Source: Thermogemmata fonticola (lineage in GTDB: Bacteria; Planctomycetota; Planctomycetia; Gemmatales; Gemmataceae). From it: a stretch of DNA of 64,000 bases. Below, piece by piece: positions 1-64,000 of the stretch. Every line of letters starts with the position of its first letter. Position 1 is the stretch's first letter. The translations under genes were made by a program, and so were the position numbers. Location: NCBI RefSeq assembly GCF_013694095.1, contig NZ_JACEFB010000007.1:62001-126000 (forward strand), in the 5' to 3' direction. Below the pieces are notes generated by a model, which worked only from the letters and a program-made list of their open reading frames with translations, was not told where the DNA came from and ran no database searches.

Positions 1-714
1 GGTCATGGCGGCGATAAGCGGCGCCGGTTCCGTACCCGCCCGTCGGCCCTGCTGCTGGGGGCCGCCCCGCAGCAAGGGAGGAAGCGAGCAATCCCGCCGC
101 ACCAGGAGCAGGCCCACACCCATCGGCCCGCCGAACTTGTGCCCCGAAGCCGACAGCGTCGCTACCCTCAGGCGGTGGAAGTGGACCGGTATCTTGCCCA
201 CCGCTTGCGCCGCATCGCAGTGCAAGTGCACCTCCGGCGGCAAGGCGGCGGCCAGTTCGGCCACCGGCTGCACCGCGCCCGTCTCATGATTGGCCAGCAT
301 CAGGCAGGCCAGGCGGACGCCCGGCGGCACCGGCTCCAGCCGCACCACGCCCCGCTCATCCACCGGCCACCAATGGACCGGCGCGCCTCGCCGCTCCCAA
401 ACCCGCACCGGCTCCACCACGCACGGATGCTCCAAAGGGGATAGGATGATCCCCGCTCCCTTTCCCGCCGCCTCCAGCGCTGCGTGGATCGCCCAGTTGT
501 TCGCCTCCGTCGCCCCGCTGGTGAAAAACACCTCCTCCGGCGAGGCCCCCAACAAAGCCGCACACCGTTCCCGTGCCGCCTCCACCGCCTGGCGCGCCGC
601 CCGCCCGCGGCCATGCACCGACGACGCATTCCCCCCCGGTGCCGAGCGCAGTGCCTCCCACGCTACCGGCAGCATTCCCAACGTCGCATTCGCATCCAGA
701 TCAATCTCCATCAT
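1..714 (-). CDS. Cysteine desulfurase (NifS/IscS-type), N-terminal part
   Basis: The minus strand reads as an open frame from the ATG at 714 to the window edge, about 238 residues of a family usually near 380-400. The protein opens with MEIDLDANAT, the counterpart of the LDNNATT start of cysteine desulfurases. It continues with SSVHGRGR, then FTSGATEANNWAIH, NHETGAVQP, HCDAAQAVGK (the PLP-stacking and Asp region) and SGHKFGGPMGVG, which contains the PLP-binding lysine in the SxHKxxGPxGxG setting. These enzymes are PLP-dependent and take sulfur from L-cysteine for Fe-S clusters or tRNA thiolation. The catalytic cysteine loop would lie beyond the window. ATG codons also occur at 711 and, in frame, at 741; 714 or 711 best fits the family start. 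Which subfamily it belongs to cannot be told from this part. Confidence 0.93.
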   Translation of the reverse strand, partial: MMEIDLDANATLGMLPVAWEALRSAPGGNASSVHGRGRAARQAVEAARERCAALLGASPEEVFFTSGATEANNWAIHAALEAAGKGAGIILSPLEHPCVVEPVRVWERRGAPVHWWPVDERGVVRLEPVPPGVRLACLMLANHETGAVQPVAELAAALPPEVHLHCDAAQAVGKIPVHFHRLRVATLSASGHKFGGPMGVGLLLVRRDCSLPPLLRGGPQQQGRRAGTEPAPLIAAMT

Positions 715-936
715 CGCGCACCACCCGCCGGCCCCCGTCATCTATCCATCCCATTCTAGACCCGCCCTCCTCCCCCGCCTCGGTGCCACACATCATCTCA
801 CTGTCATCAGAACGATTCTCTTAATGTAATATAAGGTAGTATTAGTAAAGGAAATCATGAATAAATGATCCACAACATGATGCCAGGATAATATCTGTAA
901 GCATTGTGACTGAGAAGTCATCATCAACCTCGATGC

Positions 937-965
937 TTGACGGTGTAACAGGGTGGTGATACTAT
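937..965 (+). promoter_or_regulatory. Sigma-70-like promoter of the TolQ/GTPase operon
   Basis: TTGACG (937-942) and TACTAT (960-965) are separated by exactly 17 bp. They lie in an AT-rich patch (about 790-965) in an otherwise GC-rich neighbourhood, 125 bp before the first gene of the operon starting at 1091. The hexamers match the consensus at 5/6 and 4/6. The rest of 742-1090 shows no convincing gene. Confidence 0.55.
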
Positions 966-1090
966 TGGGGTGGGCGGACGTCAGGTTCCAGCCGCGGATG
1001 GTGTAAAAATTCCGAGGGGGCTGCTGGCGGTTCTTGGAGCGGCTTGTTCCGGCGCAGTCCGGCGGCGCGCACCAGCAATGAGGCTCAGGC

Positions 1091-1504
1091 ATGTGGGAAG
1101 CCTACTGGCAAACGGTACAGACAAGTCAATTGGACTGGGTCATCCTGGCAGTTGGAGCCGTGCTGGTCCTGCTTCATCTCTGGGGGCTGCTCGGCTACTG
1201 GCATGGTAAGTGGGTGCTGTTCGTGCAGGACCTGGATCGTTACCGCACAGGGCTGTTGTTGCTGACCGAGCTATTGCCGGTATTGGGGCTGCTCGGCACG
1301 GTCATCAGCCTGATGTACACCTTCAAAACCTTCCAGGTGGGAACTGCTGGCGAAACGCTCGACTTGGGACAGATGATCCAAACGTTTGCCCCGGCGATGA
1401 GCACGACGATTTCCGGCTTGATCATGGTCGTTATCAATCTGCTTCTCAACGCCGTGCTGTGGTTTTTCTGCCCTGCGGTTGAGGCCAGGCGAGGTTCTTC
1501 ATGA
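1091..1504 (+). CDS. MotA/TolQ/ExbB-like proton channel protein, small
   Basis: 137 residues with three hydrophobic segments, near residues 16-36, 56-78 and 103-125. The stretch LLPVLGLLGTVISLMYTF followed by FAPAMSTTISGLIMVVI has the layout of TolQ/ExbB/MotA channels: a loop with P-x-LGLLGTVxG, then a helix with the polar STT residues that line the ion path. It is shorter than normal ExbB/TolQ (about 210-240) and keeps essentially the conserved channel core. The start is the ATG after GAGGCTCAGGC. Its stop overlaps the next start (ATGA), a sign of coupled translation with the TolR-like partner. By analogy it would use proton flow to drive a partner across the membrane; the partner is unknown. 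Confidence 0.75.
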   Translation: MWEAYWQTVQTSQLDWVILAVGAVLVLLHLWGLLGYWHGKWVLFVQDLDRYRTGLLLLTELLPVLGLLGTVISLMYTFKTFQVGTAGETLDLGQMIQTFAPAMSTTISGLIMVVINLLLNAVLWFFCPAVEARRGSS

Positions 1505-1950
1505 AGGTCACGAGTGTTATCGCCCGCTTTATCTCGCTGGTGGATGTCGTTCTCATCCTTCTGGGAGTGTTGTTGCTGGTGCTCCTGCACGCTCAGGTGC
1601 GCACTCAGGTTCAGCGGCCCCAAGAGGACAAGCGGGACGAAATCCAGAAAGTCGCAGGTCTCGACTTCCTCTACTTCTACGTCGGCTGGAAAGGGCCGGA
1701 AAAAGACCGATGCTATTTCCTCGATACCAATCTTAAACTCGGCCGGGAAGTGCGCACCGAGACCGCCGATGACCTCCAAATGATCCTCAAGACACGCCAT
1801 CCCCAAGGGGAGCGAACCAACCCCGTCGTCCTGCTCCTCTTTAGTGAGGAGGGTTGGTACTCCACCTGGGATAGCAAACGCATTGCCGCCCTGGAGCAGA
1901 CCTGGAAGATCAAAGTCGTGCCGGTTTACAACGTCCGGTTCCCTCACTAG
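1501..1950 (+). CDS. TolR/ExbD-like single-span membrane protein
   Basis: 149 residues. One N-terminal membrane helix (about residues 11-28) contains SLVDVVLILLGVLLLV. This resembles the ExbD/TolR helix, including the Asp (D15) that in that family sits in the proton path. A soluble domain follows, with a beta-alpha pattern ending NPVVLLLFSEEGW and KIKVVPVYNV, similar in layout to the periplasmic ExbD domain. ExbB and ExbD-like genes are normally adjacent, and here they overlap by four bases. The assignment rests on the helix, the size and the neighbour, so it is likely but not certain. Confidence 0.6.
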   Translation: MKVTSVIARFISLVDVVLILLGVLLLVLLHAQVRTQVQRPQEDKRDEIQKVAGLDFLYFYVGWKGPEKDRCYFLDTNLKLGREVRTETADDLQMILKTRHPQGERTNPVVLLLFSEEGWYSTWDSKRIAALEQTWKIKVVPVYNVRFPH

Positions 1951-1959
1951 GAGTAGGCC

Positions 1960-2655
1960 ATGAAAAGCTACCTGCTACTCGCCGCCACGGGCTTGCTGTG
2001 GGCCTCTTTCTGGGATAGCCTGCCTTCCTTCGACTGGGATGTCGCCTGGAAGGTGGCAGCGATCACCGCCGGCGTCGCCGCCGTTGCTATTGTCGCTGCC
2101 ATTGCCTTGCCGTTTGTCGCCATTCAGGCCGGGGCTACGGTCCTGGGTACCGCCGTGGCTGTCGCAGGGATTTCCTTGCTTATCGGCACGGGTGCCGGAA
2201 TCGCCGCGGGGTTGTACTGGGGAGCCGATGAGGAGGCGAAGTGGAGGAAAGTCATCGAAGAGATCAAAGCCATCTCCAATCAACTGGACATCTACTTTGA
2301 GCCAGCAGCGAGCAACTCCCAGCAAGCGGCGGAATTTCGCTGCACTCTCGTGATCTACGAAGAGACCGATTTGAAGGCCCAGAAGCCGGTTTGCACGGAA
2401 CGGCAAGTCAAGATCGAGGCTGCCGATAGCGAGGAGTTCTACCGCCTCATCGATCAGCAATTGAGAGCCTGGCTGCACAAACCGGTGCTGGCGGACCAGG
2501 ACAACAAATCGCGCCGGGTGAAAATCTACATGCGCCCCTATCCGGGGGAAGGAGTCTATGAGCGCCTCCGGCAGCTTGTGGACAACAACGGCATTCGCAA
2601 CTGCGTTGTGGAACGAAGCGAGCAGAGCTGGACATCTGCTAGGCCGACCAACTGA
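1960..2655 (+). CDS. Membrane protein of unknown function in the TolQ/GTPase operon
   Basis: 231 residues, starting after AGGAGTAGGCC. The N-terminus looks like a signal peptide or first helix (MKSYLLLAATGLLWASF). Two closely spaced Ala/Val/Ile-rich membrane segments follow, near residues 28-60 and 64-88. The soluble C-terminal half (about 105-231) ends with RRVKIYMRPYPGEGVYERLR. A related phrase (PKVVVFQSPSPGENVLRRIR) closes the next gene at 2698-3354, so the two C-terminal domains look homologous and may both be divergent ExbD-type periplasmic domains. I do not recognise a named family. Confidence 0.75.
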   Translation: MKSYLLLAATGLLWASFWDSLPSFDWDVAWKVAAITAGVAAVAIVAAIALPFVAIQAGATVLGTAVAVAGISLLIGTGAGIAAGLYWGADEEAKWRKVIEEIKAISNQLDIYFEPAASNSQQAAEFRCTLVIYEETDLKAQKPVCTERQVKIEAADSEEFYRLIDQQLRAWLHKPVLADQDNKSRRVKIYMRPYPGEGVYERLRQLVDNNGIRNCVVERSEQSWTSARPTN

Positions 2656-2697
2656 TAACCGCCATCTTGTCCCCGCTCCGACCGGGACGCCGCACCC

Positions 2698-3354
2698 ATG
2701 ATGGCCATTTGGCAAGAGATTGTCAACTTCTGGAACTGGCTGACGAGTCCGTCGGTCATTCCCTGGGTGGGGATGGCTGCGGCGGTACTGGCTGCTCTGA
2801 GCGTGGACCCCAAGGGGTGGCTGAAGGCGCCGGGGCAAGGCTTGCGGCGGGCCGGGCAGGTGGCCCTCCTATGGCTGGTCCTCGTGTGGCTCTTCCCATG
2901 GACTTCCTGCTCTAAGACCAATGGTACGGGCGGTAGTTCTGGCTCAGGGGATGGGGGAGAGCTGCCCCCACCCACGCCACCTCAACCAGATGGTCGTACC
3001 CCCACGGATTTGCTCCAGACGCTGGAACAGGCGGACCTGGTGATTCGGTTCGTTCCGCTGCCCAATGATCCAGCCACTGCCCAGGAGTTCGCCTGCGACC
3101 TGCATTACAAGGATGAAGCGAAAGGCTCCCAGGCGATCTCAATTCGCGCCACGAAGATGCAGGATTTCGACAGGCAGCTCGAACAACACCTCCGCAAAGT
3201 GCCCCTCCCCCGCAAGACTCCCAAAGTCGTGGTCTTCCAATCTCCTTCTCCAGGGGAAAACGTACTGCGGCGTATCCGGGAGAAGATCACGGCCAGCCTG
3301 CCCAATCCCACCGTGGAGGAGTCCCAACCTCCCGAAGCCGACGCGAAGAAATGA
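2698..3354 (+). CDS. Membrane protein of unknown function, paralogous C-terminal domain
   Basis: 218 residues. Two membrane segments lie near residues 20-36 and 52-68. A low-complexity linker rich in Gly, Ser and Pro follows (about 72-103). The C-terminal domain (about 108-210) contains DLVIRFVPLP and ends PKVVVFQSPSPGENVLRRIR, matching the pattern at the end of the preceding gene. ATG codons at 2698 and 2701 are both possible starts. It sits 42 bp after the previous gene and 14 bp before the GTPase gene, so it is probably co-transcribed. Function unknown. Confidence 0.72.
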   Translation: MMAIWQEIVNFWNWLTSPSVIPWVGMAAAVLAALSVDPKGWLKAPGQGLRRAGQVALLWLVLVWLFPWTSCSKTNGTGGSSGSGDGGELPPPTPPQPDGRTPTDLLQTLEQADLVIRFVPLPNDPATAQEFACDLHYKDEAKGSQAISIRATKMQDFDRQLEQHLRKVPLPRKTPKVVVFQSPSPGENVLRRIREKITASLPNPTVEESQPPEADAKK

Positions 3355-3368
3355 CGGAGAGATGACAC

Positions 3369-5279
3369 ATGAAACCGATGCACGCGCTTAACCTCGGCGT
3401 CTATGGCTGTATCCGAGCCGGTAAGACGCTCTTCCTCTACCAGCTCCTCCGCTATTGGCAGCAGAAGCAACAGGTGATTCAGCTTTCGGACAAAGGCGTG
3501 AAATTCCTGGAGACCGTCCAAAGCGAAATCGAAAGATACAAAGGCTCGCTGCCCACGATGAGCAACTGGGGCGAAATCCCGGTGCAGGTCCGCCGAGGGG
3601 ACAGCCAGCCGGACTGGGACCTGACCTTCCGCGATCTCACCGGCGAATGGCTCGAAAAGGGCGTGGATAAACTCGACTCCGCAGACCGTGATAACCTGAT
3701 CCAGGAGCAGGTCCGCCAATGTGACGCCTTCCTCTTCTTCTTCAATCCGGTCCATCCCGAATACCAAAAAGACCTCGATGAGTATTACCAACGGGAGTTC
3801 CAGCGGGCGGAAAAGTTCCTCGAATACGTCCTGAAGGAACGCCAGAACCAGCATCTGCCCACCGTCTTCGTGCTGACCTGCAAGGACCAGTGGGAAGATC
3901 GCTCCGACATCCGCGTGAAACTCCAGAATTGGATCGAGCGGGTGCACCGCAAGCTCCAGGAGCTGTACGACCATTATTTGCGCGGCCACTATCCGCAAGA
4001 GTTTGTCGAGCAGCAAGGTGTTTTCCTGGAAGTGTGTTCCACGGGCCGCAGTCCCCAAGATAACCAGCAACTGGAGAAGGTGGTCGATCGCCTGGCGGAT
4101 CTGGTGCACCGCTCCCGCCGCCAGCGGCAGCAAATCCGCCGCCGGGGTCTGCGTGCTCTGCTGCTGAGCGTTGCGGTTCTCGCGGGCCTGGGGGGCTTAG
4201 GCTGGTGGTTGGTCAACAGGGAGCCACCCACCCCGCCGTCTCTCCCGACGCCTCCCATCGAGGTACGCCTCCGCGAGCTGGAAGAGCTGCTGAAGACTCA
4301 TCCGACGGCAGCGCGTCTCCCCTCCGTCAAGGAGGCCGAGGAGATCAACAAGCATCTCGCCTGGCTGGTCCCGGAGCTGGATCCCAACGCCAGCGGCGCG
4401 GCGGATGTGGCCGAATCGACCCGCCAACACATGCGTGAACTTTTGGAGCGCACCAGCCAGCTTATCCTGGAGAAAACCCGCAAGGCGGACCCCACCCCGG
4501 AGGCGCTCGCGGTCCTGGCGGCCTACCTCAAGAAGCTGCCGGATGCCAGCGACATCTCCCCTCCGTTGGCTCAAGCCCAGCAGCGCTACTGGGAGTTGCA
4601 GCGCACCGCCTGCCTCCAGCAGCTCGCTGAGATCATCCGCCGACGCCAGGAGGTCGCCTCGCCACCCCTCGATACCTTTGTGGAACTCGCCAACAAACTG
4701 CGGGAGATGGAACAGCAGGTTCGGCAAGATGAGGTCTTCCTCCCCCAAGCGCGCCGCAACCTGCGGGAACAGCTCCAGACCGCTGCCACCTTCTGCGAAG
4801 ACCGCCTCAAGCAGAAGGGCTACACCGTACACTTCCGCGTGACCTCGGCCCACTGTGTCCTGAAAGAGGAAGAGGAAGTGACCTGGAGAGGCCTAAACTT
4901 TGCATCCCCCGGATATCCTTTCATACCACCCCCTTACGGCCTCGTGCCCAAAGCCGAAGGTCCCGGCAAAATCCCGTGCGCCACCATCCAGCCCTCCTAT
5001 CCCCTCCGCATCGGCTTAGGCACACCGGTCGAGTGTGCTCTGTACATCTGGGAGGCCTCCGAGCAACAGTGGCGAATGTGGCACAAGTTCAACTTGACTA
5101 CCGAGCCAGGTCCTTATGCTCCTTTAGGCATGCCTCTGCATCCCGCGGATGGGGAGAAACGAGAAATCTCCCTCCGCTACGAGAACCATGAAGTGAACCT
5201 GGAGTTCTTCAACTTCCAGCCGATTCCCGCTTTGCTTCGTGAAGCTGTGGCGCTGGCCAGGAAGGAGAAGAAGTCATGA
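3369..5279 (+). CDS. Membrane-anchored TRAFAC-type small-GTPase-like protein
   Basis: 636 residues. The N-terminal domain (1-220) carries the nucleotide-binding motifs in order: G1/Walker A GCIRAGKT (13-20), G3 DLTG (about 89-92, within a hydrophobic beta strand) and G4 TCKD (about 170-173, after VFVL). This is the signature of a TRAFAC-class GTPase rather than an AAA ATPase. A single membrane helix follows at about 262-282, then a linker rich in Pro and Thr, a long helical, Leu/Glu/Gln-rich region (about 300-480) and a beta-rich C-terminal domain. Start: ATG 3369 after ACGGAGAG. Its stop overlaps the next ATG (ATGA). It is probably the energy-using or switch component of the operon, placed in the cytoplasm with its C-terminal half across the membrane. 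Target unknown. Confidence 0.78.
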   Translation: MKPMHALNLGVYGCIRAGKTLFLYQLLRYWQQKQQVIQLSDKGVKFLETVQSEIERYKGSLPTMSNWGEIPVQVRRGDSQPDWDLTFRDLTGEWLEKGVDKLDSADRDNLIQEQVRQCDAFLFFFNPVHPEYQKDLDEYYQREFQRAEKFLEYVLKERQNQHLPTVFVLTCKDQWEDRSDIRVKLQNWIERVHRKLQELYDHYLRGHYPQEFVEQQGVFLEVCSTGRSPQDNQQLEKVVDRLADLVHRSRRQRQQIRRRGLRALLLSVAVLAGLGGLGWWLVNREPPTPPSLPTPPIEVRLRELEELLKTHPTAARLPSVKEAEEINKHLAWLVPELDPNASGAADVAESTRQHMRELLERTSQLILEKTRKADPTPEALAVLAAYLKKLPDASDISPPLAQAQQRYWELQRTACLQQLAEIIRRRQEVASPPLDTFVELANKLREMEQQVRQDEVFLPQARRNLREQLQTAATFCEDRLKQKGYTVHFRVTSAHCVLKEEEEVTWRGLNFASPGYPFIPPPYGLVPKAEGPGKIPCATIQPSYPLRIGLGTPVECALYIWEASEQQWRMWHKFNLTTEPGPYAPLGMPLHPADGEKREISLRYENHEVNLEFFNFQPIPALLREAVALARKEKKS

Positions 5280-6082
5280 CCACTCCGGCTACTTCTGGTT
5301 CCCTCACACCCCAGAACTCCCAGAGCGACATCCAGCCGGAATATACCTTTGAGATCGAACGGCGGCCCGGCCAGGGTTACACGGTGACCGCTTCACATGG
5401 GACGCGAGCGGACCAATGGAAAGAAACCGCCCTGAAACTGCTCGACGATATTGGCCAGCCGGACCCCAAGGAACCGCAGCGGCACCGCTGCGTCCCGCAT
5501 GCGGGATACTGTGTGCATGTTTCCGTCCAGCTTCAACCGGATGGGACCGCCCAGATTCGGCAGGAGTGGTTCCGGAGGATTCCCTCGGCTGCGTACTCCG
5601 GCTCCTGGCGTAGGGCCGCCAAGGCTCTCCTCCTCTGCTTCCTCCTCGGCGTCGGGGCGGGAGCCTTGGCCGGGTATTCCCTGGGCAAGCAGTCGCCTCC
5701 CCCATCGACAACGGCTCAGCAACAAGAGAAAAAAGGAGAGCAACCGCCGCCTTCCCCGCCCCGAGACGAAACTCTGAAGACACTCCGCGACAGCTTGGTC
5801 CGTAACCAGGAAATGCTGCAAGCCCTGAAACAGTTCCTGGCCCAGGAAGGACTGGCTGCCCCCAAGGAGGGCGTCAGCGAGAGGAAGCGCTCCATCCAGG
5901 TGTTGGTGGACCTGGACCCCCCCCGGCCCCCCGGCATCCGAGAATCCCTCCTCCTCGATAACCAGCAAGTCCGCCAGTTGCTCGATTTGCTCCAGGACTT
6001 GCTCGATGCACCCCAAAAGTTAGAAAAACTCAATAATCCAGGGAACACCAAGCCTCAGAGTTCGGGTTCTGAGAAGTGGTGA
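5276..6082 (+). CDS. Single-span membrane protein of the TolQ/GTPase operon, unknown function
   Basis: 268 residues. A soluble N-terminal domain (1-110) is followed by one membrane helix near 114-134 (KALLLCFLLGVGAGALAGY) and a Pro/Gln/Glu-rich linker. The C-terminal region is helical and Leu/Gln-rich (about 165-250), and is probably coiled coil. The start codon overlaps the stop of the GTPase gene (ATGA at 5276-5279), so the two are translationally coupled. No family recognised. The layout of cytosolic head, helix, linker and coil would suit a bridging or anchoring part. Confidence 0.72.
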   Translation: MTTPATSGSLTPQNSQSDIQPEYTFEIERRPGQGYTVTASHGTRADQWKETALKLLDDIGQPDPKEPQRHRCVPHAGYCVHVSVQLQPDGTAQIRQEWFRRIPSAAYSGSWRRAAKALLLCFLLGVGAGALAGYSLGKQSPPPSTTAQQQEKKGEQPPPSPPRDETLKTLRDSLVRNQEMLQALKQFLAQEGLAAPKEGVSERKRSIQVLVDLDPPRPPGIRESLLLDNQQVRQLLDLLQDLLDAPQKLEKLNNPGNTKPQSSGSEKW

Positions 6083-6118
6083 ATGGGTTGTTCTGGTCCT
6101 TGCTCAAGGAGTTTTCCA

Positions 6119-6262
6119 ATGTCCAAACTGCGAGGTCTTGTGCTGCTACTGGCTCTGTGTTGGCCCCTCGGCACTCTCGGCTGCGGCAGCGGGGCTGATA
6201 CGAAATCGACCAAGACGCCCGAGCCGACGAAAACAACGCCGCCCATTCCGCCGGGGAAATAA
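6119..6262 (+). CDS. Small lipoprotein, 47 residues
   Basis: A very short gene following the GTPase operon by 36 bp. It starts at ATG 6119, eight bases after AAGGAG. The product has a hydrophobic signal (LVLLLALCW), a lipobox-like LGTLGC with the cysteine at residue 22, and a mature tail of only about 26 residues rich in Lys, Thr and Pro (TKTPEPTKTTPPIPPGK). It is likely lipid-anchored. Proximity and a good ribosome site suggest it is the last gene of the operon. Tiny Pro/Thr lipoproteins often go unannotated. Confidence 0.65.
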   Translation: MSKLRGLVLLLALCWPLGTLGCGSGADTKSTKTPEPTKTTPPIPPGK

Positions 6263-6682
6263 AAACAAAGGGTTGGCCAAGTCCGGGGCAGGCGTTTTTC
6301 CCCATCGGGAAGCGGGGCCTGCGCGGCGCGCGGGTCACCCCCCTGGCTCCGCCTTGCTCGTGCCGTTTCGCCTTCCCCGCTCCGTCGTTCTCTCCCCTTT
6401 TCCCTCCGTCGTTTTGGCTCCCCTAGCAAAGCCTGGCGGGATTGTCGCATCTGCGCGGCGCCACCTCCGCCGTCCCGCCGTCATTTTGGCCAGGTTCTCT
6501 TCGTCCGTTGCACTGTGTGAAGTATTCTCCCCATGAGCCGTTGTCCGAGCTAGTAACCCTGGGGGCAGCCGTGACCGGGGCGGAGGCGATCGGCTAGGCC
6601 GGGGGGTGATCGTTGCGAAACTCCGCGGATACGCCGGCGGCCAGATTTGTGTCGATGTCTGTCGATTTCCGAGGGCAGAGTT
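6263..6682. other. Gene-free stretch
   Basis: About 420 bp with no frame that looks coding and no recognised RNA or repeat. It separates the TolQ/GTPase operon from the decayed locus that follows. Confidence 0.5.
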
Positions 6683-6856
6683 ATGACTCCGGGTTCGATT
6701 GTGCGATTCCGCAACCGGGATTGGGTTCTCGTGCCGAGCGATGTGGGGGAACCGTTGCTGTGGCTCCGTCCCTTAGCAGGCACGACGGAGGACATCGTGG
6801 CCGTGGATCGGCGGCTCTGCGACCTGCTGGGATGCACCATGTGGAGGAGGATCTGA
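6683..6856 (+). pseudogene. N-terminal remnant of a SNF2-family helicase
   Basis: ATG 6683 follows GAGGGCAGAG and opens a 57-residue frame beginning MTPGSIVRFRNRDWVLVPS and continuing LLWLRPLAG. This resembles the short beta-barrel-like start of the roughly 1000-residue SNF2/HepA-type helicases found in bacterial defence loci. The frame ends at a TGA, and none of the helicase motifs follow. I read it as the surviving 5' end after a deletion. The match is from memory of the family and is moderate. Confidence 0.45.
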
Positions 6857-7041
6857 AGGACATCCACCGTCCGCAGGGAGAGATCGTCGATCCGCTCGAC
6901 CCGGAGGGCTACGCCCGACGCGCGGCGGCCAGCGCCTTCCCCGGTGAGACCTTCCGTGTGCTCAAGGAGAAAGAACTGCGGCAATTCGGCGCATACCGAA
7001 CTCGCCGCCTGGTGCTCGAGGCGTGGAACAGGTTAAAATGA
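6832..7041 (+). CDS. Small protein of unknown function upstream of the TIGR04255-like gene
   Basis: A 69-residue frame from ATG 6832 (GTG 6841 is an alternative). It is charged and helical, with a segment DPLDPEGYARRAAASAF and ending FGAYRTRRLVLEAWNRLK. Its TGA overlaps the ATG of the next gene (ATGA at 7038-7041), which argues that it is translated with that gene. It overlaps the helicase remnant by 25 bp in another frame. It could be a fragment of a longer protein cut by the same deletion, or a true small partner gene. Confidence 0.4.
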   Translation: MHHVEEDLKDIHRPQGEIVDPLDPEGYARRAAASAFPGETFRVLKEKELRQFGAYRTRRLVLEAWNRLK

Positions 7042-7811
7042 CAGGCATGGCCGAGATTCCCTCCCTGCCGCCGATTCCCAGGCGCCTGCGCCGCGAACCT
7101 CTCATCGAGGCCATCTGGCAGGCGGTTTTCGAGAAGCTCCCGGTTCCGGGGGACTTTCTCGCCGGGATTCTCTACGCCGAGCTGTGCCAGGGCCGCCAGG
7201 ATTGGCAGTCCCAGCGTTTGCCCACCGCCGACATTCCCGCCGCCGTGGCCGAGCAGAATCCCCACCTGCGCTATGCGGCGAAGTATCGGATCGAGGTCCC
7301 CGGCGAGCCGGTCTTGTATCAAGTGGGCGACCGGATCGTGTCGGTGCACTGTCTGCGTCCCTATATAGGGTGGTCCGCCTTTCGGGAGAAAATTGGGAGA
7401 GTGCAGGAGGCGTTGGCCAAAACCGGCTCGATTCCCGGCCCCGCGCGGCATATCCTGCGCTACCCGGATTTCGTGCCGCTGAAGGAGATGCCGGACCTGA
7501 GCGGCTTACAGGTGCAGCTGGCGATTGGCCAGCAGGTGATTCGGGGTGAGCCTCTGGAGTTACGGGTGGAGCTGGCCTACCAGGGTCATGTGCACACGCT
7601 GCGGGTGGTGACGCAGGCGCGGGTCCGCCTGGGGGAGGGAACGGACAAGCAGGAAGGCACAGTGGTGGACCTGGAGACGCGGGCGGATTGCTCGCAGGAC
7701 TGGTCACGGATTGCCGAGCAGTTGGACGGGATGCACCAGGCGTCCAAAGCGTTGTTTTTCCAGCAGCTTTTCCAGCCCGAAATGATCGCCCGCTGGGAGC
7801 CGGAGTATTGA
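7038..7811 (+). CDS. TIGR04255-like family protein
   Basis: 257 residues, ATG 7038 overlapping the preceding stop. The pattern fits the sporadically distributed TIGR04255 family: an N-terminal strand-helix with LIEAIWQAVFEKLP, a central beta region with VGDRIVSVHCLRPYIGWSAFREKIG, then alternating strands with LRVELAYQG, and a closing helix QLDGMHQASKALFFQQLFQ. The family usually has 230-270 residues and often sits in defence or mobile loci; its molecular function is not known. No catalytic motif is evident. Confidence 0.6.
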   Translation: MTGMAEIPSLPPIPRRLRREPLIEAIWQAVFEKLPVPGDFLAGILYAELCQGRQDWQSQRLPTADIPAAVAEQNPHLRYAAKYRIEVPGEPVLYQVGDRIVSVHCLRPYIGWSAFREKIGRVQEALAKTGSIPGPARHILRYPDFVPLKEMPDLSGLQVQLAIGQQVIRGEPLELRVELAYQGHVHTLRVVTQARVRLGEGTDKQEGTVVDLETRADCSQDWSRIAEQLDGMHQASKALFFQQLFQPEMIARWEPEY

Positions 7812-7827
7812 GGGAGGGTAAGTCAAC

Positions 7828-8043
7828 ATGCGAGCCGTCATCGAGGTCGAGTCCCACTTGTGTCATCACGCTGAGGCCGTGAACGTGGAGGCCACGGAGG
7901 AGCCGAGGGCGACCCCACCTCGTCAGGTGCCGCAATCTGTTCTCTGGCAATGGAGCGGGCGCAAGCTGCGACCTCTTCAGCCCGTGGCGAAAACGATCGG
8001 TGAGAAAACCGTCAGCGAGATGATTATTGAGGACCGGCGGTGA
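7828..8043 (+). CDS. Putative antitoxin of a broken VapBC-like pair
   Basis: 71 residues, starting at ATG 7828 after GGGAGGG. It ends VSEMIIEDRR and its stop overlaps the GTG of the downstream PIN-domain start (GTGA at 8040-8043). Size and overlap are what one expects of an antitoxin before a VapC toxin. The N-terminal half (IEVESHLCHHAEAVNVEA) is not a familiar antitoxin DNA-binding fold, so it could instead be a small partner of the TIGR04255-like gene. Confidence 0.4.
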   Translation: MRAVIEVESHLCHHAEAVNVEATEEPRATPPRQVPQSVLWQWSGRKLRPLQPVAKTIGEKTVSEMIIEDRR

Positions 8044-9332
8044 TTGTCTATTTTGATGCCAGCGCCCTGGTCAAGCGTTACGTCGAAGAGGAAGGCTCCG
8101 CCTTGGTGCGGGATTTGTTGACTTCGGAACCCATAGCAGCCACGTCAGTCATTTCCCTTTTGGAACTGCCGAACGTCCGTCTGCGCCGCCGGGAGCGGAT
8201 TACCTGCAACGAGGAAGAACGCCTCCGCGAAGGGTACGAACTCCAGGTGACCTATCGCTTCGCACCGCCCGAATCCGGCCAGCGCCTGAGGGAAGCCGAC
8301 GTGGTCGCCGGTGGTCAGCCCCTGCTGCGGTTGCTCTACGCTCCCGCCGCCACCATCGCTTACATCAACCACGGCTGGAAATACGAGTGCCGGCCCCAGG
8401 GATTCCTCATCGATCTGGATTCAGGAGAACTCTTGACAGACAGCGCAGTGGAAACCCCCCGGCCTGCCTCGGCCTCAGAAGCCACGCCTCCGGAATCGCT
8501 GCGGCTGTGGGTCTGGGAAACTCAGGATTTGCTCCTCGTGCGGTTCCTCAACCCAGAACTCCGCGAGAATGACGTGGTGCAGACCAGTCTCCAGTACGCC
8601 CTCCAGCGGGGGATCGAGCAGACCTTTCAACTGGAGGAAAGGGAGCTTGGCGTGGCACGCTTGGGGGAAGGCCCGTGGAAGTCTCTGCTGTTTTACGAAG
8701 CCGCCGAAGGAAGCTTAGGAGTTCTGCGGCGCCTCATGGACGAACCATCTGCCCTGTCCGAGGTCGCCCAGTCGGCCCTGGCCATCTGCCACTACAACCC
8801 CGACGGCACCGAGCAAGCCCGCGCCTGCCAACAGGCCTGCTACGAATGCCTGCTGAGCTACACGAACCAGTTGGAAGCGAACCTCCTGAACCGCCAAGCA
8901 ATCCGCGACTTGCTCCAGCAACTCACCGCCTGCCAGGTGCAGCCGCGCCTCAGTTCTCACCGCTCCGAGGAACGCCGCAGTTACGAGGAGCACCTGGCCT
9001 ACCTCCGCGCCCGGACCCAGTCCGCCTTGGAACGGAATTTCCTGGAATTCCTGGAGCAGCACGGGTATCGGCTCCCCGCTGACGCCCAGAAGTCCCTCGC
9101 GGAACCTCGCTGCATCGCCGATTTCTTCTACCAGCCTAACGTGCTCGTCTTTTGCGACGGCCCGCCTCACGACACCTCCCACCAGCGCCGCATCGACGAG
9201 CAGCAACGCCGCGAACTGGTCGCCTGCGGCTATCGGGTGGTGGTCATCCGCTGGGACCAGGATTTCCACCAGCAAGTCCGCGCCTATCCGGAGATTTTCG
9301 GCCTGAGCCGCACGGCTCGCCCTGGAAGCTGA
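8040..9332 (+). pseudogene. Chimeric ORF: VapC N-terminus fused to helicase C-terminus (DUF1998 plus nuclease)
   Basis: 430 residues from GTG 8040. Residues 1-43 are a PIN-domain start: VYFDASALVKRY contains the first catalytic Asp, and ATSVISLLEL the second acidic position. The sequence then changes abruptly to RRERITCNEEERLREGYEL, typical of the C-terminal part of large DEAD/DEAH helicases. A DUF1998/MZB zinc motif follows (CQQACYECLLSYTNQ, about 260-275). The tail resembles a Vsr/DUF559 PD-(D/E)xK nuclease (IADFFYQPNVLVFCDGPPHD, then GYRVVVIRW). No helicase ATPase motifs are present. The simplest reading is a deletion joining a toxin gene to the 3' end of a defence helicase in frame. The nuclease tail could still fold. 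Confidence 0.7.
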
Positions 9333-9718
9333 GAGCCGCTCGAAGTCCCTGGACTTCTGCCTCATTCCGAAAGCGGTGGAGGCCAACCCGGCCACCCCCT
9401 CTCCCACCGATTCCGCCCGGCATTCCATCCCGAAGAACCGAATCGGAAAGAAAACCCTCGCTGCGCCCCCTCTGGGAAAGGCAGCAAGTCAGGTCCTCTT
9501 GAGCGGCGTCCTCCTGACCGGCGTCCTCCAGAGAGGAACCAGGTGCTGGAGCGCGACGGGAGGCCATCGGCCTCTCAGCTTCAGGGCCGCAGGACAACCT
9601 GAGGGATGGGACGTGGGACATTCACAGGCACGAGCGAGAGCTAACGGTGCCAATGAGGAGGCTCAGTCGCGTCATCCGATGGCGTTCTTGCGGCCCCGTC
9701 GGAAGCAGAGGAGGTCTG
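9333..9718. other. Gene-free stretch between the decayed locus and the CRISPR operon
   Basis: About 385 bp downstream of both converging units. Overlapping frames exist but have no recognisable protein character. A short 10-bp direct repeat (GGCGTCCTCC) occurs near 9507 and 9522. No CRISPR repeat array is present here. Confidence 0.5.
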
Positions 9719-10783
9719 TTAACGTAAGCGGTTGCGAATATAGTCAGCAACCAATTCGGTCTGTGCTTCACCTTGGGCCGTTGTAAAGACTACGAGCGGC
9801 AGAACGTTGTCGCCGGATTCGTAGCGAACGGCGATCTTCCCTTCCGCGGCGCTCAACACCCGGACGCGCGGGCCGCTGAGCGCGGCGGTATCATAAACGA
9901 TCCGTTTCACGCAATCGATGGCCGCAAGCCGATCCACGAACTTGTCCCAGCCGTGCGGCCGACGGTGCCCGAGGCTGGAAAGACCAACCTTCTCTTCCGG
10001 TGACAAATTGGCGGCCGGCGGCCAAACGGCCCGCGGTTCCAGGGCAAGTTCCTCTCGGGCCACCTGGAAGAGAAGATTTCCCGCCGCACTCAGGTAGGTG
10101 TGACCGTCGGGATCGTCTTCCACTAGGGGACGCAATTCAGGCCGACTCCTTAACCAGCTTTCTACTTCTGTGCTGGCCCGTGGCTCCTGCTCGATCCAGT
10201 CGAAGAAGTCCCGGTGCTGCAGAACAAAGCGGGCATCCCAAGCCAAGGGGAGGCGGGGCAGGCGGATAACCTCGCGGAACTGCTCGTGGATGTAGCAGAC
10301 CTCGACCTTGAGCAAGGCGCCGAGCAGGTTGAGAAAGGCGATCTCGGCCTTGAAACCGCCAGTAGCACAGAGAACAGGTTCCAGCAATTGGTCGCGTGCT
10401 CGCCGAATTGCGGCGATGGTTTCATCCACGAGGCTGCGCAGACCCCGTTGGGCGAAGCTTCCTTGGTGGTAGTGGAGCGCGTTGAGTTTGCGCTCTTCAG
10501 CTTCGCGGCAACGTCCAGCGCGCAGATAGGCCAGAAGTCGCTGCGAGCAGAATTGACCTTCTGGGGTGTCAGAATGGAGTAGGCACACGCGGTCGTCGGT
10601 GGTCAGGCCGACGGCGCGGAGCGTGTTGGTTTCGGCGCTGGCCGTAACGGGGTCAGCCGTGGTCAGCCAGGCATCGACTACTGCTGGCTCCGGCAGAGGT
10701 TTCGTGCGTTGCCAAGGAGCCCAGGGACGGTCAGGGTTGGTCAGCAGCGAGGTGCCGACAGTGCAGATCAACAAGCGGGCCAT
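9719..10783 (-). CDS. CARF-domain CRISPR ancillary protein with RelE-like C-terminus
   Basis: 354 residues. The N-terminal domain matches the APE2256/Csm6-type CARF fold that binds cyclic oligoadenylates: CTVGTSLL at residues 7-14, then VCLLHSDTPEG, then CATGGFKAEIAFLNLLGALL and YIHEQFREVIRLPRLPLAWD. The middle is helical. The last 90 or so residues (WDKFVDRLAAIDCVKRIVYD ... VRVLSAAEGKIAVRYES ... LPLVVFTTAQGEAQTELV) have the helix-strand pattern of RelE/ParE mRNA interferases. CARF-RelE effectors are known from type III systems (Cami1). It is last in the cmr operon, 27 bp after the cmr6-cmr1 fusion, with two copies of GGAGGGTTAA before its ATG. The CARF call is firm; the RelE call is moderate. 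Confidence 0.75.
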   Translation of the reverse strand: MARLLICTVGTSLLTNPDRPWAPWQRTKPLPEPAVVDAWLTTADPVTASAETNTLRAVGLTTDDRVCLLHSDTPEGQFCSQRLLAYLRAGRCREAEERKLNALHYHQGSFAQRGLRSLVDETIAAIRRARDQLLEPVLCATGGFKAEIAFLNLLGALLKVEVCYIHEQFREVIRLPRLPLAWDARFVLQHRDFFDWIEQEPRASTEVESWLRSRPELRPLVEDDPDGHTYLSAAGNLLFQVAREELALEPRAVWPPAANLSPEEKVGLSSLGHRRPHGWDKFVDRLAAIDCVKRIVYDTAALSGPRVRVLSAAEGKIAVRYESGDNVLPLVVFTTAQGEAQTELVADYIRNRLR

Positions 10784-10810
10784 AGTTAACCCTCCTCCCT
10801 ATTAACCCTC

Positions 10811-13219
10811 CTACCTATCACGCGGTCGCCATCCTCCGGGACCGCCTTTGGGTTTGCCTTGCGATTTCTGCGCACGCTGCTCGTCGGCAGCGGTCGGCCA
10901 GCGAAAGGCGATTTCCCGCTCATTCGCCGACTGCACGATCAACGGTACGATATCGCCAGCCTTCTTGTCAGCAGGCACTTCCCCGGAATTGACAATCGGA
11001 CCGGAGATATTGCTCGTCACATGACGGGCCTTCCAGCCGCCTTTCTTGGTTTTCTCCTCGAGCAAAACGGCTTCCACCCGCTCTCCCGGCTTAGGCAAAG
11101 CCGGTCCTGTGAAATGAGAAGGTGCCCGTTGAGATGGAGAGGCCGTTCCTTGACCAGGAGGAGCCGAAGGAGGTGATAAGTCGGCTCGTCTTTGCAAATC
11201 GCTGCCGAAGTCACGGAGGAATTCTTCCAGGAACGTCCGGCTGGTGTTGAGGTCGGGCAGGTGCGCTGCCGGGAAGGCAACCACGCGGACCACCCAGCCG
11301 CTGTCACGGCGTTCGATGTGGATGTGGACGGGCGAGGCATGGCGGCCTCCCATGGGACCGTGTAGCCTTCGAGGCGGTCGGTGTGTTGCAGGGTTTTGGT
11401 GCGGAAGTGGATGAGGTCGGGGTCCATGAATCTGACGAGGAAGGCCTAGGGCGAGCTTGCTCGGATTGTGCGCGCGTAGGTGGGCAGCCGATTCGTAAGC
11501 GAAGCCTACCTGGTCCAGCACGCTCCAGATATTCGGCCAGGAAAAAGCCACCTCCACAGGTCCAAGTACCTGCTGCCAAGACGGCGATTCAGCGCGAGCC
11601 GCTTGAAAGGTATTCGGCAATCCCAATCCTTGGCGCAACTGCTCGGCGCTGCGTTGGCAATTTTCGCGGGTGTAGTTTGTCAGGGAATCTGCAGCGAGGG
11701 AGCCGAAGCCTTTGCGGGCCTTGGAGCCGACGCCGCCGAAGTGGCATAGCAGCCAGAGGGCAGCCTTCGCTTGTTCCAGGGCTTGCTCTGCGGTGATTTG
11801 CCGGCCCTGTCGGGCTTTCGCGGGATCGCTAGCATCCTGGCGATTGGCAAAGTAGCGGGTCGGGCGAGCCACCAGCCGCAAGCGCCAGCGTGCTCCGGGT
11901 TCGAGGTAGTGGCGCTGCTTCCTCTGCCCTTTGCTTGTTTCATCCATGCCATAGGAGGCGTACCACAACCCCTGCGTGACCTTCCGAGGGTCCTCTCCAG
12001 GAATGCCGTGATGTGATCGCTTCTGCTCATCCTTGAAATTGGCTTTGCTTCGCTTGTCATACGGCTGAGGTGAAACGTCCCCCATCGGCTCAAGCAGAAT
12101 TCGCACGGCTCCGCTGCTGTTGGTATCGCCCCAGATGGCGGCTTCGAGTGCCCGGAGTGTTTTCACGTCAAGAAAGCCGGCGTGCATCGTCCGCCACCAC
12201 CAGCGCAGGAGTCCGCGCAGGGTGGCCGGCCGCAGGTCGCAATCCTCGGCTTGCTGATTGGCTCCAGCGAGGAAGGCGGGTGTGACCAGTTCCAGTGTGG
12301 TTTCAAAAGTCAAACGCCTTTGGCTTGGCGGCGGCGGAGCGTTCCCTTCGACAGGTCTGAAGGCGCCGTAGCCGGTGGCGGTCTTCGCACCGGCGCCGAG
12401 ATGGCAGAGGGCGCCCAGGAGCCAGTCGCGGGCCAGTTCCACCAACCGATCGGGCACATCCCTGTGGCGCTTCGCCAGAGGAAAAGTGAACGTGACACCT
12501 GGCGGCACCGCCAGGAAGTACACCGGCACCGGGTTCTCCCAGTCGCCCGGTGGATGAGCGTTGTCATTCGGCTCGGCCTGGTAGTACTCCGGGTGGTGAT
12601 TGTTGACAATGTCCACGATCAGTTTGGGCCAGGATTCCGGCCAGGCGTCGTGGAAGATGATGTTGCCGGAAGATGCCGAGATTTCGGGGGATTTGGGATC
12701 GTGGTCATCCTGGCGGCGCACTTCGGCGGGATGGTTGGGATCATGGATCTGTTGGCGGCGATCGGGGTGGGGCGCCCAGCCGAAGACGTCCTCGATGTCT
12801 CTCCAGGCTTGCTTCTGGTCCGATTGTGCCGGAAGCCAAATGGTCTCGGCATAGGCGCGGGCCATGCCCTTCAGTCCGCTGCCGGGGAGATAGGCGAAGC
12901 CGTAGAGCGGATGCAGGCAGATGCCGGCGTTTTCCAGGGCCGAGGCACGGGCCAGATGCAGCGCCAGCGGGCTGGTGGTGGTTGCTCGGAAAGCGGTGTA
13001 ACCCGGCAACGTGTTCCCAAGCGACCGGCGCCGTGCGGCTAGATCGTTCAGCAAGCCGGAGTCGCCGGACGTGCGGCAGACGTGATCCAAAGCCTGTTTC
13101 TGAGCCATCTGGTTGCCCGGAATGCTGAACTTGTCGAGTTGCAAACCGGGATGTCGCTGGGCGTCGGGTACCCGACTGAGAAGTTGGACCGTACTTTGAG
13201 GAAGGATTAATCCGTTCAT
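10811..13219 (-). CDS. Cmr6-Cmr1 fusion protein, type III-B CRISPR effector
   Basis: 802 residues. Residues 1-300 are Cmr6-like: LPGSGLKGMARAYAE (glycine-rich RAMP loop), WLLGALCHLGAGAKTATGYGAF. Residues about 305-665 are Cmr1-like: FETTLELVTPAFLAGANQ, then LRPATLRGLLRWWWRTMHAG and LEAAIWGDT, and HFGGVGSKARKGFG, with RHASPVHIHI near the end. A C-terminal segment (about 705-785) after a Pro/Ser linker has an OB/S1-like strand pattern (GERVEAVLLEEKTKKGGWKA ... IVPLIVQ). Cmr1 and Cmr6 are normally separate subunits near the 3' (target) end of the crRNA in the complex. The fused order here is Cmr6 then Cmr1. The ATG overlaps the stop of cmr5. Confidence 0.85.
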   Translation of the reverse strand: MNGLILPQSTVQLLSRVPDAQRHPGLQLDKFSIPGNQMAQKQALDHVCRTSGDSGLLNDLAARRRSLGNTLPGYTAFRATTTSPLALHLARASALENAGICLHPLYGFAYLPGSGLKGMARAYAETIWLPAQSDQKQAWRDIEDVFGWAPHPDRRQQIHDPNHPAEVRRQDDHDPKSPEISASSGNIIFHDAWPESWPKLIVDIVNNHHPEYYQAEPNDNAHPPGDWENPVPVYFLAVPPGVTFTFPLAKRHRDVPDRLVELARDWLLGALCHLGAGAKTATGYGAFRPVEGNAPPPPSQRRLTFETTLELVTPAFLAGANQQAEDCDLRPATLRGLLRWWWRTMHAGFLDVKTLRALEAAIWGDTNSSGAVRILLEPMGDVSPQPYDKRSKANFKDEQKRSHHGIPGEDPRKVTQGLWYASYGMDETSKGQRKQRHYLEPGARWRLRLVARPTRYFANRQDASDPAKARQGRQITAEQALEQAKAALWLLCHFGGVGSKARKGFGSLAADSLTNYTRENCQRSAEQLRQGLGLPNTFQAARAESPSWQQVLGPVEVAFSWPNIWSVLDQVGFAYESAAHLRAHNPSKLALGLPRQIHGPRPHPLPHQNPATHRPPRRLHGPMGGRHASPVHIHIERRDSGWVVRVVAFPAAHLPDLNTSRTFLEEFLRDFGSDLQRRADLSPPSAPPGQGTASPSQRAPSHFTGPALPKPGERVEAVLLEEKTKKGGWKARHVTSNISGPIVNSGEVPADKKAGDIVPLIVQSANEREIAFRWPTAADEQRAQKSQGKPKGGPGGWRPRDR

Positions 13220-13629
13220 GATTCCTCTCCTTCCGTCAGTCCCTCGGCCTCGGCGAAGCGGTTGAGCCAGACGAGATACGCTAGCACCTCATCGGTCGCC
13301 CGGCGGAGAAAGTCGGAGTTGCCCTGGATGATCCGCTCCAGAAGGTCGTCCGGTTCACCCTTTCGAGGCGGGATGCGCGTCTTTATCCAGTCGCTCAGTT
13401 CGGCGAGCAGCCCCGGCGCGTAGTCTTTCGCCTTCAGGAATGCCAGGGCCTGTCCCAGGCCGGCGGCCAGAATGCGCGTCGGCAGCTTTTTGACCTGCCC
13501 GCCGAACTTCTTGGGGTCCTGCCTCTCATGCTGGTCTTGCTTCTGCTTGGCTCGCTGGACCGCATTCCAGGCATGGTTGGCTCGGCGCTGGTCGAGCGTT
13601 TGCGCGGAATCATTCGTTGTTTCTGCCAT
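13216..13629 (-). CDS. cmr5: Cmr5, small subunit of the type III-B effector
   Basis: 137 residues, mostly helical. The Cmr5 signature is clear: QVKKLPTRILAAGLGQALAF in the middle and RATDEVLAYLVWLNRFAEAE near the end. Cmr5 forms the helical belly filament beside Cmr4 in the Cmr complex. It starts 12 bp after cmr4 ends, and its stop overlaps the start of the cmr6-cmr1 fusion. Length is normal for the family. Confidence 0.9.
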   Translation of the reverse strand: MAETTNDSAQTLDQRRANHAWNAVQRAKQKQDQHERQDPKKFGGQVKKLPTRILAAGLGQALAFLKAKDYAPGLLAELSDWIKTRIPPRKGEPDDLLERIIQGNSDFLRRATDEVLAYLVWLNRFAEAEGLTEGEES

Positions 13630-13641
13630 GGCGCACTCTCC

Positions 13642-14574
13642 TTATCCGTTGATGTCAAGCCGCACGGCACACAGCCCTTTGCCGATCGTCTCATCTCCGC
13701 CGATTTGCAGCACAGACGGCATGTTGTCACGCAGGTACTGGAGGATTTGCTGGGCGCTCCTGTTGTGCCCATCCCGGCGGCTGGAGCTGGCCAGCACGAC
13801 GGAGTAAAAGAGTGTCTCGGCGGGCAGGAATTCCTCGTAAAAGAGTGCTCCGGATTTGACTGTCTTGCGTTCGTAATCCAAGCCGACGCGGGCGACGATC
13901 TCAGTGGCATGTCGGGCGAAGTGGGTGAAGTCATCGTTATGCAAAACGACGAGGTGGCTCTGCAATCGTTTTTGCGTCGCATCATCCGCTACCGCGTGTT
14001 GCGACAGCCAGGCAGCAAATGCATCAGCATCGCCCGTTCGCTTGAACTCGAATTCTTCCAGGACCAGCTTATCGCCGTCGATGAGCAATGGGCTGTTTTG
14101 CTGGCACAGCGCCCACTCTTTCTTGTCCTCGGACGGCCACTCAGCAGAGAGATTCAGCGCGTTGCCGTTTGGCAGCGCTAGCTTCAAGTCCCGTTTGAGT
14201 CGTTCCAGCACAGCCCGGCAGGTGACCCAGGCAAAGACCCCTTTGAGCGAGCGGACTGGGAAGGCCAGGATGCGGGCGTCCGTCAGGCTGAGAGCGCCGG
14301 CGTGTTTGTCCGCTTCGGCGGTTTCTGGACCGAAGGCTGCGAACAAGTCGGCATTGTTTCCTCCCCGCCTTCGACAGGCGTCCCGGAGGATGCCCTTGAG
14401 GGTCGAGCCGGGGATGATGGGCCATTGGGTGTGGCGTTCGCGCTGCACGGGCAGGTCCACGGTGCCCAGGGCCGTACCTGATCCCGGATGCAAGCCGGTC
14501 TGGGCGTGGATGAACAGCAAGGCACCCGCTTGAGGGTCTGTTTGTGTCGAAGAGTTGGTTGTCGCTTCACTCAT
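13642..14574 (-). CDS. cmr4: Cmr4, backbone RAMP subunit and target RNase
   Basis: 310 residues. It has the Cmr4 start LLFIHAQTGLHPGSGTALG followed by VDLPVQRERHTQWP and IPGSTLKGILRDA, then FPVRSLKGVFAWVTC. Cmr4 forms the crRNA-binding backbone and cuts target RNA at 6-nt steps; the catalytic Asp of the family lies in the N-terminal loop region. The ATG at 14574 overlaps the cmr3 stop (ATGA), with GGAG about ten bases upstream; a TTG nine bases further up is less likely. Confidence 0.92.
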   Translation of the reverse strand: MSEATTNSSTQTDPQAGALLFIHAQTGLHPGSGTALGTVDLPVQRERHTQWPIIPGSTLKGILRDACRRRGGNNADLFAAFGPETAEADKHAGALSLTDARILAFPVRSLKGVFAWVTCRAVLERLKRDLKLALPNGNALNLSAEWPSEDKKEWALCQQNSPLLIDGDKLVLEEFEFKRTGDADAFAAWLSQHAVADDATQKRLQSHLVVLHNDDFTHFARHATEIVARVGLDYERKTVKSGALFYEEFLPAETLFYSVVLASSSRRDGHNRSAQQILQYLRDNMPSVLQIGGDETIGKGLCAVRLDING

Positions 14575-15719
14575 GGGTTCCAAACTCCTGTTAGGCAGCA
14601 GCCCCAGCCGAGTTGGCGATCCTCATCGCTTTCGGCCAGGCTCTGCGGCCAAGGGTTGGGGCCAGATTCCAGGAAATACACACTGCCAGCGGGGACGGCG
14701 AAGCGGGTCGGTTTGGGTCCGCCACGGGCCAGGTCCCAGCCGGAGAAGGCGAGCGAACCGGGCACTGCCGCTGCTACCAGGCAGCCGTTCAAAGCCTGGG
14801 GTTTCCAGCCGGCCTGGAAGGGACAGGGCGTTGTCAGCAGCACGAGCGGTTTCTGCTTCTCGCCCTGGGGTCGTTGATTTGGCCAGGCAAAAGACTGAGG
14901 CAAGGAGTGCACCTTCACCTGTTTCCCCTCGCCGCCGAGTGGCAAATGGGTGATGTTGCGGAGCAGTTCTGGGTCGGCAATCTCGGCTGGCAGGACGACC
15001 TCCACGTAGAGAAACACATCCTGCTTCAAGGCGAGAAAACTCAGGCTGTAAATTTGCGACTCGGCGGCAGTCAAGCGGTCAGGGTGGATGCCGATCCCTG
15101 TGCGGTGGTCGAAGGCGAACAACTTGCTTGCGGGAACCACCGCCTCAGCGGCCACCTCCTCGCCCCGCAGGAACTGCTCCAGACCGGCTGGTGTGAGGTA
15201 TCCCTCTGCTGGCTCCGTGACGGCCAGCTCCTTGAGCCACAGCGGACGTAGGCCTTGCTGATCCTGCGGGGGGAACCAGCCGGGAAGCTGCCCGTCAGGC
15301 AGGGGATGGAGCCGTCGCAGTCTGTCCACCGATCCTTTTTTGGGCTTGTGCAGGATCGCCGGCGCAGGGACGAGCACCTCGTATTTCTCATGTTTCTCTT
15401 GTTCCTCTTTTTCCTGATTGAGCCAGCGGGCCAGCCACGGTCCGCGCACGACAACCTGGCCGATCCAGTGGTGATCTGGTTGACAGGTTTGTTTTACCGC
15501 CTCGGCAAACGACCGACCTTCCCCGAGGGCGTGTCGGAGACGGGCGAAGTCGCACCTCGCCTCTTGTAACAGTGCCTGGCGGATGGCGCCGGCGACCGTC
15601 TGCGGTAAAGGCAAGCCGCTTACGATCTGCTCCGTACCGACACGGAACGGCCGGCCGTCGCGGAAAAAAAGCACGTCGAGCGGTTCCAGACCGAGAGCTA
15701 CGGTGGTGGCCATGCTCAT
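14571..15719 (-). CDS. cmr3: Cmr3, RAMP subunit of the type III-B effector
   Basis: 382 residues. The N-terminus LEPLDVLFFRDGRPF followed by SGLPLPQTVAGAIRQAL is the Cmr3 signature. Later segments include LPLGGEGKQV and the C-terminal GWDLARGGPKPTRFAVPAGS. Cmr3 caps the 5' crRNA handle together with Cmr2. The start chosen, ATG 15719, overlaps the cmr2 stop as ATGA; ATG 15713 is possible. Length is typical. Confidence 0.92.
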   Translation of the reverse strand: MSMATTVALGLEPLDVLFFRDGRPFRVGTEQIVSGLPLPQTVAGAIRQALLQEARCDFARLRHALGEGRSFAEAVKQTCQPDHHWIGQVVVRGPWLARWLNQEKEEQEKHEKYEVLVPAPAILHKPKKGSVDRLRRLHPLPDGQLPGWFPPQDQQGLRPLWLKELAVTEPAEGYLTPAGLEQFLRGEEVAAEAVVPASKLFAFDHRTGIGIHPDRLTAAESQIYSLSFLALKQDVFLYVEVVLPAEIADPELLRNITHLPLGGEGKQVKVHSLPQSFAWPNQRPQGEKQKPLVLLTTPCPFQAGWKPQALNGCLVAAAVPGSLAFSGWDLARGGPKPTRFAVPAGSVYFLESGPNPWPQSLAESDEDRQLGWGCCLTGVWNP

Positions 15720-18301
15720 TCGTCCCTCCCGCGTGCCAAGAAGGAAGCGGACTGGCACAGAGTGAGAAAGTTCTCCAGCGCCTCCCCCGGTGAGGCAAAG
15801 CGGCGCCGGCTCGCTCCGTTCACCTCAACCGCTGAATCGCGCAACTGTTGGAACGTTTTGAGCAACTGATCCGGGGGAATGAGCCGAGGCGTGGGTTGCT
15901 CCGCGCGCTGGAGCTGCCGCCGCATCTCGGCCTGGATCGCTTCCGGGGGCAGAGCCGTCAGTGTCTGCCGTTCGGCATAGAGATGGTAAGCCCAGCGATC
16001 GGAAGCCCCCTGCAAGAAGGCATTTACCCAATCCTGGACCCTCTCCACAAAAGTCCAGGGGCAGACGGCGGTGGTGTGCTCCCCGGACCGACGACGGACG
16101 GTGATCGCCAGAGCATCCCGGCCCGCTTCCTTGGCCTGGTGTTCCGCTGCGCGGGCATCTTGCAACGCCAGCCGCAGGTTATCCGTGGCATGCACCAGGA
16201 CGATCCCGCCGGAAAGCGTCGCCCGCCATCCCATCATCAGGTATTCCCGGCCATTGTGGGTGTACCAGTCTGAGGTGTAGATCTGCTGGAGTTTCCGAAC
16301 GCAGGCCAGCACTGTGCTCACCGGCAGCAATGCCAGCGTGTCGTCACCGCCAGAGTAAATGACCGTGCCGTGATGTTTCGCGACGACATCGGGAACCACA
16401 TGCAGGGCGAAGTTGGTCAGAGCCGTGCTGATGGCCGCATGCAACGCCGGACCGACCGGACGCTTGGCATCGAGACCAGCTTTCGTGTGCGCTCCCAGCC
16501 CTTCGTAATAGCGCACCAGATCGGGGTGCATCACCTCGCGGACCTTCGGTGAGTTTTCGCCGCGGAGCCAGCCGCCGAGATTGTCGCCGTCGAGTTTGAG
16601 GATGGCGTAATAGATCGGGGGCTTGCCGTGCTGTTCTTTAGCCTTCTGGATTAGTCGAAACAAAGGTTCGGGGCACGGGGCGGTTTCTTCCGAGTCATAG
16701 TTAGGGGTAGGCCAGTGCAGCCAGCAGCCGTTCCAATCACGATGTTGTTTACGGACCTGGTCGGGGTCGATTCCCGCTTGACGAAGCCACTCAGCCGCAG
16801 CGACGGTCCAGGTATCCGGGAAGCGCAGATCGTCGGGCGAAATCTGCAACTCTTTGGCCAGCAGGGCCGGTCCCGCAAAGCGCTTCATCAGGGCCACAGC
16901 ACACAGACCCTCGCGCGGACGGATGCGCACACCGTGGATGTTTACCTTCTCAGCAGCCATGTCCCAGAATTGCCGAGACGCGGACAAATCATCCGGCCCC
17001 ATCTGCTCGAAGCTGCCTAGCAGCGTGCATTTTTGCGGGAAGCGTTCACCGGGAGTGATGGCTGGGTTCGGCGGCACATGGCGAATCGTGCGATGCGCAG
17101 CAAGCGAACGCTGGACCAATTCCACCTGATATTGCCAACGGCCGGCATGGTCCTGAGGGTAACCCGGTTGCTGATTCGGCGGAATGGCGCGGGCCAGGTT
17201 ACGGACCGCCTCAGCCTCCGGGAAAGCCTCTGCGAAGCTGCTTTGGCCCGCGAGCAAATCGGCCAGTCGGGTATCGACTTCCTCGGCCGAACCGCCCAGG
17301 GGCACCACTGCGGCAGCGAAGCTGAAGTAATTCTCGACCTGGTGTTGCCAGCGTCTATCCCAGTGTGCACACAAGCCGCTCAGCGGTTGGTCCAGGACAC
17401 CGTGCACGGCGTCCGCCAGCTCTCGCACCGCCTCTTTGGCCGCCTGCTGACATTCGATTGCTAATGCTTTGGCCTTAGCCCCGTTGGCTCCCCACGGCAC
17501 CAAGGCCAGGAAGCGATGGGGCAGCGACGGCGCCCGGCGCTGCTTGACCCCCGGTAATGGTACCTTGCTTTCCCCGAGCAACTTCGGTTGCCGCAGCCAG
17601 AGGTCCACCAGCGGGATGCCGCGCAGAGCGGGGTAGATGAACGCTGTCGGGCCGAACTGTTCCAGGATGGGCCGCATGGCCCGGAAGGCGAGCCAGGACA
17701 GGATCATACTCCCGGACCAGAGATCGCGGACCGTTCGCGCCGCCTCGATGAAGCGCTGGACTGGGCCCAACGCGAAGGCGAGCAAGGCCCGGCCGTGAGT
17801 GTCCTCCGTCGCTTGCAATCCGCTCGTAATGTCCAGGTGATGCCAGATCGTGTGATCCGGGGTGCGCGTGTCTGCGGGCAAGTGGGCGTACCACGGATGG
17901 TCCGCATCCGCCAGCCGTTCCAGAAAGAATCGCCACAAAACTAGGAATTGCCGTCGGCTGTCGTTCAGACCCTGAGTCAAGTTACGTACATGCTGGATGA
18001 CCCAGGCTTGATCGATGGTACCGACTTTCAAGTCCCGACGTTGGGCCGATAGCGGATGAAAGATCGTCAACGCTCCGTTCTGCGGAGCCACCGTGAGGAT
18101 GCGCCAATGCGGGGCGGGTAATCGCTCGACTTGGGACGCCAGGCTGTCCGCAAGATTCTGGAGTTGGGAGCTTTCTACCGGCTCATTTCGGGCCGCTTCG
18201 GCATACCGGCCTGCCCGCTCCACATGGCCGGGGATGTCCAGCGCCTTGTCCGGCGGGTCGTGCAAATAGGCCAGCAATACTGCATCCCAATCAGCACTCA
18301 C
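15716..18301 (-). CDS. cmr2: Cmr2/Cas10, cyclic-oligoadenylate synthetase subunit
   Basis: 861 residues, GTG start at 18301 with GGAGG seven bases upstream. An N-terminal HD-type motif (LLAYLHDPPDKAL ... PGH, residues 8-26) is present. The two Palm domains are visible: ILKLDGDNLGGWL (about 560) and the catalytic YSGGDDTLALLP (about 650). An intact GGDD motif predicts synthesis of cyclic oligoadenylates on target recognition, which would activate the CARF protein at the operon's end. It is the first gene of the operon. No cas6, cas1 or cas2 follows or precedes it in this window. Confidence 0.93.
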   Translation of the reverse strand: MSADWDAVLLAYLHDPPDKALDIPGHVERAGRYAEAARNEPVESSQLQNLADSLASQVERLPAPHWRILTVAPQNGALTIFHPLSAQRRDLKVGTIDQAWVIQHVRNLTQGLNDSRRQFLVLWRFFLERLADADHPWYAHLPADTRTPDHTIWHHLDITSGLQATEDTHGRALLAFALGPVQRFIEAARTVRDLWSGSMILSWLAFRAMRPILEQFGPTAFIYPALRGIPLVDLWLRQPKLLGESKVPLPGVKQRRAPSLPHRFLALVPWGANGAKAKALAIECQQAAKEAVRELADAVHGVLDQPLSGLCAHWDRRWQHQVENYFSFAAAVVPLGGSAEEVDTRLADLLAGQSSFAEAFPEAEAVRNLARAIPPNQQPGYPQDHAGRWQYQVELVQRSLAAHRTIRHVPPNPAITPGERFPQKCTLLGSFEQMGPDDLSASRQFWDMAAEKVNIHGVRIRPREGLCAVALMKRFAGPALLAKELQISPDDLRFPDTWTVAAAEWLRQAGIDPDQVRKQHRDWNGCWLHWPTPNYDSEETAPCPEPLFRLIQKAKEQHGKPPIYYAILKLDGDNLGGWLRGENSPKVREVMHPDLVRYYEGLGAHTKAGLDAKRPVGPALHAAISTALTNFALHVVPDVVAKHHGTVIYSGGDDTLALLPVSTVLACVRKLQQIYTSDWYTHNGREYLMMGWRATLSGGIVLVHATDNLRLALQDARAAEHQAKEAGRDALAITVRRRSGEHTTAVCPWTFVERVQDWVNAFLQGASDRWAYHLYAERQTLTALPPEAIQAEMRRQLQRAEQPTPRLIPPDQLLKTFQQLRDSAVEVNGASRRRFASPGEALENFLTLCQSASFLARGRDE

Positions 18302-18587
18302 GTGTCAGCCTCCAGTACGTTGCGTCACTGGGTCCCTTGTGTCACCGGGTCCAGTCGTTCCTTTTCCTCATGCCTAATTTACCTTGCCTCCCGTGGAATC
18401 GTGACAACAAATTTTGCCTCCGCGTCAGGGAAGCATCTTCGGTTCTGGAAGCGATTTCAAGCCAGTATTGGTACAATTGGAACATATGAATACTTGGATA
18501 ATAATCCCTCACACAGATTGGGATATTCCTAATCAAGCCCAGGATACCATTTCGGGGGATAGAACCCAATGTCGGTAGCCGCCAAGA
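18302..18587. other. Upstream region of the cmr operon
   Basis: About 290 bp, AT-richer toward 18400-18540, between the cmr2 start and the insertion sequence. It probably holds the minus-strand promoter of the cmr operon. No regularly spaced repeats were seen, so no CRISPR array lies here. Confidence 0.45.
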
Positions 18588-18595
18588 GTCGGAGA
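18588..18595. repeat. Left 8-bp target duplication of the ISKra4-like element
   Basis: GTCGGAGA at 18588-18595 recurs at 20440-20447, immediately outside the two ends of the insertion sequence. Confidence 0.7.
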
Positions 18596-18621
18596 AGGTC
18601 TGACCAGAAATTCTGGCGGCG

Positions 18622-20356
18622 CTAAGCTGGGATTTTGGCTTGAATTAGCCAGTAGGCCTGCCATTGACCCGATTGCTTGAGAGCCTCCAGGGCCATCACG
18701 GCCTCGGCGTTCCGGGCATCCCAACGCCGACCACGCCCCTTGAGCCGAGCCGTCAGCGTCTTGCAGCACGACTCCGTCGGACCGCTGCCCAACTGCCAAC
18801 CCTTCGCCACAAACTCCGGATAACGGATCATCTCCCGCCGCTCCCCCACATAGCCCAGCAACGCATCCGCCGCCTGCCGCTTCGCTCCCCGCAACCTGCC
18901 ACGCCAGTCGAGCAGCTTCGCCCAGGCCGCCTCGTAACCTTCGTGCTTGAAGGTGTGCAGCAACTCGCTCGCCCAACGCTGGCCGTCCTCATCCTCCTCG
19001 CCAAAAACCACACGGCGAGCCGCGTGCACATGCTCGGCCAAGTGGTAGAAATCCAACCCCAACGCGTCCAGCGGCAGGTTCTGCCGAGCCACCTGCTTGC
19101 GAATCCACGGCGCCCCATCGACAATGCCGATCTTTTCGTCCGCCAGGTCAAGGCGCAGCCGAACCGCCTGACGCCGCATCAGCCGTCCCGCCGCTTCGTG
19201 GTCGCCCTGGGTACCTTCCACCAGCCGATGCCGCCGCGTGTCGTCATAGTAGACGACCAGCTTGAACTCCTTGAAGGCCTGGTCGGCACCCGGTCGCAAC
19301 GGCGGCAGCGGCTTGGCCTTTTTGCCCCGCAGCTTACGCTTATGCTTGATCGTCGCCCGCCGTTTGCGCTTCTCCGCGTCCGTCACCAGCGGCACCATCA
19401 CCCCGTCGCAGCCAAAGTAAACCCGCGTCTTGGCCCGAGCCGACGCGGAAGACTTCGAGGGGGAAGCAGACGATGACGCTTTCGAGGCATTCGCTGGCGT
19501 GGCGGTGACAGTCGAAGCGTTCGCTGGCATGGCGGTGACAGTCGAAGCGTTCGCGGTCGAAGCGTTCGCTGGCGTGGCGGTGACAGTCGAAGCGTTCGCT
19601 GGCGTGGCGGTGACAGTCGAAGCGCTTGCGGTCGAAGTCGCCGCTGGCGTGGCGGTGACAGTCGAAGCGCTTGCGGTCGAAGCGTTCGCTGGCGTGGCGG
19701 TGACAGTCGAAGCGCTTGCGGTCGGAGCGTTCACGGTCGAAGTCGCCGCTGGCTCGGTCACGACGCAATCGGCGGCCGACCAGCCCGGTGTCAATGCCCC
19801 CGACTTCTGGGCGGCCAACACCTGCCGACCTTCCTGCTCCACCACCTGCCGCAACGTCTCCCGGCTCAACCTCAGCTGGGCCGCCCGCCTCAGATTCTCC
19901 GCTGCCGCCGCAAAGCTGGAACTGCCAGCATTGAGCCGACACACCAACTCCCGCACCCCCTGACTGATCGTCGCCTCCGCCACGTCCAGCCAGCGATCGA
20001 TCGGCGTCTGGGCACCCGTAGACGACTGCCAACGGATCCGCTTCAACCGCACCCGCCCGTTGACCGTCAGCACCGTGAACGACTGCCGCCCTTTCTGACG
20101 CAGCCGTTTACCGCTCGCGTCCGTCGGAGGGGGGAAAAGCGGCTTCCGCCGCATCCAGTCGCTTCTGCAGGGCCTTGGCGTAAACCTTTTCGCGGAACTT
20201 GGCGAAGGCGTCGCGGGCGGGTTCCTCGCTGTCGGCGATGATCCGCCCCGGCCGAGCGTGGTCGACGGCATCGGCCACTTTGGTCAGCAGCTCCTCGAAA
20301 TCGGCCCGCAACTCTTGCATCAGCTCGGCACGATTCAGTTTCGGCGTTGTGTCCAT
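18622..20356 (-). CDS. ISKra4-family transposase, two overlapping frames
   Basis: An 82-codon first frame starts at ATG 20356 (helical, ending AAEAAFPPSDGRER, stop at 20108). The long second frame (to 18622) is open through the overlap and continues FPPPTDASGKRLRQKGRQSF. The frames meet at T4C6 (read on the minus strand, 20138-20129), so a +1 slip would give one protein of about 570 residues, as described for some ISKra4 members. The catalytic part shows DEKIGIVDGAPWIRKQ, LGLDFYHLAEHVH and WQLGSGPTESCCKTLTARLK. A Ser/Thr/Ala-rich block (about 19490-19760) is inserted before the catalytic domain and consists of repeated STVTATPANA decapeptides. Confidence 0.82.
19490..19760. repeat. In-frame minisatellite inside the transposase
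   Basis: Units of 30 bp (encoding STVTATPANA on the minus strand) interspersed with 15-bp units (encoding STASA) repeat about seven times with few changes. All unit lengths are multiples of three, so the frame is kept. The same periodicity makes spurious open frames on the other strand. Confidence 0.8.
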
Positions 20357-20439
20357 AGCGAACTCCTTGAAACAACAGGAATGGGCTTATCTATTTTGCC
20401 ACAGCTCCCCAGCCAGCGCCAGATTTATTTGTCAGACCC

Positions 20440-20447
20440 GTCGGAGA
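20440..20447. repeat. Right 8-bp target duplication of the ISKra4-like element
   Basis: GTCGGAGA, identical to 18588-18595, directly outside the right inverted repeat. Confidence 0.7.
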
Positions 20448-20557
20448 GGAGCATGACCCACTCCTGAATGGCCGTAGCTGGGCGTAGACGTGGGGATAGG
20501 GGGGGACAGGACGCAGACCTGGGAGCTAGAAGAGAAGTTTGCCAGTTCCACCCGTTT

Positions 20558-20587
20558 GTGTACTCATGTCCACGGGAGTGTATCGGA
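20558..20587 (-). repeat. attL-like copy of the tRNA-Sec 3' end
   Basis: Positions 20567-20587 are identical (21/21) to 36543-36563, which cover the 3' end of the selenocysteine tRNA and six bases beyond. Extending to 20558 and 36534 adds GTGTAC in both copies, with three mismatches between. The copy lies on the side to which the tRNA 3' end points, as expected for the far end of an element integrated at a tRNA gene. The base sequence between 20448 and 20557 shows no gene. Confidence 0.8.
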
Positions 20588-20617
20588 TACCGAGGCGCCT
20601 TCCTGCTGGCTCTTTTA

Positions 20618-21467
20618 GAAGTCATCTCATAACTAGTTTCGCAGCAAGAGGAGGATGCAGGCAAGCTGCACGAAGCCGAGGTAGTTGACCCGATGGCGCT
20701 CGTAACGAACCACCAGCCGTCGAAAGTTGCTCAACCAGGCGAACAAGCGCTCGATCTTCCAACGCCGCTTGTAACGGCGCAGCTTACGGCCATCCTGGGT
20801 GCGTCGCTGGCGTCGGTTGCCCCGGTGGGGCGCAATCATCTCGATCCCACGTTCAGCCAAGCGGGTGTCCAGCGGGTCGCTGTCATAAGCCCGATCGCCG
20901 ATCCGTTTCCTGGGCTATTCGGGGGCGAAGCAGGCCGCCAGCGTGTGCTCAACGAGCGTCACTTCGTGCGGGCGAGCACTCGTGACGCCTACGGCGATCG
21001 GAAAACCAGTGCCGTCTGCCACTGCCATGAGCTTCGTCTCTTTGCCCCGCTGGGTCTTTCCCACTCCATCGCCCCCTTTTTCGCGACCCCGAAGGTGCCA
21101 TCGATGAAGCCCTCCTGGAGATCGAGGCCTCCCCGCCCCTTCCGGTCTTCCGTCAGGGCGTGCAGGATCGCCTCCATGACCCCTATCCTCATCCAACGCC
21201 GGAAGCGGCGATGGCAGCTCTGGTGTGGGGGATATCGCTTCGGCAAGTCTTTCCACGGCGCAGCGGTGCGCAGCATCCCCAAGATGCCGTTCAGCACCTC
21301 CCGCGGATTCCTCCCGGTACGGCCCCGCCTGCCCGTCGGGAGACGCTCCTCTTGGGGCAAGAGTGGCTCTAACACCGCCCACTGTTCGTCTGTCAGATCT
21401 ATCGCTCACCTTCATCATCGTAGTGATCATAGTGTACACCAGTCTCATGTATTTATGAGATAACTTC
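20618..21467 (-). mobile_element. IS5-type (IS427-like) insertion sequence, degenerate
   Basis: About 850 bp bounded by inverted repeats: GAAGTCATCTCATAA at the left and the complement of GAAGTTATCTCATAA at the right (one mismatch). TA lies outside each end (20616-20617, 21468-21469), consistent with a 2-bp target duplication. It contains one broken transposase gene. It lies just inside the left end of the island. Confidence 0.75.
20633..21375 (-). pseudogene. IS5-family transposase, interrupted
   Basis: The first frame (from about 21375) reads WAVLEPLLPQEE-like, then GRNPREVLNGILGMLRTAAP and a DUF4096-type region up to EGFIDGTFGVAKKG. It then passes to a second frame at A5G5 (minus strand, near 21072-21081), a usual frameshift site in IS427-group elements. 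The second frame continues GKETKLMAVADGTGFPI, VEHTLAACFAPE, and is stopped by an in-frame TAG at 20915-20917. The rest ([20 protein letters not shown] ... [20 protein letters not shown]) is open in the same frame to 20633. There is also no ATG at the expected start. The copy is therefore probably inactive. Confidence 0.8.
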
Positions 21468-21664
21468 TAGCTAACTTTTGAAAAAAGAAGTGGGGGAGTG
21501 CTTTATTACTTAGTTTGGGATGGGCTGTCGAGGCGGTGAACCGTTTTTGAGGAGGCGTGATTCTCAAGGTATAGAAGCGGTAAAGGGTTTTGCCGTTTAT
21601 AATGAAAAACATCTTGGTCTTGAAATGATATCCGAACTTGGACCGGCCTAAGCGGAGGTAGGTT

Positions 21665-23056
21665 ATGCTTTGTGAGGAAGAGCGAAGGCAGCTTGTCATG
21701 AAAGCTCGAGCAGCAGCAGCGCGAGCATTCATGACGTCGCCGGGGGGGACGGCTTACGGGGCAGCGGTACTGACAGTCTCGGGCAACGTTTACCAAGCGG
21801 GGCAATATTCCTCGTTCAATCACATGACGAATGTTCACGCCGAGCAGGCCGCTTTAGTCTTGGCCGTCATGGCTGATGATCCCGATGTGTTAGCCTTGGC
21901 TGTGGCCTCCACCGGTATAGAATCAGTCACTCGCCCCTGTGGAGTCTGTCGGCAAGTGTTTGCTGAGCACGTTGCTCGGGTGGGACGAGATTTCGAGGTA
22001 CTCATGGCTTGTCGAAATAGCGATAGTTACGAGGTGGCTCAAGTGAGTGAATTGCTTCCCTTCAGTTGGGTGTCGAACCAAGCTGGGGCGATTGAACAAG
22101 CGCCTGACATACGTGGGATACTCTCTCAATCCGGGTCCGTCCCGGCTGGACAACCCCTTCAAGCAGGTGACCATGTTGTGCTCCGCGATGGCAGCATCGC
22201 ACTTGTTTGGGATGGGGCATTTGAGCCGGACCGCGCCTTGGTCAAGGTCAAGTACATTCCAACGGATGGTAAACTTCGCAAAGTGCCCCATTCGCTTGCT
22301 GAGCCTCTTCAATACCAAAAGGAGATGCACGACTTTGGCCAGATCAGGCGAGCACGCTGCGGAGTAGGAGGCGCCTTCGTTGGCGAGGCGGACATAACAG
22401 CCGTATTCAAGATGTTACCACTTGGAGGTGCGCTCGGTGAACCACCTGGGCCGTTAGTGAACCTCCTTCGGGATGCAGGTGTGGATGTGTCTGCTGTCCG
22501 GGTAACGGGTTCACGGGCGATAGGACTGCAACGTGCTAACTCCGATTGGGATTTGGTGGTGCCCCTCGAGGTTGAGCCCCTGTCCATCGTTCGAGATGCT
22601 CTGGCAACAGCCGTTGAGCGCGGAGTGTTGACAGTTCCACCGCGCTCAGGTACCTGGAAGTTACTGGACCGGGTCTTTCCCGGCGGGCGAGAGGCACTGC
22701 TGCGTAGTCGCCGCTTTGTGGATACATTGCTGAGTGGTGAGGTGTCGATAGCATTGATCTTCGTGCCTCCCCAGTCACCCGATGTGTGCGTGGGTCTGGA
22801 CTGGCAGGGAGTTGGTCGAACGTTGCTCTATGGCCAAGTCGTTGACGCTGCCAAGGCGGTTTACAAACGGGCCGAATACCATTTGCAAGACGAGGAAGGC
22901 CTGGTTCGAGTGACCTGCTACCATAAACTGGCCAACTTGTTACGAAGCGGGGATGTGATCTCAGCTAGTGGCTGGCTCTTTCGGCGAGGCATGGAGCGGC
23001 GATTGATCCAAATCTTACCGTATCCCGATCGAATCATATGGTGGAGGGTCGCGTGA
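21665..23056 (+). CDS. Cytidine-deaminase-like domain fused to a nucleotidyltransferase-like domain
   Basis: 463 residues, ATG 21665 with GGAGGT just upstream. Residues 1-140 look like a tetrameric-type cytidine deaminase: NVHAEQAALVLA (HAE with the zinc His and catalytic Glu, about 58-60), RPCGVCRQVF (PCxxC, about 90-95), and the family's closing LLPFSW. After a beta-rich linker (about 145-230), residues 270-460 contain VRVTGSRAIGLQRANSDWDL, the GSR...SDxDL pattern of nucleotidyltransferases of the DNA polymerase beta superfamily. It is the first gene of a five-gene operon. An AT-rich TATAAT lies at 21598-21603, without a good -35. The combination is unfamiliar to me; the substrate is unknown. 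Confidence 0.78.
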   Translation: MLCEEERRQLVMKARAAAARAFMTSPGGTAYGAAVLTVSGNVYQAGQYSSFNHMTNVHAEQAALVLAVMADDPDVLALAVASTGIESVTRPCGVCRQVFAEHVARVGRDFEVLMACRNSDSYEVAQVSELLPFSWVSNQAGAIEQAPDIRGILSQSGSVPAGQPLQAGDHVVLRDGSIALVWDGAFEPDRALVKVKYIPTDGKLRKVPHSLAEPLQYQKEMHDFGQIRRARCGVGGAFVGEADITAVFKMLPLGGALGEPPGPLVNLLRDAGVDVSAVRVTGSRAIGLQRANSDWDLVVPLEVEPLSIVRDALATAVERGVLTVPPRSGTWKLLDRVFPGGREALLRSRRFVDTLLSGEVSIALIFVPPQSPDVCVGLDWQGVGRTLLYGQVVDAAKAVYKRAEYHLQDEEGLVRVTCYHKLANLLRSGDVISASGWLFRRGMERRLIQILPYPDRIIWWRVA

Positions 23057-23089
23057 AATCCCACAAACGTCCGAGGGTGGAGAACCAAC

Positions 23090-24346
23090 ATGTGCGATTG
23101 GTATCGCTTGAGTCGCACACACACCGAAGTCTGCCTTCGTTTCGTTCTTTCTGAGAATCGCTTTTGGCCTCCTGAGGTTATGCGGGACCATCCACTTCCT
23201 TGGTCGGAAGTGAAGGGGCTTCGTGTTACTCTAACCGGTCCCGGGGCCGTTTGGATGTACGCACATGCTGCGGCCACTTTCCGTGCAGCCGGCGCCCAAG
23301 ATATCTGTGTACAAACCCCGGCAAAATCAGGTTCTTCTGAGAACTTGAGTGGAAGTGAAAGCTTGCTCATCCTGGCTGGAGAGGACCAGAATCGAGGTGC
23401 TCTGCTTCGCATTTGGCTGAAGCCGGCGCCGCCATTGTCTCCGTCCGCGATCGATCGGCTGCTGACACCCCGGCTGGAAGAACTGTCTCGACTGCGTCCC
23501 GCCGAGTTGGTACTGAGCGGGCGGGCCACGGTGGGTGTTTATACCCAGACAGCAAAAAGCGCTATTGACAGCGGCATACGCCGGATTGCCTGTTGGTCGG
23601 CTCGCGATGGTCTGATTATCGTTTATGATTCTGATCGAGAACAATTGGGCCGCCAAATCGCACGTCCCGATTGGTTGGCACGAGCGATGCCGCGACCGGT
23701 CTGGCCGGTGATTATTGGCGTCACGGGTGATCCAAATCTTGGTAAATCGATCTTTTGCAATGTCCTGGATTCGTACATGCAACAAATTGGTTGCGACGGG
23801 TGGAGGCTCGACTGTGATGGGCAGTCACCCACTCCCCCGTGGTATTTCAGTCTCGTTGGAGATGAGGCAGCAAAAATACTTCGAGAAGAGTACAAGCGAA
23901 GTTGGACTGCGGAAATGGAAGCAATCATTGTTGACCAGTTACGGAGGAGTCGCGAGTTGTTTTCCGTATTGATCGCTGATTTGCCAGGTGGAAACCACAA
24001 AGTCACTCCTCCCCAACGAATCCCTCCCGGTCGCGAGCATATGTTTGCCGAGTTGGATGCGATCATCCTTTTGGACCGCCCGGAGGTGTCATCAGAAACC
24101 GCTTGGCGGCAAGCTCTTCAACCGTACGGTCTTGACAGGCGGATCGCTGCGGTTTTGACCTCTAAGGATCCTCAAGGTGCTCCTTCACTTTCCGTCAAGA
24201 AGGATGGGATGCTGTGGCGCGGTGAAGTGACAGGGCTGAACCGCTCGGCATCGCCGACAGAACTGGAACGCGCTTTCCGAGTTGGATTAGATGAGCTGTG
24301 GCAGCCTTTGTTGGACTTCGCACGCCGGAGGTCTGCAGATGCCTGA
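23090..24346 (+). CDS. Csx3-like domain(s) plus P-loop NTPase
   Basis: 418 residues. The N-terminal 200 residues hold two segments of similar layout, GLRVTLTGPGAVWMYAHAAA and AELVLSGRATVGVYTQTAKS. The second is followed by RIACWSARDGLIIVYDSDRE and QLGRQI. Together these resemble the small Csx3 fold (a ring-nuclease family of type III CRISPR). Residues 205-418 are a P-loop domain: GVTGDPNLGKSIFCNVLDSY (Walker A near 212-220), LIADLPGG (Walker B-like) and AIILLDRPE. It follows the deaminase fusion by 33 bp and overlaps the next gene by 8 bp. The P-loop call is firm; the Csx3 relation is a pattern-level inference. It might instead be a nucleotide or sugar kinase. Confidence 0.6.
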   Translation: MCDWYRLSRTHTEVCLRFVLSENRFWPPEVMRDHPLPWSEVKGLRVTLTGPGAVWMYAHAAATFRAAGAQDICVQTPAKSGSSENLSGSESLLILAGEDQNRGALLRIWLKPAPPLSPSAIDRLLTPRLEELSRLRPAELVLSGRATVGVYTQTAKSAIDSGIRRIACWSARDGLIIVYDSDREQLGRQIARPDWLARAMPRPVWPVIIGVTGDPNLGKSIFCNVLDSYMQQIGCDGWRLDCDGQSPTPPWYFSLVGDEAAKILREEYKRSWTAEMEAIIVDQLRRSRELFSVLIADLPGGNHKVTPPQRIPPGREHMFAELDAIILLDRPEVSSETAWRQALQPYGLDRRIAAVLTSKDPQGAPSLSVKKDGMLWRGEVTGLNRSASPTELERAFRVGLDELWQPLLDFARRRSADA

Positions 24347-25793
24347 CCATACGCAAAGCCTCTTGATCGCTGGGGTTGGTCCCCACGCTCGGCATTTTTA
24401 CCTGCCAGCTATCGCTACGCTAGGGTCACGCTATGGCGTCCGTCTCGCAGCCGCCATCGAATTGGAGGCAGGACGTGCTGCCGCTGCTAGTGCCCTATCG
24501 GCCAGTGGCCTAAATGCGGAAATACTCACCGTACAGCGCTTCGAAGCAGAAATGCCGGAGGAAACCCGGCAGGCCCTGGACGCTGTTGCCAACCGCTTAC
24601 GTCCTAGAGCACTGATAATTGCAACGGATCCGTTGTGTCACCGGCCTTATGTACTTTGGGCTTTACAACGCGGTATGGACGTACTGTTGGACAAACCGAT
24701 TACCACTCGTCGGAATGCTGTAAGCGATGTGAATGCAGCCCGGGACATCGAGAGGGATTTCGAAGAAATCTCGGCAGCTTGGCACACAGCTCGACGACAG
24801 CGCCCTATCGTCGTTTCCGTTTGTGCCCACCGTCGTTACCATCCCGGATTTGAGGAGGCAATTCGGATCGTTCAAGAAGTTTGCCAACAAACGGGTTGCC
24901 CAGTAACCAATATTTACGCATACCATGCGGACGGCCAGTGGCGATTGCCGGAAGAGATTCGCACTCAGGATCATCACAGTTATCACTCGGGCCATGGGAA
25001 GGCCTCCCATAGCGGCCACCATTTTTTCGATTGTGTGTATCGGTATTACCACGCTGGCACAGCTAGTGGCAAATCTGCGGACTCAATGACCGTCTACGCT
25101 TCCTTCGTGCAGCCGCGAGGCCTTCTACGACAATTGACTCGCCAAGATTACAAACGATTGTTTGGACCAGACTACGCCAACGCTTGTCCTTATAGCGACG
25201 CGGAGTTGGATAAACTGTTTCAAGATTTTGGAGAGGTGGATGTCAATGCAGTGATCACTTTTTCCAAGGAGGGTGTGGCGATTGGTCAGGCTTCCCTGAG
25301 TCTCTTACACAATAGTTTTTCGCGCCGGGGTTGGCTTCATCCTGCCGCTGACCTTTACAAAGGTAATGGGCGTGTCAAGCACGAACACCATCGTATTCAC
25401 ATCGGCCCCTTTTTGACTATAGCCATCCATTCTTACCAGGCGAAGTCGGACCACAGCTTCAGTGATGAGTCTGATTTGCAGCTTGGAGGTAACAATCACT
25501 TTGAAATCCACATCTTTCGCAACACCCGGATGATAGGAGGAAAGGAAGTTGAAGTAATCCACTTGGACCATTTGGCTGGATTCGACCGTTCACGCCTATA
25601 CATCGAGCAGGTCAAGGAGGGGGTTGTCGGTGAATTCTTTCGTTACATTGCTGGACAATTGCCCGAAGCTGACTTGCGCTCCCCATTAACCGATCATGCT
25701 ATTCCCGTGCGGATGATCTCGGCTGTCTACGAATCCCATGTCAAGGCACAACAAGGCGATAACCCAGTAATTGTCAAGCCACTGAAAAGGTGA
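24339..25793 (+). CDS. Gfo/Idh/MocA-family oxidoreductase
   Basis: 484 residues, ATG 24339 seven bases after GGAGGT and overlapping the preceding stop. The N-terminal Rossmann fold begins SLLIAGVGPHARHFYLPAI. The strand with ALIIATDPLCHRPYVLWALQ leads to VLLDKPITT, the EKP-type motif of this family (here DKP). A His-rich stretch near 215-235 (TQDHHSYHSGHGKASHSGHH) is unusual and may bind a metal. The C-terminal beta-sheet domain is longer than in standard family members (about 340-390 residues). Family members oxidise or reduce sugars and related compounds with NAD(P). Substrate unknown. Confidence 0.8.
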   Translation: MPDHTQSLLIAGVGPHARHFYLPAIATLGSRYGVRLAAAIELEAGRAAAASALSASGLNAEILTVQRFEAEMPEETRQALDAVANRLRPRALIIATDPLCHRPYVLWALQRGMDVLLDKPITTRRNAVSDVNAARDIERDFEEISAAWHTARRQRPIVVSVCAHRRYHPGFEEAIRIVQEVCQQTGCPVTNIYAYHADGQWRLPEEIRTQDHHSYHSGHGKASHSGHHFFDCVYRYYHAGTASGKSADSMTVYASFVQPRGLLRQLTRQDYKRLFGPDYANACPYSDAELDKLFQDFGEVDVNAVITFSKEGVAIGQASLSLLHNSFSRRGWLHPAADLYKGNGRVKHEHHRIHIGPFLTIAIHSYQAKSDHSFSDESDLQLGGNNHFEIHIFRNTRMIGGKEVEVIHLDHLAGFDRSRLYIEQVKEGVVGEFFRYIAGQLPEADLRSPLTDHAIPVRMISAVYESHVKAQQGDNPVIVKPLKR

Positions 25794-25796
25794 AAT

Positions 25797-27146
25797 ATGG
25801 ACGAGGTCTCCGGAATCCAAGCGGTGGCGTGGGGATTATTGGACGGCGGCGTTGAGCTAGTGACCGCCTATCCTGGCTTCCATGCCCATGATCTGGTCAG
25901 ACTCATGGGTGTTAAGACCTTCTCGGTAAACGAAAAGAATGCTTTAGCGGTCGCATGGGGGGCCAGCCTCGCAGGTATCCGTTCAGCGGCAATATTCAAG
26001 AACGTTGGCCTGAACGATGCAGCGGACCCCTACGTCAACATCTGCGTATTGGGAGTTCGGGCTGGCATGGTCCTGGTTGTGCTGGATGACATTGATGTCG
26101 AGCAATCTCAGATTCAGCAAGATTCCCGGTTCTATGCCGAATTCCCCTGCTCGGTGTGGTTGGAGCCGCGCTCCGTACAGGACGCCTATGAACTAGCATG
26201 GTCCGCACCAGAATTGTCCGAACGCCTGAGAACACTCGTAGTGCTACGCATAACCAATCTGTTGACACGGGCGGTTGGCTCCGTAACACGGCGATCCCCC
26301 ACCAGAAACCGGTTGAAGTGGTGTCGAGCACCCGAAGAGTGGGTGGCTCATCCTGTTTACGGGGAAGTTCAGCGAAGGCGTCTGGAAGAGCGACGGAAAG
26401 CTGTAGAGTGCTGGGTAGATGGGGCCTATCCTCAACCAAGCGTCTTTCGCAACGCGCGCATCCGAGTGACAGCCGGCATGGCAGCTTCTCTCACTGAAGA
26501 GCCTCCTGATCTATGTATTTACACGCTGCCACCACCACGTCTGTGGTTAGAAGCACTATCCGACTCTGCTGCCGATGTGATTGTCGAAGAGCATGGTGGT
26601 CCTTACTTGACCAACAAGATAGCAGCTTTCCTCGGGGCCCGTCGTGTTACGGCGAGTTTGATACGCCCCAACGTATCGCGACAATACCGTATTACGGATC
26701 GCTACGAGCCACTGTATGCTTTGCTGCGGTCTGTACCTCATCACGTCATCGTTGGGGATTTGGGCGGGCATACGTTGGACCCGCACCACACGGTGGACGC
26801 TTGCTTGTGTTATGGTTGTTCAGTGGGTGTGGCAACCGGAATAGCTTTGGCGGACCCGTCGTTACATGTCATTTGTGTGACTGGCGACGCTGCCTTCCTC
26901 CATTCTGGTAAGGCTGCCCTTGAAGAAGCCTTCACCCGCCGAGTTGCCATGACAGTAATAGTACTGGTTAATGGCGGAGCTGTAAGCACCGGGGGTCAAA
27001 GTGTGCCAGGCAACTGCCGGTTAGATGCAACGGAGTTGGAAAGTCACGACATCGACTTTCCCTCTTGTGGTCACACATCAACCCTGTCGGCTTGGTTGCA
27101 GCACCCTAGATCCCTCCAATTGATTCGCATAAAGACCCCATTTTGA
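25797..27146 (+). CDS. Thiamine-diphosphate-dependent enzyme (indolepyruvate/phosphonopyruvate-type)
   Basis: 449 residues, starting 3 bp after the oxidoreductase. The N-terminal pyrimidine-type domain has GLLDGGVELVTAYPGFHAHD and FSVNEKNALAVAWGASLAG, with the Glu expected to contact thiamine. The C-terminal PP domain has CYGCSVGVATGIALADPSLH, then VTGDAAFLHSGKAALEEAF and VLVNGG, the GDG...N-type ThDP site (GDA here). The arrangement resembles the alpha subunit of indolepyruvate:ferredoxin oxidoreductase without its iron-sulfur tail, or sulfo-/phosphonopyruvate decarboxylases in one chain. It probably acts on a 2-oxo acid. Which one cannot be read from the sequence. Confidence 0.78.
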   Translation: MDEVSGIQAVAWGLLDGGVELVTAYPGFHAHDLVRLMGVKTFSVNEKNALAVAWGASLAGIRSAAIFKNVGLNDAADPYVNICVLGVRAGMVLVVLDDIDVEQSQIQQDSRFYAEFPCSVWLEPRSVQDAYELAWSAPELSERLRTLVVLRITNLLTRAVGSVTRRSPTRNRLKWCRAPEEWVAHPVYGEVQRRRLEERRKAVECWVDGAYPQPSVFRNARIRVTAGMAASLTEEPPDLCIYTLPPPRLWLEALSDSAADVIVEEHGGPYLTNKIAAFLGARRVTASLIRPNVSRQYRITDRYEPLYALLRSVPHHVIVGDLGGHTLDPHHTVDACLCYGCSVGVATGIALADPSLHVICVTGDAAFLHSGKAALEEAFTRRVAMTVIVLVNGGAVSTGGQSVPGNCRLDATELESHDIDFPSCGHTSTLSAWLQHPRSLQLIRIKTPF

Positions 27147-27158
27147 AGGAGTGTCTAC

Positions 27159-27755
27159 ATGTACATCCACTTTGAGGGACTGGACCTGGCTGGCAAAAGT
27201 ACCGTTTGTCAGCATATTTGCCAACACGCGCAGGGTAAATGGCAAGTGCGTCGCAACGCACTAACCATCAATAACTCCATCTACGAATTGGCCGATCGGA
27301 TGCGAAGAGAGAAAATGGGTAATGAAGAAACGATCGGTTGGCTCTATTATGCGGCGTTACTCTTTGACCTAGAGCAATTTGAACAACCAGTAGGCAATAT
27401 CATCCAGGATTCCACTATTTTGCTGCGATCCCTGGCTTTCCACAAAGTACGTGGCACGTCGGGGTTGGTTGAACGCTTGGAAGCGCTCCTTGATCAACAT
27501 CCCCGGTTTGACCGATCGTTCGTTCTCGTTGCTAACCACCAAACGCGTATAGAGCGTTTGGCGAAGAGGCACGCCTGGGAGCTTGGTCCAGAGGACTTTC
27601 TGGTACGGGATGATCCAAAACGGTTCTACGCAATGGAGCACCACCTAGTGGATTACGCAACCCGGCACTTCGACGCAATAGTGTTGGACACCAGTGGCGA
27701 ATTAGATTTCTCTTGGTTGGAAAAAGTGGTTCAGCACTTGCCGAATCTGGGATAG
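27159..27755 (+). CDS. Thymidylate-kinase-like P-loop kinase
   Basis: 198 residues, last of the five-gene operon, 12 bp after the ThDP gene, with AAGGAG before the ATG. The P-loop is IHFEGLDLAGKSTVCQHI, matching the FEGxDGxGKST of dTMP kinases. The region IIQDSTILLRSLAFHKV stands where dTMP kinases have DRYxxSxxAYQ, so the DR motif is altered. A lid-like RIERLAKRH follows. Size is typical (about 200). It probably phosphorylates a nucleotide or a related molecule, and the altered motif suggests a substrate other than dTMP. Confidence 0.75.
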   Translation: MYIHFEGLDLAGKSTVCQHICQHAQGKWQVRRNALTINNSIYELADRMRREKMGNEETIGWLYYAALLFDLEQFEQPVGNIIQDSTILLRSLAFHKVRGTSGLVERLEALLDQHPRFDRSFVLVANHQTRIERLAKRHAWELGPEDFLVRDDPKRFYAMEHHLVDYATRHFDAIVLDTSGELDFSWLEKVVQHLPNLG

Positions 27756-28509
27756 AATCAAACTTTACCCCAATGGAGCTAACGGTCTCGATCACAAGCC
27801 AGAATAATAGCCAAAACATAAGTAGATTCATCAGGTATTTGTTATCATATGAATCTGTGTTTCAGCGATTAAACCATTTGAAGATAGTGTGATCAGTAAT
27901 ACAATAGAATCGGACTGATTGCTGGTATTTGGTTGTTGCGTAATGTCTTGTGGTGAGTGTGAGGACGACTGCGTTGCCTCACTTTCGAGCAAAATATGAG
28001 GTAGTAGGCTCGCCAGATCGACACCCTGCGCGAGTATTGTCCAACCGTAACTGAGTAGAGATCGACCCTTGTTTACACTTCTCAACTTTCTCTCAAGGTG
28101 TGTGTACGGCTCCTGGAGGAATACCAGACCATTCCCAGAGTAGAGGTGTGATATCTATACAACCGTCTAGAGCATTCGTCTCATTGCCCGACTTCATGCA
28201 GATCGACAAGTAGGGGCAATGGCACAATGACAACCGAGCTGAGGCGAAGATTTGCATCTAAAGACATGAGTTGCATTACGAGCCTGATGTCCTGCCACGA
28301 TGGACCTGATCGGTCGCGGTATCACCAGCCCAATCGAGTAGGACGACATCTTCTATAACGCCCATTTTTTGACTCAAGCTCCACTTCATTTCGGCGAGTC
28401 CGTGGTTTAACATGAGGTAAAATGGCGAATGCACGCGTAGAGTCGAAATATAAAAGTTCAGTATATACTTATATATAAATGTACTTTTATACATAAAGTA
28501 GTTATTAAA
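27756..28509. other. AT-rich intergenic region within the island
   Basis: About 755 bp without a convincing gene. The last 70 bp are strongly AT-rich and contain an inverted repeat (ATAAAAGT near 28450 and ACTTTTAT near 28485) just before the next gene. It probably holds that gene's promoter. Confidence 0.5.
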
Positions 28510-30975
28510 ATGTTTCCTATTCTTTTTGTAATAGTTGGGATTACGATTTTTATAGTTGGGATTACGATTTTTATCATTTTTGGAATTATAATTCACAAAC
28601 GTAACAAGCAGTTAATGCGAATCAGTGTCGACGAGGCACAAAGCGAAGTGGCAGGAGTACAACACTATGAGGAAAGCCAGGAAACTGATCTGGGTACAAA
28701 AGAACATTGCCAGCAATCGAATACAAGGCCCTGTTATCAAGATGGTGACAATCTACAAAAAATCATGGAAGAATCTCATGATGTGGAAAAAGAATTCGTC
28801 ATAGCAAAAAATTTGCAAGAAAATATAATAGAAGAATCGCAATCAATTTCATTAGAGGAGATCCAACTAAAGACAGTTCTAGAATCACCAACAGGAGTCA
28901 CACAGGATCCCCAAGTGGCAATCGTGGCGGAAACTCAACCAACGGCGGTAGGAGAACTCTGCCCCCCCGTAGTCCAAGAGACTCAACCGACCATAGGAAG
29001 GGAAATGCAACTGCAGGTGGCGGGGCAGGAATCACCGCCATCGATAACGCAGAGAGCACAACCGACTTCAAAAAGTGAGCGGTTGGAACCTGCCGAAAGG
29101 GGAGGTAGGTCACGCGTCTCGATCCGAGATCCGAAGAAACGGCTAACAGCAAACCCTAAGCCCCGCACTCCGAAGCCCGAAATCGTTTGCTGGAAGAGAG
29201 AACGACAGTGGATACCAGCGGTAGAGGTGCCAGAGGAACTTCTTGAAAGTTCCGATTTAGCGGTGTTTCAAAATGGACAATCCCTGACCAAAGACGAATC
29301 AAGGGATGCCTGCTGGCACCTTACTCAGGTTACCGGTGAAGTAACAGTGCGGTGGAGCGAAGGTGAGAATGCTCGAGAGACCAAGGTCTCACTTGGCCAA
29401 GGGAATTACCTTCTGTTCAAACTGAGCAGTGACCAAAATTGGGGACGTCGTGTCCAATCCCCTTCCTCTGGGTCCTATCTTGTGACGGTTCCGGACGATT
29501 GGGAGCGCGACGAAGCATTGTCAGGGCCTCCACCAGTTACTCCAGAGTTTGTGTCCCTTAAGGACTATCGAGCGCATTTCTTCGAACTTGAGAGAGGTAG
29601 CGAGAAGAAGATCGCCTTTCGCACGTCTGAAGGCAAATCAGTCATCATTGAGTCGAAGGAATCACGATTCAAGCTCATTGGGAATCGCCTGCCCGCTGCA
29701 AGTGAGAATATCGGGCCTCTCTTTGGCGGAAATCCTCCCCAAATTTGCGCTATGGATGTCCAAGCGTGGAAAGATGTTGGGACAATTGTTGTAGGGGAAG
29801 AGGGCAGTGGAAAGGGAAGATGGCGCATGGCTTTCACCCCCGAGCAGGGATTGATTGAGCAAACTTTGCCTCCTGAAGTGGGTGAGAGAAAAGAAGGATG
29901 GTACTTTCTTAGATTTTACGACACGAACGGTGACCTTGTAGAGAGTCTGGATTTTAGATTCATCAGCGCTCTAAAAGAAATCAGGACCGATCGATTTTCT
30001 CCACTCCCCCTTGAAAATGGATATAATCCGGTATGTGTCACATTCCTCCATGACCCTGGTTGTGTTATCCATCTGGCTGACGGCAGTCTTAACGTCCAAA
30101 TTGAACGCCAGGATGACAAAACGATTCTGACTATTCCCCCTGATCCTACATGTGACAAAACACACTGGCATGTGGGGTCCCAAGGTGGGCCACAGGTAGA
30201 GGTGACCATCCTGGTAGAAAGGCTCTGGTGGGCGATAGGGGAGGAGAATCAAGAGCCAACGGAATGGAGAGACAGGCCTTTGACATTGAAGCGCGGGGAT
30301 TTCGCGGCCACTTCCAAGAAAGCACTCTGGATACGCTTCCCAAGATATCGTTGGGTAGATAGGATCCGTGTGGGATTCGAGCAAACGAAAGCTAGGACTT
30401 ATAATGTAATGGTAACGGCCAAAACAATCACTGTCCCACTTCGCGAATTCAGCGATTCCATAGTCATAAGAGATGGAACGGAAACATGCTCCTTAAAGGT
30501 GTGGATTAAACGTGATGACGATCTCACAGAGGGAGTCATTGCTGTTATCCCGGCGGTTCAGTTGACAGTCACGCCTGCTCCCGAACAGATGCAGTCAGCA
30601 CCCACACCATCTTGGGTCGGTCTCGGAAGAAAGAAAACCGCCGTCGCGAAAGCCGTCCTACGGGAGGGATCCGGTCCCATCAAGGTCAACGGGCAAAACA
30701 TATTAGACTACTTTGGGAAGGCTCCGGACAAAGCGAAACAGTTTTTAATGAAGCTGTTAGAGATGACCGATGTCCGTCAGGTACTGGCACGGATGGAAGC
30801 ATCTGTCAATGTAACGGGTAGCAATCCAACTACAACCAGGCAGGCCAAGGCAGTAGCCCATGCTCTAGCGCGCGCCTTGATGAGCTATAATCCGCATCTG
30901 AAATCCCTGTTGAAACGATATGGTTTCGGAGGAGTCAGAGTGAAGAGTAGCTTTGTCTTCCCTCAGGAGAGGTAG
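28510..30975 (+). CDS. Membrane-anchored beta-rich protein with ribosomal-protein-uS9-like C-terminal domain
   Basis: 821 residues. A very hydrophobic N-terminus (residues 1-30) contains the heptapeptide VGITIFI twice and is followed by HKRNK, giving a membrane anchor with the rest probably cytosolic. Residues 35-225 are low-complexity, rich in Glu, Gln and Pro. Residues 230-690 are beta-rich with no family I recognise. The last 115 residues (from W702) align along their length with ribosomal protein uS9: GLGRKKTAVAKAVLREGSGP, IKVNGQNILDYFG, LLEMTD, ASVNVTGS, QAKAVAHALARALMSYNPHL, LLKRYGFG. The basic SKR tail of true uS9 is missing. The gene ends 3 bp before a DUF1998 helicase gene. Starts further in, such as near 28616, would lose the anchor. 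Confidence 0.75.
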   Translation: MFPILFVIVGITIFIVGITIFIIFGIIIHKRNKQLMRISVDEAQSEVAGVQHYEESQETDLGTKEHCQQSNTRPCYQDGDNLQKIMEESHDVEKEFVIAKNLQENIIEESQSISLEEIQLKTVLESPTGVTQDPQVAIVAETQPTAVGELCPPVVQETQPTIGREMQLQVAGQESPPSITQRAQPTSKSERLEPAERGGRSRVSIRDPKKRLTANPKPRTPKPEIVCWKRERQWIPAVEVPEELLESSDLAVFQNGQSLTKDESRDACWHLTQVTGEVTVRWSEGENARETKVSLGQGNYLLFKLSSDQNWGRRVQSPSSGSYLVTVPDDWERDEALSGPPPVTPEFVSLKDYRAHFFELERGSEKKIAFRTSEGKSVIIESKESRFKLIGNRLPAASENIGPLFGGNPPQICAMDVQAWKDVGTIVVGEEGSGKGRWRMAFTPEQGLIEQTLPPEVGERKEGWYFLRFYDTNGDLVESLDFRFISALKEIRTDRFSPLPLENGYNPVCVTFLHDPGCVIHLADGSLNVQIERQDDKTILTIPPDPTCDKTHWHVGSQGGPQVEVTILVERLWWAIGEENQEPTEWRDRPLTLKRGDFAATSKKALWIRFPRYRWVDRIRVGFEQTKARTYNVMVTAKTITVPLREFSDSIVIRDGTETCSLKVWIKRDDDLTEGVIAVIPAVQLTVTPAPEQMQSAPTPSWVGLGRKKTAVAKAVLREGSGPIKVNGQNILDYFGKAPDKAKQFLMKLLEMTDVRQVLARMEASVNVTGSNPTTTRQAKAVAHALARALMSYNPHLKSLLKRYGFGGVRVKSSFVFPQER
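28531..28572. repeat. 21-bp tandem duplication in the membrane anchor
   Basis: ATAGTTGGGATTACGATTTT begins at 28531 and again at 28552. The period of 21 bp keeps the frame and doubles the heptapeptide VGITIFI in the anchor helix. Confidence 0.85.
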
Positions 30976-30978
30976 ACG

Positions 30979-33900
30979 ATGAACCCAATCCAGTTCTCGC
31001 AGCAGATAGAAGACAGATACTGTCATTACCTAAAGACGACTTTTTATTTCAAAGATCCCGCTTTCCGTGCATCCTTCGAAAAGGCGCTGAGATCAGGGCA
31101 TTTGAGCAAGGGACCGTACCTTGAAGCCACTCCGGTCTTCAGACGTGGTCAGACGCCGCGAGCCTTATTCCCAAGCCTCCTCGGATTTCAGCCCGATGAT
31201 GGATTCCTGAAGGCAGTGCATGGCGACAGGCCACTCTACCAGCACCAAGAACAAGCGATCCAAAGCGTTCTCAACGGGCGCAATGTAGTTGTTGCCACTG
31301 GCACGGGAAGCGGTAAGACTGAATCCTTTCTTTATCCGATCTTGCTCCATCTCTACCAGGAATTCCGAAAGGGCAAGTTACGCGAGGGTGTGCGTGCGCT
31401 CATTCTCTATCCGATGAATGCTCTGGCTAATGACCAGCGCGAACGTCTCGGGGAGATCTGTAAACGGCTTAAGGAGGTCAATTCGCCTTTCCGGTTTACC
31501 TTCGGGCAGTACATCGGAGAAACACCAGAAGATGAGAGTGACTCGCAACGCCAAGCGCGGGATCACATCGCAGAGCGGGACCAAAAGGGTCACTCCATAG
31601 TTGAAGACGGGCATGTGGTCCACGGGGAACTTGTCCTTCGGTCCGAGATGCGGAAGAGACTACCCCATATTCTCCTTACCAACTACTCAATGCTTGAATA
31701 TCTGTTACTCCGACCTGACGACAGCCCACTCTTTGACAACGGACGAGCTCGGTGGTGGACCTTTCTGGTGCTGGATGAAGCGCATCAATACCGCGGTTCC
31801 CGTGGCATTGAGATGGCGATGCTTCTGCGACGCCTTAAACAGAGGCTGAGAGAAGGTGGCCGCTCGGAACCGTTCCGATGCATTGCCACAAGTGCAACAC
31901 TAGGTGGTGGAGAAAGAGATAGAGCCGCAGTAGCCAAGTTCGCTTCAGACCTGTTCGGTGAAGAATTCCGTGAGGAGAACGTGATTCTCGGGGAGAGTGA
32001 ACCGATCCCCGAACCAAGCCCAGAAAGCCTCTCCCCTGGTGATTATCAGTTTCTTGCACAGGTGCTTCGCGAGGAAAATACAGAAGTCAGGAGCCGTCTT
32101 ACCGAACTGGCGACTAAACTCGGTGTGTCACTCCCGAGCAACGAAGACCCGCCGAAAATTGTTGGGAGGCTCCTTCAGCGTGACAGCCGCGCAACGGCTC
32201 TCCGCCGCTTCATCACAGGCAACCCTGCCGAAGTTCAGGTGATTGCCGATCAAATCTTTGGGGACTTACCGCAGGAGAAGCGGGCGTCTGCTCTGTCCGA
32301 GTTAGTTGAACTTCTCTTACAGGCCAAGGACCCTTTGTCCGATGCGCCTCTTTTTTCTGCACGCTACCATCTATTCCTCAGATCACTCGAAGGCGCTTTT
32401 GTCTCCTACTGGCCTCAGAAAAAGGTCTTCCTTGATCGTAAGGCTGGGGATGAAAAGCACCCAGCCTTTGAAGTTGCGCTCTGTCGGGAGTGCGGTCAGC
32501 ATTATTTTGTAGGCCAGAAAGATTTCAAGGGTGGCAGATTAGTGGAGGCGATTCGCGACCCAAGTGATGTAAATTTTGGGGCTACCTTCTTTCGGCCTAT
32601 TGAGAATGGAGAAAATGAAGGTGAGGAAAACGAAGGTGGTAAGGCCAGCGACGAGCAGGTATTTCATCTTTGTGTGCGATGTGGTGAGGCGTGGCGAGAA
32701 AAACCGCGGTGTGGGCATGATAACTTAATCCGGGTAGTCAAGGAAGAATCCCCAACGGATGAAGATAGGGCAGACCAACTGGCGAAATGTGGTGCGTGCG
32801 GCTATAGCGCTGCTGGTCGCGATCCCGTGCGGGAAGTAGTGCATGGCACAGACGGTCCCCACGCCGTGATAGCCACGACCCTTTACCAAAATCTGCCGGA
32901 AAACCGGAAGAAAGTACTCGCCTTTGCCGACGGACGACAAGAAGCTGCATTCTTTGCCTGGTATCTGGAAGACTCGTATAGAGATATTCTGAGCCGAAAT
33001 CTGATCCTGAAGGCAGTCCAACGGCTGAATCCTCACACCCAAGAGGGCTTGTCTTTGCGGGACTCGGCGGTGGGACTGCGTGATCTATTCCGGGAGAGGC
33101 AAGCATTCCCACCTGCTACAAGTGACCTAGAATTGCGTCGCGAGGCTTGGCTTAGACTCTACCGTGAGTTCCTCACCGATGAGCCAAGAATCTCCCTGGA
33201 AGGTGTTGGTCTGGTTCGGTGGTCGCTCAAATGGCCAGATTGGTTCAGGATTCCAGATGTTCTGACGAATCCTCCTTGGTCATTAAGCGAACGAGAAGCG
33301 CGCGACCTTGTGTTTGTATTGTTGGACACAATGAGAGCAGATAGGGCTGTCGAGGTGCGGACCGAAAGCGCTATCCCGCTCAGCTGGAAGGATCTCGATC
33401 TCCAGGCATCACAGATGCGATTTCGTATCGGAGATCCCAAAGGGAAGAAGGGCGTGCGCAGTTGGGATGGTAAGAGAGGGAAACGCGCCCGGTTCTTGGC
33501 TAAACTTCTCATGAGGCTGCAAAACGGTGTTTCGGAACAAGAAACCATCGAGAAAGCTGTGGAGGCTTTGAGGTCAATATGGGAAACGTTACAGCAGTGT
33601 GACGCTACTGTCTCTTCGAATGACCGCTTATTGCTCGCGGTGGATGATGCTCGAAGGCTGAATCCTGATTGGTGGAGACTCCATCTCATCACCGATAACG
33701 ACACAATTTTTCAATGTGACACGTGCGGCCGTCTCCAGGCGGTCTCGGTCCGCGGGGTCTGTCCAAGGCATCATTGCCCTGGAACGCTCAAAGAGGTTCG
33801 GGTGACCGATTTGGAACCCAACCACTATCGGCTCCTCTATACGGAGGACTTGCCAGGTTCCTTACGTGTAGAAGAGCACACGGCGCAGCTTGATAAGGAA

Positions 33901-35709
33901 AAAGCCCGAGAATTTCAGCGGGAATTCAAGGAGGGAAAAATCCATGTCTTGAGTTGCTCCACGACCTTTGAATTGGGAGTGGACCTGGGCGACCTGGATA
34001 CTATCTTTCTCCGCAATGTCCCTCCTGAGGCGTTCAACTACGCTCAGCGAGTGGGACGCGCCGGGCGCCGAAGTGGACACCCCGGATTTGCTATCACGTA
34101 TTGTCGCCGTGGCCCCCACGACCTTTACCACTTTGCTGAACCTCAACGGATGCTGAGCGGTATGGTTCGGCCTCCTACCCTGAGCCTCCGAAACGAGAAG
34201 ATTATCATCCGCCACATTGCCGCTGTCGCTTTATCTCGCTTTTTCCGAGCCTTTCCAGAAAGGTTCACGACCGTGGAGAAGTTATTCAAAGACCTGGAGC
34301 ATCCATCTGGCGTTGCCGATTTCAAAGCCTTTCTCCACGAGCACCAGGCTGAACTGGAAAAATCTCTACGCGCGATTGTTCCATCGGATATGTTCCCTAA
34401 AGTTGGGTTGGACAGTGGACAGTGGGTTGAAAGGATTGCTGGAAAGATTACCAAAGATGTCGGTGGTACGATTGTGGAAGAAGAAAGTAGGCTCTCTCTT
34501 GCCGAAGCCGAGGTCTCGAGCGATTATAGGGGGGTGATAAAACTTGAAGAGGAAGCTCGCACGAACAGGGATTACAAAACGGCTGAATGGGCTCAGAAGA
34601 GAGCCAACACTTTCGCTGGCGAAGATGCCCTTTCCTTCCTCTCACGTAAAGCAGTTATTCCCAAGTATGGCTTCCCGGTAGATGTAGTTGAACTGGATAC
34701 CCAAAGAACGCAGCAAAACCAGGAGGCATTTGAAGTCCTGCTCCAAAGAGACCTCAGCATAGCCATTGCCGAGTTCGCTCCTACCAGCAAGCTGATTGCG
34801 AACAAGAAGGTGTGGACTTCCTACGGGCTCAAACGAGTCGCCGAGAAGGAATGGCCACGTAAGTCCTATAGACGCTGCCCCGTACATAACATTTTCGTCG
34901 CGTGGAGCGAAGGCAAGCAGCCTGCTGTAGACGAATGTTGCAAGAGGATGGGAAAATTCAAGTATATTATCCCCCAATTTGGGTTTGTTACTGGCCGCGC
35001 GGAACCCGAGCAGCCAAAATCTCGGACCACAAGAGCATTTACAACGCGCCCTTATTTTGCGGGTTCGCTCGGCCCCGACCCTGGCACTATCGCTATGCCT
35101 CCGAATTCTCCGATAATCACGATGAGGAAGGCATCTCCGGGGTTGATGGTTGTATTGTGTGAGGGCCGATGTGGAGAGGGATTCTATATCTGCAAGGGAT
35201 GTGGCGCCGGTTTCAGGAAATACGAAAGGGATCATAAGACCCCCTATGGACGGGATTGCCACGGAACACTTGATCTGGTCTCGCTTGGGCACGAGTTTGA
35301 GACCGATGTGTTGCAACTTCAGTTTCATCCAAAACCCGAGAAAGATATTGAGCCTGTTTGGTTTGCCTACTCGCTTGCCTACGCTCTGGTCGAAGGGGCG
35401 GCGGAGGTTTTAGAAGTACCCTCCACTGACCTAAACGCAACGGTGGCTCATGGTGAGAAAGACTCTGTGCCTCCGATCATTCTATACGACAACGTGCCAG
35501 GAGGAGCAGGCCTTGTCGCACGACTCGAGGAGGAAAGAGTTTTGAGAGAGAGCTTGGAAGCGGCGCGGGCGAGAGTACGCGGCAACTGTGGCTGTGACGA
35601 AGACACTAGTTGCTACGGATGTTTGAGAAGTTACAGAAACCAGTTTGCTCATCAGCACCTCCGACGAGGGTCGGTACTCCAATACTTGGATGCACTCTTG
35701 AAAGAATGA
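30979..35709 (+). CDS. DEAH-box helicase with C-terminal DUF1998 domain, 1576 residues
   Basis: Superfamily 2 helicase motifs in order: VVVATGTGSGKTESFLYPIL (motif I, about 105-124), LILYPMNALANDQRERL (Ia), LVLDEAHQYRG (II, about 263), IATSATLGG (III), CSTTFELGVDLGDLDTIFLR (V) and YAQRVGRAGRRSGH (VI, about 1020). Several Cys pairs (CRECGQHYF, CVRCGEAW, CGACGYS, CDTCGRLQ) could hold zinc. The C-terminus has YDNVPGGAGLVARL and CGCDEDTSCYGCLRSYRNQ, the DUF1998/MZB signature. Similar large helicases occur in Druantia (DruE), DISARM and Dpd systems, and in DNA repair (MrfA). The start has AGGAG before it, and the gene follows the uS9-domain gene by 3 bp. No methylase or other DISARM gene is present. 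The two-gene arrangement is closest in layout to Druantia type III. Confidence 0.88.
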   Translation: MNPIQFSQQIEDRYCHYLKTTFYFKDPAFRASFEKALRSGHLSKGPYLEATPVFRRGQTPRALFPSLLGFQPDDGFLKAVHGDRPLYQHQEQAIQSVLNGRNVVVATGTGSGKTESFLYPILLHLYQEFRKGKLREGVRALILYPMNALANDQRERLGEICKRLKEVNSPFRFTFGQYIGETPEDESDSQRQARDHIAERDQKGHSIVEDGHVVHGELVLRSEMRKRLPHILLTNYSMLEYLLLRPDDSPLFDNGRARWWTFLVLDEAHQYRGSRGIEMAMLLRRLKQRLREGGRSEPFRCIATSATLGGGERDRAAVAKFASDLFGEEFREENVILGESEPIPEPSPESLSPGDYQFLAQVLREENTEVRSRLTELATKLGVSLPSNEDPPKIVGRLLQRDSRATALRRFITGNPAEVQVIADQIFGDLPQEKRASALSELVELLLQAKDPLSDAPLFSARYHLFLRSLEGAFVSYWPQKKVFLDRKAGDEKHPAFEVALCRECGQHYFVGQKDFKGGRLVEAIRDPSDVNFGATFFRPIENGENEGEENEGGKASDEQVFHLCVRCGEAWREKPRCGHDNLIRVVKEESPTDEDRADQLAKCGACGYSAAGRDPVREVVHGTDGPHAVIATTLYQNLPENRKKVLAFADGRQEAAFFAWYLEDSYRDILSRNLILKAVQRLNPHTQEGLSLRDSAVGLRDLFRERQAFPPATSDLELRREAWLRLYREFLTDEPRISLEGVGLVRWSLKWPDWFRIPDVLTNPPWSLSEREARDLVFVLLDTMRADRAVEVRTESAIPLSWKDLDLQASQMRFRIGDPKGKKGVRSWDGKRGKRARFLAKLLMRLQNGVSEQETIEKAVEALRSIWETLQQCDATVSSNDRLLLAVDDARRLNPDWWRLHLITDNDTIFQCDTCGRLQAVSVRGVCPRHHCPGTLKEVRVTDLEPNHYRLLYTEDLPGSLRVEEHTAQLDKEKAREFQREFKEGKIHVLSCSTTFELGVDLGDLDTIFLRNVPPEAFNYAQRVGRAGRRSGHPGFAITYCRRGPHDLYHFAEPQRMLSGMVRPPTLSLRNEKIIIRHIAAVALSRFFRAFPERFTTVEKLFKDLEHPSGVADFKAFLHEHQAELEKSLRAIVPSDMFPKVGLDSGQWVERIAGKITKDVGGTIVEEESRLSLAEAEVSSDYRGVIKLEEEARTNRDYKTAEWAQKRANTFAGEDALSFLSRKAVIPKYGFPVDVVELDTQRTQQNQEAFEVLLQRDLSIAIAEFAPTSKLIANKKVWTSYGLKRVAEKEWPRKSYRRCPVHNIFVAWSEGKQPAVDECCKRMGKFKYIIPQFGFVTGRAEPEQPKSRTTRAFTTRPYFAGSLGPDPGTIAMPPNSPIITMRKASPGLMVVLCEGRCGEGFYICKGCGAGFRKYERDHKTPYGRDCHGTLDLVSLGHEFETDVLQLQFHPKPEKDIEPVWFAYSLAYALVEGAAEVLEVPSTDLNATVAHGEKDSVPPIILYDNVPGGAGLVARLEEERVLRESLEAARARVRGNCGCDEDTSCYGCLRSYRNQFAHQHLRRGSVLQYLDALLKE

Positions 35710-36533
35710 AATCCAAATAGGCTTAATCGAATCGAGAAAAATTAACAACAAGAAGAATATTCTACAGAGAGATATAGACACATACAAACAGAGGATCTTA
35801 TGAACAAGAACTAGGTCGATATTGTTATGAGATCTATTTTCATAGAGAGACTGAATTCATCTTCAACTAGTTCTAGCGGATAAATGCGAGGATACTTCGT
35901 GCAAGTGGTGGCGAATGAGCATACTGGGTATTCACCGAGGTAGTGGCGTCATATTCCGTCAATTTTCAAGAATATGGCTAATTCGCTCCAGCTCCTAGTT
36001 CCGGTTTTGTACAGCGAGCAAAAATTGGTAAATCAGCAGCGTTTTTTGGTGAGTGGTTAATCAGACAAACATATGGAGCTTAGCCACGGCTCACCAACGG
36101 AGTTGTCACGAAATGGCATGGAATGTCGGGAGTTGGATCAGTCACGCCTTGCGCCGGCGAGGGGGAAGTCGGGTCAAAGCTCTGGCAGGATAGAGTGTAA
36201 ATTGAAACACGGATTGATCCGAATCAAAATTGCTAAATTGGCGACATTAATTGGCAGATGAAGTGTGACCACCCAGTTTACCCTGGCTTCCTCAGTCCAA
36301 TGATCATTCGTGAATCCTGAATGTACCGAGAATTGCTTTTCTGATTACCGCTATTTGCCAAACGGGCCGGAACATGGTAACGTATAGTCACTCTGTACAT
36401 CCATTTTCACTCAAAGGTGGCGCAAAAAGCGGCGCAGCAAGATACGGAGGCCTGCGGCAGGGAGAGGAGGGCTTTGCCGGAAATGATTGGTGAGGGAGAT
36501 GTTATGCCGCATAGTTCCTCACCCTGCCGCATA
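35710..36533. other. Gene-free right end of the island
   Basis: About 820 bp, AT-rich in its first half, without a convincing coding frame. No integrase or recombinase gene, intact or broken, was recognised here, although one would be expected near the tRNA-proximal end of an integrative element. Confidence 0.5.
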
Positions 36534-36563
36534 GTGTACAATTGTCCACGGGAGTGTATCGGA
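36534..36563 (-). repeat. attR-like site overlapping the tRNA-Sec 3' end
   Basis: Partner of the copy at 20558-20587; 36543-36563 are identical to it. Positions 36549-36563 are the last 15 bases of the tRNA gene (discriminator, 3' acceptor strand and start of the T-arm). This is the usual crossover target of tRNA-directed integrases. Confidence 0.8.
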
Positions 36564-36643
36564 ATCGAACCGACTGAGGGCGTTGTTCACACCCTCCACG
36601 GGTTTTGAAGACCCGGGCCCGCACCAGCGGTGCAAACACTCCC
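36549..36643 (-). tRNA. selC: Selenocysteine tRNA (anticodon UCA)
   Basis: Read on the minus strand, 95 nt fold as a tRNA-Sec. The 8-bp acceptor stem is GGGAGTGT with ACACTCCC, followed by discriminator G. The D-arm is GCACC/GGTGC. The anticodon arm is CGGGT-CTTCAAA-ACCCG with anticodon TCA. A long variable arm (GAGGGTGT/ACGCCCTC) and the T-arm GTCGG-TTCGATT-CCGAT complete it. The 8-bp acceptor, UCA anticodon and large variable arm are specific to tRNA-Sec, which reads UGA as selenocysteine with SelB. CCA is not encoded. No selA, selB or selD is in the window. Confidence 0.93.
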
Positions 36644-36770
36644 ATCGTGCCCTCCTCTACTAGTGAGTTATAAAGCGGCCTCGTCATCGTCAGCCGGTCA
36701 AGATCGGAAAGTGACAGGGCGGAAAAGTCACCGCTCAAAACACCCGACGGACCCCACCAGCCCTCAATCA

Positions 36771-36857
36771 TTTTTGTCAGTAGATTGTCACAACGTCGCA
36801 GTGGGTAATCTTCACCAGTTCCTGGATGGTTTTTGTCCGGTGATTGTCACAACACCG
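36771..36857. repeat. Two imperfect 28-30 bp direct repeats with a GATTGTCACAAC core
   Basis: GATTGTCACAAC occurs at 36783-36794 and 36842-36853, a 59-bp period. Each core is preceded by TTTTTGTC. About 24 of 30 positions agree across the repeat unit. The core includes the near-palindrome TTGTCACAA. They lie upstream of the promoter at 36923, so they may be operator sites. Two copies are too few to call a CRISPR array. Confidence 0.5.
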
Positions 36858-36922
36858 AGGCGGTGCCTGCTCCCCTCCGTGGACTCACTGACGTGTCGGG
36901 AGGGATTATGGGGAAAAGAGGA

Positions 36923-36950
36923 TTTACAAATCGGATTTGCGGCCTATACT
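36923..36950 (+). promoter_or_regulatory. Possible promoter for the haem-motif protein gene
   Basis: TTTACA (36923-36928) and TATACT (36945-36950) are separated by 16 bp. The start codon of the next gene lies about 120 bp downstream. Confidence 0.4.
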
Positions 36951-37072
36951 ATACTTAGCCTTCCGAAGTAATGGCCGTGGCGTGGCGTGCTGCGGCTCAG
37001 TCCTCCCTGCCGGGACAGAAGAGTGAGTTGTCGATCTTCTGTCCGTCTCATCGCGGTGAAGGAGTGCGATCC

Positions 37073-38380
37073 ATGCGTCATCTACGTTGGCTAGCGGCTC
37101 TGGCGGCCAGTTGGGGATGTTGGCTTCCGGCCTGGGGGCAGAACGCGGATTTTGAACGAGAGCCGATCTCGTACCGAACGGCGCCGGCGGACAATGTGGT
37201 GACAGCCCTGCAAAGCCGGTTGGATCGCGGGGAAGTCCGGTTGAAGTGGAGCGAGGAGCACGGGTATCTGCCGTCGCTGCTCGAGGCGCTGGGAGTGCCG
37301 AAAAGCTCGCAGGTGCTGGTGTTTTCCAAGACGAGCTTGCAGCGGGAGCGGATCGGCCCGAAGACGCCGCGAGCGATTTACTTCAACGATGATGTGTACA
37401 TTGGATATTGCCTGGGCGGGGAGGTCATGGAGGTGTCGGCGGTGGATCCGCAGTTGGGTACAGTGTTTTACACGCTCGATCAAGTGCCGGAGGAGAAGCC
37501 GCGCTTCTTTCGGCAGCGGGACAATTGTCTGAGCTGCCATGCCTCCTCCGCGACGGGGGGCGTGCCGGGGCATCTGGTCCGTTCTGTCTTTCCCGATCGC
37601 CGGGGTCTGCCGATTCTGTCGCTGGGCAGCTACCGCACCGATCACACCAGTCCTTTGGAGGAGCGCTGGGGCGGGTGGTATGTCACAGGCCGCCACGGCC
37701 GGCTGATGCACATGGGGAACTGGATCGTGGAGAACAAACAGGAGGCGGAACTGTCGGCGAACCAGAAGGGGCAGAACATCACGGACCTGCGCCCCTTTTT
37801 CACCGTGGGGCGGTATCTGACGCCGCATAGCGACATCGTGGCGCTTCTGGTGCTGGAGCATCAGGTGGAGTGCCACAATCGGCTCACCAAGGCGCTGCTG
37901 GAGACGCGGCTGGCCCTACATTACGAGCAGACGCTGAACCGGGAGCTGGGGGAACCAGCGGGGAAACAGTGGGAAAGCGCCCGGCGGCGCATCCAGACAG
38001 CGGGAGAGCAGTTGCTGGAGTATCTACTCTTTAGTAAGCAGGCCACCTGGACGGAACCGATCCAGGGCACCTCTTCCTTCGCCGAGGAGTTTGCCGCCCG
38101 TGGTCCGTTCGATCGCCAGGGCCGCTCGCTGCGGCAATTCGATCTGAACCGCCGCCTGTTCCGCTATCCGTGCAGTTATCTGATCTACTCGCGGGCCTTC
38201 CGGGAGCTGCCGCCGGAGGTGAAAGGGTACGTCCTGCGGCGCTTGCAGGAGGTGCTCAGCGGGGCGGATACCTCGGCTCGCTTTGCCCATCTGACGGCGG
38301 CAGAGCGGCGCGCCATCCATGAGATACTCCAGGACACGCTGCCCGACTACGCCGCCCTCGCCACCACAAAGCCGAAGTGA
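37073..38380 (+). CDS. Secreted protein with a single c-type haem motif, unknown function
   Basis: 435 residues. ATG 37073 follows AAGGAG and gives a clear signal peptide (LRWLAALAASWGCWLPAWGQ). A longer frame upstream to 36971 lacks a signal and is unlikely. The mature protein has one CLSCH haem-attachment motif (about residue 155) in a segment RQRDNCLSCHASS. C-terminal to it lie GSYRTDHTSPLEERWGGWYV and HGRLMHMGNW. It is probably a periplasmic monohaem protein. I do not recognise a named family. It stands alone, to the right of the island. Confidence 0.8.
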   Translation: MRHLRWLAALAASWGCWLPAWGQNADFEREPISYRTAPADNVVTALQSRLDRGEVRLKWSEEHGYLPSLLEALGVPKSSQVLVFSKTSLQRERIGPKTPRAIYFNDDVYIGYCLGGEVMEVSAVDPQLGTVFYTLDQVPEEKPRFFRQRDNCLSCHASSATGGVPGHLVRSVFPDRRGLPILSLGSYRTDHTSPLEERWGGWYVTGRHGRLMHMGNWIVENKQEAELSANQKGQNITDLRPFFTVGRYLTPHSDIVALLVLEHQVECHNRLTKALLETRLALHYEQTLNRELGEPAGKQWESARRRIQTAGEQLLEYLLFSKQATWTEPIQGTSSFAEEFAARGPFDRQGRSLRQFDLNRRLFRYPCSYLIYSRAFRELPPEVKGYVLRRLQEVLSGADTSARFAHLTAAERRAIHEILQDTLPDYAALATTKPK

Positions 38381-38956
38381 GATGTTCCCGTGGCATAAAC
38401 ACCCTGACTGCCCCAAAGCCGATGGGAGCTGCGGGGTAGACACCATGATCCCGGTTCAACAAAAGTCGATAACCGCTCGTCGAGAAAGAAGGGCTAACAG
38501 TTGGGTAACAGGCCGAGTTCCGCAAGGAGGACAGCGGAATTAGCCGTCACCGATAGGTCTGGGCAATGCCGGTGCCTTTGCAGGGGAGTTCGTTTCTACG
38601 CCTAGACCGTCACGGATAGACCCTTCAGTAAGAAAAATGAGAGAATCTAATGGAACGACCAATAGCAGCAATTGGTCAAAGTATTTTCGTTAATTTTGAA
38701 TATTCAGCCTAACATAGAGAAGATATCAAAATAATCAAGCAGGTTGTTGACATTCGGCGCCATCTCGTTCAAAATCCAGGAAGGGTAGGAACGAATTACC
38801 TGAGCACTGGGCCAATTGGTTCAAAAACAGCGTTCGTCGTCGGCTGGCGGAAGCCGAAGGAAGTCAGCTCTCCTTGCTGAGTAGGGAAGGCTGCCCTCGG
38901 AAGGGAAGTTACCGTGGGGGGGAAGCTCCGAGCAGGACGAGGGGGAGGTTCACGCC
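38381..38956. other. Gene-free stretch
   Basis: About 575 bp without a plausible gene. Two similar 13-mers occur (CCGTCACCGATAG at about 38543 and CCGTCACGGATAG at about 38607). The part near 38640-38740 is AT-rich. It may hold the promoter of the beta-helix gene. Confidence 0.5.
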
Positions 38957-41941
38957 ATGATCCGCAGTCACGGTTATTTTCGGTGGGTGGGACTGGGGGT
39001 GTTGTGCGTGGCAGTCTGGGGGCTGGCCCAAGCGCAGCCGCCGCTACCGCCTGACAGGCAGGCAGACGATACCGTCCCTCTGACGAGTCACAGCGTAATC
39101 CTCAACGACGTGCCGGTTTCGGACGGCAAACAGACGTATCGGGTGCGGCTCCAGTACATTCCGCTTTCCGGGTCGAACAAGGTCGTGGTTTTCCCCGTCT
39201 GGGTCATCACCGAGGTGCAGGTAGACGATGGGAAAGGCGGCTGGCAGCCCCTGGGGGTGGAGGAGAAATTGCCGGCAGCAGCAGGCGAGCGGCGGCCTAA
39301 GCTACGCGTCGTCCTCAAAAATCTGATGGCTCAAAGTAAGGCACAAGATCAGATTATCGAGCGGGTGCGCCAGGAGGTGGCCAAAAAGTACAAGATTTCA
39401 GATGCCGTCATCCTGGAACCGCGGGTGAATGCTAACGGTTTGCGGGTCCAATTACGGGTGCCGCGAGCAGGGGAGAAGATCGATTGGGTGATCAGTCCGG
39501 AGGTCCCCTTGTCACGAACCGCGCTGGAAGAGGAGGGGGATCGGGTGGTTATCGAGTTGGAAGGGGAACGGCTGCGGGCCATGGCCTCCGAAGAAGTGCG
39601 CTGGGCTGACGTGCGGCTGGAAGTGCTGGGGCCGTTGCACGCCCGCCTGGAAACGCAGATGCTCCAGGCCAACGTGCGAGTGGTGGAAGAGCAGTTGGCT
39701 CATCTACGCAATCGCTTGCGCCCCGCGGATCGCTCCCTGGGTGAACCGCAGGTCTTGTTATTGCCCTCGCTAGCCAGCGGGCAGAGCCAGCAATCGGAGC
39801 TGCACCGCCTCTTGTGGCAGCAATTTACCCTGGAAGTGAAAACCCGCGCAGGCGTGGAAACCGAACACGTCCGTTACATACTGGAAAAGCTGCTAGATCG
39901 GTCTTTCGAGCGGATGAACGCGGGAAGCTTGGATGAGCAGAAAGTCGTCTCCGTGCTGCTCAACCAGCAGGTGGCGCTCACAGGAGCCATGGGGGAGATT
40001 CGCAAATTGGCGCGCTCGGAAGGGAAAGAACGGGAGCAGCAGGTCGAGAAGCTGGTCAAGCAGTTCCGGGCGGCCCAGCAGGGCCAGAAGGTCGAACTGG
40101 GCGGATCCGTCCGGATATTCTCGTTTGCCACGTCAGGGCATGTGGCGGAGGAACATACGCAGGGGCAGGCGGCGAGCGACGAACAGTTGCAGAAACAATT
40201 GCACCGCCTCCTCGATCAATTGCAGGAACACTTTGAGGGTAAAGTGCCCGTGCTGCCGGCCCTGCGGTTAGATCAGGACAGCCTGGCTCAGAGCCGCAAA
40301 CAGTTGGAAGGGGAGATCAAAAGCAGTCAATTTACAACAGCCTGGATTACCCACCGCTGGCCGGAATTACGCCTGACCGTCCCGCGCGTTAGCGATAATT
40401 TGGCCGACTTGATCAAAGAGGCAGCCGAAGGAGAAGAACTGGTGTTGGCCGCCCAGCAGTATGTGCTGGAAAAAGGGATCGTGGTGGACAAGTCGTTGAT
40501 CATCCGCGGGGCAGGGGCGGACAAAACCGTGATCGTGGTCAAAGGCGGGGAGTATGGGCTGAAGTTCCGCGGTAATTGCCGCTGGGAGTTGCACGGGGTG
40601 TCGGTGGAATACGTGGGAAGTGGGGCGGCGCATGGAGTGGTGGCCGACAGCGGGGTGATTCGGATCGAAAATTGCCGCTTCAGCGGCGCCAAGTGGAATC
40701 AGCAGGCGCAGCAGGGCGGAGACGGAGTGTGGCTAACCGGTACGGTCCGAGCACAGATGAGCAAATGTATCTGCAAAGACAATGAGTTGTGTGGCATACG
40801 GGTGTCTGATCAAGCGCAGGTGACGCTGGAGGGGAACACGTGTGAGGGGAATAAGTGGAGTGGCATCGCCTTTGGTGACAAGTCGGGTGGGACAGCGAGG
40901 AACAATACCTGTAGCAAGAATGAGCAGAACGGTATTTACGCAGGAGGCGAGTCGCAGCCGGTGTTGGAGGGGAACACGTGTGAGGGGAATAAGTGGCCTG
41001 GCATAGCTTTTGGCGACAAGTCGGGTGGGACGGCGAGGAACAATACCTGTAGCAGGAATGAGGGGCACGGTATTTACGCAGGAGGCGAGTCGCAGCCGGT
41101 GTTGGAGGGGAACACGTGTGAGGGGAATAAGGGGTGTGGCATCGCCTTTTTTGACAAGTCGGGTGGGACAGCGAGGAACAATACCTGTAGCAAGAATGAG
41201 AAGCACGGTATTTACGCAGGAGGCGAGTCGCAGCCGGTGTTGGAGGGGAACACGTGTGAGGGGAATAAGGAGTGTGGCATCGCCTTTTTTGACAAGTCGG
41301 GTGGGACAGCGAGGAACAATACCTGTGGCAAGAATGAGAAGCACGGTATTTACGCAGAAGGCGAGTCGCAGCCGGTGTTGGAGGGGAACAGGTGTGAGGG
41401 GAATAAGGGTAGTGGCATCGCCTTTGTTGGCAAGTCGGGTGGGACGGCGAGGAACAATACCTGTAGCAAGAATGAGCAGCGCGGTATCCTCGTATTTGGC
41501 GAGTCGCAGCCGGTGGTGGAGGGGAACACGTGTGAGGGGAATAAGTGGAGTGGCATCGCCTTTGTTGGCAAGTCGGGTGGGACGGCGAGGAACAATATCT
41601 GTGGCAAGAATGAGAAGCACGGTATTTACGCAGAAGGCCAGTCGCAGCCGGTGTTGGAGGGGAACAGGTGTGAGGGGAATAAGTGGAGTGGCGTCGCCTT
41701 TTTTGGCAAGTCGGGTGGGACGGCGAGGAACAATACCTGTAGCAGGAATGAGCAGCACGGTATCCTCGTATTTGGCCAGTCGCAGCCGGTGTTGGAGGGG
41801 AACACGTGTGAGGGGAATAAGTGGCCTGGCATAGCTTTTGGCGACAAGTCGGGTGGGACAGCGAGGAAGAATATCTGCCGCAATAACGGTGGACGTGACA
41901 TCTACGTCGCCAATACGGCTAAGCCGAAGATTGAGGACTGA
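38957..41941 (+). CDS. Secreted right-handed beta-helix repeat protein
   Basis: 994 residues with an N-terminal signal (WVGLGVLCVAVWGLAQAQ). Residues 30-220 are a mixed domain. Residues 225-470 are largely helical and Gln/Glu-rich, probably coiled coil. From about 480 the protein becomes a parallel beta-helix (LIIRGAGADKTVIVVKGG, then HGVSVEY, RIENCRFSG) of the NosD/pectate-lyase type. Residues from about 620 to 985 are eight near-identical 46-residue repeats of the form LEGNTCEGNKWSGIAF-GDKSGGTARNNTCSKN. Each repeat makes two turns with Asn and Cys ladders. Such proteins often bind or process polysaccharide. No catalytic residues can be named. Confidence 0.85.
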   Translation: MIRSHGYFRWVGLGVLCVAVWGLAQAQPPLPPDRQADDTVPLTSHSVILNDVPVSDGKQTYRVRLQYIPLSGSNKVVVFPVWVITEVQVDDGKGGWQPLGVEEKLPAAAGERRPKLRVVLKNLMAQSKAQDQIIERVRQEVAKKYKISDAVILEPRVNANGLRVQLRVPRAGEKIDWVISPEVPLSRTALEEEGDRVVIELEGERLRAMASEEVRWADVRLEVLGPLHARLETQMLQANVRVVEEQLAHLRNRLRPADRSLGEPQVLLLPSLASGQSQQSELHRLLWQQFTLEVKTRAGVETEHVRYILEKLLDRSFERMNAGSLDEQKVVSVLLNQQVALTGAMGEIRKLARSEGKEREQQVEKLVKQFRAAQQGQKVELGGSVRIFSFATSGHVAEEHTQGQAASDEQLQKQLHRLLDQLQEHFEGKVPVLPALRLDQDSLAQSRKQLEGEIKSSQFTTAWITHRWPELRLTVPRVSDNLADLIKEAAEGEELVLAAQQYVLEKGIVVDKSLIIRGAGADKTVIVVKGGEYGLKFRGNCRWELHGVSVEYVGSGAAHGVVADSGVIRIENCRFSGAKWNQQAQQGGDGVWLTGTVRAQMSKCICKDNELCGIRVSDQAQVTLEGNTCEGNKWSGIAFGDKSGGTARNNTCSKNEQNGIYAGGESQPVLEGNTCEGNKWPGIAFGDKSGGTARNNTCSRNEGHGIYAGGESQPVLEGNTCEGNKGCGIAFFDKSGGTARNNTCSKNEKHGIYAGGESQPVLEGNTCEGNKECGIAFFDKSGGTARNNTCGKNEKHGIYAEGESQPVLEGNRCEGNKGSGIAFVGKSGGTARNNTCSKNEQRGILVFGESQPVVEGNTCEGNKWSGIAFVGKSGGTARNNICGKNEKHGIYAEGQSQPVLEGNRCEGNKWSGVAFFGKSGGTARNNTCSRNEQHGILVFGQSQPVLEGNTCEGNKWPGIAFGDKSGGTARKNICRNNGGRDIYVANTAKPKIED
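40828..41885. repeat. Eight tandem 138-bp repeats in the beta-helix gene
   Basis: The phrase GGAGGGGAACA(C/G)G(T) begins at 40828, 40966, 41104, 41242, 41380, 41518, 41656 and 41794, an exact 138-bp period. Units differ at only a few codons (for example GIYAGGE versus GILVFGE). Such low divergence points to recent expansion or gene conversion and makes the length likely to vary between strains. Confidence 0.9.
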
Positions 41942-42081
41942 ATGGCCAGGGGTTAGGCAGGGAACACCGAGGGCGGGAAGTTCGGCGCTGGCCCCCCGGC
42001 TTATGCTTTGTCTTTTCCAGCCGGTGTCGGTCGATGGTCATTCCTGGCGCAGATGAGCTATCCTCTCTGGCGTTTGGGAGT

Positions 42082-42579
42082 TCATTCCTTCAGGTCGTTT
42101 TCGGTGAAGAGGGTGAAGCCCTGGGCGCGTAGGGCGGCGGCGCCCCCTTCAAAGTCGTCCACATACACGGCGATAGCACCGGCCCGCTGCGGCCCGACCC
42201 CCGATAAGAGCGGATACATGTAGCAGATGTTGATCTCGGCGTTGACGAGGGCCTTGGTGATGGTCAAAAGCGGATGTTTGTCCTCCGGCAGTTGCACCAC
42301 GAGCAGGTCGCTTTCGGTGAAGGGAATTTTCGCCGATTTGAGGATTTCGTAGCCGCGCTCGTAGTCGCTGGGTACCAGGCGGATGATGGCACAGTCGGCG
42401 GTTTCCACCACGGTGAGGGACACGACGCGGATGTCGGTCTTTTCAAAGCGGCGGACCAGATCGAGCAAAGCTCCCAGGCGGTTGGCCAGGAAGATGTTGA
42501 ACTGCCGGACGCTCGGCCAATCCCGCCCGCGTGAGGTGTCCAGATCGTAAGTGACGCCGGATTCTTCCCCTTGTTGCAT
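42082..42579 (-). CDS. Tandem ACT-domain protein
   Basis: 165 residues, ATG after GGGAGGAG. Two ACT-like halves can be seen. The first is FNIFLANRLGALLDLVRRFE with IRVVSLTVVETADCAIIRLV. The second is LLVVQLPEDKHPLLTITKAL, then VNAEINICYMYPLL and AIAVYVDDFE. The pattern of a ligand-binding loop after a beta strand (N-RLGALLDL) is typical of ACT domains that sense amino acids. It stands alone, so its partner enzyme is not shown. It is probably a small-molecule sensor. Confidence 0.8.
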   Translation of the reverse strand: MQQGEESGVTYDLDTSRGRDWPSVRQFNIFLANRLGALLDLVRRFEKTDIRVVSLTVVETADCAIIRLVPSDYERGYEILKSAKIPFTESDLLVVQLPEDKHPLLTITKALVNAEINICYMYPLLSGVGPQRAGAIAVYVDDFEGGAAALRAQGFTLFTENDLKE

Positions 42580-42621
42580 AAACTCCTCCCTGGGTTGGTG
42601 TGAGCGCTGCCTTGGACCGGA

Positions 42622-43623
42622 TCACGGGGAGCCGGAGGCCTCTTCGCGCCCCTCGGCGGTCGGCAGAGGGCGCAGGCGCTGCAATTCACTTTGCAATTGC
42701 CGCAACTTTTCTTCGAGAGCCAGACGGGCCTGGCGCTCCTCTTCCGCTTGCTGTTGGGCTTGGATGGCTTTGCGGTGTTCTTCTTCGGCGCGTTGTTGGG
42801 CTTGGATGGCTTTGCGGTGTTCTTCTTCGGCGCGTTGTTGGGCTTGGATGGCTCTGTGGTGTTCCTCCAGGGCGCGGCGGCGTTCGGCCTCGGCTTGCTC
42901 CAGGGCTTGCTGGGCGCGCTGCCGTTCCTGATCGCGCTGCTCCCGCAAGTCAGGAATGCGCTGGCCCTGCTCATCGGCACACCAGACGCGGTCTCCTTCG
43001 ACCTGAAGCCACAAGCGCAATGGCTCGACCCACAACCCTTGGGGCTGGAGGGGGACCGGAACGTACCCTTCCGGCGTCGCCCGATAGGCCAGCAGCCGCA
43101 GGCTGGGGTGATCCTCATCCCCCATGTGGTCCACAATGATGTACCAGGGGATGCCAGCGCGGTAGTAATGGTCCACTTTCTTCGTCAGGTCGGTGTCGCG
43201 CGTGCTGGGTGAAGTCACTTCGATGGCCAACACCGGCTGCGCGCCGATGTCCCAGACGGAAAGCGTGCCCCGATGCGGATTCCACGGCTGGCTGACCTGA
43301 TCGAACAGGATCAAGTCCGGACCGTAAGCCCCCAACTCCGGCGAGTCCCACAGCACGCGATGGTCGCACAGGAGCAGCTTCTCCGGCTGGTCGGCGATGC
43401 GATCCTCGATCACCGCCTGGAGGTAGCGCACATCGCGATCGTGGGCGGCATTGTGCACGATGAAGTCCCCCTCCTGCGGATGCAGAATGTCCTCCTCGGT
43501 GAGGGGCACTTGCTCGATGACCTTCCCCTGCGGTGTCTGGCGGGTGACATAACGCCAGCCGTAGAAGAAGGGATCGGTTTGCGGCGTGGATCGCGCGGAT
43601 GTCGAGGCCCTTTGTCCAGCCAT
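42622..43623 (-). CDS. Uma2-family PD-(D/E)xK nuclease-like protein with C-terminal coiled coil
   Basis: 333 residues. The start chosen is ATG 43623, preceded by GGAGGGG; an upstream in-frame ATG at 43683 has no ribosome site. The N-terminus DPFFYGWRYV, then QVPLTEEDILHPQEGDFIVH and LLCDHRVLW lead to YGPDLILFD and VLAIEVTSPSTRDTD, the Uma2 (DUF820) nuclease core with PD...ExT. A Gln/Glu/Ala-rich coiled coil with repeated AIQAQQRAEEEHRK units occupies residues 240-315. Uma2 proteins are very numerous in planctomycetes and cyanobacteria; their role is unclear. Confidence 0.88.
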   Translation of the reverse strand: MAGQRASTSARSTPQTDPFFYGWRYVTRQTPQGKVIEQVPLTEEDILHPQEGDFIVHNAAHDRDVRYLQAVIEDRIADQPEKLLLCDHRVLWDSPELGAYGPDLILFDQVSQPWNPHRGTLSVWDIGAQPVLAIEVTSPSTRDTDLTKKVDHYYRAGIPWYIIVDHMGDEDHPSLRLLAYRATPEGYVPVPLQPQGLWVEPLRLWLQVEGDRVWCADEQGQRIPDLREQRDQERQRAQQALEQAEAERRRALEEHHRAIQAQQRAEEEHRKAIQAQQRAEEEHRKAIQAQQQAEEERQARLALEEKLRQLQSELQRLRPLPTAEGREEASGSP

Positions 43624-43882
43624 GATCCCCTCCAGCAGGTCGAGAACTTCCTTCCTCCAGTCTAACCCGCCAAGCTCCGGCATGACAAGAGGATGCGGAC
43701 AAGGGGGGCGGAAATTAGTTGACTTTTGTACATTTAGTAGGCATACTGGGATAGAGCGCCTGCGCAAGGCTGGTCCGTTCGGAGTTGCGAGGCCGAGCGG
43801 ATCGCTAGGCCGGAGGGAAGGGAGCGGCCTTCTCCCGCTGTTCTGGCAGGGCGGTTTCAGGGAACCCAGGAGGAAACAGGCA

Positions 43883-45394
43883 ATGGATGAAAGGGACGAG
43901 CTGGAGATGGACGAGGACATGCTGGAGGAAGAGATCGAGGTGGAGGAAGAGGAGGCGGAGGAGGGGGAAGCCGAGGCGTCCGAGTCCGCCGAGCTATGGG
44001 AACTGGACGAGGTGGACTGTTTATGGCCGTGGGAGCGGTGGCAATCCGCCCTAGACCCTGGGCATTTTTTGCAGCGGTGTTTGCTGGAGGTGGACGGCGG
44101 GGCGTGGAACTGGGGCTGGGTCCACGAGGAGGTCCAGGAATTTCTCAGTTGCTATTCGCATGCTCTGGTGGCATTGCCGCGGGACCACGGCAAGACGACG
44201 CAGGTGTGCGGGCGGTTGGTTTGGGAGTTGGGGCGGAGTTCGGAATTGCGGATCAAGGTGGTCTGCGCGACGGAAGGGATCGCGACGGAGCGGGGCCGGT
44301 TGCTGCGGGAGTGGCTGGAGCGGGAGGAGGGTCCGCGAGTCGAGGTGTTTCCCGATTTGCGTCCGGCCCATCCCTGGCGGAGCCGAACGTTGCAAGTGGA
44401 GCGGTGGACGCGGGTGCTGGGTCCAAGTGTGTCCACTTTCGGCGTGGGGGGTGGGAGCACGGGGACGCGGGCGGACCTGTTGGTGTGCGACGACATTGTG
44501 GATGTGCGGGCGATTCGCAGCCGGGTCGTGCGGGAATGGGTGTGCAGCTATTTTCACGAGAATCTGCTCAATCTACTGGAGCCGGAGGGGCGCTGCTGGC
44601 TGCTGTTCACGCCGTGGCATCGGGATGATCTGGGGGCACGCTTGCAGAAGAGCCTGATGTACGGCCTGTTGCGTCGGGCGGTCACGCATGCCTTTGAGCC
44701 GGTCTGGCCGGGGCGGTGGGATTCCCAGCGATTGCAAGCCCGGCGGCTCGAAGTGGGTAACACCGCGTTTGGCCGTGGCTACCGCCTGGTGCCCATTCCC
44801 GAAGGAGAGACGCTCCTGCGCGCGGAGTGGGTGCGCTACTGGGAGGAACCGGCCCCGTTGGAACAGGTGATCCTGGCGGTAGACCCAGCGGTGAGCCGAT
44901 CGGAGGCGGCGGATCGCTCGGCGCTGGTGGTCCTGGGACGGGTACGGCGGCACGATCCCCATCTGCCCTGGAGCGAAGGGGTAGAAGTCCGTGTATTGGC
45001 CTGCACCGCCCGGCGCGTGGATGCCCCCGGCTTGCTGCAACTGCTGGATCAGTGGGACCAGCAATGGCATCCTTCGGTCATCTTGTTCGAGTCCAATGCC
45101 GCCTTCGCCGGACTGCGCGACCTCATGGTGCAGCACTCCCTCTTCGGGGGCCGCCTCAAAAGCATCGTTCACCATGCGGACAAGGCCTCTCGCTTCGCCG
45201 CCTTCAGCGTGGCAGTGGAAAACGGCATCTTCCGCCTCCAGGGGGACGGCCACGGCCAGCCGGTAATCACCCAACGGGAACTCTACGACGAGATGATCTC
45301 CTTCCCCTGCGGGGAATACGACGATCTCCTCGATGCCGCCGCTATGGGATGCAGCTATCTGCTCCACCGGCCAGAACCCCGCTGCTGGGTCTAG
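43883..45394 (+). CDS. Phage terminase large-subunit-like ATPase/nuclease
   Basis: 503 residues, ATG 43883 after AGGAGG. A strongly acidic N-terminus (about residues 1-45) precedes the ATPase: Walker A-type ALPRDHGKTTQ (about 93), LLVCDDIVDVRA (Walker B) and LLFTPWHRDD (motif III). The nuclease domain has ILAVDPAVS and AADRSALVVLG, VILFESNAAF, and a closing EYDDLLDAAAMGCSYL, the acidic residues of the RNase-H-like terminase fold. No other phage head or portal genes flank it, so it is a lone copy, or part of a small unit with the ABC-ATPase/GNAT gene that follows 146 bp later on the same strand. Confidence 0.85.
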   Translation: MDERDELEMDEDMLEEEIEVEEEEAEEGEAEASESAELWELDEVDCLWPWERWQSALDPGHFLQRCLLEVDGGAWNWGWVHEEVQEFLSCYSHALVALPRDHGKTTQVCGRLVWELGRSSELRIKVVCATEGIATERGRLLREWLEREEGPRVEVFPDLRPAHPWRSRTLQVERWTRVLGPSVSTFGVGGGSTGTRADLLVCDDIVDVRAIRSRVVREWVCSYFHENLLNLLEPEGRCWLLFTPWHRDDLGARLQKSLMYGLLRRAVTHAFEPVWPGRWDSQRLQARRLEVGNTAFGRGYRLVPIPEGETLLRAEWVRYWEEPAPLEQVILAVDPAVSRSEAADRSALVVLGRVRRHDPHLPWSEGVEVRVLACTARRVDAPGLLQLLDQWDQQWHPSVILFESNAAFAGLRDLMVQHSLFGGRLKSIVHHADKASRFAAFSVAVENGIFRLQGDGHGQPVITQRELYDEMISFPCGEYDDLLDAAAMGCSYLLHRPEPRCWV

Positions 45395-45540
45395 AGGGCG
45401 GAGGGGATGGGCTAGAGGCGGCGGAGAGGCCGGCGAGAGCAGGCGCAAACCCAGGGAAAAGACAGCAGAAGAGGGAAGTTCACGGAGGAAGAGTCTGGAT
45501 CTGAGACGGGATGAGGGAACCCTGCGCGGAGGGCTATGCC

Positions 45541-46941
45541 ATGCCATTGTCGCCGATCACGATTCGCTATCCCCTACGGCCGGTGCGGCGATCGTTGTGG
45601 ACGAACCAGGTACTCGATTTGTTCGGCCTGGAAGAAGAGGAGGGGCCGTACACGGTGGCGGAGGAAGTGTCGCTGGATGTCCGGCCGGGGGATATTGTGC
45701 TGTTTACGGGGGGAAGCGGTTCGGGCAAGTCGTCGCTGTTGCGGGCGGCGGGGGAACAGTTGGGAGCGATCGACGCCTGGGGTGTGGAGTTGCCGGCGGT
45801 GCCGCTTATCGAGGCGGTGGCGGGCGCCACGTTGACAGAGCGGCTGGAGTGGTTCAGCGGCTGCGGCTTGGCCGAGGCCCGCCTGTTGTTGCGCTGTCCG
45901 GGGGAGTTGTCGGAGGGCCAGCGCTATCGCTTCCGCTTGGCGTTGGGGTTGTGTCGGGCGATCGAACAGGCGCGGAGTGCAGGCCGCGATGCCTGGCTGA
46001 TGGCAGACGAGTTCACGGCTACGCTGGATCGCCTGAGTGCCAAGGTGACGGCGTACAATCTGGCGAAGCTGGCCCGGCGGCAACAGGCCGGCCTATTGCT
46101 GGCTACAACGCATGAGGACGTGATCGAAGACCTGCAACCGGACCTGCTGGTTCAGTGCGAAGCAGGGGGCGTGATGCGCGTGGAGCGCCGGAGGGAGCAA
46201 AGGCGCCGCCACATTTCTTTTGCCCCGGAGTTGTGGCTTTCAGACGGTACCGTGCGCGACTGGCCGTACTTCGCACGGTGGCATTATCGGAGCCACCATC
46301 TCGGCTGCGTCCGGCGCGTGACCTTGCTCTGGCATGGCCAGCGGCCCATCGGGATTTGCGTCTTCAGTGCTCCCGCCGCCTCCTTGCATTGGCGCAACCG
46401 CTGGTTCGGCCTGCATCAGCCGCGTTCCCGCCTGGTCTTGCAAGCCCTTAATGCCCAGCTCTGGCTGCTCCAGCGGATCGTGCTGCATCCGGACTATCGG
46501 GGCGCCGGGATTGCCGCCGCCTTCGTGCGGCGTGCCTGCCAGCTTTGTCCCGTGGACTGGATTGAGACGCTCTCCGCCCTGGGCCACGCCGCGGGGGCTT
46601 TTTTTGAAAAAGCCGGCTTCGTGCGGGTCGGAGTGGTCCGGCATTCCCACCGGGGAGATGCTGCCGCCATCTATGGCCGAGGCGCCCGCCTCAGTGCCGA
46701 AAGCCGCCGCAAAAGCCGCTTCAGCTATCCCATCTATTACATCTTTGACAATCGCCGCCGGTCCGAACACGAAGACCTCCCGTTTTCCCCTCCGCTGTCT
46801 GCTCCCCCGGTTTCGTCCTCCAGTCCCCAGCCAGATTCTGCGACCGCTACTCCCCCTGATGCGACCCAGCCGCCCCGGATTGATCCCCGCCGGACGTGTC
46901 CTGCCGAAAGCAGTTCCACCGCAAGCGGTGCTTCCGAATGA
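45541..46941 (+). CDS. ABC-type ATPase fused to a GNAT acetyltransferase-like domain
   Basis: 466 residues, ATG 45541 eight bases after GGAGG. The N-terminal half is an ABC ATPase: LFTGGSGSGKSSLLRAAG (Walker A, about 57-70), LSEGQRYRFRLA (signature-like), WLMADEFTATLD (Walker B) and ATTHEDV (switch His). The second half (about 225-390) has LLWHGQRPIGICVF and LQRIVLHPDYRGAGIAAAFV, the acetyl-CoA-binding pattern of GNAT enzymes, then GAFFEKAGF. A disordered Pro/Ser tail closes it. No membrane segments, so it is not a transporter. It sits beside the terminase-like gene. The pair may work together on DNA or a DNA-bound target. Confidence 0.8.
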   Translation: MPLSPITIRYPLRPVRRSLWTNQVLDLFGLEEEEGPYTVAEEVSLDVRPGDIVLFTGGSGSGKSSLLRAAGEQLGAIDAWGVELPAVPLIEAVAGATLTERLEWFSGCGLAEARLLLRCPGELSEGQRYRFRLALGLCRAIEQARSAGRDAWLMADEFTATLDRLSAKVTAYNLAKLARRQQAGLLLATTHEDVIEDLQPDLLVQCEAGGVMRVERRREQRRRHISFAPELWLSDGTVRDWPYFARWHYRSHHLGCVRRVTLLWHGQRPIGICVFSAPAASLHWRNRWFGLHQPRSRLVLQALNAQLWLLQRIVLHPDYRGAGIAAAFVRRACQLCPVDWIETLSALGHAAGAFFEKAGFVRVGVVRHSHRGDAAAIYGRGARLSAESRRKSRFSYPIYYIFDNRRRSEHEDLPFSPPLSAPPVSSSSPQPDSATATPPDATQPPRIDPRRTCPAESSSTASGASE

Positions 46942-47124
46942 GCTGGGGAATCGGACTGTTTTTGAGCCGCTTCGGCGTGACAGCTCCTCTGCCGGATGGT
47001 ATAATCTCCCTATCGCTCGCCGCGCTTTTGCCTGCCTCTGCGGCGGCCCAACTTTCCCACCCCTGCTGTGCCTCTATCCCTCGCTGCCGATTTGGGGGAG
47101 GCGCAGTCCTCAGGATGCGACATC

Positions 47125-48144
47125 ATGAACCACGCTGCCAAAATGATCGTGGCCTCCGTTTTTTCCCAAGTTCTCTGGACGTGGCGAAGACTCCGGCTGA
47201 GGCGATGCGGCTCTTGTTCCGCAGTGCTGCTGTTGCTGGGGGCGGAAGCGCTGCTCCTGAGGGCAGCGGAGAACTCCCGTGAGCAGTTCGAAGAGCAAGC
47301 GGTGCAGCGCTATGCCGAACGCTGGCACAAGCAGAGCACGTCTCCCCGTGCCCGTTGGTACCGGGAGATGCAAGCGGCGTTTGCCGGCAAAGCGGTGAAT
47401 CCGCAGAAGGAGGAGGATTTCCAGCAGTGGTTCGAGCTATTGGCGGGCGGGGCGGAGCAGTGGCGGCGCTCCCAGGCTCCCACCCCGCAACTGGCGGAAC
47501 TATTCGATCAGGTGTGTCAGCGGCTGGAGTTGGGACCGGTTCCCTCCGTGAACCGGGAGGAGTTTCTGCGCTACGTTCGACGGGTCCTCTGGCGGGACGG
47601 AGGCCGAGCGGAAGACCTGCCGGATATGGACAGCGAGGCGGACCGCGTCTTCCGCGTACTCGATCAGGATGCCGACGGAGTCCTCGACGTGACGGAAATG
47701 ACCACGGCCTTGCGCCAGCAGCGCAGCAGCACCGATGTGGATGGCAATGGCCGGATCGACCGCACCGAATACCGCCGCTACTTCTTACAACGGGTGACGG
47801 CCGTGACGCAATCCCTCCAAGCCAAGGCCGGTGCCGGAAGCGAGCGCGAAGGCAAAGCAGCGAGCGCCCCTCTCGTGCCGCCCTGGTTCCGAGAATGGGA
47901 CCGCGATGAGGACGGTCAGCTCGCCCTGCACGAGTGGCTCAAGGCCGGCCAGCCGTTGGAGCTGTTCCAGCAGATGGATGGCGACGGCGATCACCTGCTG
48001 ACTCTGGCGGAATACCTTCGCTCCACCCGCGCTCCGAACAAATCCGCAGGCGAGGGTTTGCCGCTTCCCTTGACTGGCGGCATCAAAAAGGAGCCGCCGC
48101 TGCCGGCGGGGCCAGGCCGCCCGCCCGGCAGCCTCAAGCCCTGA
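47125..48144 (+). CDS. EF-hand calcium-binding secreted protein
   Basis: 339 residues. ATG 47125 gives a signal-like hydrophobic stretch (CSAVLLLLGAEALLLRAAE) after a basic start; the ribosome site is weak. Four EF-hand loops are readable: DQDADGVLDVTE, DVDGNGRIDRTE, DRDEDGQLALHE and DGDGDHLLTLAE. The spacing of acidic residues at loop positions 1, 3, 5 and 12 is kept in most. A Pro-rich tail follows. Such proteins are frequent in planctomycetes; the binding partner is unknown. Confidence 0.82.
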   Translation: MNHAAKMIVASVFSQVLWTWRRLRLRRCGSCSAVLLLLGAEALLLRAAENSREQFEEQAVQRYAERWHKQSTSPRARWYREMQAAFAGKAVNPQKEEDFQQWFELLAGGAEQWRRSQAPTPQLAELFDQVCQRLELGPVPSVNREEFLRYVRRVLWRDGGRAEDLPDMDSEADRVFRVLDQDADGVLDVTEMTTALRQQRSSTDVDGNGRIDRTEYRRYFLQRVTAVTQSLQAKAGAGSEREGKAASAPLVPPWFREWDRDEDGQLALHEWLKAGQPLELFQQMDGDGDHLLTLAEYLRSTRAPNKSAGEGLPLPLTGGIKKEPPLPAGPGRPPGSLKP

Positions 48145-48364
48145 TTATTCCCTCCTGGCTCGCCTCTCTTTTCTAGCAAGTTCCAACAAGCACCCGTGCG
48201 GACTGCGCCCGCGATGGGAGGCCTACTCCTGGGGGAAACTGGGCAGGGGCTTCCCATGCATTTATGGGAGTTGAGGCTTTTTCGCCATCGTGTAGGACTT
48301 CCGCCGTCGCGGGGAGGGGTGTGGGCGGGACGATTTTTGCTTCGAGGGCCGGAAGTCGAGCGGT

Positions 48365-48940
48365 TCAGAGGCCCAGGTGGTGCTGAAGTTTGCGGATGGC
48401 TTTGTATTTTTCGTCGCTGATGCGGGCCGGTGTAGTGCCCAATTCGCGGGCGATGTCGGGCACTTTCCAGCCGTCGGCTACCAGTTGCAGCACCCGTTGC
48501 TGGCGGGGCGTGAGCAGATGCAAGGCCTGTTGGGCGAGGAATTCGCGCTCCTCCTGGGGGAGGAGCAGGGGGGCAGGGGCGCTCAGATCGGCAGGCAGGG
48601 CTTGCAGCTTCCGTTCCCGCTGGACCCGCTTGCGCACGGTGTCGATAGCTCGGAGGAACTCCCGGCGCTCCTGCGTATCCTCCGCGTCGAGGACGCTGGT
48701 CCAGCCTTCCGCGCCGAGACGTTCCAGCAGGCGGACGAACACTTCGTGGGTGCAATCTTCCCAACGGTCGGCTGGCAGACGGGCATTGCGCCAGCAGGCC
48801 TGGCAGTATTTGCTGATGTCCGTGACCACCTGCGGTGGCGGGGAAGCTCGCGCCGCCGGGGTGCTGGCCAAGGCCCCCAGCACCATGGCTGCCATCATCA
48901 TCCGGCGCGAACCGGACGATTCCCCGTGTGATCGAGCCAT
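48365..48940 (-). CDS. ECF-type RNA polymerase sigma factor-like protein
   Basis: 191 residues, ATG after GGAGGAAGGGT. Region 2-like: YCQACWRNARLPADRWEDCT and HEVFVRLLERLG (DCTHEVF corresponds to the DxxQEVF of ECF factors). Region 4-like: HLLTPRQQRVLQLVADGWKV and PDIARELGTTPARISDEKYK, a helix-turn-helix. The Ala-rich N-terminus (MMMAAMVLGALASTPAARA) looks like a hydrophobic segment before region 2, which is unusual. No anti-sigma gene is adjacent. Confidence 0.75.
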   Translation of the reverse strand: MARSHGESSGSRRMMMAAMVLGALASTPAARASPPPQVVTDISKYCQACWRNARLPADRWEDCTHEVFVRLLERLGAEGWTSVLDAEDTQERREFLRAIDTVRKRVQRERKLQALPADLSAPAPLLLPQEEREFLAQQALHLLTPRQQRVLQLVADGWKVPDIARELGTTPARISDEKYKAIRKLQHHLGL

Positions 48941-49176
48941 ACCCTTCCTCCTGTGTGATGAATGCCGGGCGTTCCCTTCCTCGGCTTGTTCCCATTATAT
49001 CCGGACCACTTGGGGGGTACATCTCGCTCTGGGGCCGGGTTCGTTTTCGGTGGGTTTGCTGGGTTCGTTGGCGTCCGATGCGTCGGCTTCCGTCTGGCAA
49101 CCTTGGCGGATGTCGTGGGCCGTCGGTCACTTTCGGATTCCATCAAGCCAGTCAGGACCGCTGTTTGGAAGCGGGG

Positions 49177-49722
49177 TCAGCGGGTTCCCCCTGCGGAAGG
49201 GGATGAGGCGGGGGCGGGAAACGGCAGGCGCTGGAGCAGATGCACCATTTCCAGAGCGGCGAGGGCAGCTTCCGCCCCTTTGTTGCCCGCCTTGCCGCCG
49301 GCGCGATCCAGGGCTTGTTCCAGGGTCTCGCAGGTGAGGACGCCGAAGCCGATGGGAATGCCGCGGTCCAGAGCGATGCGGGCGATGCCTTGAGCGGCGG
49401 CACTGGCCACGTATTCGTAATGGTCCGTTTGGCCGCGCAGGACGCACCCCAGGCAGATGAGAGCTGCATAGCGCCCCGACCGGGCCAGGTGCAAGGCCGC
49501 TAGAGGAATCTCCCAGGCGCCGGGAACGCGGACGAGGTCGATCCGTTCCGGACCGATGCCGTGCTGCCGCAGGGCTTCCTGCGCTCCGCCAATGAGGCGG
49601 TCCACCACCAGATCGTTGAAGCGGGCAGCGATCAGGGCGAAGCGGCCCTCCAGGGGGGTCAATTCCCCCTCGTAGCGTGTGAGCGTACCAGGCGCGGGAG
49701 CGGAAAAGCCGGAGGCAGACAT
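49177..49722 (-). CDS. ribH: 6,7-dimethyl-8-ribityllumazine synthase
   Basis: 181 residues. ATG 49722 lies 12 bases after GAGGTG; an upstream GTG (49737) is possible. It catalyses the penultimate riboflavin step, joining 5-amino-6-ribitylaminouracil and 3,4-dihydroxy-2-butanone 4-phosphate. Motifs: ALIAARFNDLVVDRLIGGA, VPGAWEIPLAA, LGCVLRGQTDHYEYV, IPIGFGVLTCETLEQALDRA and NKGAEAALAALEM. The usual phosphate-binding and active-site His (H in GQTDHYEY) are present. No other riboflavin genes are next to it. Confidence 0.93.
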   Translation of the reverse strand: MSASGFSAPAPGTLTRYEGELTPLEGRFALIAARFNDLVVDRLIGGAQEALRQHGIGPERIDLVRVPGAWEIPLAALHLARSGRYAALICLGCVLRGQTDHYEYVASAAAQGIARIALDRGIPIGFGVLTCETLEQALDRAGGKAGNKGAEAALAALEMVHLLQRLPFPAPASSPSAGGTR

Positions 49723-49863
49723 GGCGGGGAGATTCACCTCGTGCAGGCCAAAGGGGCGGGAGATTCACCTCAAGTCTGAAGGAAACGCGACCAGCCTTAG
49801 GACTCAGGAAACGTGACCAGCCTGAGAGACCAGGCGGGCCGCCTATCGCGGCAGCGGTCAAGG

Positions 49864-51741
49864 TCAACTGGTGACGCTGTTGAGGAACTCCTCGTTGGTC
49901 TTGTGCTTGCTCAGTTGTTTCAGGAGCAATTCCATGCCTTCGACCGGATTCATGTCGGCCAGGGCGCGGTGAAGGATGTAGATCAGGCGCATCTCCTCCT
50001 CGCTGCGGAGCAGCTCTTCCTTACGTGTGCCGGAGCGCTTGATGTCGATGGCCGGATAGACGCGGCGATCGACCAGGCGGCGGTCCAGGTGGATTTCCAT
50101 GTTTCCGGTCCCTTTGAACTCCTCGAAGATGACTTCATCCATGCGGGAGCCGGTGTCGATGAGGGCGGTGGCCAGAATGGTCAGGCTGCCGCCTTCTTCG
50201 AGGTTGCGGGCCGCGCCGAAGAAGCGTTTGGGTTTGTGCAGGGCGGTGGCTTCCAGTCCGCCGGAGAGCAGCTTGCCATTGCCCGGCGCCAGGGCGTTGT
50301 AGGCGCGGGCTAGCCGCGTGATCGAATCGAGCAGGATGACCACGTCGTTGCCGTACTCCACGAGGCGCTTGGCCTTTTCGATCACCATTTCGCTGACCTG
50401 GACGTGGCGGTCCGGCGGTTCGTCGAAGGTGCTGGAGATGACCTCGACGCGCGGCCCGATGACCGTGCGGCTCATGTCCGTGACTTCTTCCGGGCGCTCG
50501 TCGATGAGCAGGACGATGACGTAGCACTCCGGGTGATTGTGAATGATGGCGTTGGCGATCTTCTGGAGCAGGATGGTTTTGCCCGTGCGGGGCGGCGCGA
50601 CGATCAGCCCCCGCTGTCCTTTACCGATCGGCGTGATCAGATCAATGATGCGGGTGCTCAGCTCCTGGGGCGTGGTTTCCAGTTTGAACCGTTCCGTGGG
50701 ATGGAGGGGGGTGAGGTCTTCAAAGACGGCCTTCTGGGCCAGCAGATCGGGGGCCTGGTAGTTGACCGCCTCGATGCGCAGGAGGGCGAAGTAGCGCTCA
50801 TTTTCCTTGGGGGGGCGGGTCTGGCCGGCGACAATGGTGCCGGTGCGCAAGCCAAAACGGCGAATCTGCGACGGGGAAACGTAGATGTCGTCCGGGCAGG
50901 GGAGGTAGTTATAGTCCGGGCTGCGCAGGAAGCCGAAACCATCGGGCAGCACTTCCAGCGTGCCTTCCCCGAACATCAGACCGTTGGCCTTGGTCAGCTC
51001 TTTGAGGATGCGGTACACCAGGTCCTGCTTTTTCAACCCGATGTATTCCTCGCGGGGCAGGCCGATCTCGCGAGCCGTTTTGTGCAACTGCGGGATCGTC
51101 ATGTGTTGCAGTTCGCTGATGTAGGTATTGCCCCGCTTGATCTGCTCGAAACGGGAATTGGTTTCGGCGTCGAAGCCGTACTCATTCGGATCGATCGGGG
51201 GGATGACGGGTGGCGCGGCCGTTTCCGTTCCTGCGGCGGCAGAGTGAGGAGACCCAGCGGTTTCCGTTCCTGCGGTAGCGGAAGGAGAAGAAGGGCCAGT
51301 GGCATCCAAAGGGGAGGAAACCATACCCGTTGGCTCCGGGAGTGCGGTGGCGGACCGATCGGCTGCCCCAGCAGCCTCGGCGTTTTCGGGCGAAGCGGGA
51401 GCTGCCTCAGGGTGTGAGGAAAGGGCTGCTGCGGGGGCGAAAGAGGCCAGCTCGGCGTGATCGCCGTTGGTGGGGGTTGGAGCGGGGAGAGCCGTCGCTG
51501 GGACAGCGGGGGCCGGCAGGGCTGGGGCCGGTGCTGCCGGTGTTTCCGTGGAGGGCGGAGCGGCGTCCATGATGCCCGCGGCGAACTCTTCGGGATTGAC
51601 GGTCAGCCGGGCACGGGCAGGAGGGGCCGCCGCGCTGCTGTTTTCCGCCGGGATAGCAGGCGGGGATGGCGGATCTCCCGCCGCACGGCTGCGGGCACGG
51701 GTACGCACAGATTTCGCAGATTCCGAATGCGTCTCGGACAT
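49864..51741 (-). CDS. rho: Transcription termination factor Rho with long N-terminal extension
   Basis: 625 residues against about 420 in E. coli. ATG 51741 follows GAGAGG. The first 190 or so residues are low-complexity, rich in Ala, Pro, Ser and Thr, as seen in several high-GC phyla. The conserved part starts with [20 protein letters not shown] and continues with the RNA-binding [17 protein letters not shown], the Walker [16 protein letters not shown], then [32 protein letters not shown] and [20 protein letters not shown]. All catalytic regions are present. Rho is an RNA-dependent ATP-driven hexameric helicase that ends transcription. Confidence 0.96.
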
Positions 51742-51890
51742 GGTCAACCTCTCAGTGGCGGGTAGGTTACGATCCGTCGCATCAAGCCGGTCGGGGCGGG
51801 AGGCGTGGCCGCGCTCCAGGGAACGCACCCGACGCTGGAAAGATAGCAGCCCCCATCCTGCGGGCTGAAGAATGTCTCTGAGGAATAACC

Positions 51891-52622
51891 TTAGCTACTC
51901 GCTGGCTCGCGGCTAGTGCTCCCGGAGCCGCCATTGCTCAAACCCCAGGTTTGCAGCAGGCAATCGACTTGCCGCTGTAAGTCCTCCCGATCGCCGTGAT
52001 TGTGGAGGATAGCGTGGGCGGCGGCACGCTTGCGTTCGGGGGGCCATTGGGCGGCTTCTCGGCCCGCGATCTCGGCTTGGGTCCAACCGCTGCGCTGAAC
52101 CAGCCGGGCTTGGCGCAGCGGCGCCGGCGCATCCACATAGATAATCCGATCCACTTCCTGGTTCCATCCCGCTTCCAGAAGCACGGCGGCATCCACCACC
52201 ACGAAGCGAAAGCGGGGGTCCTGCTGAGCTTGGGCGATCTGCTCGCGCAGCCTTTGCTCTATGTAGGGAAACACCAATTGCTCCAGAGCGTTCCGCTGCG
52301 CCGGGTCGGCGAAGACGATGCGTCCCAAGGCCCGGCGGTCCAGGCTGCCGTCCGGGCGGACGAGGTCCGAACCCCAGCGCTGGATCACCGCGGCGCGGAT
52401 GGCCGGTTGCCGCAGGGCCTCATGGCCGAGAGCGTCTCCGTCGATGATCGCTCCGCCGCGCCGGGCGAAACACTCGGCCGCGGTGCTCTTCCCCGCTCCC
52501 AGCGGACCGACCAGGGCCAGGATCGGCTTGTGCGTCTCTCCTCGCGGCGGAGGCGGGGCCAGCACCAGCAACTCCGTCGACCCTGCGCTTGGAGCCGCCG
52601 TGCTTCCCTCAGGATGCTCCAT
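51891..52622 (-). CDS. coaE: Dephospho-CoA kinase
   Basis: 243 residues with a Pro/Ala-rich start. P-loop [20 protein letters not shown], then [15 protein letters not shown] (the DxD-H region), [19 protein letters not shown] and [11 protein letters not shown], and [20 protein letters not shown]. It phosphorylates the 3'-OH of dephospho-CoA, the last step of CoA synthesis. The ATG at 52622 lies inside the 3' end of polA, with 14 bp of overlap, so the two are co-transcribed. Confidence 0.93.
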
Positions 52623-55608
52623 CCTTCCATTCCTCCACATCCAGCCAATTCGGCCCGACGGCCACATCCACTTGCAGCGGTACCTCCAGGGGCAGGGCGG
52701 TGCTCATCTGATGCCGGACCATCTCGGCCACTGCCGGTACCTCCTGGGGCGGCGCTTCCAAAACCAGTTCATCGTGCACCGTCAGCAGCAGTTTGGCCTG
52801 CCAGCCGCGCTCCTGCAACTGGCGGTACACCGCCACCATGGCCGTCTTGAGCAGGTCAGCCGCCGTGCCCTGGATCGGCATATTGATCGCTTCCCGCTCC
52901 GCCGGCGACCGCTGACGATAGTCCGAATCGGGCCGGATAGCATCCGGGTGAAAATGCCGTTTGCGGCCGAGCAACGTGGTGACTGTTCCCGTCGTGTGGG
53001 CCTGTTCCAGCACGCGCTTCTGATACTCCAGGACGCGCGGATAGCGCTGGAAGTAAGCGTCGATGAAGGCCTGAGCTTGCTCCCGCGGAATACTCAAGCG
53101 GTTGGACAGTCCGGCAGCGCTCATGCCGTAGATGACGCCGAAGTTGACCGTCTTGGCCATCGCCCGCTGCTGCTTGCTGACCTGCTCGATCGGGACGTGG
53201 AAAATTTCGGCAGCCACGGCGGCGTGAACGTCCAATCCTTCGGCGAAGGCCCGGCGCAGGGTCGGATCACCGCTGAAATGGGCCAGCAGGCGTAATTCGA
53301 TCTGGGAGTAGTCGGCACTGATGAGCTGCCAGCCAGGCCGGGGTAGAAACGCCTTGCGGAGTTGAGCGCCCCGCTCGCTCCGTGCCGGAATGTTCTGCAC
53401 ATTGGGGTCGCTGGAGCTGAGCCGGCCCGTTTCGGTCGCCGTTTGATGGAACGAAGTGTGAATACGCCCCGTGCGCGGATGCACCAATTGCGGCAGCACA
53501 TCCACATACGTGTTCTTGAGCTTCGCCAGTTGCCGGTACTCGATGAGCTTTTTCGGCAGCACGTGTCCTTCCGCTGCCAATCGCTCCAGTGTCTCCTGAT
53601 CTGTACTTGGTTCGTTCTTAATCCCTGTGCGGCGGTACACCGGCAGCTTCAACTCTTCGTAAAGAACTTTCTGCAGCTCCCGCAGCGAGTTGATCGAGAA
53701 AGAGTGCCCCGCGAGTTGGTGAATTTCCGCTTCCAATTGAGCCAACTCCTCGGCCATCGCCACGCTGAGCGACTGCAAAAAGGGAACGTCCAGGCAGATG
53801 CCTGTCAGTTCCATATCGGCCAAGACGGTGATGAGGGGGATTTCCAGCTCGGTGTAGAGGCGGTCCAACCCCTGCTGGCGCAATTGGCCTTCCAGCAGTT
53901 CCGTGAGCCGCCAGGCGGCATCGGCATCTTCGCAGGCGTAATCCCGGACTTGGGCCGCCGGGACGCGGTCCAGTGTGGGGGGCTTGCCCGATTTCTTCCC
54001 TCCGGTGTGGATCAGAGCACTCAGGGGAATGTTGCGATGGTGCAGGTACTGTTCGCTCAGTTCATCCAGGCCGTGGCTGCGCGCACCGGGTTGTAACAGA
54101 TAATGAGCGAGCATAGAGTCGCCTGCGATGCCCGCCAGACGGACGCCATTCGCCCAGAGCACTTCCAGATCGAACTTGATATTGTGGTTAACCTTGGCGA
54201 TGGCGGGGTCTTCCAGGATGGGCCGCAGGGCTTCGCGCACCTTGTCGGCAGGAAGATGGGCTTCGCCGGGAGGGGCCTGCACGGGCAGATAATAGGCCTG
54301 CCCCGCCTGCCAGCAGATGGCGTACCCCACGATCGGATCGCTGAGGGGGTCCAGCCCGCGGGTTTCCAGGTCAAGGGCGAAGCGGCTTTGCGAGCGCAAC
54401 AGACGCAGAAAGCGCTGGAATTGCTGCGGCGTGTGCACCAGGTGATAGTCGGCGTAGCTCCAGGTGTCGCCAGGGATCGGCGGGGGGAGTTCCTCCGCTT
54501 CGGGGAACAATTCGCCTTGCGAGGCTGCGGCGGTTTGACGATGTGCACGTTTAGTGGTCTTTTTTCCAGATGCCGAGGAGGCTGCTGGCGAGGGGCGCGG
54601 GGTGTCTTCCGTCGCCGGGGTCTCGAAGAGAACAGGTTGGGTCCTGCCGGCGGGCGGGGAGGCAGAGGCCGCTGCGGGGGATGAAGCTGCGCTGGCTTCC
54701 GCGGCCAGCATCTTACGGACCCGTTCGGCCAAGGTACGGAACCCCAACTCGTGAAAAATATCCAGCAGGCGGGGATAATCCCAGCGCTGGCGCCGCCACT
54801 GCGCCCAGTCGCATTGTAAAGGAACGTGGCGATCCAGCGTCACCAACTGGCGGCTGCGCTGAAGGGTGCCATCTTCGGCTGCCTGGCGCAAAGCCGCCCG
54901 CAACTTGGGACTGCCGGGCAGTTCGTCCAGATGGGCGAGGATGTTTTCCAGAGTGCCGAACTGCTGCAACCACCGCGCCGCTGTCTTCGGGCCGACACCG
55001 GGAACTCCCGGCACGTTATCCGAGGGGTCTCCTGTCAAAGCCAGATAGTCGATCACCTGTTCCGGACGGATGCCCCATTCCCTCTCCAGAGTGGCGGCAT
55101 CGATGATCTCTTCTTCCCCTTTGCGGCGCAGATGCAGAATCTGAATATGCTCGCTGATCAACTGGCGGCAATCTTTGTCGGCGGTACAGAGGAACACATG
55201 CAAACCCCGCTCCTGCGCCTGGGTGGCTACTGTCGCCAGAATGTCATCGGCCTCATAGCCCGGATAGCGCAGTTGAGGAATATGCATTGCTTCCAGAATC
55301 TGATAGATGATCGGTTCCTGGAGCAGTAAATCCGGCGGAGGGGGAGGACGATGGGCTTTGTAATTCGGGTCGATCGCCTCGCGGAAGGTCGGCTCCGCGC
55401 TGTCCATCGCCGCCAGTAGGTAGTCCGCCCCTTGTTCATAGAAACGGATCAAAGTCCGCGTGACTCCGAAGACAGCATTCGTTGGCCGGCCATCCGGGGC
55501 TGTCATCGGCCCGACACCATAAAACATCTGATAAATCAAGCCGTGAGTGTCGAGCAGATACATGGTGCCAGCAGCGGTCTTCTCGGCTGGCTTCCCTGTT
55601 TGGGCCAT
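52609..55608 (-). CDS. polA: DNA polymerase I
   Basis: 999 residues. 5' nuclease domain (1-300): YLLDTHGLIYQMFYGV, YPGYEADDILATVA, LTGDPSDNVPGVPGVGPKTA. After an Ala/Pro/Ser-rich linker (about 300-350) comes a 3'-5' exonuclease domain with RFALDLETRGLDPL (the DxE motif intact), NHNIKFDLEVLW and YACEDADAAWRL. Polymerase domain: TATETGRLSSSDPNVQNIPA (motif with TxTGRLSS), LISADYSQIELRLLAHFSGD (motif A), AKTVNFGVIYGMSAAGLS (motif B) and LLLTVHDELVLEAP (motif C, VHDE). All three activities look intact. GAGGG lies before the ATG. Confidence 0.97.
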   Translation of the reverse strand: MAQTGKPAEKTAAGTMYLLDTHGLIYQMFYGVGPMTAPDGRPTNAVFGVTRTLIRFYEQGADYLLAAMDSAEPTFREAIDPNYKAHRPPPPPDLLLQEPIIYQILEAMHIPQLRYPGYEADDILATVATQAQERGLHVFLCTADKDCRQLISEHIQILHLRRKGEEEIIDAATLEREWGIRPEQVIDYLALTGDPSDNVPGVPGVGPKTAARWLQQFGTLENILAHLDELPGSPKLRAALRQAAEDGTLQRSRQLVTLDRHVPLQCDWAQWRRQRWDYPRLLDIFHELGFRTLAERVRKMLAAEASAASSPAAASASPPAGRTQPVLFETPATEDTPRPSPAASSASGKKTTKRAHRQTAAASQGELFPEAEELPPPIPGDTWSYADYHLVHTPQQFQRFLRLLRSQSRFALDLETRGLDPLSDPIVGYAICWQAGQAYYLPVQAPPGEAHLPADKVREALRPILEDPAIAKVNHNIKFDLEVLWANGVRLAGIAGDSMLAHYLLQPGARSHGLDELSEQYLHHRNIPLSALIHTGGKKSGKPPTLDRVPAAQVRDYACEDADAAWRLTELLEGQLRQQGLDRLYTELEIPLITVLADMELTGICLDVPFLQSLSVAMAEELAQLEAEIHQLAGHSFSINSLRELQKVLYEELKLPVYRRTGIKNEPSTDQETLERLAAEGHVLPKKLIEYRQLAKLKNTYVDVLPQLVHPRTGRIHTSFHQTATETGRLSSSDPNVQNIPARSERGAQLRKAFLPRPGWQLISADYSQIELRLLAHFSGDPTLRRAFAEGLDVHAAVAAEIFHVPIEQVSKQQRAMAKTVNFGVIYGMSAAGLSNRLSIPREQAQAFIDAYFQRYPRVLEYQKRVLEQAHTTGTVTTLLGRKRHFHPDAIRPDSDYRQRSPAEREAINMPIQGTAADLLKTAMVAVYRQLQERGWQAKLLLTVHDELVLEAPPQEVPAVAEMVRHQMSTALPLEVPLQVDVAVGPNWLDVEEWKDGAS

Positions 55609-55823
55609 CGACTAGCCCTCATCTCTCCATGACGGTGCAGGAAACTTCTCGGACTTGACAGTACATCCTCTCTGCAAGACTTTTCAAGAAGACTCTCTCG
55701 AATTCGGGCCAAGGATAAGATCGCGGTCGATGAGGGGGAGATCCAGGGTCGCCGCTAAGGGGCCAATTTCTCCTTACCTCCCACTTGCCGGGAATAGCCA
55801 AGCGATTGCCCCCTCCGAAACGC

Positions 55824-56687
55824 TCACCACTGTAGCTCTTCGGGACGTTGCACCCGCAACAAGGACAACAACATCCCCCGCAACCGCTCCACGTCCCCCA
55901 CACCCCGCACCTTCGCCTCCACTTCCCCCGGCACCTCCCCAAATCGCTCTCGATACACCAACAACACATTCTCCTGCAACGCCAACACCTGACCCTCCAC
56001 CCGGCCTTCGTCCAAAATCCGCCGATAGGTCGATGACTCTTTCATCCCTTGAGCCTCCGCAAACCACCGGGCTATCTCCACCCCATCATACAACAAACCC
56101 AACAAAATGTAAGCCCCGTCCAACAACGCCGTCGCCCGCTCCCGATCCGCCACCTCCCGCTCCACCCGCCGAATGAACCGCCGCGTCCACTCCTCCACCC
56201 GCTCCCGTACCGACTCCGTCAGCAGCCCCAACATCGCCGCCCCCAACGGACCCTCCAACAACGCCTCCCCCGGCAACTCCCACACCCGCACCACATCATA
56301 CTCGAACCGCAAATACACCTGCCCCTGAATGTCCCGATATTCGAGGAGGCCGCAGGAGGCGGGGGGTTCCACCCGGCGATGGAGCAACAGCACCACACTG
56401 CGAACCGGCAGGCGTCGCTGACCCCGCAGAAAGACGTTGTACTCCAGCATTCGCTGGGGGAGGTCGGATTCCCAACTGGACTGGATTTCGAGATGGAGGA
56501 GGTGGTTTTGGGGGTATCGGAGGCGGAAGACTCTGTCGGGGAAGCGTTGGATGGTGGCGAGGGCGGGATCGAGTTTTTCGGGTTCGATGGGCGGGGTGAG
56601 GTGGAGTTGGGGGGCGAGGGCGGCGAGCCAGTCCTGGGCACAGTGTTCGAGGAGGATGCGGGTCACCGTGTCGTACTCGCCGGCCAT
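55824..56687 (-). CDS. Rpn-family (PD-(D/E)xK) putative recombination-promoting nuclease
   Basis: 287 residues, ATG 56687 after GGAGA. Pattern: ILLEHCAQDWLAAL, VFRLRYPQNHLLHLEIQSSW (the E-x-Q of the PD-(D/E)xK core), RMLEYNVFLRGQ and PVRSVVLLLHRR, followed by a long helical C-terminus with WFAEAQGMKESSTYRRILDE and EGRVEGQVLALQENVLLVY. This is the layout of Rpn/transposase_31-like proteins that abound in planctomycetes and cyanobacteria. A long reading frame extends upstream to 56972 without protein character, so the shorter start is preferred. Confidence 0.75.
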   Translation of the reverse strand: MAGEYDTVTRILLEHCAQDWLAALAPQLHLTPPIEPEKLDPALATIQRFPDRVFRLRYPQNHLLHLEIQSSWESDLPQRMLEYNVFLRGQRRLPVRSVVLLLHRRVEPPASCGLLEYRDIQGQVYLRFEYDVVRVWELPGEALLEGPLGAAMLGLLTESVRERVEEWTRRFIRRVEREVADRERATALLDGAYILLGLLYDGVEIARWFAEAQGMKESSTYRRILDEGRVEGQVLALQENVLLVYRERFGEVPGEVEAKVRGVGDVERLRGMLLSLLRVQRPEELQW

Positions 56688-57063
56688 CGGGTTTCTCCGG
56701 GGAGGTGGGAGGGGTTGGGGTTGGCGGTGTGCTGGTGTGGTGCCGGTTGGGGGAGCAGCGCCATTACCGCCGTTCGAGTCTTGCCGGAAGTGTAACCGAT
56801 GGGAGATGGTGGCGCTAGACCGCTGGGGAGGCGGGCGAACAAGGAGATGAGAGGCGGCTGCAAGGGGGTGGGTACGCGGAAGCGAAAGGCTGTTCGCTGG
56901 AAAGCCAAGGCCAAACCGATAGCAAACCCAGGGAAAAGGCGAGAGGGAACGGGGCGCACGGGAGCGGTCCATTGGCTACAATGAAAAATTGGGTTGGAAT
57001 GGCGGGAAAACGAGAGGTGCGCAGCTATGCAGGCTCGAGTCGGGAAGTGTGAGTGACGGCAGC

Positions 57064-57675
57064 ATGGGGGAGGCGCCTCTGACACGCGTGACTTTGCTGG
57101 CTCGGCTTCGGGACCCCGGTAACGCCGAAGCCTGGCGGGAATTTGTCCACCTCTATGGCCCGGTGATCTATCGGTTTGCCCGTCAGAGGGGCCTGCAAGA
57201 TGCCGATGCGGCCGATCTCATGCAGGATGTGTTGCGCAGCGTAGCCCGCCACGTCGGAGAGCTGGAATACGATCCCCGCAAGGGAACCTTCCGCGGGTGG
57301 TTGTACACCATCACCCGCAACAAAATTTACAACTTCCTGCTGGCCCAGCGGCGCCGGCCAAGGGCTAGCGGTGATGACAACCATCAGGAACGTTTGGATG
57401 CCGCACCGGCCCGTGAAACCAGCGACTCTCCCGAGGCCCAATGGGAGCGAGAATACCAGCGTCAATTGAGCTGGCAAGCGATGGAGCGCGTGCGCCATGA
57501 GTTCCAACCCAACACCTGGCAAGCCTTTTGGCTGACCGCTGTGGAGGGGCAAGCCGCCGCAATCGTGGGCGAACAGCTCAAAATGTCCCCCGGTGCGGTC
57601 TATGTCGCCAAGTGCCGTGTCCTGGCACGCTTGCGCGAAGAAGTGCAACGACTCCTCGCGGAAGAGGACGACTGA
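57064..57675 (+). CDS. ECF-type RNA polymerase sigma factor
   Basis: 203 residues from ATG 57064. Region 2: AWREFVHLYGPVIYRFARQR, DADAADLMQDVLRSVARHV and GTFRGWLYTITRNKIYNFLL. Region 4: MERVRHEFQPNTWQAFWLTA and EGQAAAIVGEQLKMSPGAVY. The form with FQPNTWQAF is that of planctomycete ECF factors linked to protein kinases, and a kinase gene follows 315 bp downstream on the same strand. It probably directs transcription in response to a signal through the kinase. Confidence 0.88.
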   Translation: MGEAPLTRVTLLARLRDPGNAEAWREFVHLYGPVIYRFARQRGLQDADAADLMQDVLRSVARHVGELEYDPRKGTFRGWLYTITRNKIYNFLLAQRRRPRASGDDNHQERLDAAPARETSDSPEAQWEREYQRQLSWQAMERVRHEFQPNTWQAFWLTAVEGQAAAIVGEQLKMSPGAVYVAKCRVLARLREEVQRLLAEEDD

Positions 57676-57990
57676 TCCTCACGGAGAATCTTCCGATGCC
57701 GCCACGAAACCCGTTGCTTCAGCGATGTCCCCCCGCTGCCCCCGTCTCGCGGTCCGCGGCCGCTCAGACCCCACAGGCCGCGGACGATACGGAGGAACCC
57801 CGGCAGCATGACAACCACCGTTGCTCCCCGCTTTGTCATGAAAAGCCTCGCTTCCCCTGTGGTAAATCCCAGCAGCGGCTTTTACCCCCGCGAAGGCCAA
57901 GAGAAGTAAAACAGCGGGGCGAAAACATGACAGCGGAAATGGAGGGCGGCCTCGCGTGAACCCGAAAGGATCGCCCCAAGGACAAGGATC
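57676..57990. other. Stretch between the sigma factor and the kinase gene
   Basis: About 315 bp without a plausible gene. A loosely palindromic pair (CTTTGTCATGAAAAG near 57830 and GCGAAAACATGACAGCGG near 57920) is present; its meaning is unknown. Confidence 0.4.
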
Positions 57991-60363
57991 ATGAACGAAG
58001 TGATACCAGCGGGCGAATGCCTGGCAGAAGGGGAATTGGAGCGGCTGGTGCGCGGCCGCTTGAGCGCCAGTCGGGCTGCCTGGGCTGCCGACCATTTGAC
58101 CCAGTGCCGCCACTGCCAGCAGCGGCTGGAAGCTCTCAGCGCGGGAAGCGAATCCTTGACCGCCGCCCTGCGCGAGCTGGCGCATTGGGACTTGCCCCGT
58201 GATTCCGCCTACTATCGCGCCCTGGCCGCAGTGGAACAAGAGTTGCGCCGGACGGCCGCTTTCGCCTCTCCGTCCCAGGAAGCCGCGGCGGAGGATTTCC
58301 GCTTCCTGCTCCCTTCGGAGGAACCGGGGTTCCTGGGCCGCCTTGGTTCCTTTCGCATCCGGCGGCTCTTGGGGCGGGGCGGCATGGGCGTGGTTTTCCA
58401 GGCGTATGACCCGGACTTAGACCGCGAAGTGGCCATCAAGGTGATCGACCCGCGTCTGGTCGGCAACGAGGTGGCCCGCCAGCGCTTCTGCCGCGAGGCC
58501 CGGGCCGCTGCCGCCGTCACACATGACCACATCGTGGCCGTGCACCAGGTGGCAGAGGATGAACATTCCGGCCTTCCTTACTTGGTCATGCAACTGGTGC
58601 AGGGTGAATCCCTGGAACAACGCCTGCGCCGGGTGGGAAAGCTGGACGGAGTTGCCGTCGCCCGTATGGGCATGCAAGCCGCCGCTGGTCTGGCCGCAGC
58701 GCACGCCGCCGGACTGGTCCACCGCGATGTCAAACCCGCCAACATCCTCCTGGAAGCCCCCCACGATCGCGTGAAACTGACCGACTTCGGCCTGGCCCGC
58801 GCTGTGGAGGATGTCCGCCTGACCGGCACGGGCATCGTCGCCGGTTCCCCCCTCTACATGTCCCCCGAACAGGCTCGTGGCGAAGCCGTCGATCACCGCA
58901 CCGACCTCTTCAGCCTCGGTACCGTCCTTTACGAAGCCCTTAGCGGGCAGGCCCCCTTCGCCGCCTCCAGCCCCCTGACTGTCTTGCGACGCATCACCGA
59001 CGAGGAACCGCTCCCCCTCACTCAGCTTGAACCGGCGGTCTCCCGTGAACTCGCCCAAATCATCCACAAACTGCTCGCCAAGCGCCCGGAGGACCGCTAT
59101 CCCACCGCCTTGGCCGTAGCCGAAGACTTCGCCCGCGAACTGGCCCGGCAGCAGCAGCTCAGCCCTTTGGAACTTCCCGCCGGCGTCTGCGTCGATAGTC
59201 AATGCTTTGTCACGTCACCTTCCCGCTTGCCCTGGGCGAATTGGAAGAAACATTGGGGACACTGGTCCAGCCGCCTGCGATCCCTGCGCGGTCTGCTCCC
59301 CTGGCTCGGCGGAATGCTCCTCGGTGCAGCCCTGATGGCCCTGCTTCAGGGACCGCCGGTTCCCTCCGAGCGGATCGTCGAAGTGCCCCTGCCCCGCACC
59401 AGCGGTCCGCCCCCGCAGATCGTTCTGGACGGCCAAGCCGGCAGCGTCTGGAGTCTGGCCTTCGCCGCACCGGATCGCCTCGTCGTCGGGGCGGAAGACG
59501 GTTCCCTGCGCCTCTGGGACTTGCGCCGCGCCGCCGACGGAGCTGAGGGACTGCTCAAAACCTTTGAACCTCGCCAAAACGGCAATATCTGGAGCATCGA
59601 TGTCTCCCCGAAAGGCAAATACATGGTTTCCGCCTGCGACGACTCCGCCGTCGTCCTCTGGAACCTTCAAACCCTCCGCTTTGAAGGCCTCAAATTCCCT
59701 CACCCTCACTCCGCCCGCTCAGCCGCCTTCAGTCCTAACGGCCGCTTCCTGGCCACCGGCGATCGCAATTCCACCGTCCGCTTGTGGGACCTCGACACTC
59801 AGGTCCCCGTCGAATTGCTCGGCCACCGCGGCACCATCCACGCCCTCGCCTTTAGCCCCGACAGCCGACGGCTCGCCAGTGCCGCCTCCGATGGTACCGT
59901 CCTCCTCTGGAGCCTCGACGATCAACAATGGCTCCCCCGCGAAGGTCTCGAACATGACCTCCGCCTCGCCGAACATCGCGGACCTGTTTACGGCGTCACC
60001 TTCTGCCCCCAGGGCGAACATCTCGCCACCTGCGGCTGGGATGGCACCGTCCGCCTCTGGGATGCCACCAACGGCACGCAACTGCTCAGCCTCAAAGCCC
60101 ATGATGGCGACGCCTGGGCCGTCAGCTTCGGCGCCCAGGGACAATGGCTTGCCAGTTGCGGCTCCGATGGCGCAGTCAAAGTCTGGAAAGTCCCGGAAGG
60201 GCGCGAAATTTTCGCCTGGCGCGGCGAACGGGGCATCCATACCGTCCGCTTTGGACCCGATGGGCACACCCTCGCCGCCGCCGGTCGCGATGGCCTCGTC
60301 CGCCTCTGGCGGCTCCCCCTCTCCCTGCCCCACAACGACCCCTCCCATCCCCCACCCCCTTGA
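57991..60363 (+). CDS. Serine/threonine protein kinase with WD40 repeats
   Basis: 790 residues. A zinc-finger-like N-terminus (HLTQCRHCQQRLEAL, residues 30-45, as in anti-sigma factors) precedes the Hanks-type kinase at about 118-385: LLGRGGMGVVFQAYD (P-loop), REVAIKVI (catalytic Lys), LVHRDVKPANILLE (catalytic loop), LTDFGLARAV (DFG) and LYMSPEQARGE. One membrane helix lies near 434-455 (GLLPWLGGMLLGAALMALLQG region). The C-terminal half is a beta-propeller of about seven WD40 repeats ending DGTVRLWD or similar. ATG follows AAGGA. It probably works with the sigma factor gene upstream. Confidence 0.93.
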   Translation: MNEVIPAGECLAEGELERLVRGRLSASRAAWAADHLTQCRHCQQRLEALSAGSESLTAALRELAHWDLPRDSAYYRALAAVEQELRRTAAFASPSQEAAAEDFRFLLPSEEPGFLGRLGSFRIRRLLGRGGMGVVFQAYDPDLDREVAIKVIDPRLVGNEVARQRFCREARAAAAVTHDHIVAVHQVAEDEHSGLPYLVMQLVQGESLEQRLRRVGKLDGVAVARMGMQAAAGLAAAHAAGLVHRDVKPANILLEAPHDRVKLTDFGLARAVEDVRLTGTGIVAGSPLYMSPEQARGEAVDHRTDLFSLGTVLYEALSGQAPFAASSPLTVLRRITDEEPLPLTQLEPAVSRELAQIIHKLLAKRPEDRYPTALAVAEDFARELARQQQLSPLELPAGVCVDSQCFVTSPSRLPWANWKKHWGHWSSRLRSLRGLLPWLGGMLLGAALMALLQGPPVPSERIVEVPLPRTSGPPPQIVLDGQAGSVWSLAFAAPDRLVVGAEDGSLRLWDLRRAADGAEGLLKTFEPRQNGNIWSIDVSPKGKYMVSACDDSAVVLWNLQTLRFEGLKFPHPHSARSAAFSPNGRFLATGDRNSTVRLWDLDTQVPVELLGHRGTIHALAFSPDSRRLASAASDGTVLLWSLDDQQWLPREGLEHDLRLAEHRGPVYGVTFCPQGEHLATCGWDGTVRLWDATNGTQLLSLKAHDGDAWAVSFGAQGQWLASCGSDGAVKVWKVPEGREIFAWRGERGIHTVRFGPDGHTLAAAGRDGLVRLWRLPLSLPHNDPSHPPPP

Positions 60364-60693
60364 TTCACACCACCCAGGACTTCTCTAATACCCGCCGCTA
60401 AGTTATCGAGCCGTCACGGCTGTTGACTCTCCGTTGTCAGTCAGCGGATATGGTGCGGTGCCGAACGACGGGCATCTCAAGAGCTCTGCAAATCTATGGC
60501 TGCTTGCCATCGACAGGCGACCTATACGCCTTATTTCTCGGAGTTCCCCCGGAATCTCTCTAGCCCATCCTTCCTGGCTGTCTCTTCCTGACGGACCCCC
60601 GGCAAAAAAATTTGGGATTTTTTCCTTGACGCTGACTTTCCCGTCGAATACCATCATGACAATCCACGATCTGGCAGCAAAACGGATCGTCCC
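60364..60693. other. Stretch upstream of the phase-variable gene
   Basis: About 330 bp; it contains no plausible gene and carries the promoter described next. Confidence 0.45.
60626..60654 (+). promoter_or_regulatory. Possible sigma-70-like promoter of the MauE-like gene
   Basis: TTGACG (60626-60631) and TACCAT (60649-60654) are 17 bp apart. They lie 40 bp before the ATG at 60694, just after an AT-rich run of A7TTT and T7. Confidence 0.45.
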
Positions 60694-61571
<878 letters not shown>

Positions 61572-61701
61572 GGGAACAACCTGTTTGTGGGGCCGTTGCT
61601 CCGTCAAGAGGCGAGCGGTTCTGGTGAGAGGGAACAACTTTCGGGGCGGTCCCGGAAGTGAGAGTGAGGTTGGTGAGTTGCTGGTTGTGGGAGGATTGTT
61701 T

Positions 61702-62094
61702 ATGATGCGGGTGTATGGTGGGCTGTCGCAGGTATGTGGTTCGCTGGCGTTGGCGGTGTTGCTGGTAGGATTGGCCGCTTGGAGCAGCCATGCGGTAGGG
61801 CAAGTCAGAGGACCGACGGGATGTAGAGATTTTTGCAAGATGTATCAAAACAACGAGGCATTCCAAGATTGCTTTAATGCTTGCATGAACGGTGCTCCGT
61901 ATGTGTGCGGAGACAATAGACCAAGTTGTCAGGGGAGTTCTTGTATAGGAACAGTAGGTGTTATGGCAGGTTGTGGAGCTCCAGACAGGAAATGTGGAGA
62001 TACGCCTAATGGCTACCTGTGTGCTCAATATTGCTTTTGCAAAGGTTATGGTGCGCAAGATGGTGGATTTGTTTGCCATTGTATAAATAAGTAA
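61702..62094 (+). CDS. Small cysteine-rich secreted protein
   Basis: 130 residues, ATG 61702 seven bases after GGAGG. The signal region is VCGSLALAVLLVGLAAWSSH. The mature part (about 95 residues) has at least 14 cysteines in patterns such as CRDFCKMYQ, CFNACMNG, CGDNRPSCQGSSC and CAQYCFCKGY. These probably form disulfides outside the cytoplasm. The gene is visibly more AT-rich than its upstream neighbour. No family recognised; toxin-like or structural roles are both open. Confidence 0.7.
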   Translation: MMRVYGGLSQVCGSLALAVLLVGLAAWSSHAVGQVRGPTGCRDFCKMYQNNEAFQDCFNACMNGAPYVCGDNRPSCQGSSCIGTVGVMAGCGAPDRKCGDTPNGYLCAQYCFCKGYGAQDGGFVCHCINK

Positions 62095-62194
62095 CAGAGG
62101 AGATGGGTCAGTTATTTTCGGGTAGAACGGTTTGCACCGATGAGTGGATGTGGTGCAGACCCACATGAATCATCCAGTCTCTGGGAGCAAAAGC

Positions 62195-63250
62195 ATGTCC
62201 AGTCACCCTTGGATCCTCGGCGTCGTTGTTGTCGTAGGGACGATGCCATTTAGGACCTTAGGTCAGGCAGAACAGTCGCTCGACTTCAAGAAGGATGTGC
62301 TGCCCCGCCTCCGCTCCTCCTTTTTCCCGGAGGATATACCCGCCATTTCGATCAAATGTCGCATGACGGTGGAGCCTAGAGATGATACACCCTCAGAGAC
62401 GCGCGAGGCGGTTTATCGCTTTTCACCCCGAGGCGGTTTAGTCACGCATTTACGTTGGGATAAGCCTTACATCGATGGTTACAATCCCTGGTATGCTTTT
62501 CGCATCGAACGTCCGGCTGAAGAAAAAGACTGGAAATTGGTATCCCTGTGGATGGCGGGAGACCCAGGATACGAAGAATATGTCGATAGTATTAAGTTGC
62601 AAGTGAAAGAGAGGGCGCGGATTCCACCGGTGGGTATCAAGGGTGTGAGTTTAGTGGAATTAGCTACGTTTCGGTCATTTCGGCTCACGGAATGCAAACG
62701 GGTTAACAGAGCAGGGCGAGAGTATATCCAGGTTAGCTTTGAGATTCAACCGAGTCGGGAGGAAGCTGAGCGGTATCCCGTCGCTGCCTGGGAGGGATTG
62801 GAGTTTTTACGTCATGCTACGATTATTATCGATCCGCAAATGTGGATCACGGTTGAGCGTGTGACGCAACACTTGGGTAATATCAGAGGAGATTCAAAGG
62901 TTTACATTAAAAATAATATAGAATATAGATTTAATTCTAAGGATCAATTGATAGGTTATAATATTCATGCAGAAATAACAGAAGTATCGCAAAAGCGCCG
63001 CGATGTGATTCCACGGACACCGACATCCGTAACACGGATCGAGACGATAGTTGAGACGCCGGAGGATATACCGGATCGGGAGTTTATGTTGACGGCGTTT
63101 GGGTTGCCGGAGCCGAAGGGGGTGAAGGTGCCGGGTCCCTGGATTCCGCCGTACGTTTGGTTGATCGTGGCCGGAGTGGTATTAGCCGTGGTAGCTGACA
63201 TTTTTCGTCGATTGGCTCGTCAGCGGGGTGGGTCTCAGGAAGCAACGTGA
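62195..63250 (+). CDS. Secreted/membrane protein of unknown function
   Basis: 351 residues. ATG 62195 lies after GGGAGC and gives a signal (WILGVVVVVGTMPFRTLGQ); another ATG at 62165 is possible. The body is beta-rich with IKCRMTVEPRDD, FSPRGGLVTHLRWDKPYIDG and IIIDPQMWITVERV, a layout loosely like the planctomycete DUF1571 or LolA-type proteins. A C-terminal membrane helix (VWLIVAGVVLAVVADIFRRL) is close to the end. Parts of the gene are AT-rich. It precedes the DUF1559 gene by 30 bp. Function unknown. Confidence 0.7.
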   Translation: MSSHPWILGVVVVVGTMPFRTLGQAEQSLDFKKDVLPRLRSSFFPEDIPAISIKCRMTVEPRDDTPSETREAVYRFSPRGGLVTHLRWDKPYIDGYNPWYAFRIERPAEEKDWKLVSLWMAGDPGYEEYVDSIKLQVKERARIPPVGIKGVSLVELATFRSFRLTECKRVNRAGREYIQVSFEIQPSREEAERYPVAAWEGLEFLRHATIIIDPQMWITVERVTQHLGNIRGDSKVYIKNNIEYRFNSKDQLIGYNIHAEITEVSQKRRDVIPRTPTSVTRIETIVETPEDIPDREFMLTAFGLPEPKGVKVPGPWIPPYVWLIVAGVVLAVVADIFRRLARQRGGSQEAT

Positions 63251-63280
63251 TTATGTCAAGATCTGCGGGGAGGGATGGCC

Positions 63281-64000
63281 ATGACTCGTCCTCGGTGGGG
63301 GTTTAGTCTTATCGAAGTGGTGGTGGTCATCGCTATCGTCGCGCTTCTGGCAGGTCTGCTGTTGTCGGCAGTGCAGCAGGTTCGGGGTGCAGCGGCCCGG
63401 ATGCAATGTCAGAATCATCTGCGGCAACTGGCTTTGGGTTGTCACCATTATGCCGCGGCAAAGGGTCAGTTGCCGCCGGGGGTGGTGATTGGCAACGGAA
63501 AGCCGGAGCAAGTGCCGATGTTTTGTTCGACCTGGCTAGTACACATTCTGCCGTATATAGAACAGTCGGCGGTGTGGGAACAGGTCCAGGCGGCTTATCG
63601 GGCCGATCCGAGTCCCTTCGGTTCGGCGCATCAGGCGGTGGCTCAGGTGGTGATTCCTGTGTATGGATGTCCATCAGATAGTCGGGTGTCAAGTCCACAG
63701 GTGATTCCGGACAGTCATTTGGTGAAGTCGCTGAGTAGTTATTTAGGGGTGATGGGGGACAATTATGCCAGTGGAGATGGAGTGCTTTATACCGATTCTC
63801 AGGTCAAGATGGTGGATATCCGGGATGGGACGAGTCAGACGTTGCTGATAGGGGAACGGCCACCGGCGGCGAATCTGACGTTTGGTCGGTGGTATAACGG
63901 TCGAGGTCAGGCGTTTACCGGTTCGTTGGATGCGATTTTGGGGGTACGGGAGATCAATTTGCGACCGCAGGGGATTCCGGATTGTCCGCGGGTGGTGTAT
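63281..64000 (+). CDS. DUF1559 prepilin-like protein, C-terminus beyond the window
   Basis: 240 codons to the window edge. The N-terminus GFSLIEVVVVIAIVALLAGL is a type IV prepilin/pseudopilin cleavage and methylation region (G|FSLIE). The body follows the planctomycete DUF1559 pattern: AAARMQCQNHLRQLALGCHH, LPPGVVIGNG, WLVHILPYIEQ, PVYGCPSDSR, SYLGVMGDNY and DIRDGTSQTLLIGE. ATG 63281 follows GGAGGG with good spacing; an ATG at 63275 overlaps that site. These large families are a planctomycete hallmark; their exact role is not settled. Confidence 0.95.
   Translation, partial: MTRPRWGFSLIEVVVVIAIVALLAGLLLSAVQQVRGAAARMQCQNHLRQLALGCHHYAAAKGQLPPGVVIGNGKPEQVPMFCSTWLVHILPYIEQSAVWEQVQAAYRADPSPFGSAHQAVAQVVIPVYGCPSDSRVSSPQVIPDSHLVKSLSSYLGVMGDNYASGDGVLYTDSQVKMVDIRDGTSQTLLIGERPPAANLTFGRWYNGRGQAFTGSLDAILGVREINLRPQGIPDCPRVVY

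Follow-up and report, generated by a model that had tools for sequence, protein, structure and literature searches.

The window, a stretch of 64,000 nucleotides from the planctomycete Thermogemmata fonticola, contains an operon of five genes that is very probably linked to type III CRISPR. There is good support for regarding the operon as a conserved accessory module of type III CRISPR and not as an accident of its neighborhood, since it recurs beside type III cas genes in other genomes and all five of its genes are found together in one of the Lentisphaerae. A sequence-only reading of the window had described a coherent operon with a Csx3-like domain in a mobile island, which might serve either an antiviral or a metabolic purpose. 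Those three features stood, but the reading missed a type III CRISPR locus nearby. Given that locus the antiviral purpose is favored, and the choice between antiviral and metabolite becomes a specific hypothesis: an accessory module triggered by a Cas10 signal.

Operon and surrounding genes

The five ORFs lie uninterrupted on the + strand at 21665-27755, with gaps of 33, -8, 3 and 12 bp from gene 1 to gene 5; a check of the ORFs returned the same coordinates and gaps as the first reading. Gene 1 (21665-23056) encodes a cytidine deaminase, a nucleotidyltransferase and an OB fold in one chain, and gene 2 (23090-24346) encodes tandem Csx3-like domains followed by a P-loop NTPase/kinase. Gene 3 (24339-25793) encodes a Gfo/Idh-type oxidoreductase, gene 4 (25797-27146) a ThDP enzyme that is an IorA-like fusion without the ferredoxin domain, and gene 5 (27159-27755) a thymidylate-kinase-like P-loop kinase. 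The first ATG of gene 3 is at 24291, and the overlap of 8 bp follows from choosing the start at 24339.

A type III-B Cmr locus (9719-18301) lies 3.4 kb upstream of the operon, with transposase genes between the two. This locus, on the - strand, encodes Cas10/Cmr2 with HD and GGDD motifs (15716-18301), Cmr3 (14571-15758), a RAMP protein that is probably Cmr4 (13642-14583; PF03787, E 9e-21, matching 13669-14511, or G000:C7:75669-76511), a Cmr6-Cmr1 fusion (10811-13219), and a CARF7 protein of the APE2256/DUF2103 type (9719-10783). The transposase-like ORFs, also on the - strand, occupy 18622-21448 (UPF0236, E 2e-7; weak DDE_Tnp_1), and they bear out the mobile surroundings. The same genome has a second type III locus, at C1. 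Neither the window, nor the 20 kb on its left side, nor the C1 locus yielded a CRISPR array.

Recurrence in other genomes

The pair of gene 1 and gene 2 was found in six other metagenome-assembled genomes, from the Gemmatales, Lentisphaerae, Kiritimatiellae, Treponema and Chloroflexi. With the window this makes seven loci, all in MAGs or draft genomes. Type III-B or III-D cas genes adjoin the pair in all five of the other genomes that have enough flanking sequence – Gemmatales SKYG27, Gemmataceae SKYG125, and those from the Kiritimatiellae, Chloroflexi and Lentisphaerae, the last counted across one contig gap. The contig from Treponema lacks cas genes, and its genome yielded no RAMP. In the Lentisphaerae genome all five genes are present beside a III-D locus, ca. 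34-47% identical and in a different order, and because of this co-occurrence the set is considered more than chance. Genes 2 and 1 are fused in two genomes, Treponema and Kiritimatiellae. SKYG125, from the same genus as the window, has genes 1 and 2 only, with no homologue of gene 3 or gene 4; as genes 3-5 are missing from some loci, not all of them need carry out the same chemistry. The homologues co-occur, so the operon is not the accident of its island that the sequence-only reading had allowed for.

The cyclase motif is present wherever a Cas10 was seen, as GGDD in the window, SKYG125, Kiritimatiellae and Chloroflexi and as AGDD in Lentisphaerae, and signaling competence is judged from this motif alone. 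The relatives of the module keep the zinc, nucleotidyltransferase, P-loop and ThDP motifs. CARF proteins are encoded at the loci of the window, SKYG27, Kiritimatiellae and Lentisphaerae, with Csx15 as well in SKYG27. Further accessory genes at the loci encode nucleotide and phosphate enzymes: a His phosphatase, a PPDK-like ATP-grasp enzyme and an HD hydrolase. Identity between pairs of loci correlates for gene 1 and gene 2 (mirror-tree, six loci, r 0.85), a value that was given no weight because shared species history could yield the same.

No further gene 1 fusion was found in the genomes sampled: ca. 390 from the Planctomycetota, 388 from the phylum of the Kiritimatiellae, 400 from the phylum of the Chloroflexi, 198 from the class of the Lentisphaerae and 276 from the phylum of Treponema. 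The module is therefore very rare. Viral contigs had no relatives of gene 2, gene 3 or the gene 1 family, plasmids had none of genes 1, 2 and 5, and phages had none of gene 5. A Gfo/Idh gene beside Csx3-P-loop genes in two genomes (G040 and G041) was rejected as part of the module – it is a different Gfo/Idh in an ordinary chromosomal setting.

Proposed role of the module

From the observed operon, its conservation, its type III linkage, the gene fusion and the intact motifs, we infer a gating ligand, an order of reactions and a product. The Cmr complex would recognize the RNA of an invader, and Cas10, of a family known to synthesize cyclic oligoadenylate, would make that signal, a capacity read here from the GGDD motif alone. 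The two Csx3 domains encoded by gene 2 would bind the signal as a one-chain pseudo-dimer and, once bound, would switch on the attached P-loop kinase. Gene 2 and gene 1, fused in two phyla, would then start a nucleotide-modifying pathway, in which the Gfo/Idh and ThDP enzymes may remodel or extend a base, sugar or side group and the TMK-like kinase of gene 5 may phosphorylate the result to the di- or triphosphate level. What emerges, an antiviral or self-toxic nucleotide and perhaps one of the pyrimidine type, would keep the phage from replicating or halt the host cell. This scheme as a whole, from Cas10 signal to antiviral or toxic nucleotide, is put forward tentatively, as a serious possibility that falls somewhat short of probable.

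The type III CRISPR effectors known so far act, for the most part, by cleaving nucleic acids or proteins, by puncturing membranes or by exhausting a metabolite. The module suggests that some CRISPR systems may respond to an infection by producing or changing a nucleotide and not just by cutting nucleic acids. If true, nucleotide biosynthesis or remodeling would join the list of effector actions. More doubtful is an RNA-guided, Cas10-triggered pathway that synthesizes a modified nucleotide to serve as an antiviral small molecule, so that CRISPR immunity would work through chemistry made to order and not through nucleases or depletion.

No description of such a five-gene system was found in the searchable literature, in agreement with the first reading, which knew of none. 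As in SAM-AMP signaling, the module would tie type III CRISPR to unusual nucleotide chemistry; unlike the window's operon, the SAM-AMP system has no deaminase, ThDP or Gfo/Idh module, and its conjugate is made by Cas10 itself (PMC10600005). Viperin with CMPK2, which yields ddhCTP (PMC10058120), shares the idea of an antiviral nucleotide and a TMK-family kinase by analogy only, and profile searches of the five operon proteins, unlike viperin, found no radical-SAM enzyme.

Gene 1

Residues ~1-137 of the gene 1 protein are a cytidine-deaminase domain (TIGR01354, E 7e-13), and the family profile matched cytidine deaminases in the PDB at E 1e-19. A beta-rich middle region, a nucleotidyltransferase (~265-370) and an OB fold (~380-463) follow. 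The zinc motifs, H58-A-E60 and P91-C-G-V-C95, are identical in all seven members. The nucleotidyltransferase is of the pol-beta type by a weak profile match (PF01909, E 0.004); its motif is GSR..SDxD in six of the seven members and begins with ASR in Treponema, and S-R..G..SD.D is invariant. The strand expected to hold the third catalytic carboxylate has no acidic residue; ahead of it, position 353 carries a conserved D/E. Among the Foldseek/VIA matches listed, there was no structural match to the middle region or the nucleotidyltransferase part. The deaminase belongs to the CDA superfamily, and profile searches found no CARF domain.

The deaminase fold resembles CDD1, the C-to-U editase of yeast, and also the free-cytidine deaminases. 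N42 and E44 (B. subtilis numbering), the ribose contacts of the latter, are replaced by Q/H and S/A in the alignment. In fold comparison the OB fold matched AspRS anticodon-binding, RPA and SSB domains at Z 9.4-9.9, and with this likeness to nucleic-acid binders an RNA substrate fits as well. All three features agree with an accessory module that acts on RNA, in which gene 2 would switch gene 1, taken as an enzyme of RNA or tRNA: gene 1 would deaminate C to U and/or add nucleotides, guided by the AspRS-like OB fold, and the other genes would make or use the modified residue. This is unlikely, as the OB-fold matches are tied and generic, and the Gfo/Idh, ThDP and TMK-like enzymes have small molecules as substrates.

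Quite improbable is a depletion of pyrimidines triggered by CRISPR, with the deaminase destroying (d)CTP or its precursors, fed by kinases and phosphatases. The deaminase motif is intact, and phosphatase and HD hydrolase partners are present; there is also a precedent in Cad1, a CARF-adenosine deaminase that converts ATP to ITP (PMC11645235) and, like gene 1, is a deaminase of a type III CRISPR accessory set. Depletion, however, has no need of the Gfo/Idh, ThDP and nucleotidyltransferase functions, yet these are kept across phyla. Gene 1 differs from Cad1 in its cytidine-deaminase fold, its fusion to nucleotidyltransferase and OB domains, its lack of CARF, and its several partner enzymes.

Gene 2

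In the proposed nucleotide-modifying pathway gene 2 would be the switch. Its Csx3-like domains (~1-110 and 112-195) precede a SIMIBI-like P-loop NTPase/kinase, an arrangement of the Csx3-prime type. The PADLOC Csx3-AAA model matches it at E 5e-7, confirming the Csx3-like part seen earlier; across the gene 2 family, Csx3-AAA models match all ten members and Csx3-only models up to five. The P-loop motif GDPNxGKS is conserved across the family. A fold match reached Z 12.8, but every Foldseek/VIA match was on the P-loop part, and the Csx3 fold is thus without structural confirmation. The best PDB match to the Csx3 domain profile, AfCsx3 (3wzg), was sub-significant (E 0.05).

The catalytic residues of AfCsx3 are H57, H60, D69, R71 and H80 (PMC7371418). 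In an alignment that is itself sub-significant, neither gene 2 domain has conserved equivalents of the histidines or D69. The cA4-contacting S44-G45-R46 loop corresponds, in sequence only, to [STG]G[RKQ] in domain 2 of nine of the ten members, and domain 1 has a G-x-[GA] loop in its place. The tandem domains appear to have lost the ring-nuclease residues and to have kept a putative cA4-binding SGR-like loop. Gene-2-like proteins are also encoded away from cas genes, as at G000:C5:174872 in the window's own genome.

The module might instead handle the signal, converting, capping or destroying the Cas10 messenger as an off-switch or re-coding step. Ring nucleases are known in the Csx3 family (PMC7371418), a nucleotidyltransferase and a deaminase could modify a nucleotide messenger, and CARF proteins, plus Csx15 in SKYG27, are already at several of the loci. 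Without ring-nuclease residues in either Csx3 domain, and with Gfo/Idh, ThDP and TMK enzymes that removal of a messenger does not need, this is at least as improbable as depletion.

Csx3-prime/Csx3-AAA is Crn3 fused to a kinase-like domain, a type III accessory of unknown function (PMC7371418, PMC12409355). Gene 2 shares this joining of Csx3 with a P-loop domain and the setting next to type III loci; it differs in having two Csx3 domains with the ring-nuclease residues lost, and in being operonic or fused with a deaminase-nucleotidyltransferase. An accessory module that makes or alters nucleotides would offer a concrete, testable role for these long-unexplained fusions.

Genes 3-5

Gene 3 (PF01408, E 4e-8) has an ortholog in Lentisphaerae (43-47% identity), and the start of another was found in G038. 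Relatives in Streptomyces plasmid clusters, where the other module genes are absent, and the transposase ORFs beside the operon would suit metabolic genes hitch-hiking by chance in a transposon-rich island, but this is highly improbable, contradicted by a genome of another phylum, where all five genes recur in rearranged order, once more at a type III locus, and by the gene 1/gene 2 fusion in two phyla.

Within the accessory module, gene 4 (449 aa) aligns with the ThDP parts of IorA, the alpha subunit of indolepyruvate ferredoxin oxidoreductase (TIGR03336, E 2e-57), with its ThDP motif conserved. Unlike IorA it lacks the C-terminal ferredoxin domain (no Pfam match) and an IorB partner in the operon, and its score of 194.9 bits is far under the family cut-off of 650.9. 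Matches on Bacteroidota plasmids were rejected as relatives of the module, being ordinary IorA-IorB. Gene 4 is foreign to the window's order, 101 other genomes of which lack it; its Lentisphaerae ortholog is 45% identical. Gene 5 (TIGR00041, E 7e-5) has orthologs in Lentisphaerae (45%) and Kiritimatiellae (37%).

Operon and type III-B surroundings

The five open reading frames are unbroken on the forward strand of the window (21665–23056, 23090–24346, 24339–25793, 25797–27146 and 27159–27755), with gaps of 33, −8, 3 and 12 bp, as a sequence-only reading had claimed for a five-gene operon. The names given there also agree with profile searches: deaminase plus nucleotidyltransferase (gene 1), Csx3-AAA (gene 2), Gfo/Idh (gene 3), IorA-type ThDP enzyme (gene 4) and thymidylate kinase (TMK)-like (gene 5). 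That reading overlooked a type III-B CRISPR locus 3.4 kb upstream, on the opposite strand. Its Cas10 (15716–18301, strand opposite to the operon) has HD and GGDD motifs, and the locus also encodes Cmr3, a Cmr6-Cmr1 fusion, a CARF7 protein and an additional RAMP that is probably Cmr4. RAMP genes are found in only two places in this genome, contigs C1 and C7, so chance placement of the operon within a few kb of one is improbable. The second type III RAMP gene set (C1, 594465–600568) has no module genes within the 20 kb examined.

Transposase-like ORFs occupy the stretch between the type III-B locus and the operon. One contains tandem 30/45-bp repeats (19482–19742), which simple scans mistake for a CRISPR array. 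On the far side of the operon, a DruE-like helicase comes next: an 821 aa protein (28510–30975, forward) is followed after 3 bp by a 1576 aa DruE-like (Druantia) helicase (30979–35709, forward). The C-terminus of the 821 aa protein matches ribosomal protein S9 (PF00380, E 2e-15), and the two are a possible new Druantia-like pair. A NosD-like beta-helix protein (38957–41941, forward) contains a tandem repeat with a unit of 138 bp (7.6 copies, 90% matches).

Recurrence in other genomes

Seven genomes, that of the window included, encode the gene 1 family. Their seven loci are all from draft or metagenome-assembled genomes, and several end at contig ends; type III cas genes adjoin the module in every locus with enough flank. 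SKYG27 (Gemmatales) has a type III RAMP, CARF-RelE, Csx15, gene 1, gene 2 and, at the contig end, the start of gene 3. SKYG125 (a Gemmataceae MAG) has two III-D Cas7, Csx19, gene 1 and gene 2, with a GGDD-containing Cas10 upstream. This locus is also that of genome G001, assigned to the window's genus, in line with a Gemmataceae-type planctomycete as the source of the window. The Kiritimatiellae locus encodes Cas10, Cmr3, Cmr4, Cmr5, Cmr6, Cmr1, Csx1, CARF-RelE, a gene 2-gene 1 fusion, gene 5 and a histidine phosphatase, and that of Chloroflexi encodes Cas10, III-D Cas7s and Cas6, with a CRISPR array (29 repeats), gene 2, gene 1 and a PPDK-like protein. A 4.9 kb Treponema contig encodes a gene 2-gene 1 fusion, then a histidine phosphatase-PPDK-like fusion.

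In Lentisphaerae, contig C398 has III-D cas genes, a CARF-like protein, gene 2 and, at its end, the first part of gene 3; contig C347 starts within gene 3, whose last part is followed by genes 4, 5 and 1 and an HD_4 hydrolase. Most simply, these are a single locus split within gene 3. With this join, which we infer, a search for the five-gene neighbourhood in other genomes finds the complete set, in a different order, in a second phylum. The Lentisphaerae proteins are about 34% (gene 2) up to 47% identical to those of the window.

Genes 1 and 2 are the core of the module, since they are present in all seven loci and fused in two. Gene 5 is found in three (window, Lentisphaerae, Kiritimatiellae) and genes 3 and 4 in two, apart from the gene 3 start in SKYG27. 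Other companions are the histidine phosphatase (two loci), the PPDK-like protein (two) and the HD hydrolase (one). The PPDK/PEP-synthase-like ATP-grasp proteins lie 3' of the core (L047, 2850–4934; L049, 11385–13532). The SKYG125 genome has no homologues of genes 3 and 4. The 101 other genomes in the order contain no relative of gene 4, a distribution that suggests it was acquired horizontally.

Conserved sites, predicted folds and possible function

The N-terminal domains of gene 2 both match Csx3 profiles; scores are modest and membership rests on these profiles. The residues essential in the reference ring nuclease AfCsx3 – H60 and D69, with R71 and H80 (PMC7371418) – are not conserved, and an SGR-like candidate ligand loop is kept. 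Conserved stretches are the P-loop GDPNxGKS, DLPGG and W..DCD..SPTP.WY. The P-loop part has a predicted SIMIBI-type fold (model mean pLDDT 88; Z up to 12.8), with dethiobiotin synthetase, HypB, CTP synthetase and MinD types tied as matches. Fusions of Csx3 to a kinase or AAA-type domain are already known, with function unknown (PMC7371418; PMC12409355).

In gene 1, the zinc motifs HAE and PCxxC are invariant in the family, and two ribose-contacting positions of free-cytidine deaminases are substituted. The nucleotidyltransferase motif is conserved, with the third carboxylate uncertain. Gene 5 retains GxxxAGKST and QDST motifs, and gene 4 the ThDP motif pattern.

A Csx3 pair that lacks the cutting residues and is joined to a kinase, next to a Cas10 whose cyclase motif is intact, suggests that gene 2 is a messenger-gated enzyme. 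Cas10 would supply the messenger, presumably cyclic oligoadenylate, and gene 1 would act as the partner of gene 2. The optional partners are all nucleotide, phosphate or keto-acid/sugar enzymes. Taken together, these features are most simply read as a module in which the messenger triggers synthesis or remodelling of a nucleotide, with a putative antiviral effect. The main rival is that gene 1 acts on RNA or tRNA, because its C-terminus has a predicted OB fold (model mean pLDDT 82), closest to AspRS, RPA and SSB domains (Z 9.4–9.9, tied).

No description of this five-gene set was found in the open-access literature on type III CRISPR with cytidine deaminase, thymidylate kinase or nucleotidyltransferase, where Cad1 was the only deaminase effector found; the main text of a 2024 type III survey mentions neither a deaminase nor a nucleotidyltransferase (PMC11229360).

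Related genes at other loci

The window's genome has a second tandem-Csx3 P-loop gene (C5, 174872–176113; L021, 8860–10119), adjoining transporter genes and not near any RAMP gene. In genome G012, a Csx3-P-loop gene 61% identical to gene 2 has a CalpL-like CARF-Lon protein and Cas10d close by (L022, 10243–17895), with gene 1 absent. Genome G024 has a frame-broken Csx3-P-loop gene and, ~8 kb away, a CRISPR array with roughly 21 repeats (L027, 3532–5093 and 13012–14321). A stand-alone deaminase in a Planctomycetota MAG (L050, 7446–7940) shares 51% identity with the deaminase domain of gene 1 and lies opposite a 1030 aa kinase-like ORF. Relatives of gene 3 (about 36%) are found on Streptomyces, Kitasatospora and Embleya plasmids (L061–L066), in a conserved, probably biosynthetic cluster with CoA ester lyase, MaoC, GNAT, phosphotransferases, Ldh- and LLM-family oxidoreductases and a PIG-L deacetylase.

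Follow-up and report, generated by a model that had tools for sequence, protein, structure and literature searches.

What is a core ribosomal protein domain doing at the end of a protein encoded next to a DruE-family helicase? The question is raised by a locus of Thermogemmata fonticola, analysed here within a 64,000-nt stretch of contig NZ_JACEFB010000007.1 (the window), in which the gene of an 821-aa protein, hereafter the partner, directly precedes that of the helicase (Table 1). The original prediction had placed a uS9-like domain at positions 30613-30975, that is, at the C-terminus of the partner, and a profile search had been set beforehand as a possible refutation. This search does place the region in the uS9 family: the Pfam Ribosomal_S9 model (PF00380) matches residues 706-806 with an E value of 1.9e-15 and 57.8 bits, above its curated cut-off of 22.5 bits. 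The NCBIfam bacterial S9 model also matches (E 5.1e-16), with a score under its equivalog cut-off of 112 bits, and matches to solved uS9 chains reach an E value of 2.2e-12. The predicted structure (pLDDT 84) has the uS9 fold, with a TM-score of 0.73 and an rmsd of 1.8-2.0 Å to uS9 of E. coli and Pseudomonas, although this is consistent with the profile matches rather than independent support for them, since the alignment behind the model was built from uS9 sequences. The predicted full-length alignment was not borne out: the Pfam match covers profile positions 1-94 of 121, and the final ~15 residues are unaligned.

Table 1. Features of the partner-helicase locus and its island, in window coordinates
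Feature	Position	Strand	Remarks
Left att-like direct repeat	20558..20587	.	27/30 identical, 21 exact
Partner protein, 821 aa	28510..30975	+	From N- to C-terminus: hydrophobic segment, acidic linker, Ig-like core, basic uS9-like domain
Hydrophobic segment, residues ~1-30	28510..28599	+	Likely membrane anchor, from reading of the sequence
Acidic linker, residues 31-218	28600..29163	+	Poorly conserved
Conserved core, residues 219-668	29164..30513	+	Tandem Ig/FnIII-like beta domains
Junction and P/T/S/Q-rich linker, residues 669-701	30514..30612	+	Relatives switch C-terminal modules here
uS9-like domain, residues 702-821	30613..30972	+	Net charge +14
Position of canonical GGGxSGQAGA loop	30817..30852	+	Reads GSNPTTTRQAKA; from comparison with canonical uS9
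DruE-family (YprA/MZB) helicase, 1576 aa	30979..35709	+	Starts 3 bases past the partner stop codon
Right att-like direct repeat	36534..36563	.	Overlaps tRNA-SeC 3′ end
tRNA-SeC, island integration site	36549..36643	-

In uS9, a glycine-rich loop (GGGxSGQAGA) and the C-terminal tail contact the rRNA and the P site. Neither is found in the partner: GSNPTTTRQAKA stands at the place of the loop, and the whole tail, LTRDxRxxERKKYG..ARxxFQFSKR, is missing. The basic SKR terminus is thus absent, as had been noted from the sequence, but the loss was understated, since the entire tail and the loop are gone. With both the GGGxSGQ loop and the basic TRDxR...SKR tail of a functional uS9 lacking, the domain is not a working ribosomal protein. 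Residues 706-806 belong with uS9 (rpsI) in both sequence family and fold; the domain differs from it in these losses, in its fusion to a large partner and in not lying beside rplM. The same genome has a separate, complete rpsI on another contig, next to a uL13-like gene, and the fused domain is neither the standard nor the only copy.

The N-terminal GxGRKK motif of uS9 is retained, and 19 of the 30 pre-tail positions that are conserved in at least 85% of 55 canonical uS9 sequences are kept; in three of the 11 lost ones K replaces R or E replaces D. The fused domain has the longest branch of the uS9 tree, 3.95 changes per column versus a canonical median of 0.37 (~10 times), and the survival of 19/30 conserved non-tail positions along such a branch suggests that the fold was probably kept by selection. 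The tree gives the domain no supported position among the uS9 lineages, and a grouping with the uS9 of the host's family was not rejected (p-AU 0.345). The host's own uS9 (L001:1264-1848) carries an insert of ~60 residues before the C-terminal tail, and inserts of variable length are present ahead of the tail in the uS9 proteins of the family. Misassembly is an unlikely origin of the fusion, as identity to the canonical uS9 sequences compared, the host's included, nowhere exceeds 39%.

How general is the fusion? The partner core (residues 219-668) was found in six further loci (L004, L005, L036, L029, L030 and L091), and in all seven the partner gene lies directly upstream of an orthologous helicase. 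None of the six relatives carries uS9, the second outcome that had been set beforehand as a possible refutation, so that the window locus is the sole example among the loci found and a conserved pairing of uS9 with the helicase has to be given up, which leaves the domain at the window locus unaffected. Instead, three aligned zinc fingers (CxxC..H..H or C) are found at the C-terminus of the partners of L004, L005, L036, L029 and L091, with some cysteines changed in L029; L005 and L036, being closely related, were counted as one lineage. The L030 partner (L030:4398-7265) ends in a different basic stretch (+14) without zinc fingers, which appears helical by inspection only. The difference in C-terminal modules falls at one boundary, at about residues 670-700. 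Since zinc fingers occur in the nearest members as well as in L091, the most distant relative, they are likely ancestral, and the sequences suggest that uS9 replaced them at a swappable position. N-termini vary as well: the window and L004 partners have a hydrophobic anchor, those of L005 and L036 a coiled coil, and in L029 (5155-9390) a long SMC-like coiled coil with hydrophobic segments is fused to the same core. The core is rare in the genome sets searched, being found in 3/392 genomes of the phylum, in 2/4 and 1/44 genomes of the phyla of L005 and L004, respectively, and in two clear cases among 397 genomes of the class. Hits in G577 and G583 (E 5e-4) seem spurious: in G583 the region hit is a chemotaxis-type histidine kinase gene. 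No second uS9 fusion was detected among the 392 genomes of the phylum, where the other genomes with two uS9 matches hold partial uS9 pieces at contig ends or in two frames. Relatives of the core were found in none of the viral contigs, plasmids and phages searched, nor were relatives of the fused domain found in the viral contigs.

The neighbouring gene, predicted to encode a DUF1998 helicase, proved to be a DruE-family helicase: it has DEAD, Helicase_C and MZB domains by profile search, and PADLOC DruE models match it down to an E value of 1.3e-183 (DruE1). As the MZB domain ends at residue 1549 of 1576, no C-terminal nuclease fits in the protein. A quick helicase tree (SH-aLRT support only, no bootstrap) included references from Druantia I (DruA adjacent), II-like cyanobacterial and III (beside STY4851/ECs_5259 partners) loci, the type labels being our own from the neighbouring genes, and from two ARMADA-like loci. 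The window helicase groups with DruE, away from the ARMADA-like helicases, and forms a supported clade with those of L004, L036, L029 and L091 (72%, 70%, 62% and 47% identity, respectively) outside the Druantia I, II and III references (24-30%); identity to the two ARMADA-like helicases is 24-26%. Sister to this clade is a helicase of Ruminococcus phage NatCom_28274 (32% identity), which belongs to a two-gene operon (L093:4245-11668). The partner protein of that operon, of 916 aa, looks unrelated, and the phage partner gene (P0002) gave no match to the partner core. Elsewhere in the window, a 430-aa MZB-domain protein (8040-9332) resembles the C-terminal end of DruE and has no helicase core.

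Among known systems the closest in layout is Druantia type III (DruH and DruE), likewise made of two genes with the partner first and a DruE-family helicase second. DruH has Ig-like domains and is a proposed sensor, and DruE prefers 3′-tailed DNA (PMC13192584). The window partner core is also Ig-like: its model is all beta (pLDDT 83), with Ig and FnIII tandems as best structure matches (Z up to 7.0), although this fold is a common one. By sequence, however, the partner is no DruH: there was no match to the PADLOC DruH models, nor in an hhalign comparison of the core with one E. coli DruH (a weak, single-sequence profile), and its N-terminus and C-terminal module are unlike those of DruH. No DruH was listed in second-look structure alignments of the core, against a library that may not include it. 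The type III helicase, moreover, has C-terminal PLD nuclease domains, whereas the window helicase has none and falls in a separate clade. A Druantia III-like branch of YprA helicases mostly without nucleases has been described (PMC12458937); the window helicase resembles it, by description only, in being DruE-like without a C-terminal nuclease, and the main text of that paper makes no mention of ribosomal domains. DISARM DrmAB, Dpd and ARMADA share a YprA-family helicase, but no methylase, BrxHII-like or PLD genes were recognised beside the window pair.

From these likenesses the partner-helicase pair very probably represents a Druantia-like defence module. The Ig-like partner would sense infection or recruit the helicase, as proposed for DruH in Druantia III, with its C-terminal module touching the target or trigger. 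The uS9-like domain has a net charge of +14 in 120 aa versus -7 in 450 aa for the partner core, and we tentatively propose that it may act as a non-ribosomal nucleic-acid-binding module: the captured domain would have been retained for a basic surface that binds RNA or DNA, and could help to position or activate the helicase at phage nucleic acid. The zinc-finger modules are not basic (net charge +1 to -10), which counts somewhat against the proposal, as the two types of module may not share a nucleic-acid role.

The original prediction had offered ribosome or rRNA sensing and re-use of the fold for nucleic-acid binding side by side, and the second appears to fit better. True uS9 homology and fold, the retained GxGRKK motif and the basic charge would all agree with a domain that docks on 16S rRNA, the 30S subunit or an assembly intermediate and couples the helicase to the state of translation. 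Yet the glycine loop and tail are lost, the branch is some 10 times the canonical median, and the zinc-finger relatives manage without uS9, so that sensing is disfavoured by the sequences and docking seems unlikely. That the captured domain is itself the trigger, reading rRNA, 30S or translation state and loading the helicase at the membrane upon phage disturbance, is quite improbable. Very improbable, too, is a bait, in which the domain would mimic host uS9 or match a phage-encoded one and a phage factor acting on it would set off defence. Phages of animal-associated bacteria do carry uS9 among other ribosomal proteins (PMC6375957), and the partner occupies the place of the proposed sensor of Druantia III, but a domain that has lost most of the conserved surface elements specific to uS9 makes a poor mimic.

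Could both types of C-terminal module, uS9-like and zinc-finger, instead hold a protein, be it the helicase or another one, rather than nucleic acid? This would agree with the lack of basic charge in the zinc-finger modules, with the contact that uS9 makes with uS7 in the ribosome and with a reported action of uS9 on UmuC (PMC10931766). Helicases that are 72% identical nevertheless pair with very different C-terminal modules, which would not be expected of a helicase dock, and a protein-protein module is rather unlikely. It is also unlikely that a uS9 fragment became fused by accident, destroying the zinc-finger end and remaining as a functionless passenger; the single occurrence among the genomes searched and the lost tail and loop speak for it, whereas the open frame, the conserved non-tail positions and a confidently predicted fold despite 3.95 changes per column speak against it.

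Re-use as a nucleic-acid-binding module remains the tentative preference. The locus presents a core ribosomal protein domain apparently swapped onto the end of a probable defence partner where relatives have zinc fingers. Because the swap took place there while the helicase changes far less, the partner C-terminus is a candidate specificity module. Relative to L004, the helicase is 72% identical versus 51% for the partner core, and the two C-terminal modules are of entirely different kinds; we infer from this pattern of a conserved helicase, a faster partner and a replaced end that a constant motor may work with a variable recognition protein. The swap offers a direct route to asking what Druantia-like partners recognise, and the locus also draws attention to a two-gene branch of DruE helicases that has been little described and in which the partner is Ig-like.

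The predicted mobile setting was confirmed by low G+C, att repeats and a tRNA-SeC site. G+C is 0.45-0.53 across much of 20-36.5 kb, versus ~0.62 leftward, and an exact 21-nt repeat (20567-20587 and 36543-36563), none being expected in shuffled sequences, lies within the att-like repeats. This is the usual anatomy of integration at a tRNA site, with a ~16-kb island in the 3′ end of tRNA-SeC and the partner-helicase pair at its right end. None of the island genes was recognised as an integrase; a minus-strand transposase remnant, recognised by eye, lies near the left repeat (20600-21460). Between 21665 and 27755 the island encodes cytidine deaminase-like and Gfo/Idh-type oxidoreductase-like proteins, a weak Csx3-AAA match, an indolepyruvate oxidoreductase-like TPP enzyme and a dTMP-kinase-like protein, genes that run in one direction and are possibly a second functional unit. 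Just outside the island, on its left side (9722-18301), are type III-B CRISPR genes (Cmr2/Cas10, Cmr3, RAMP) and an APE2256/TIGR02619 ring-nuclease-like gene. In L005 and L036, the partner-helicase pair directly follows type III-D CRISPR effector genes and lies upstream of a WYL regulator.
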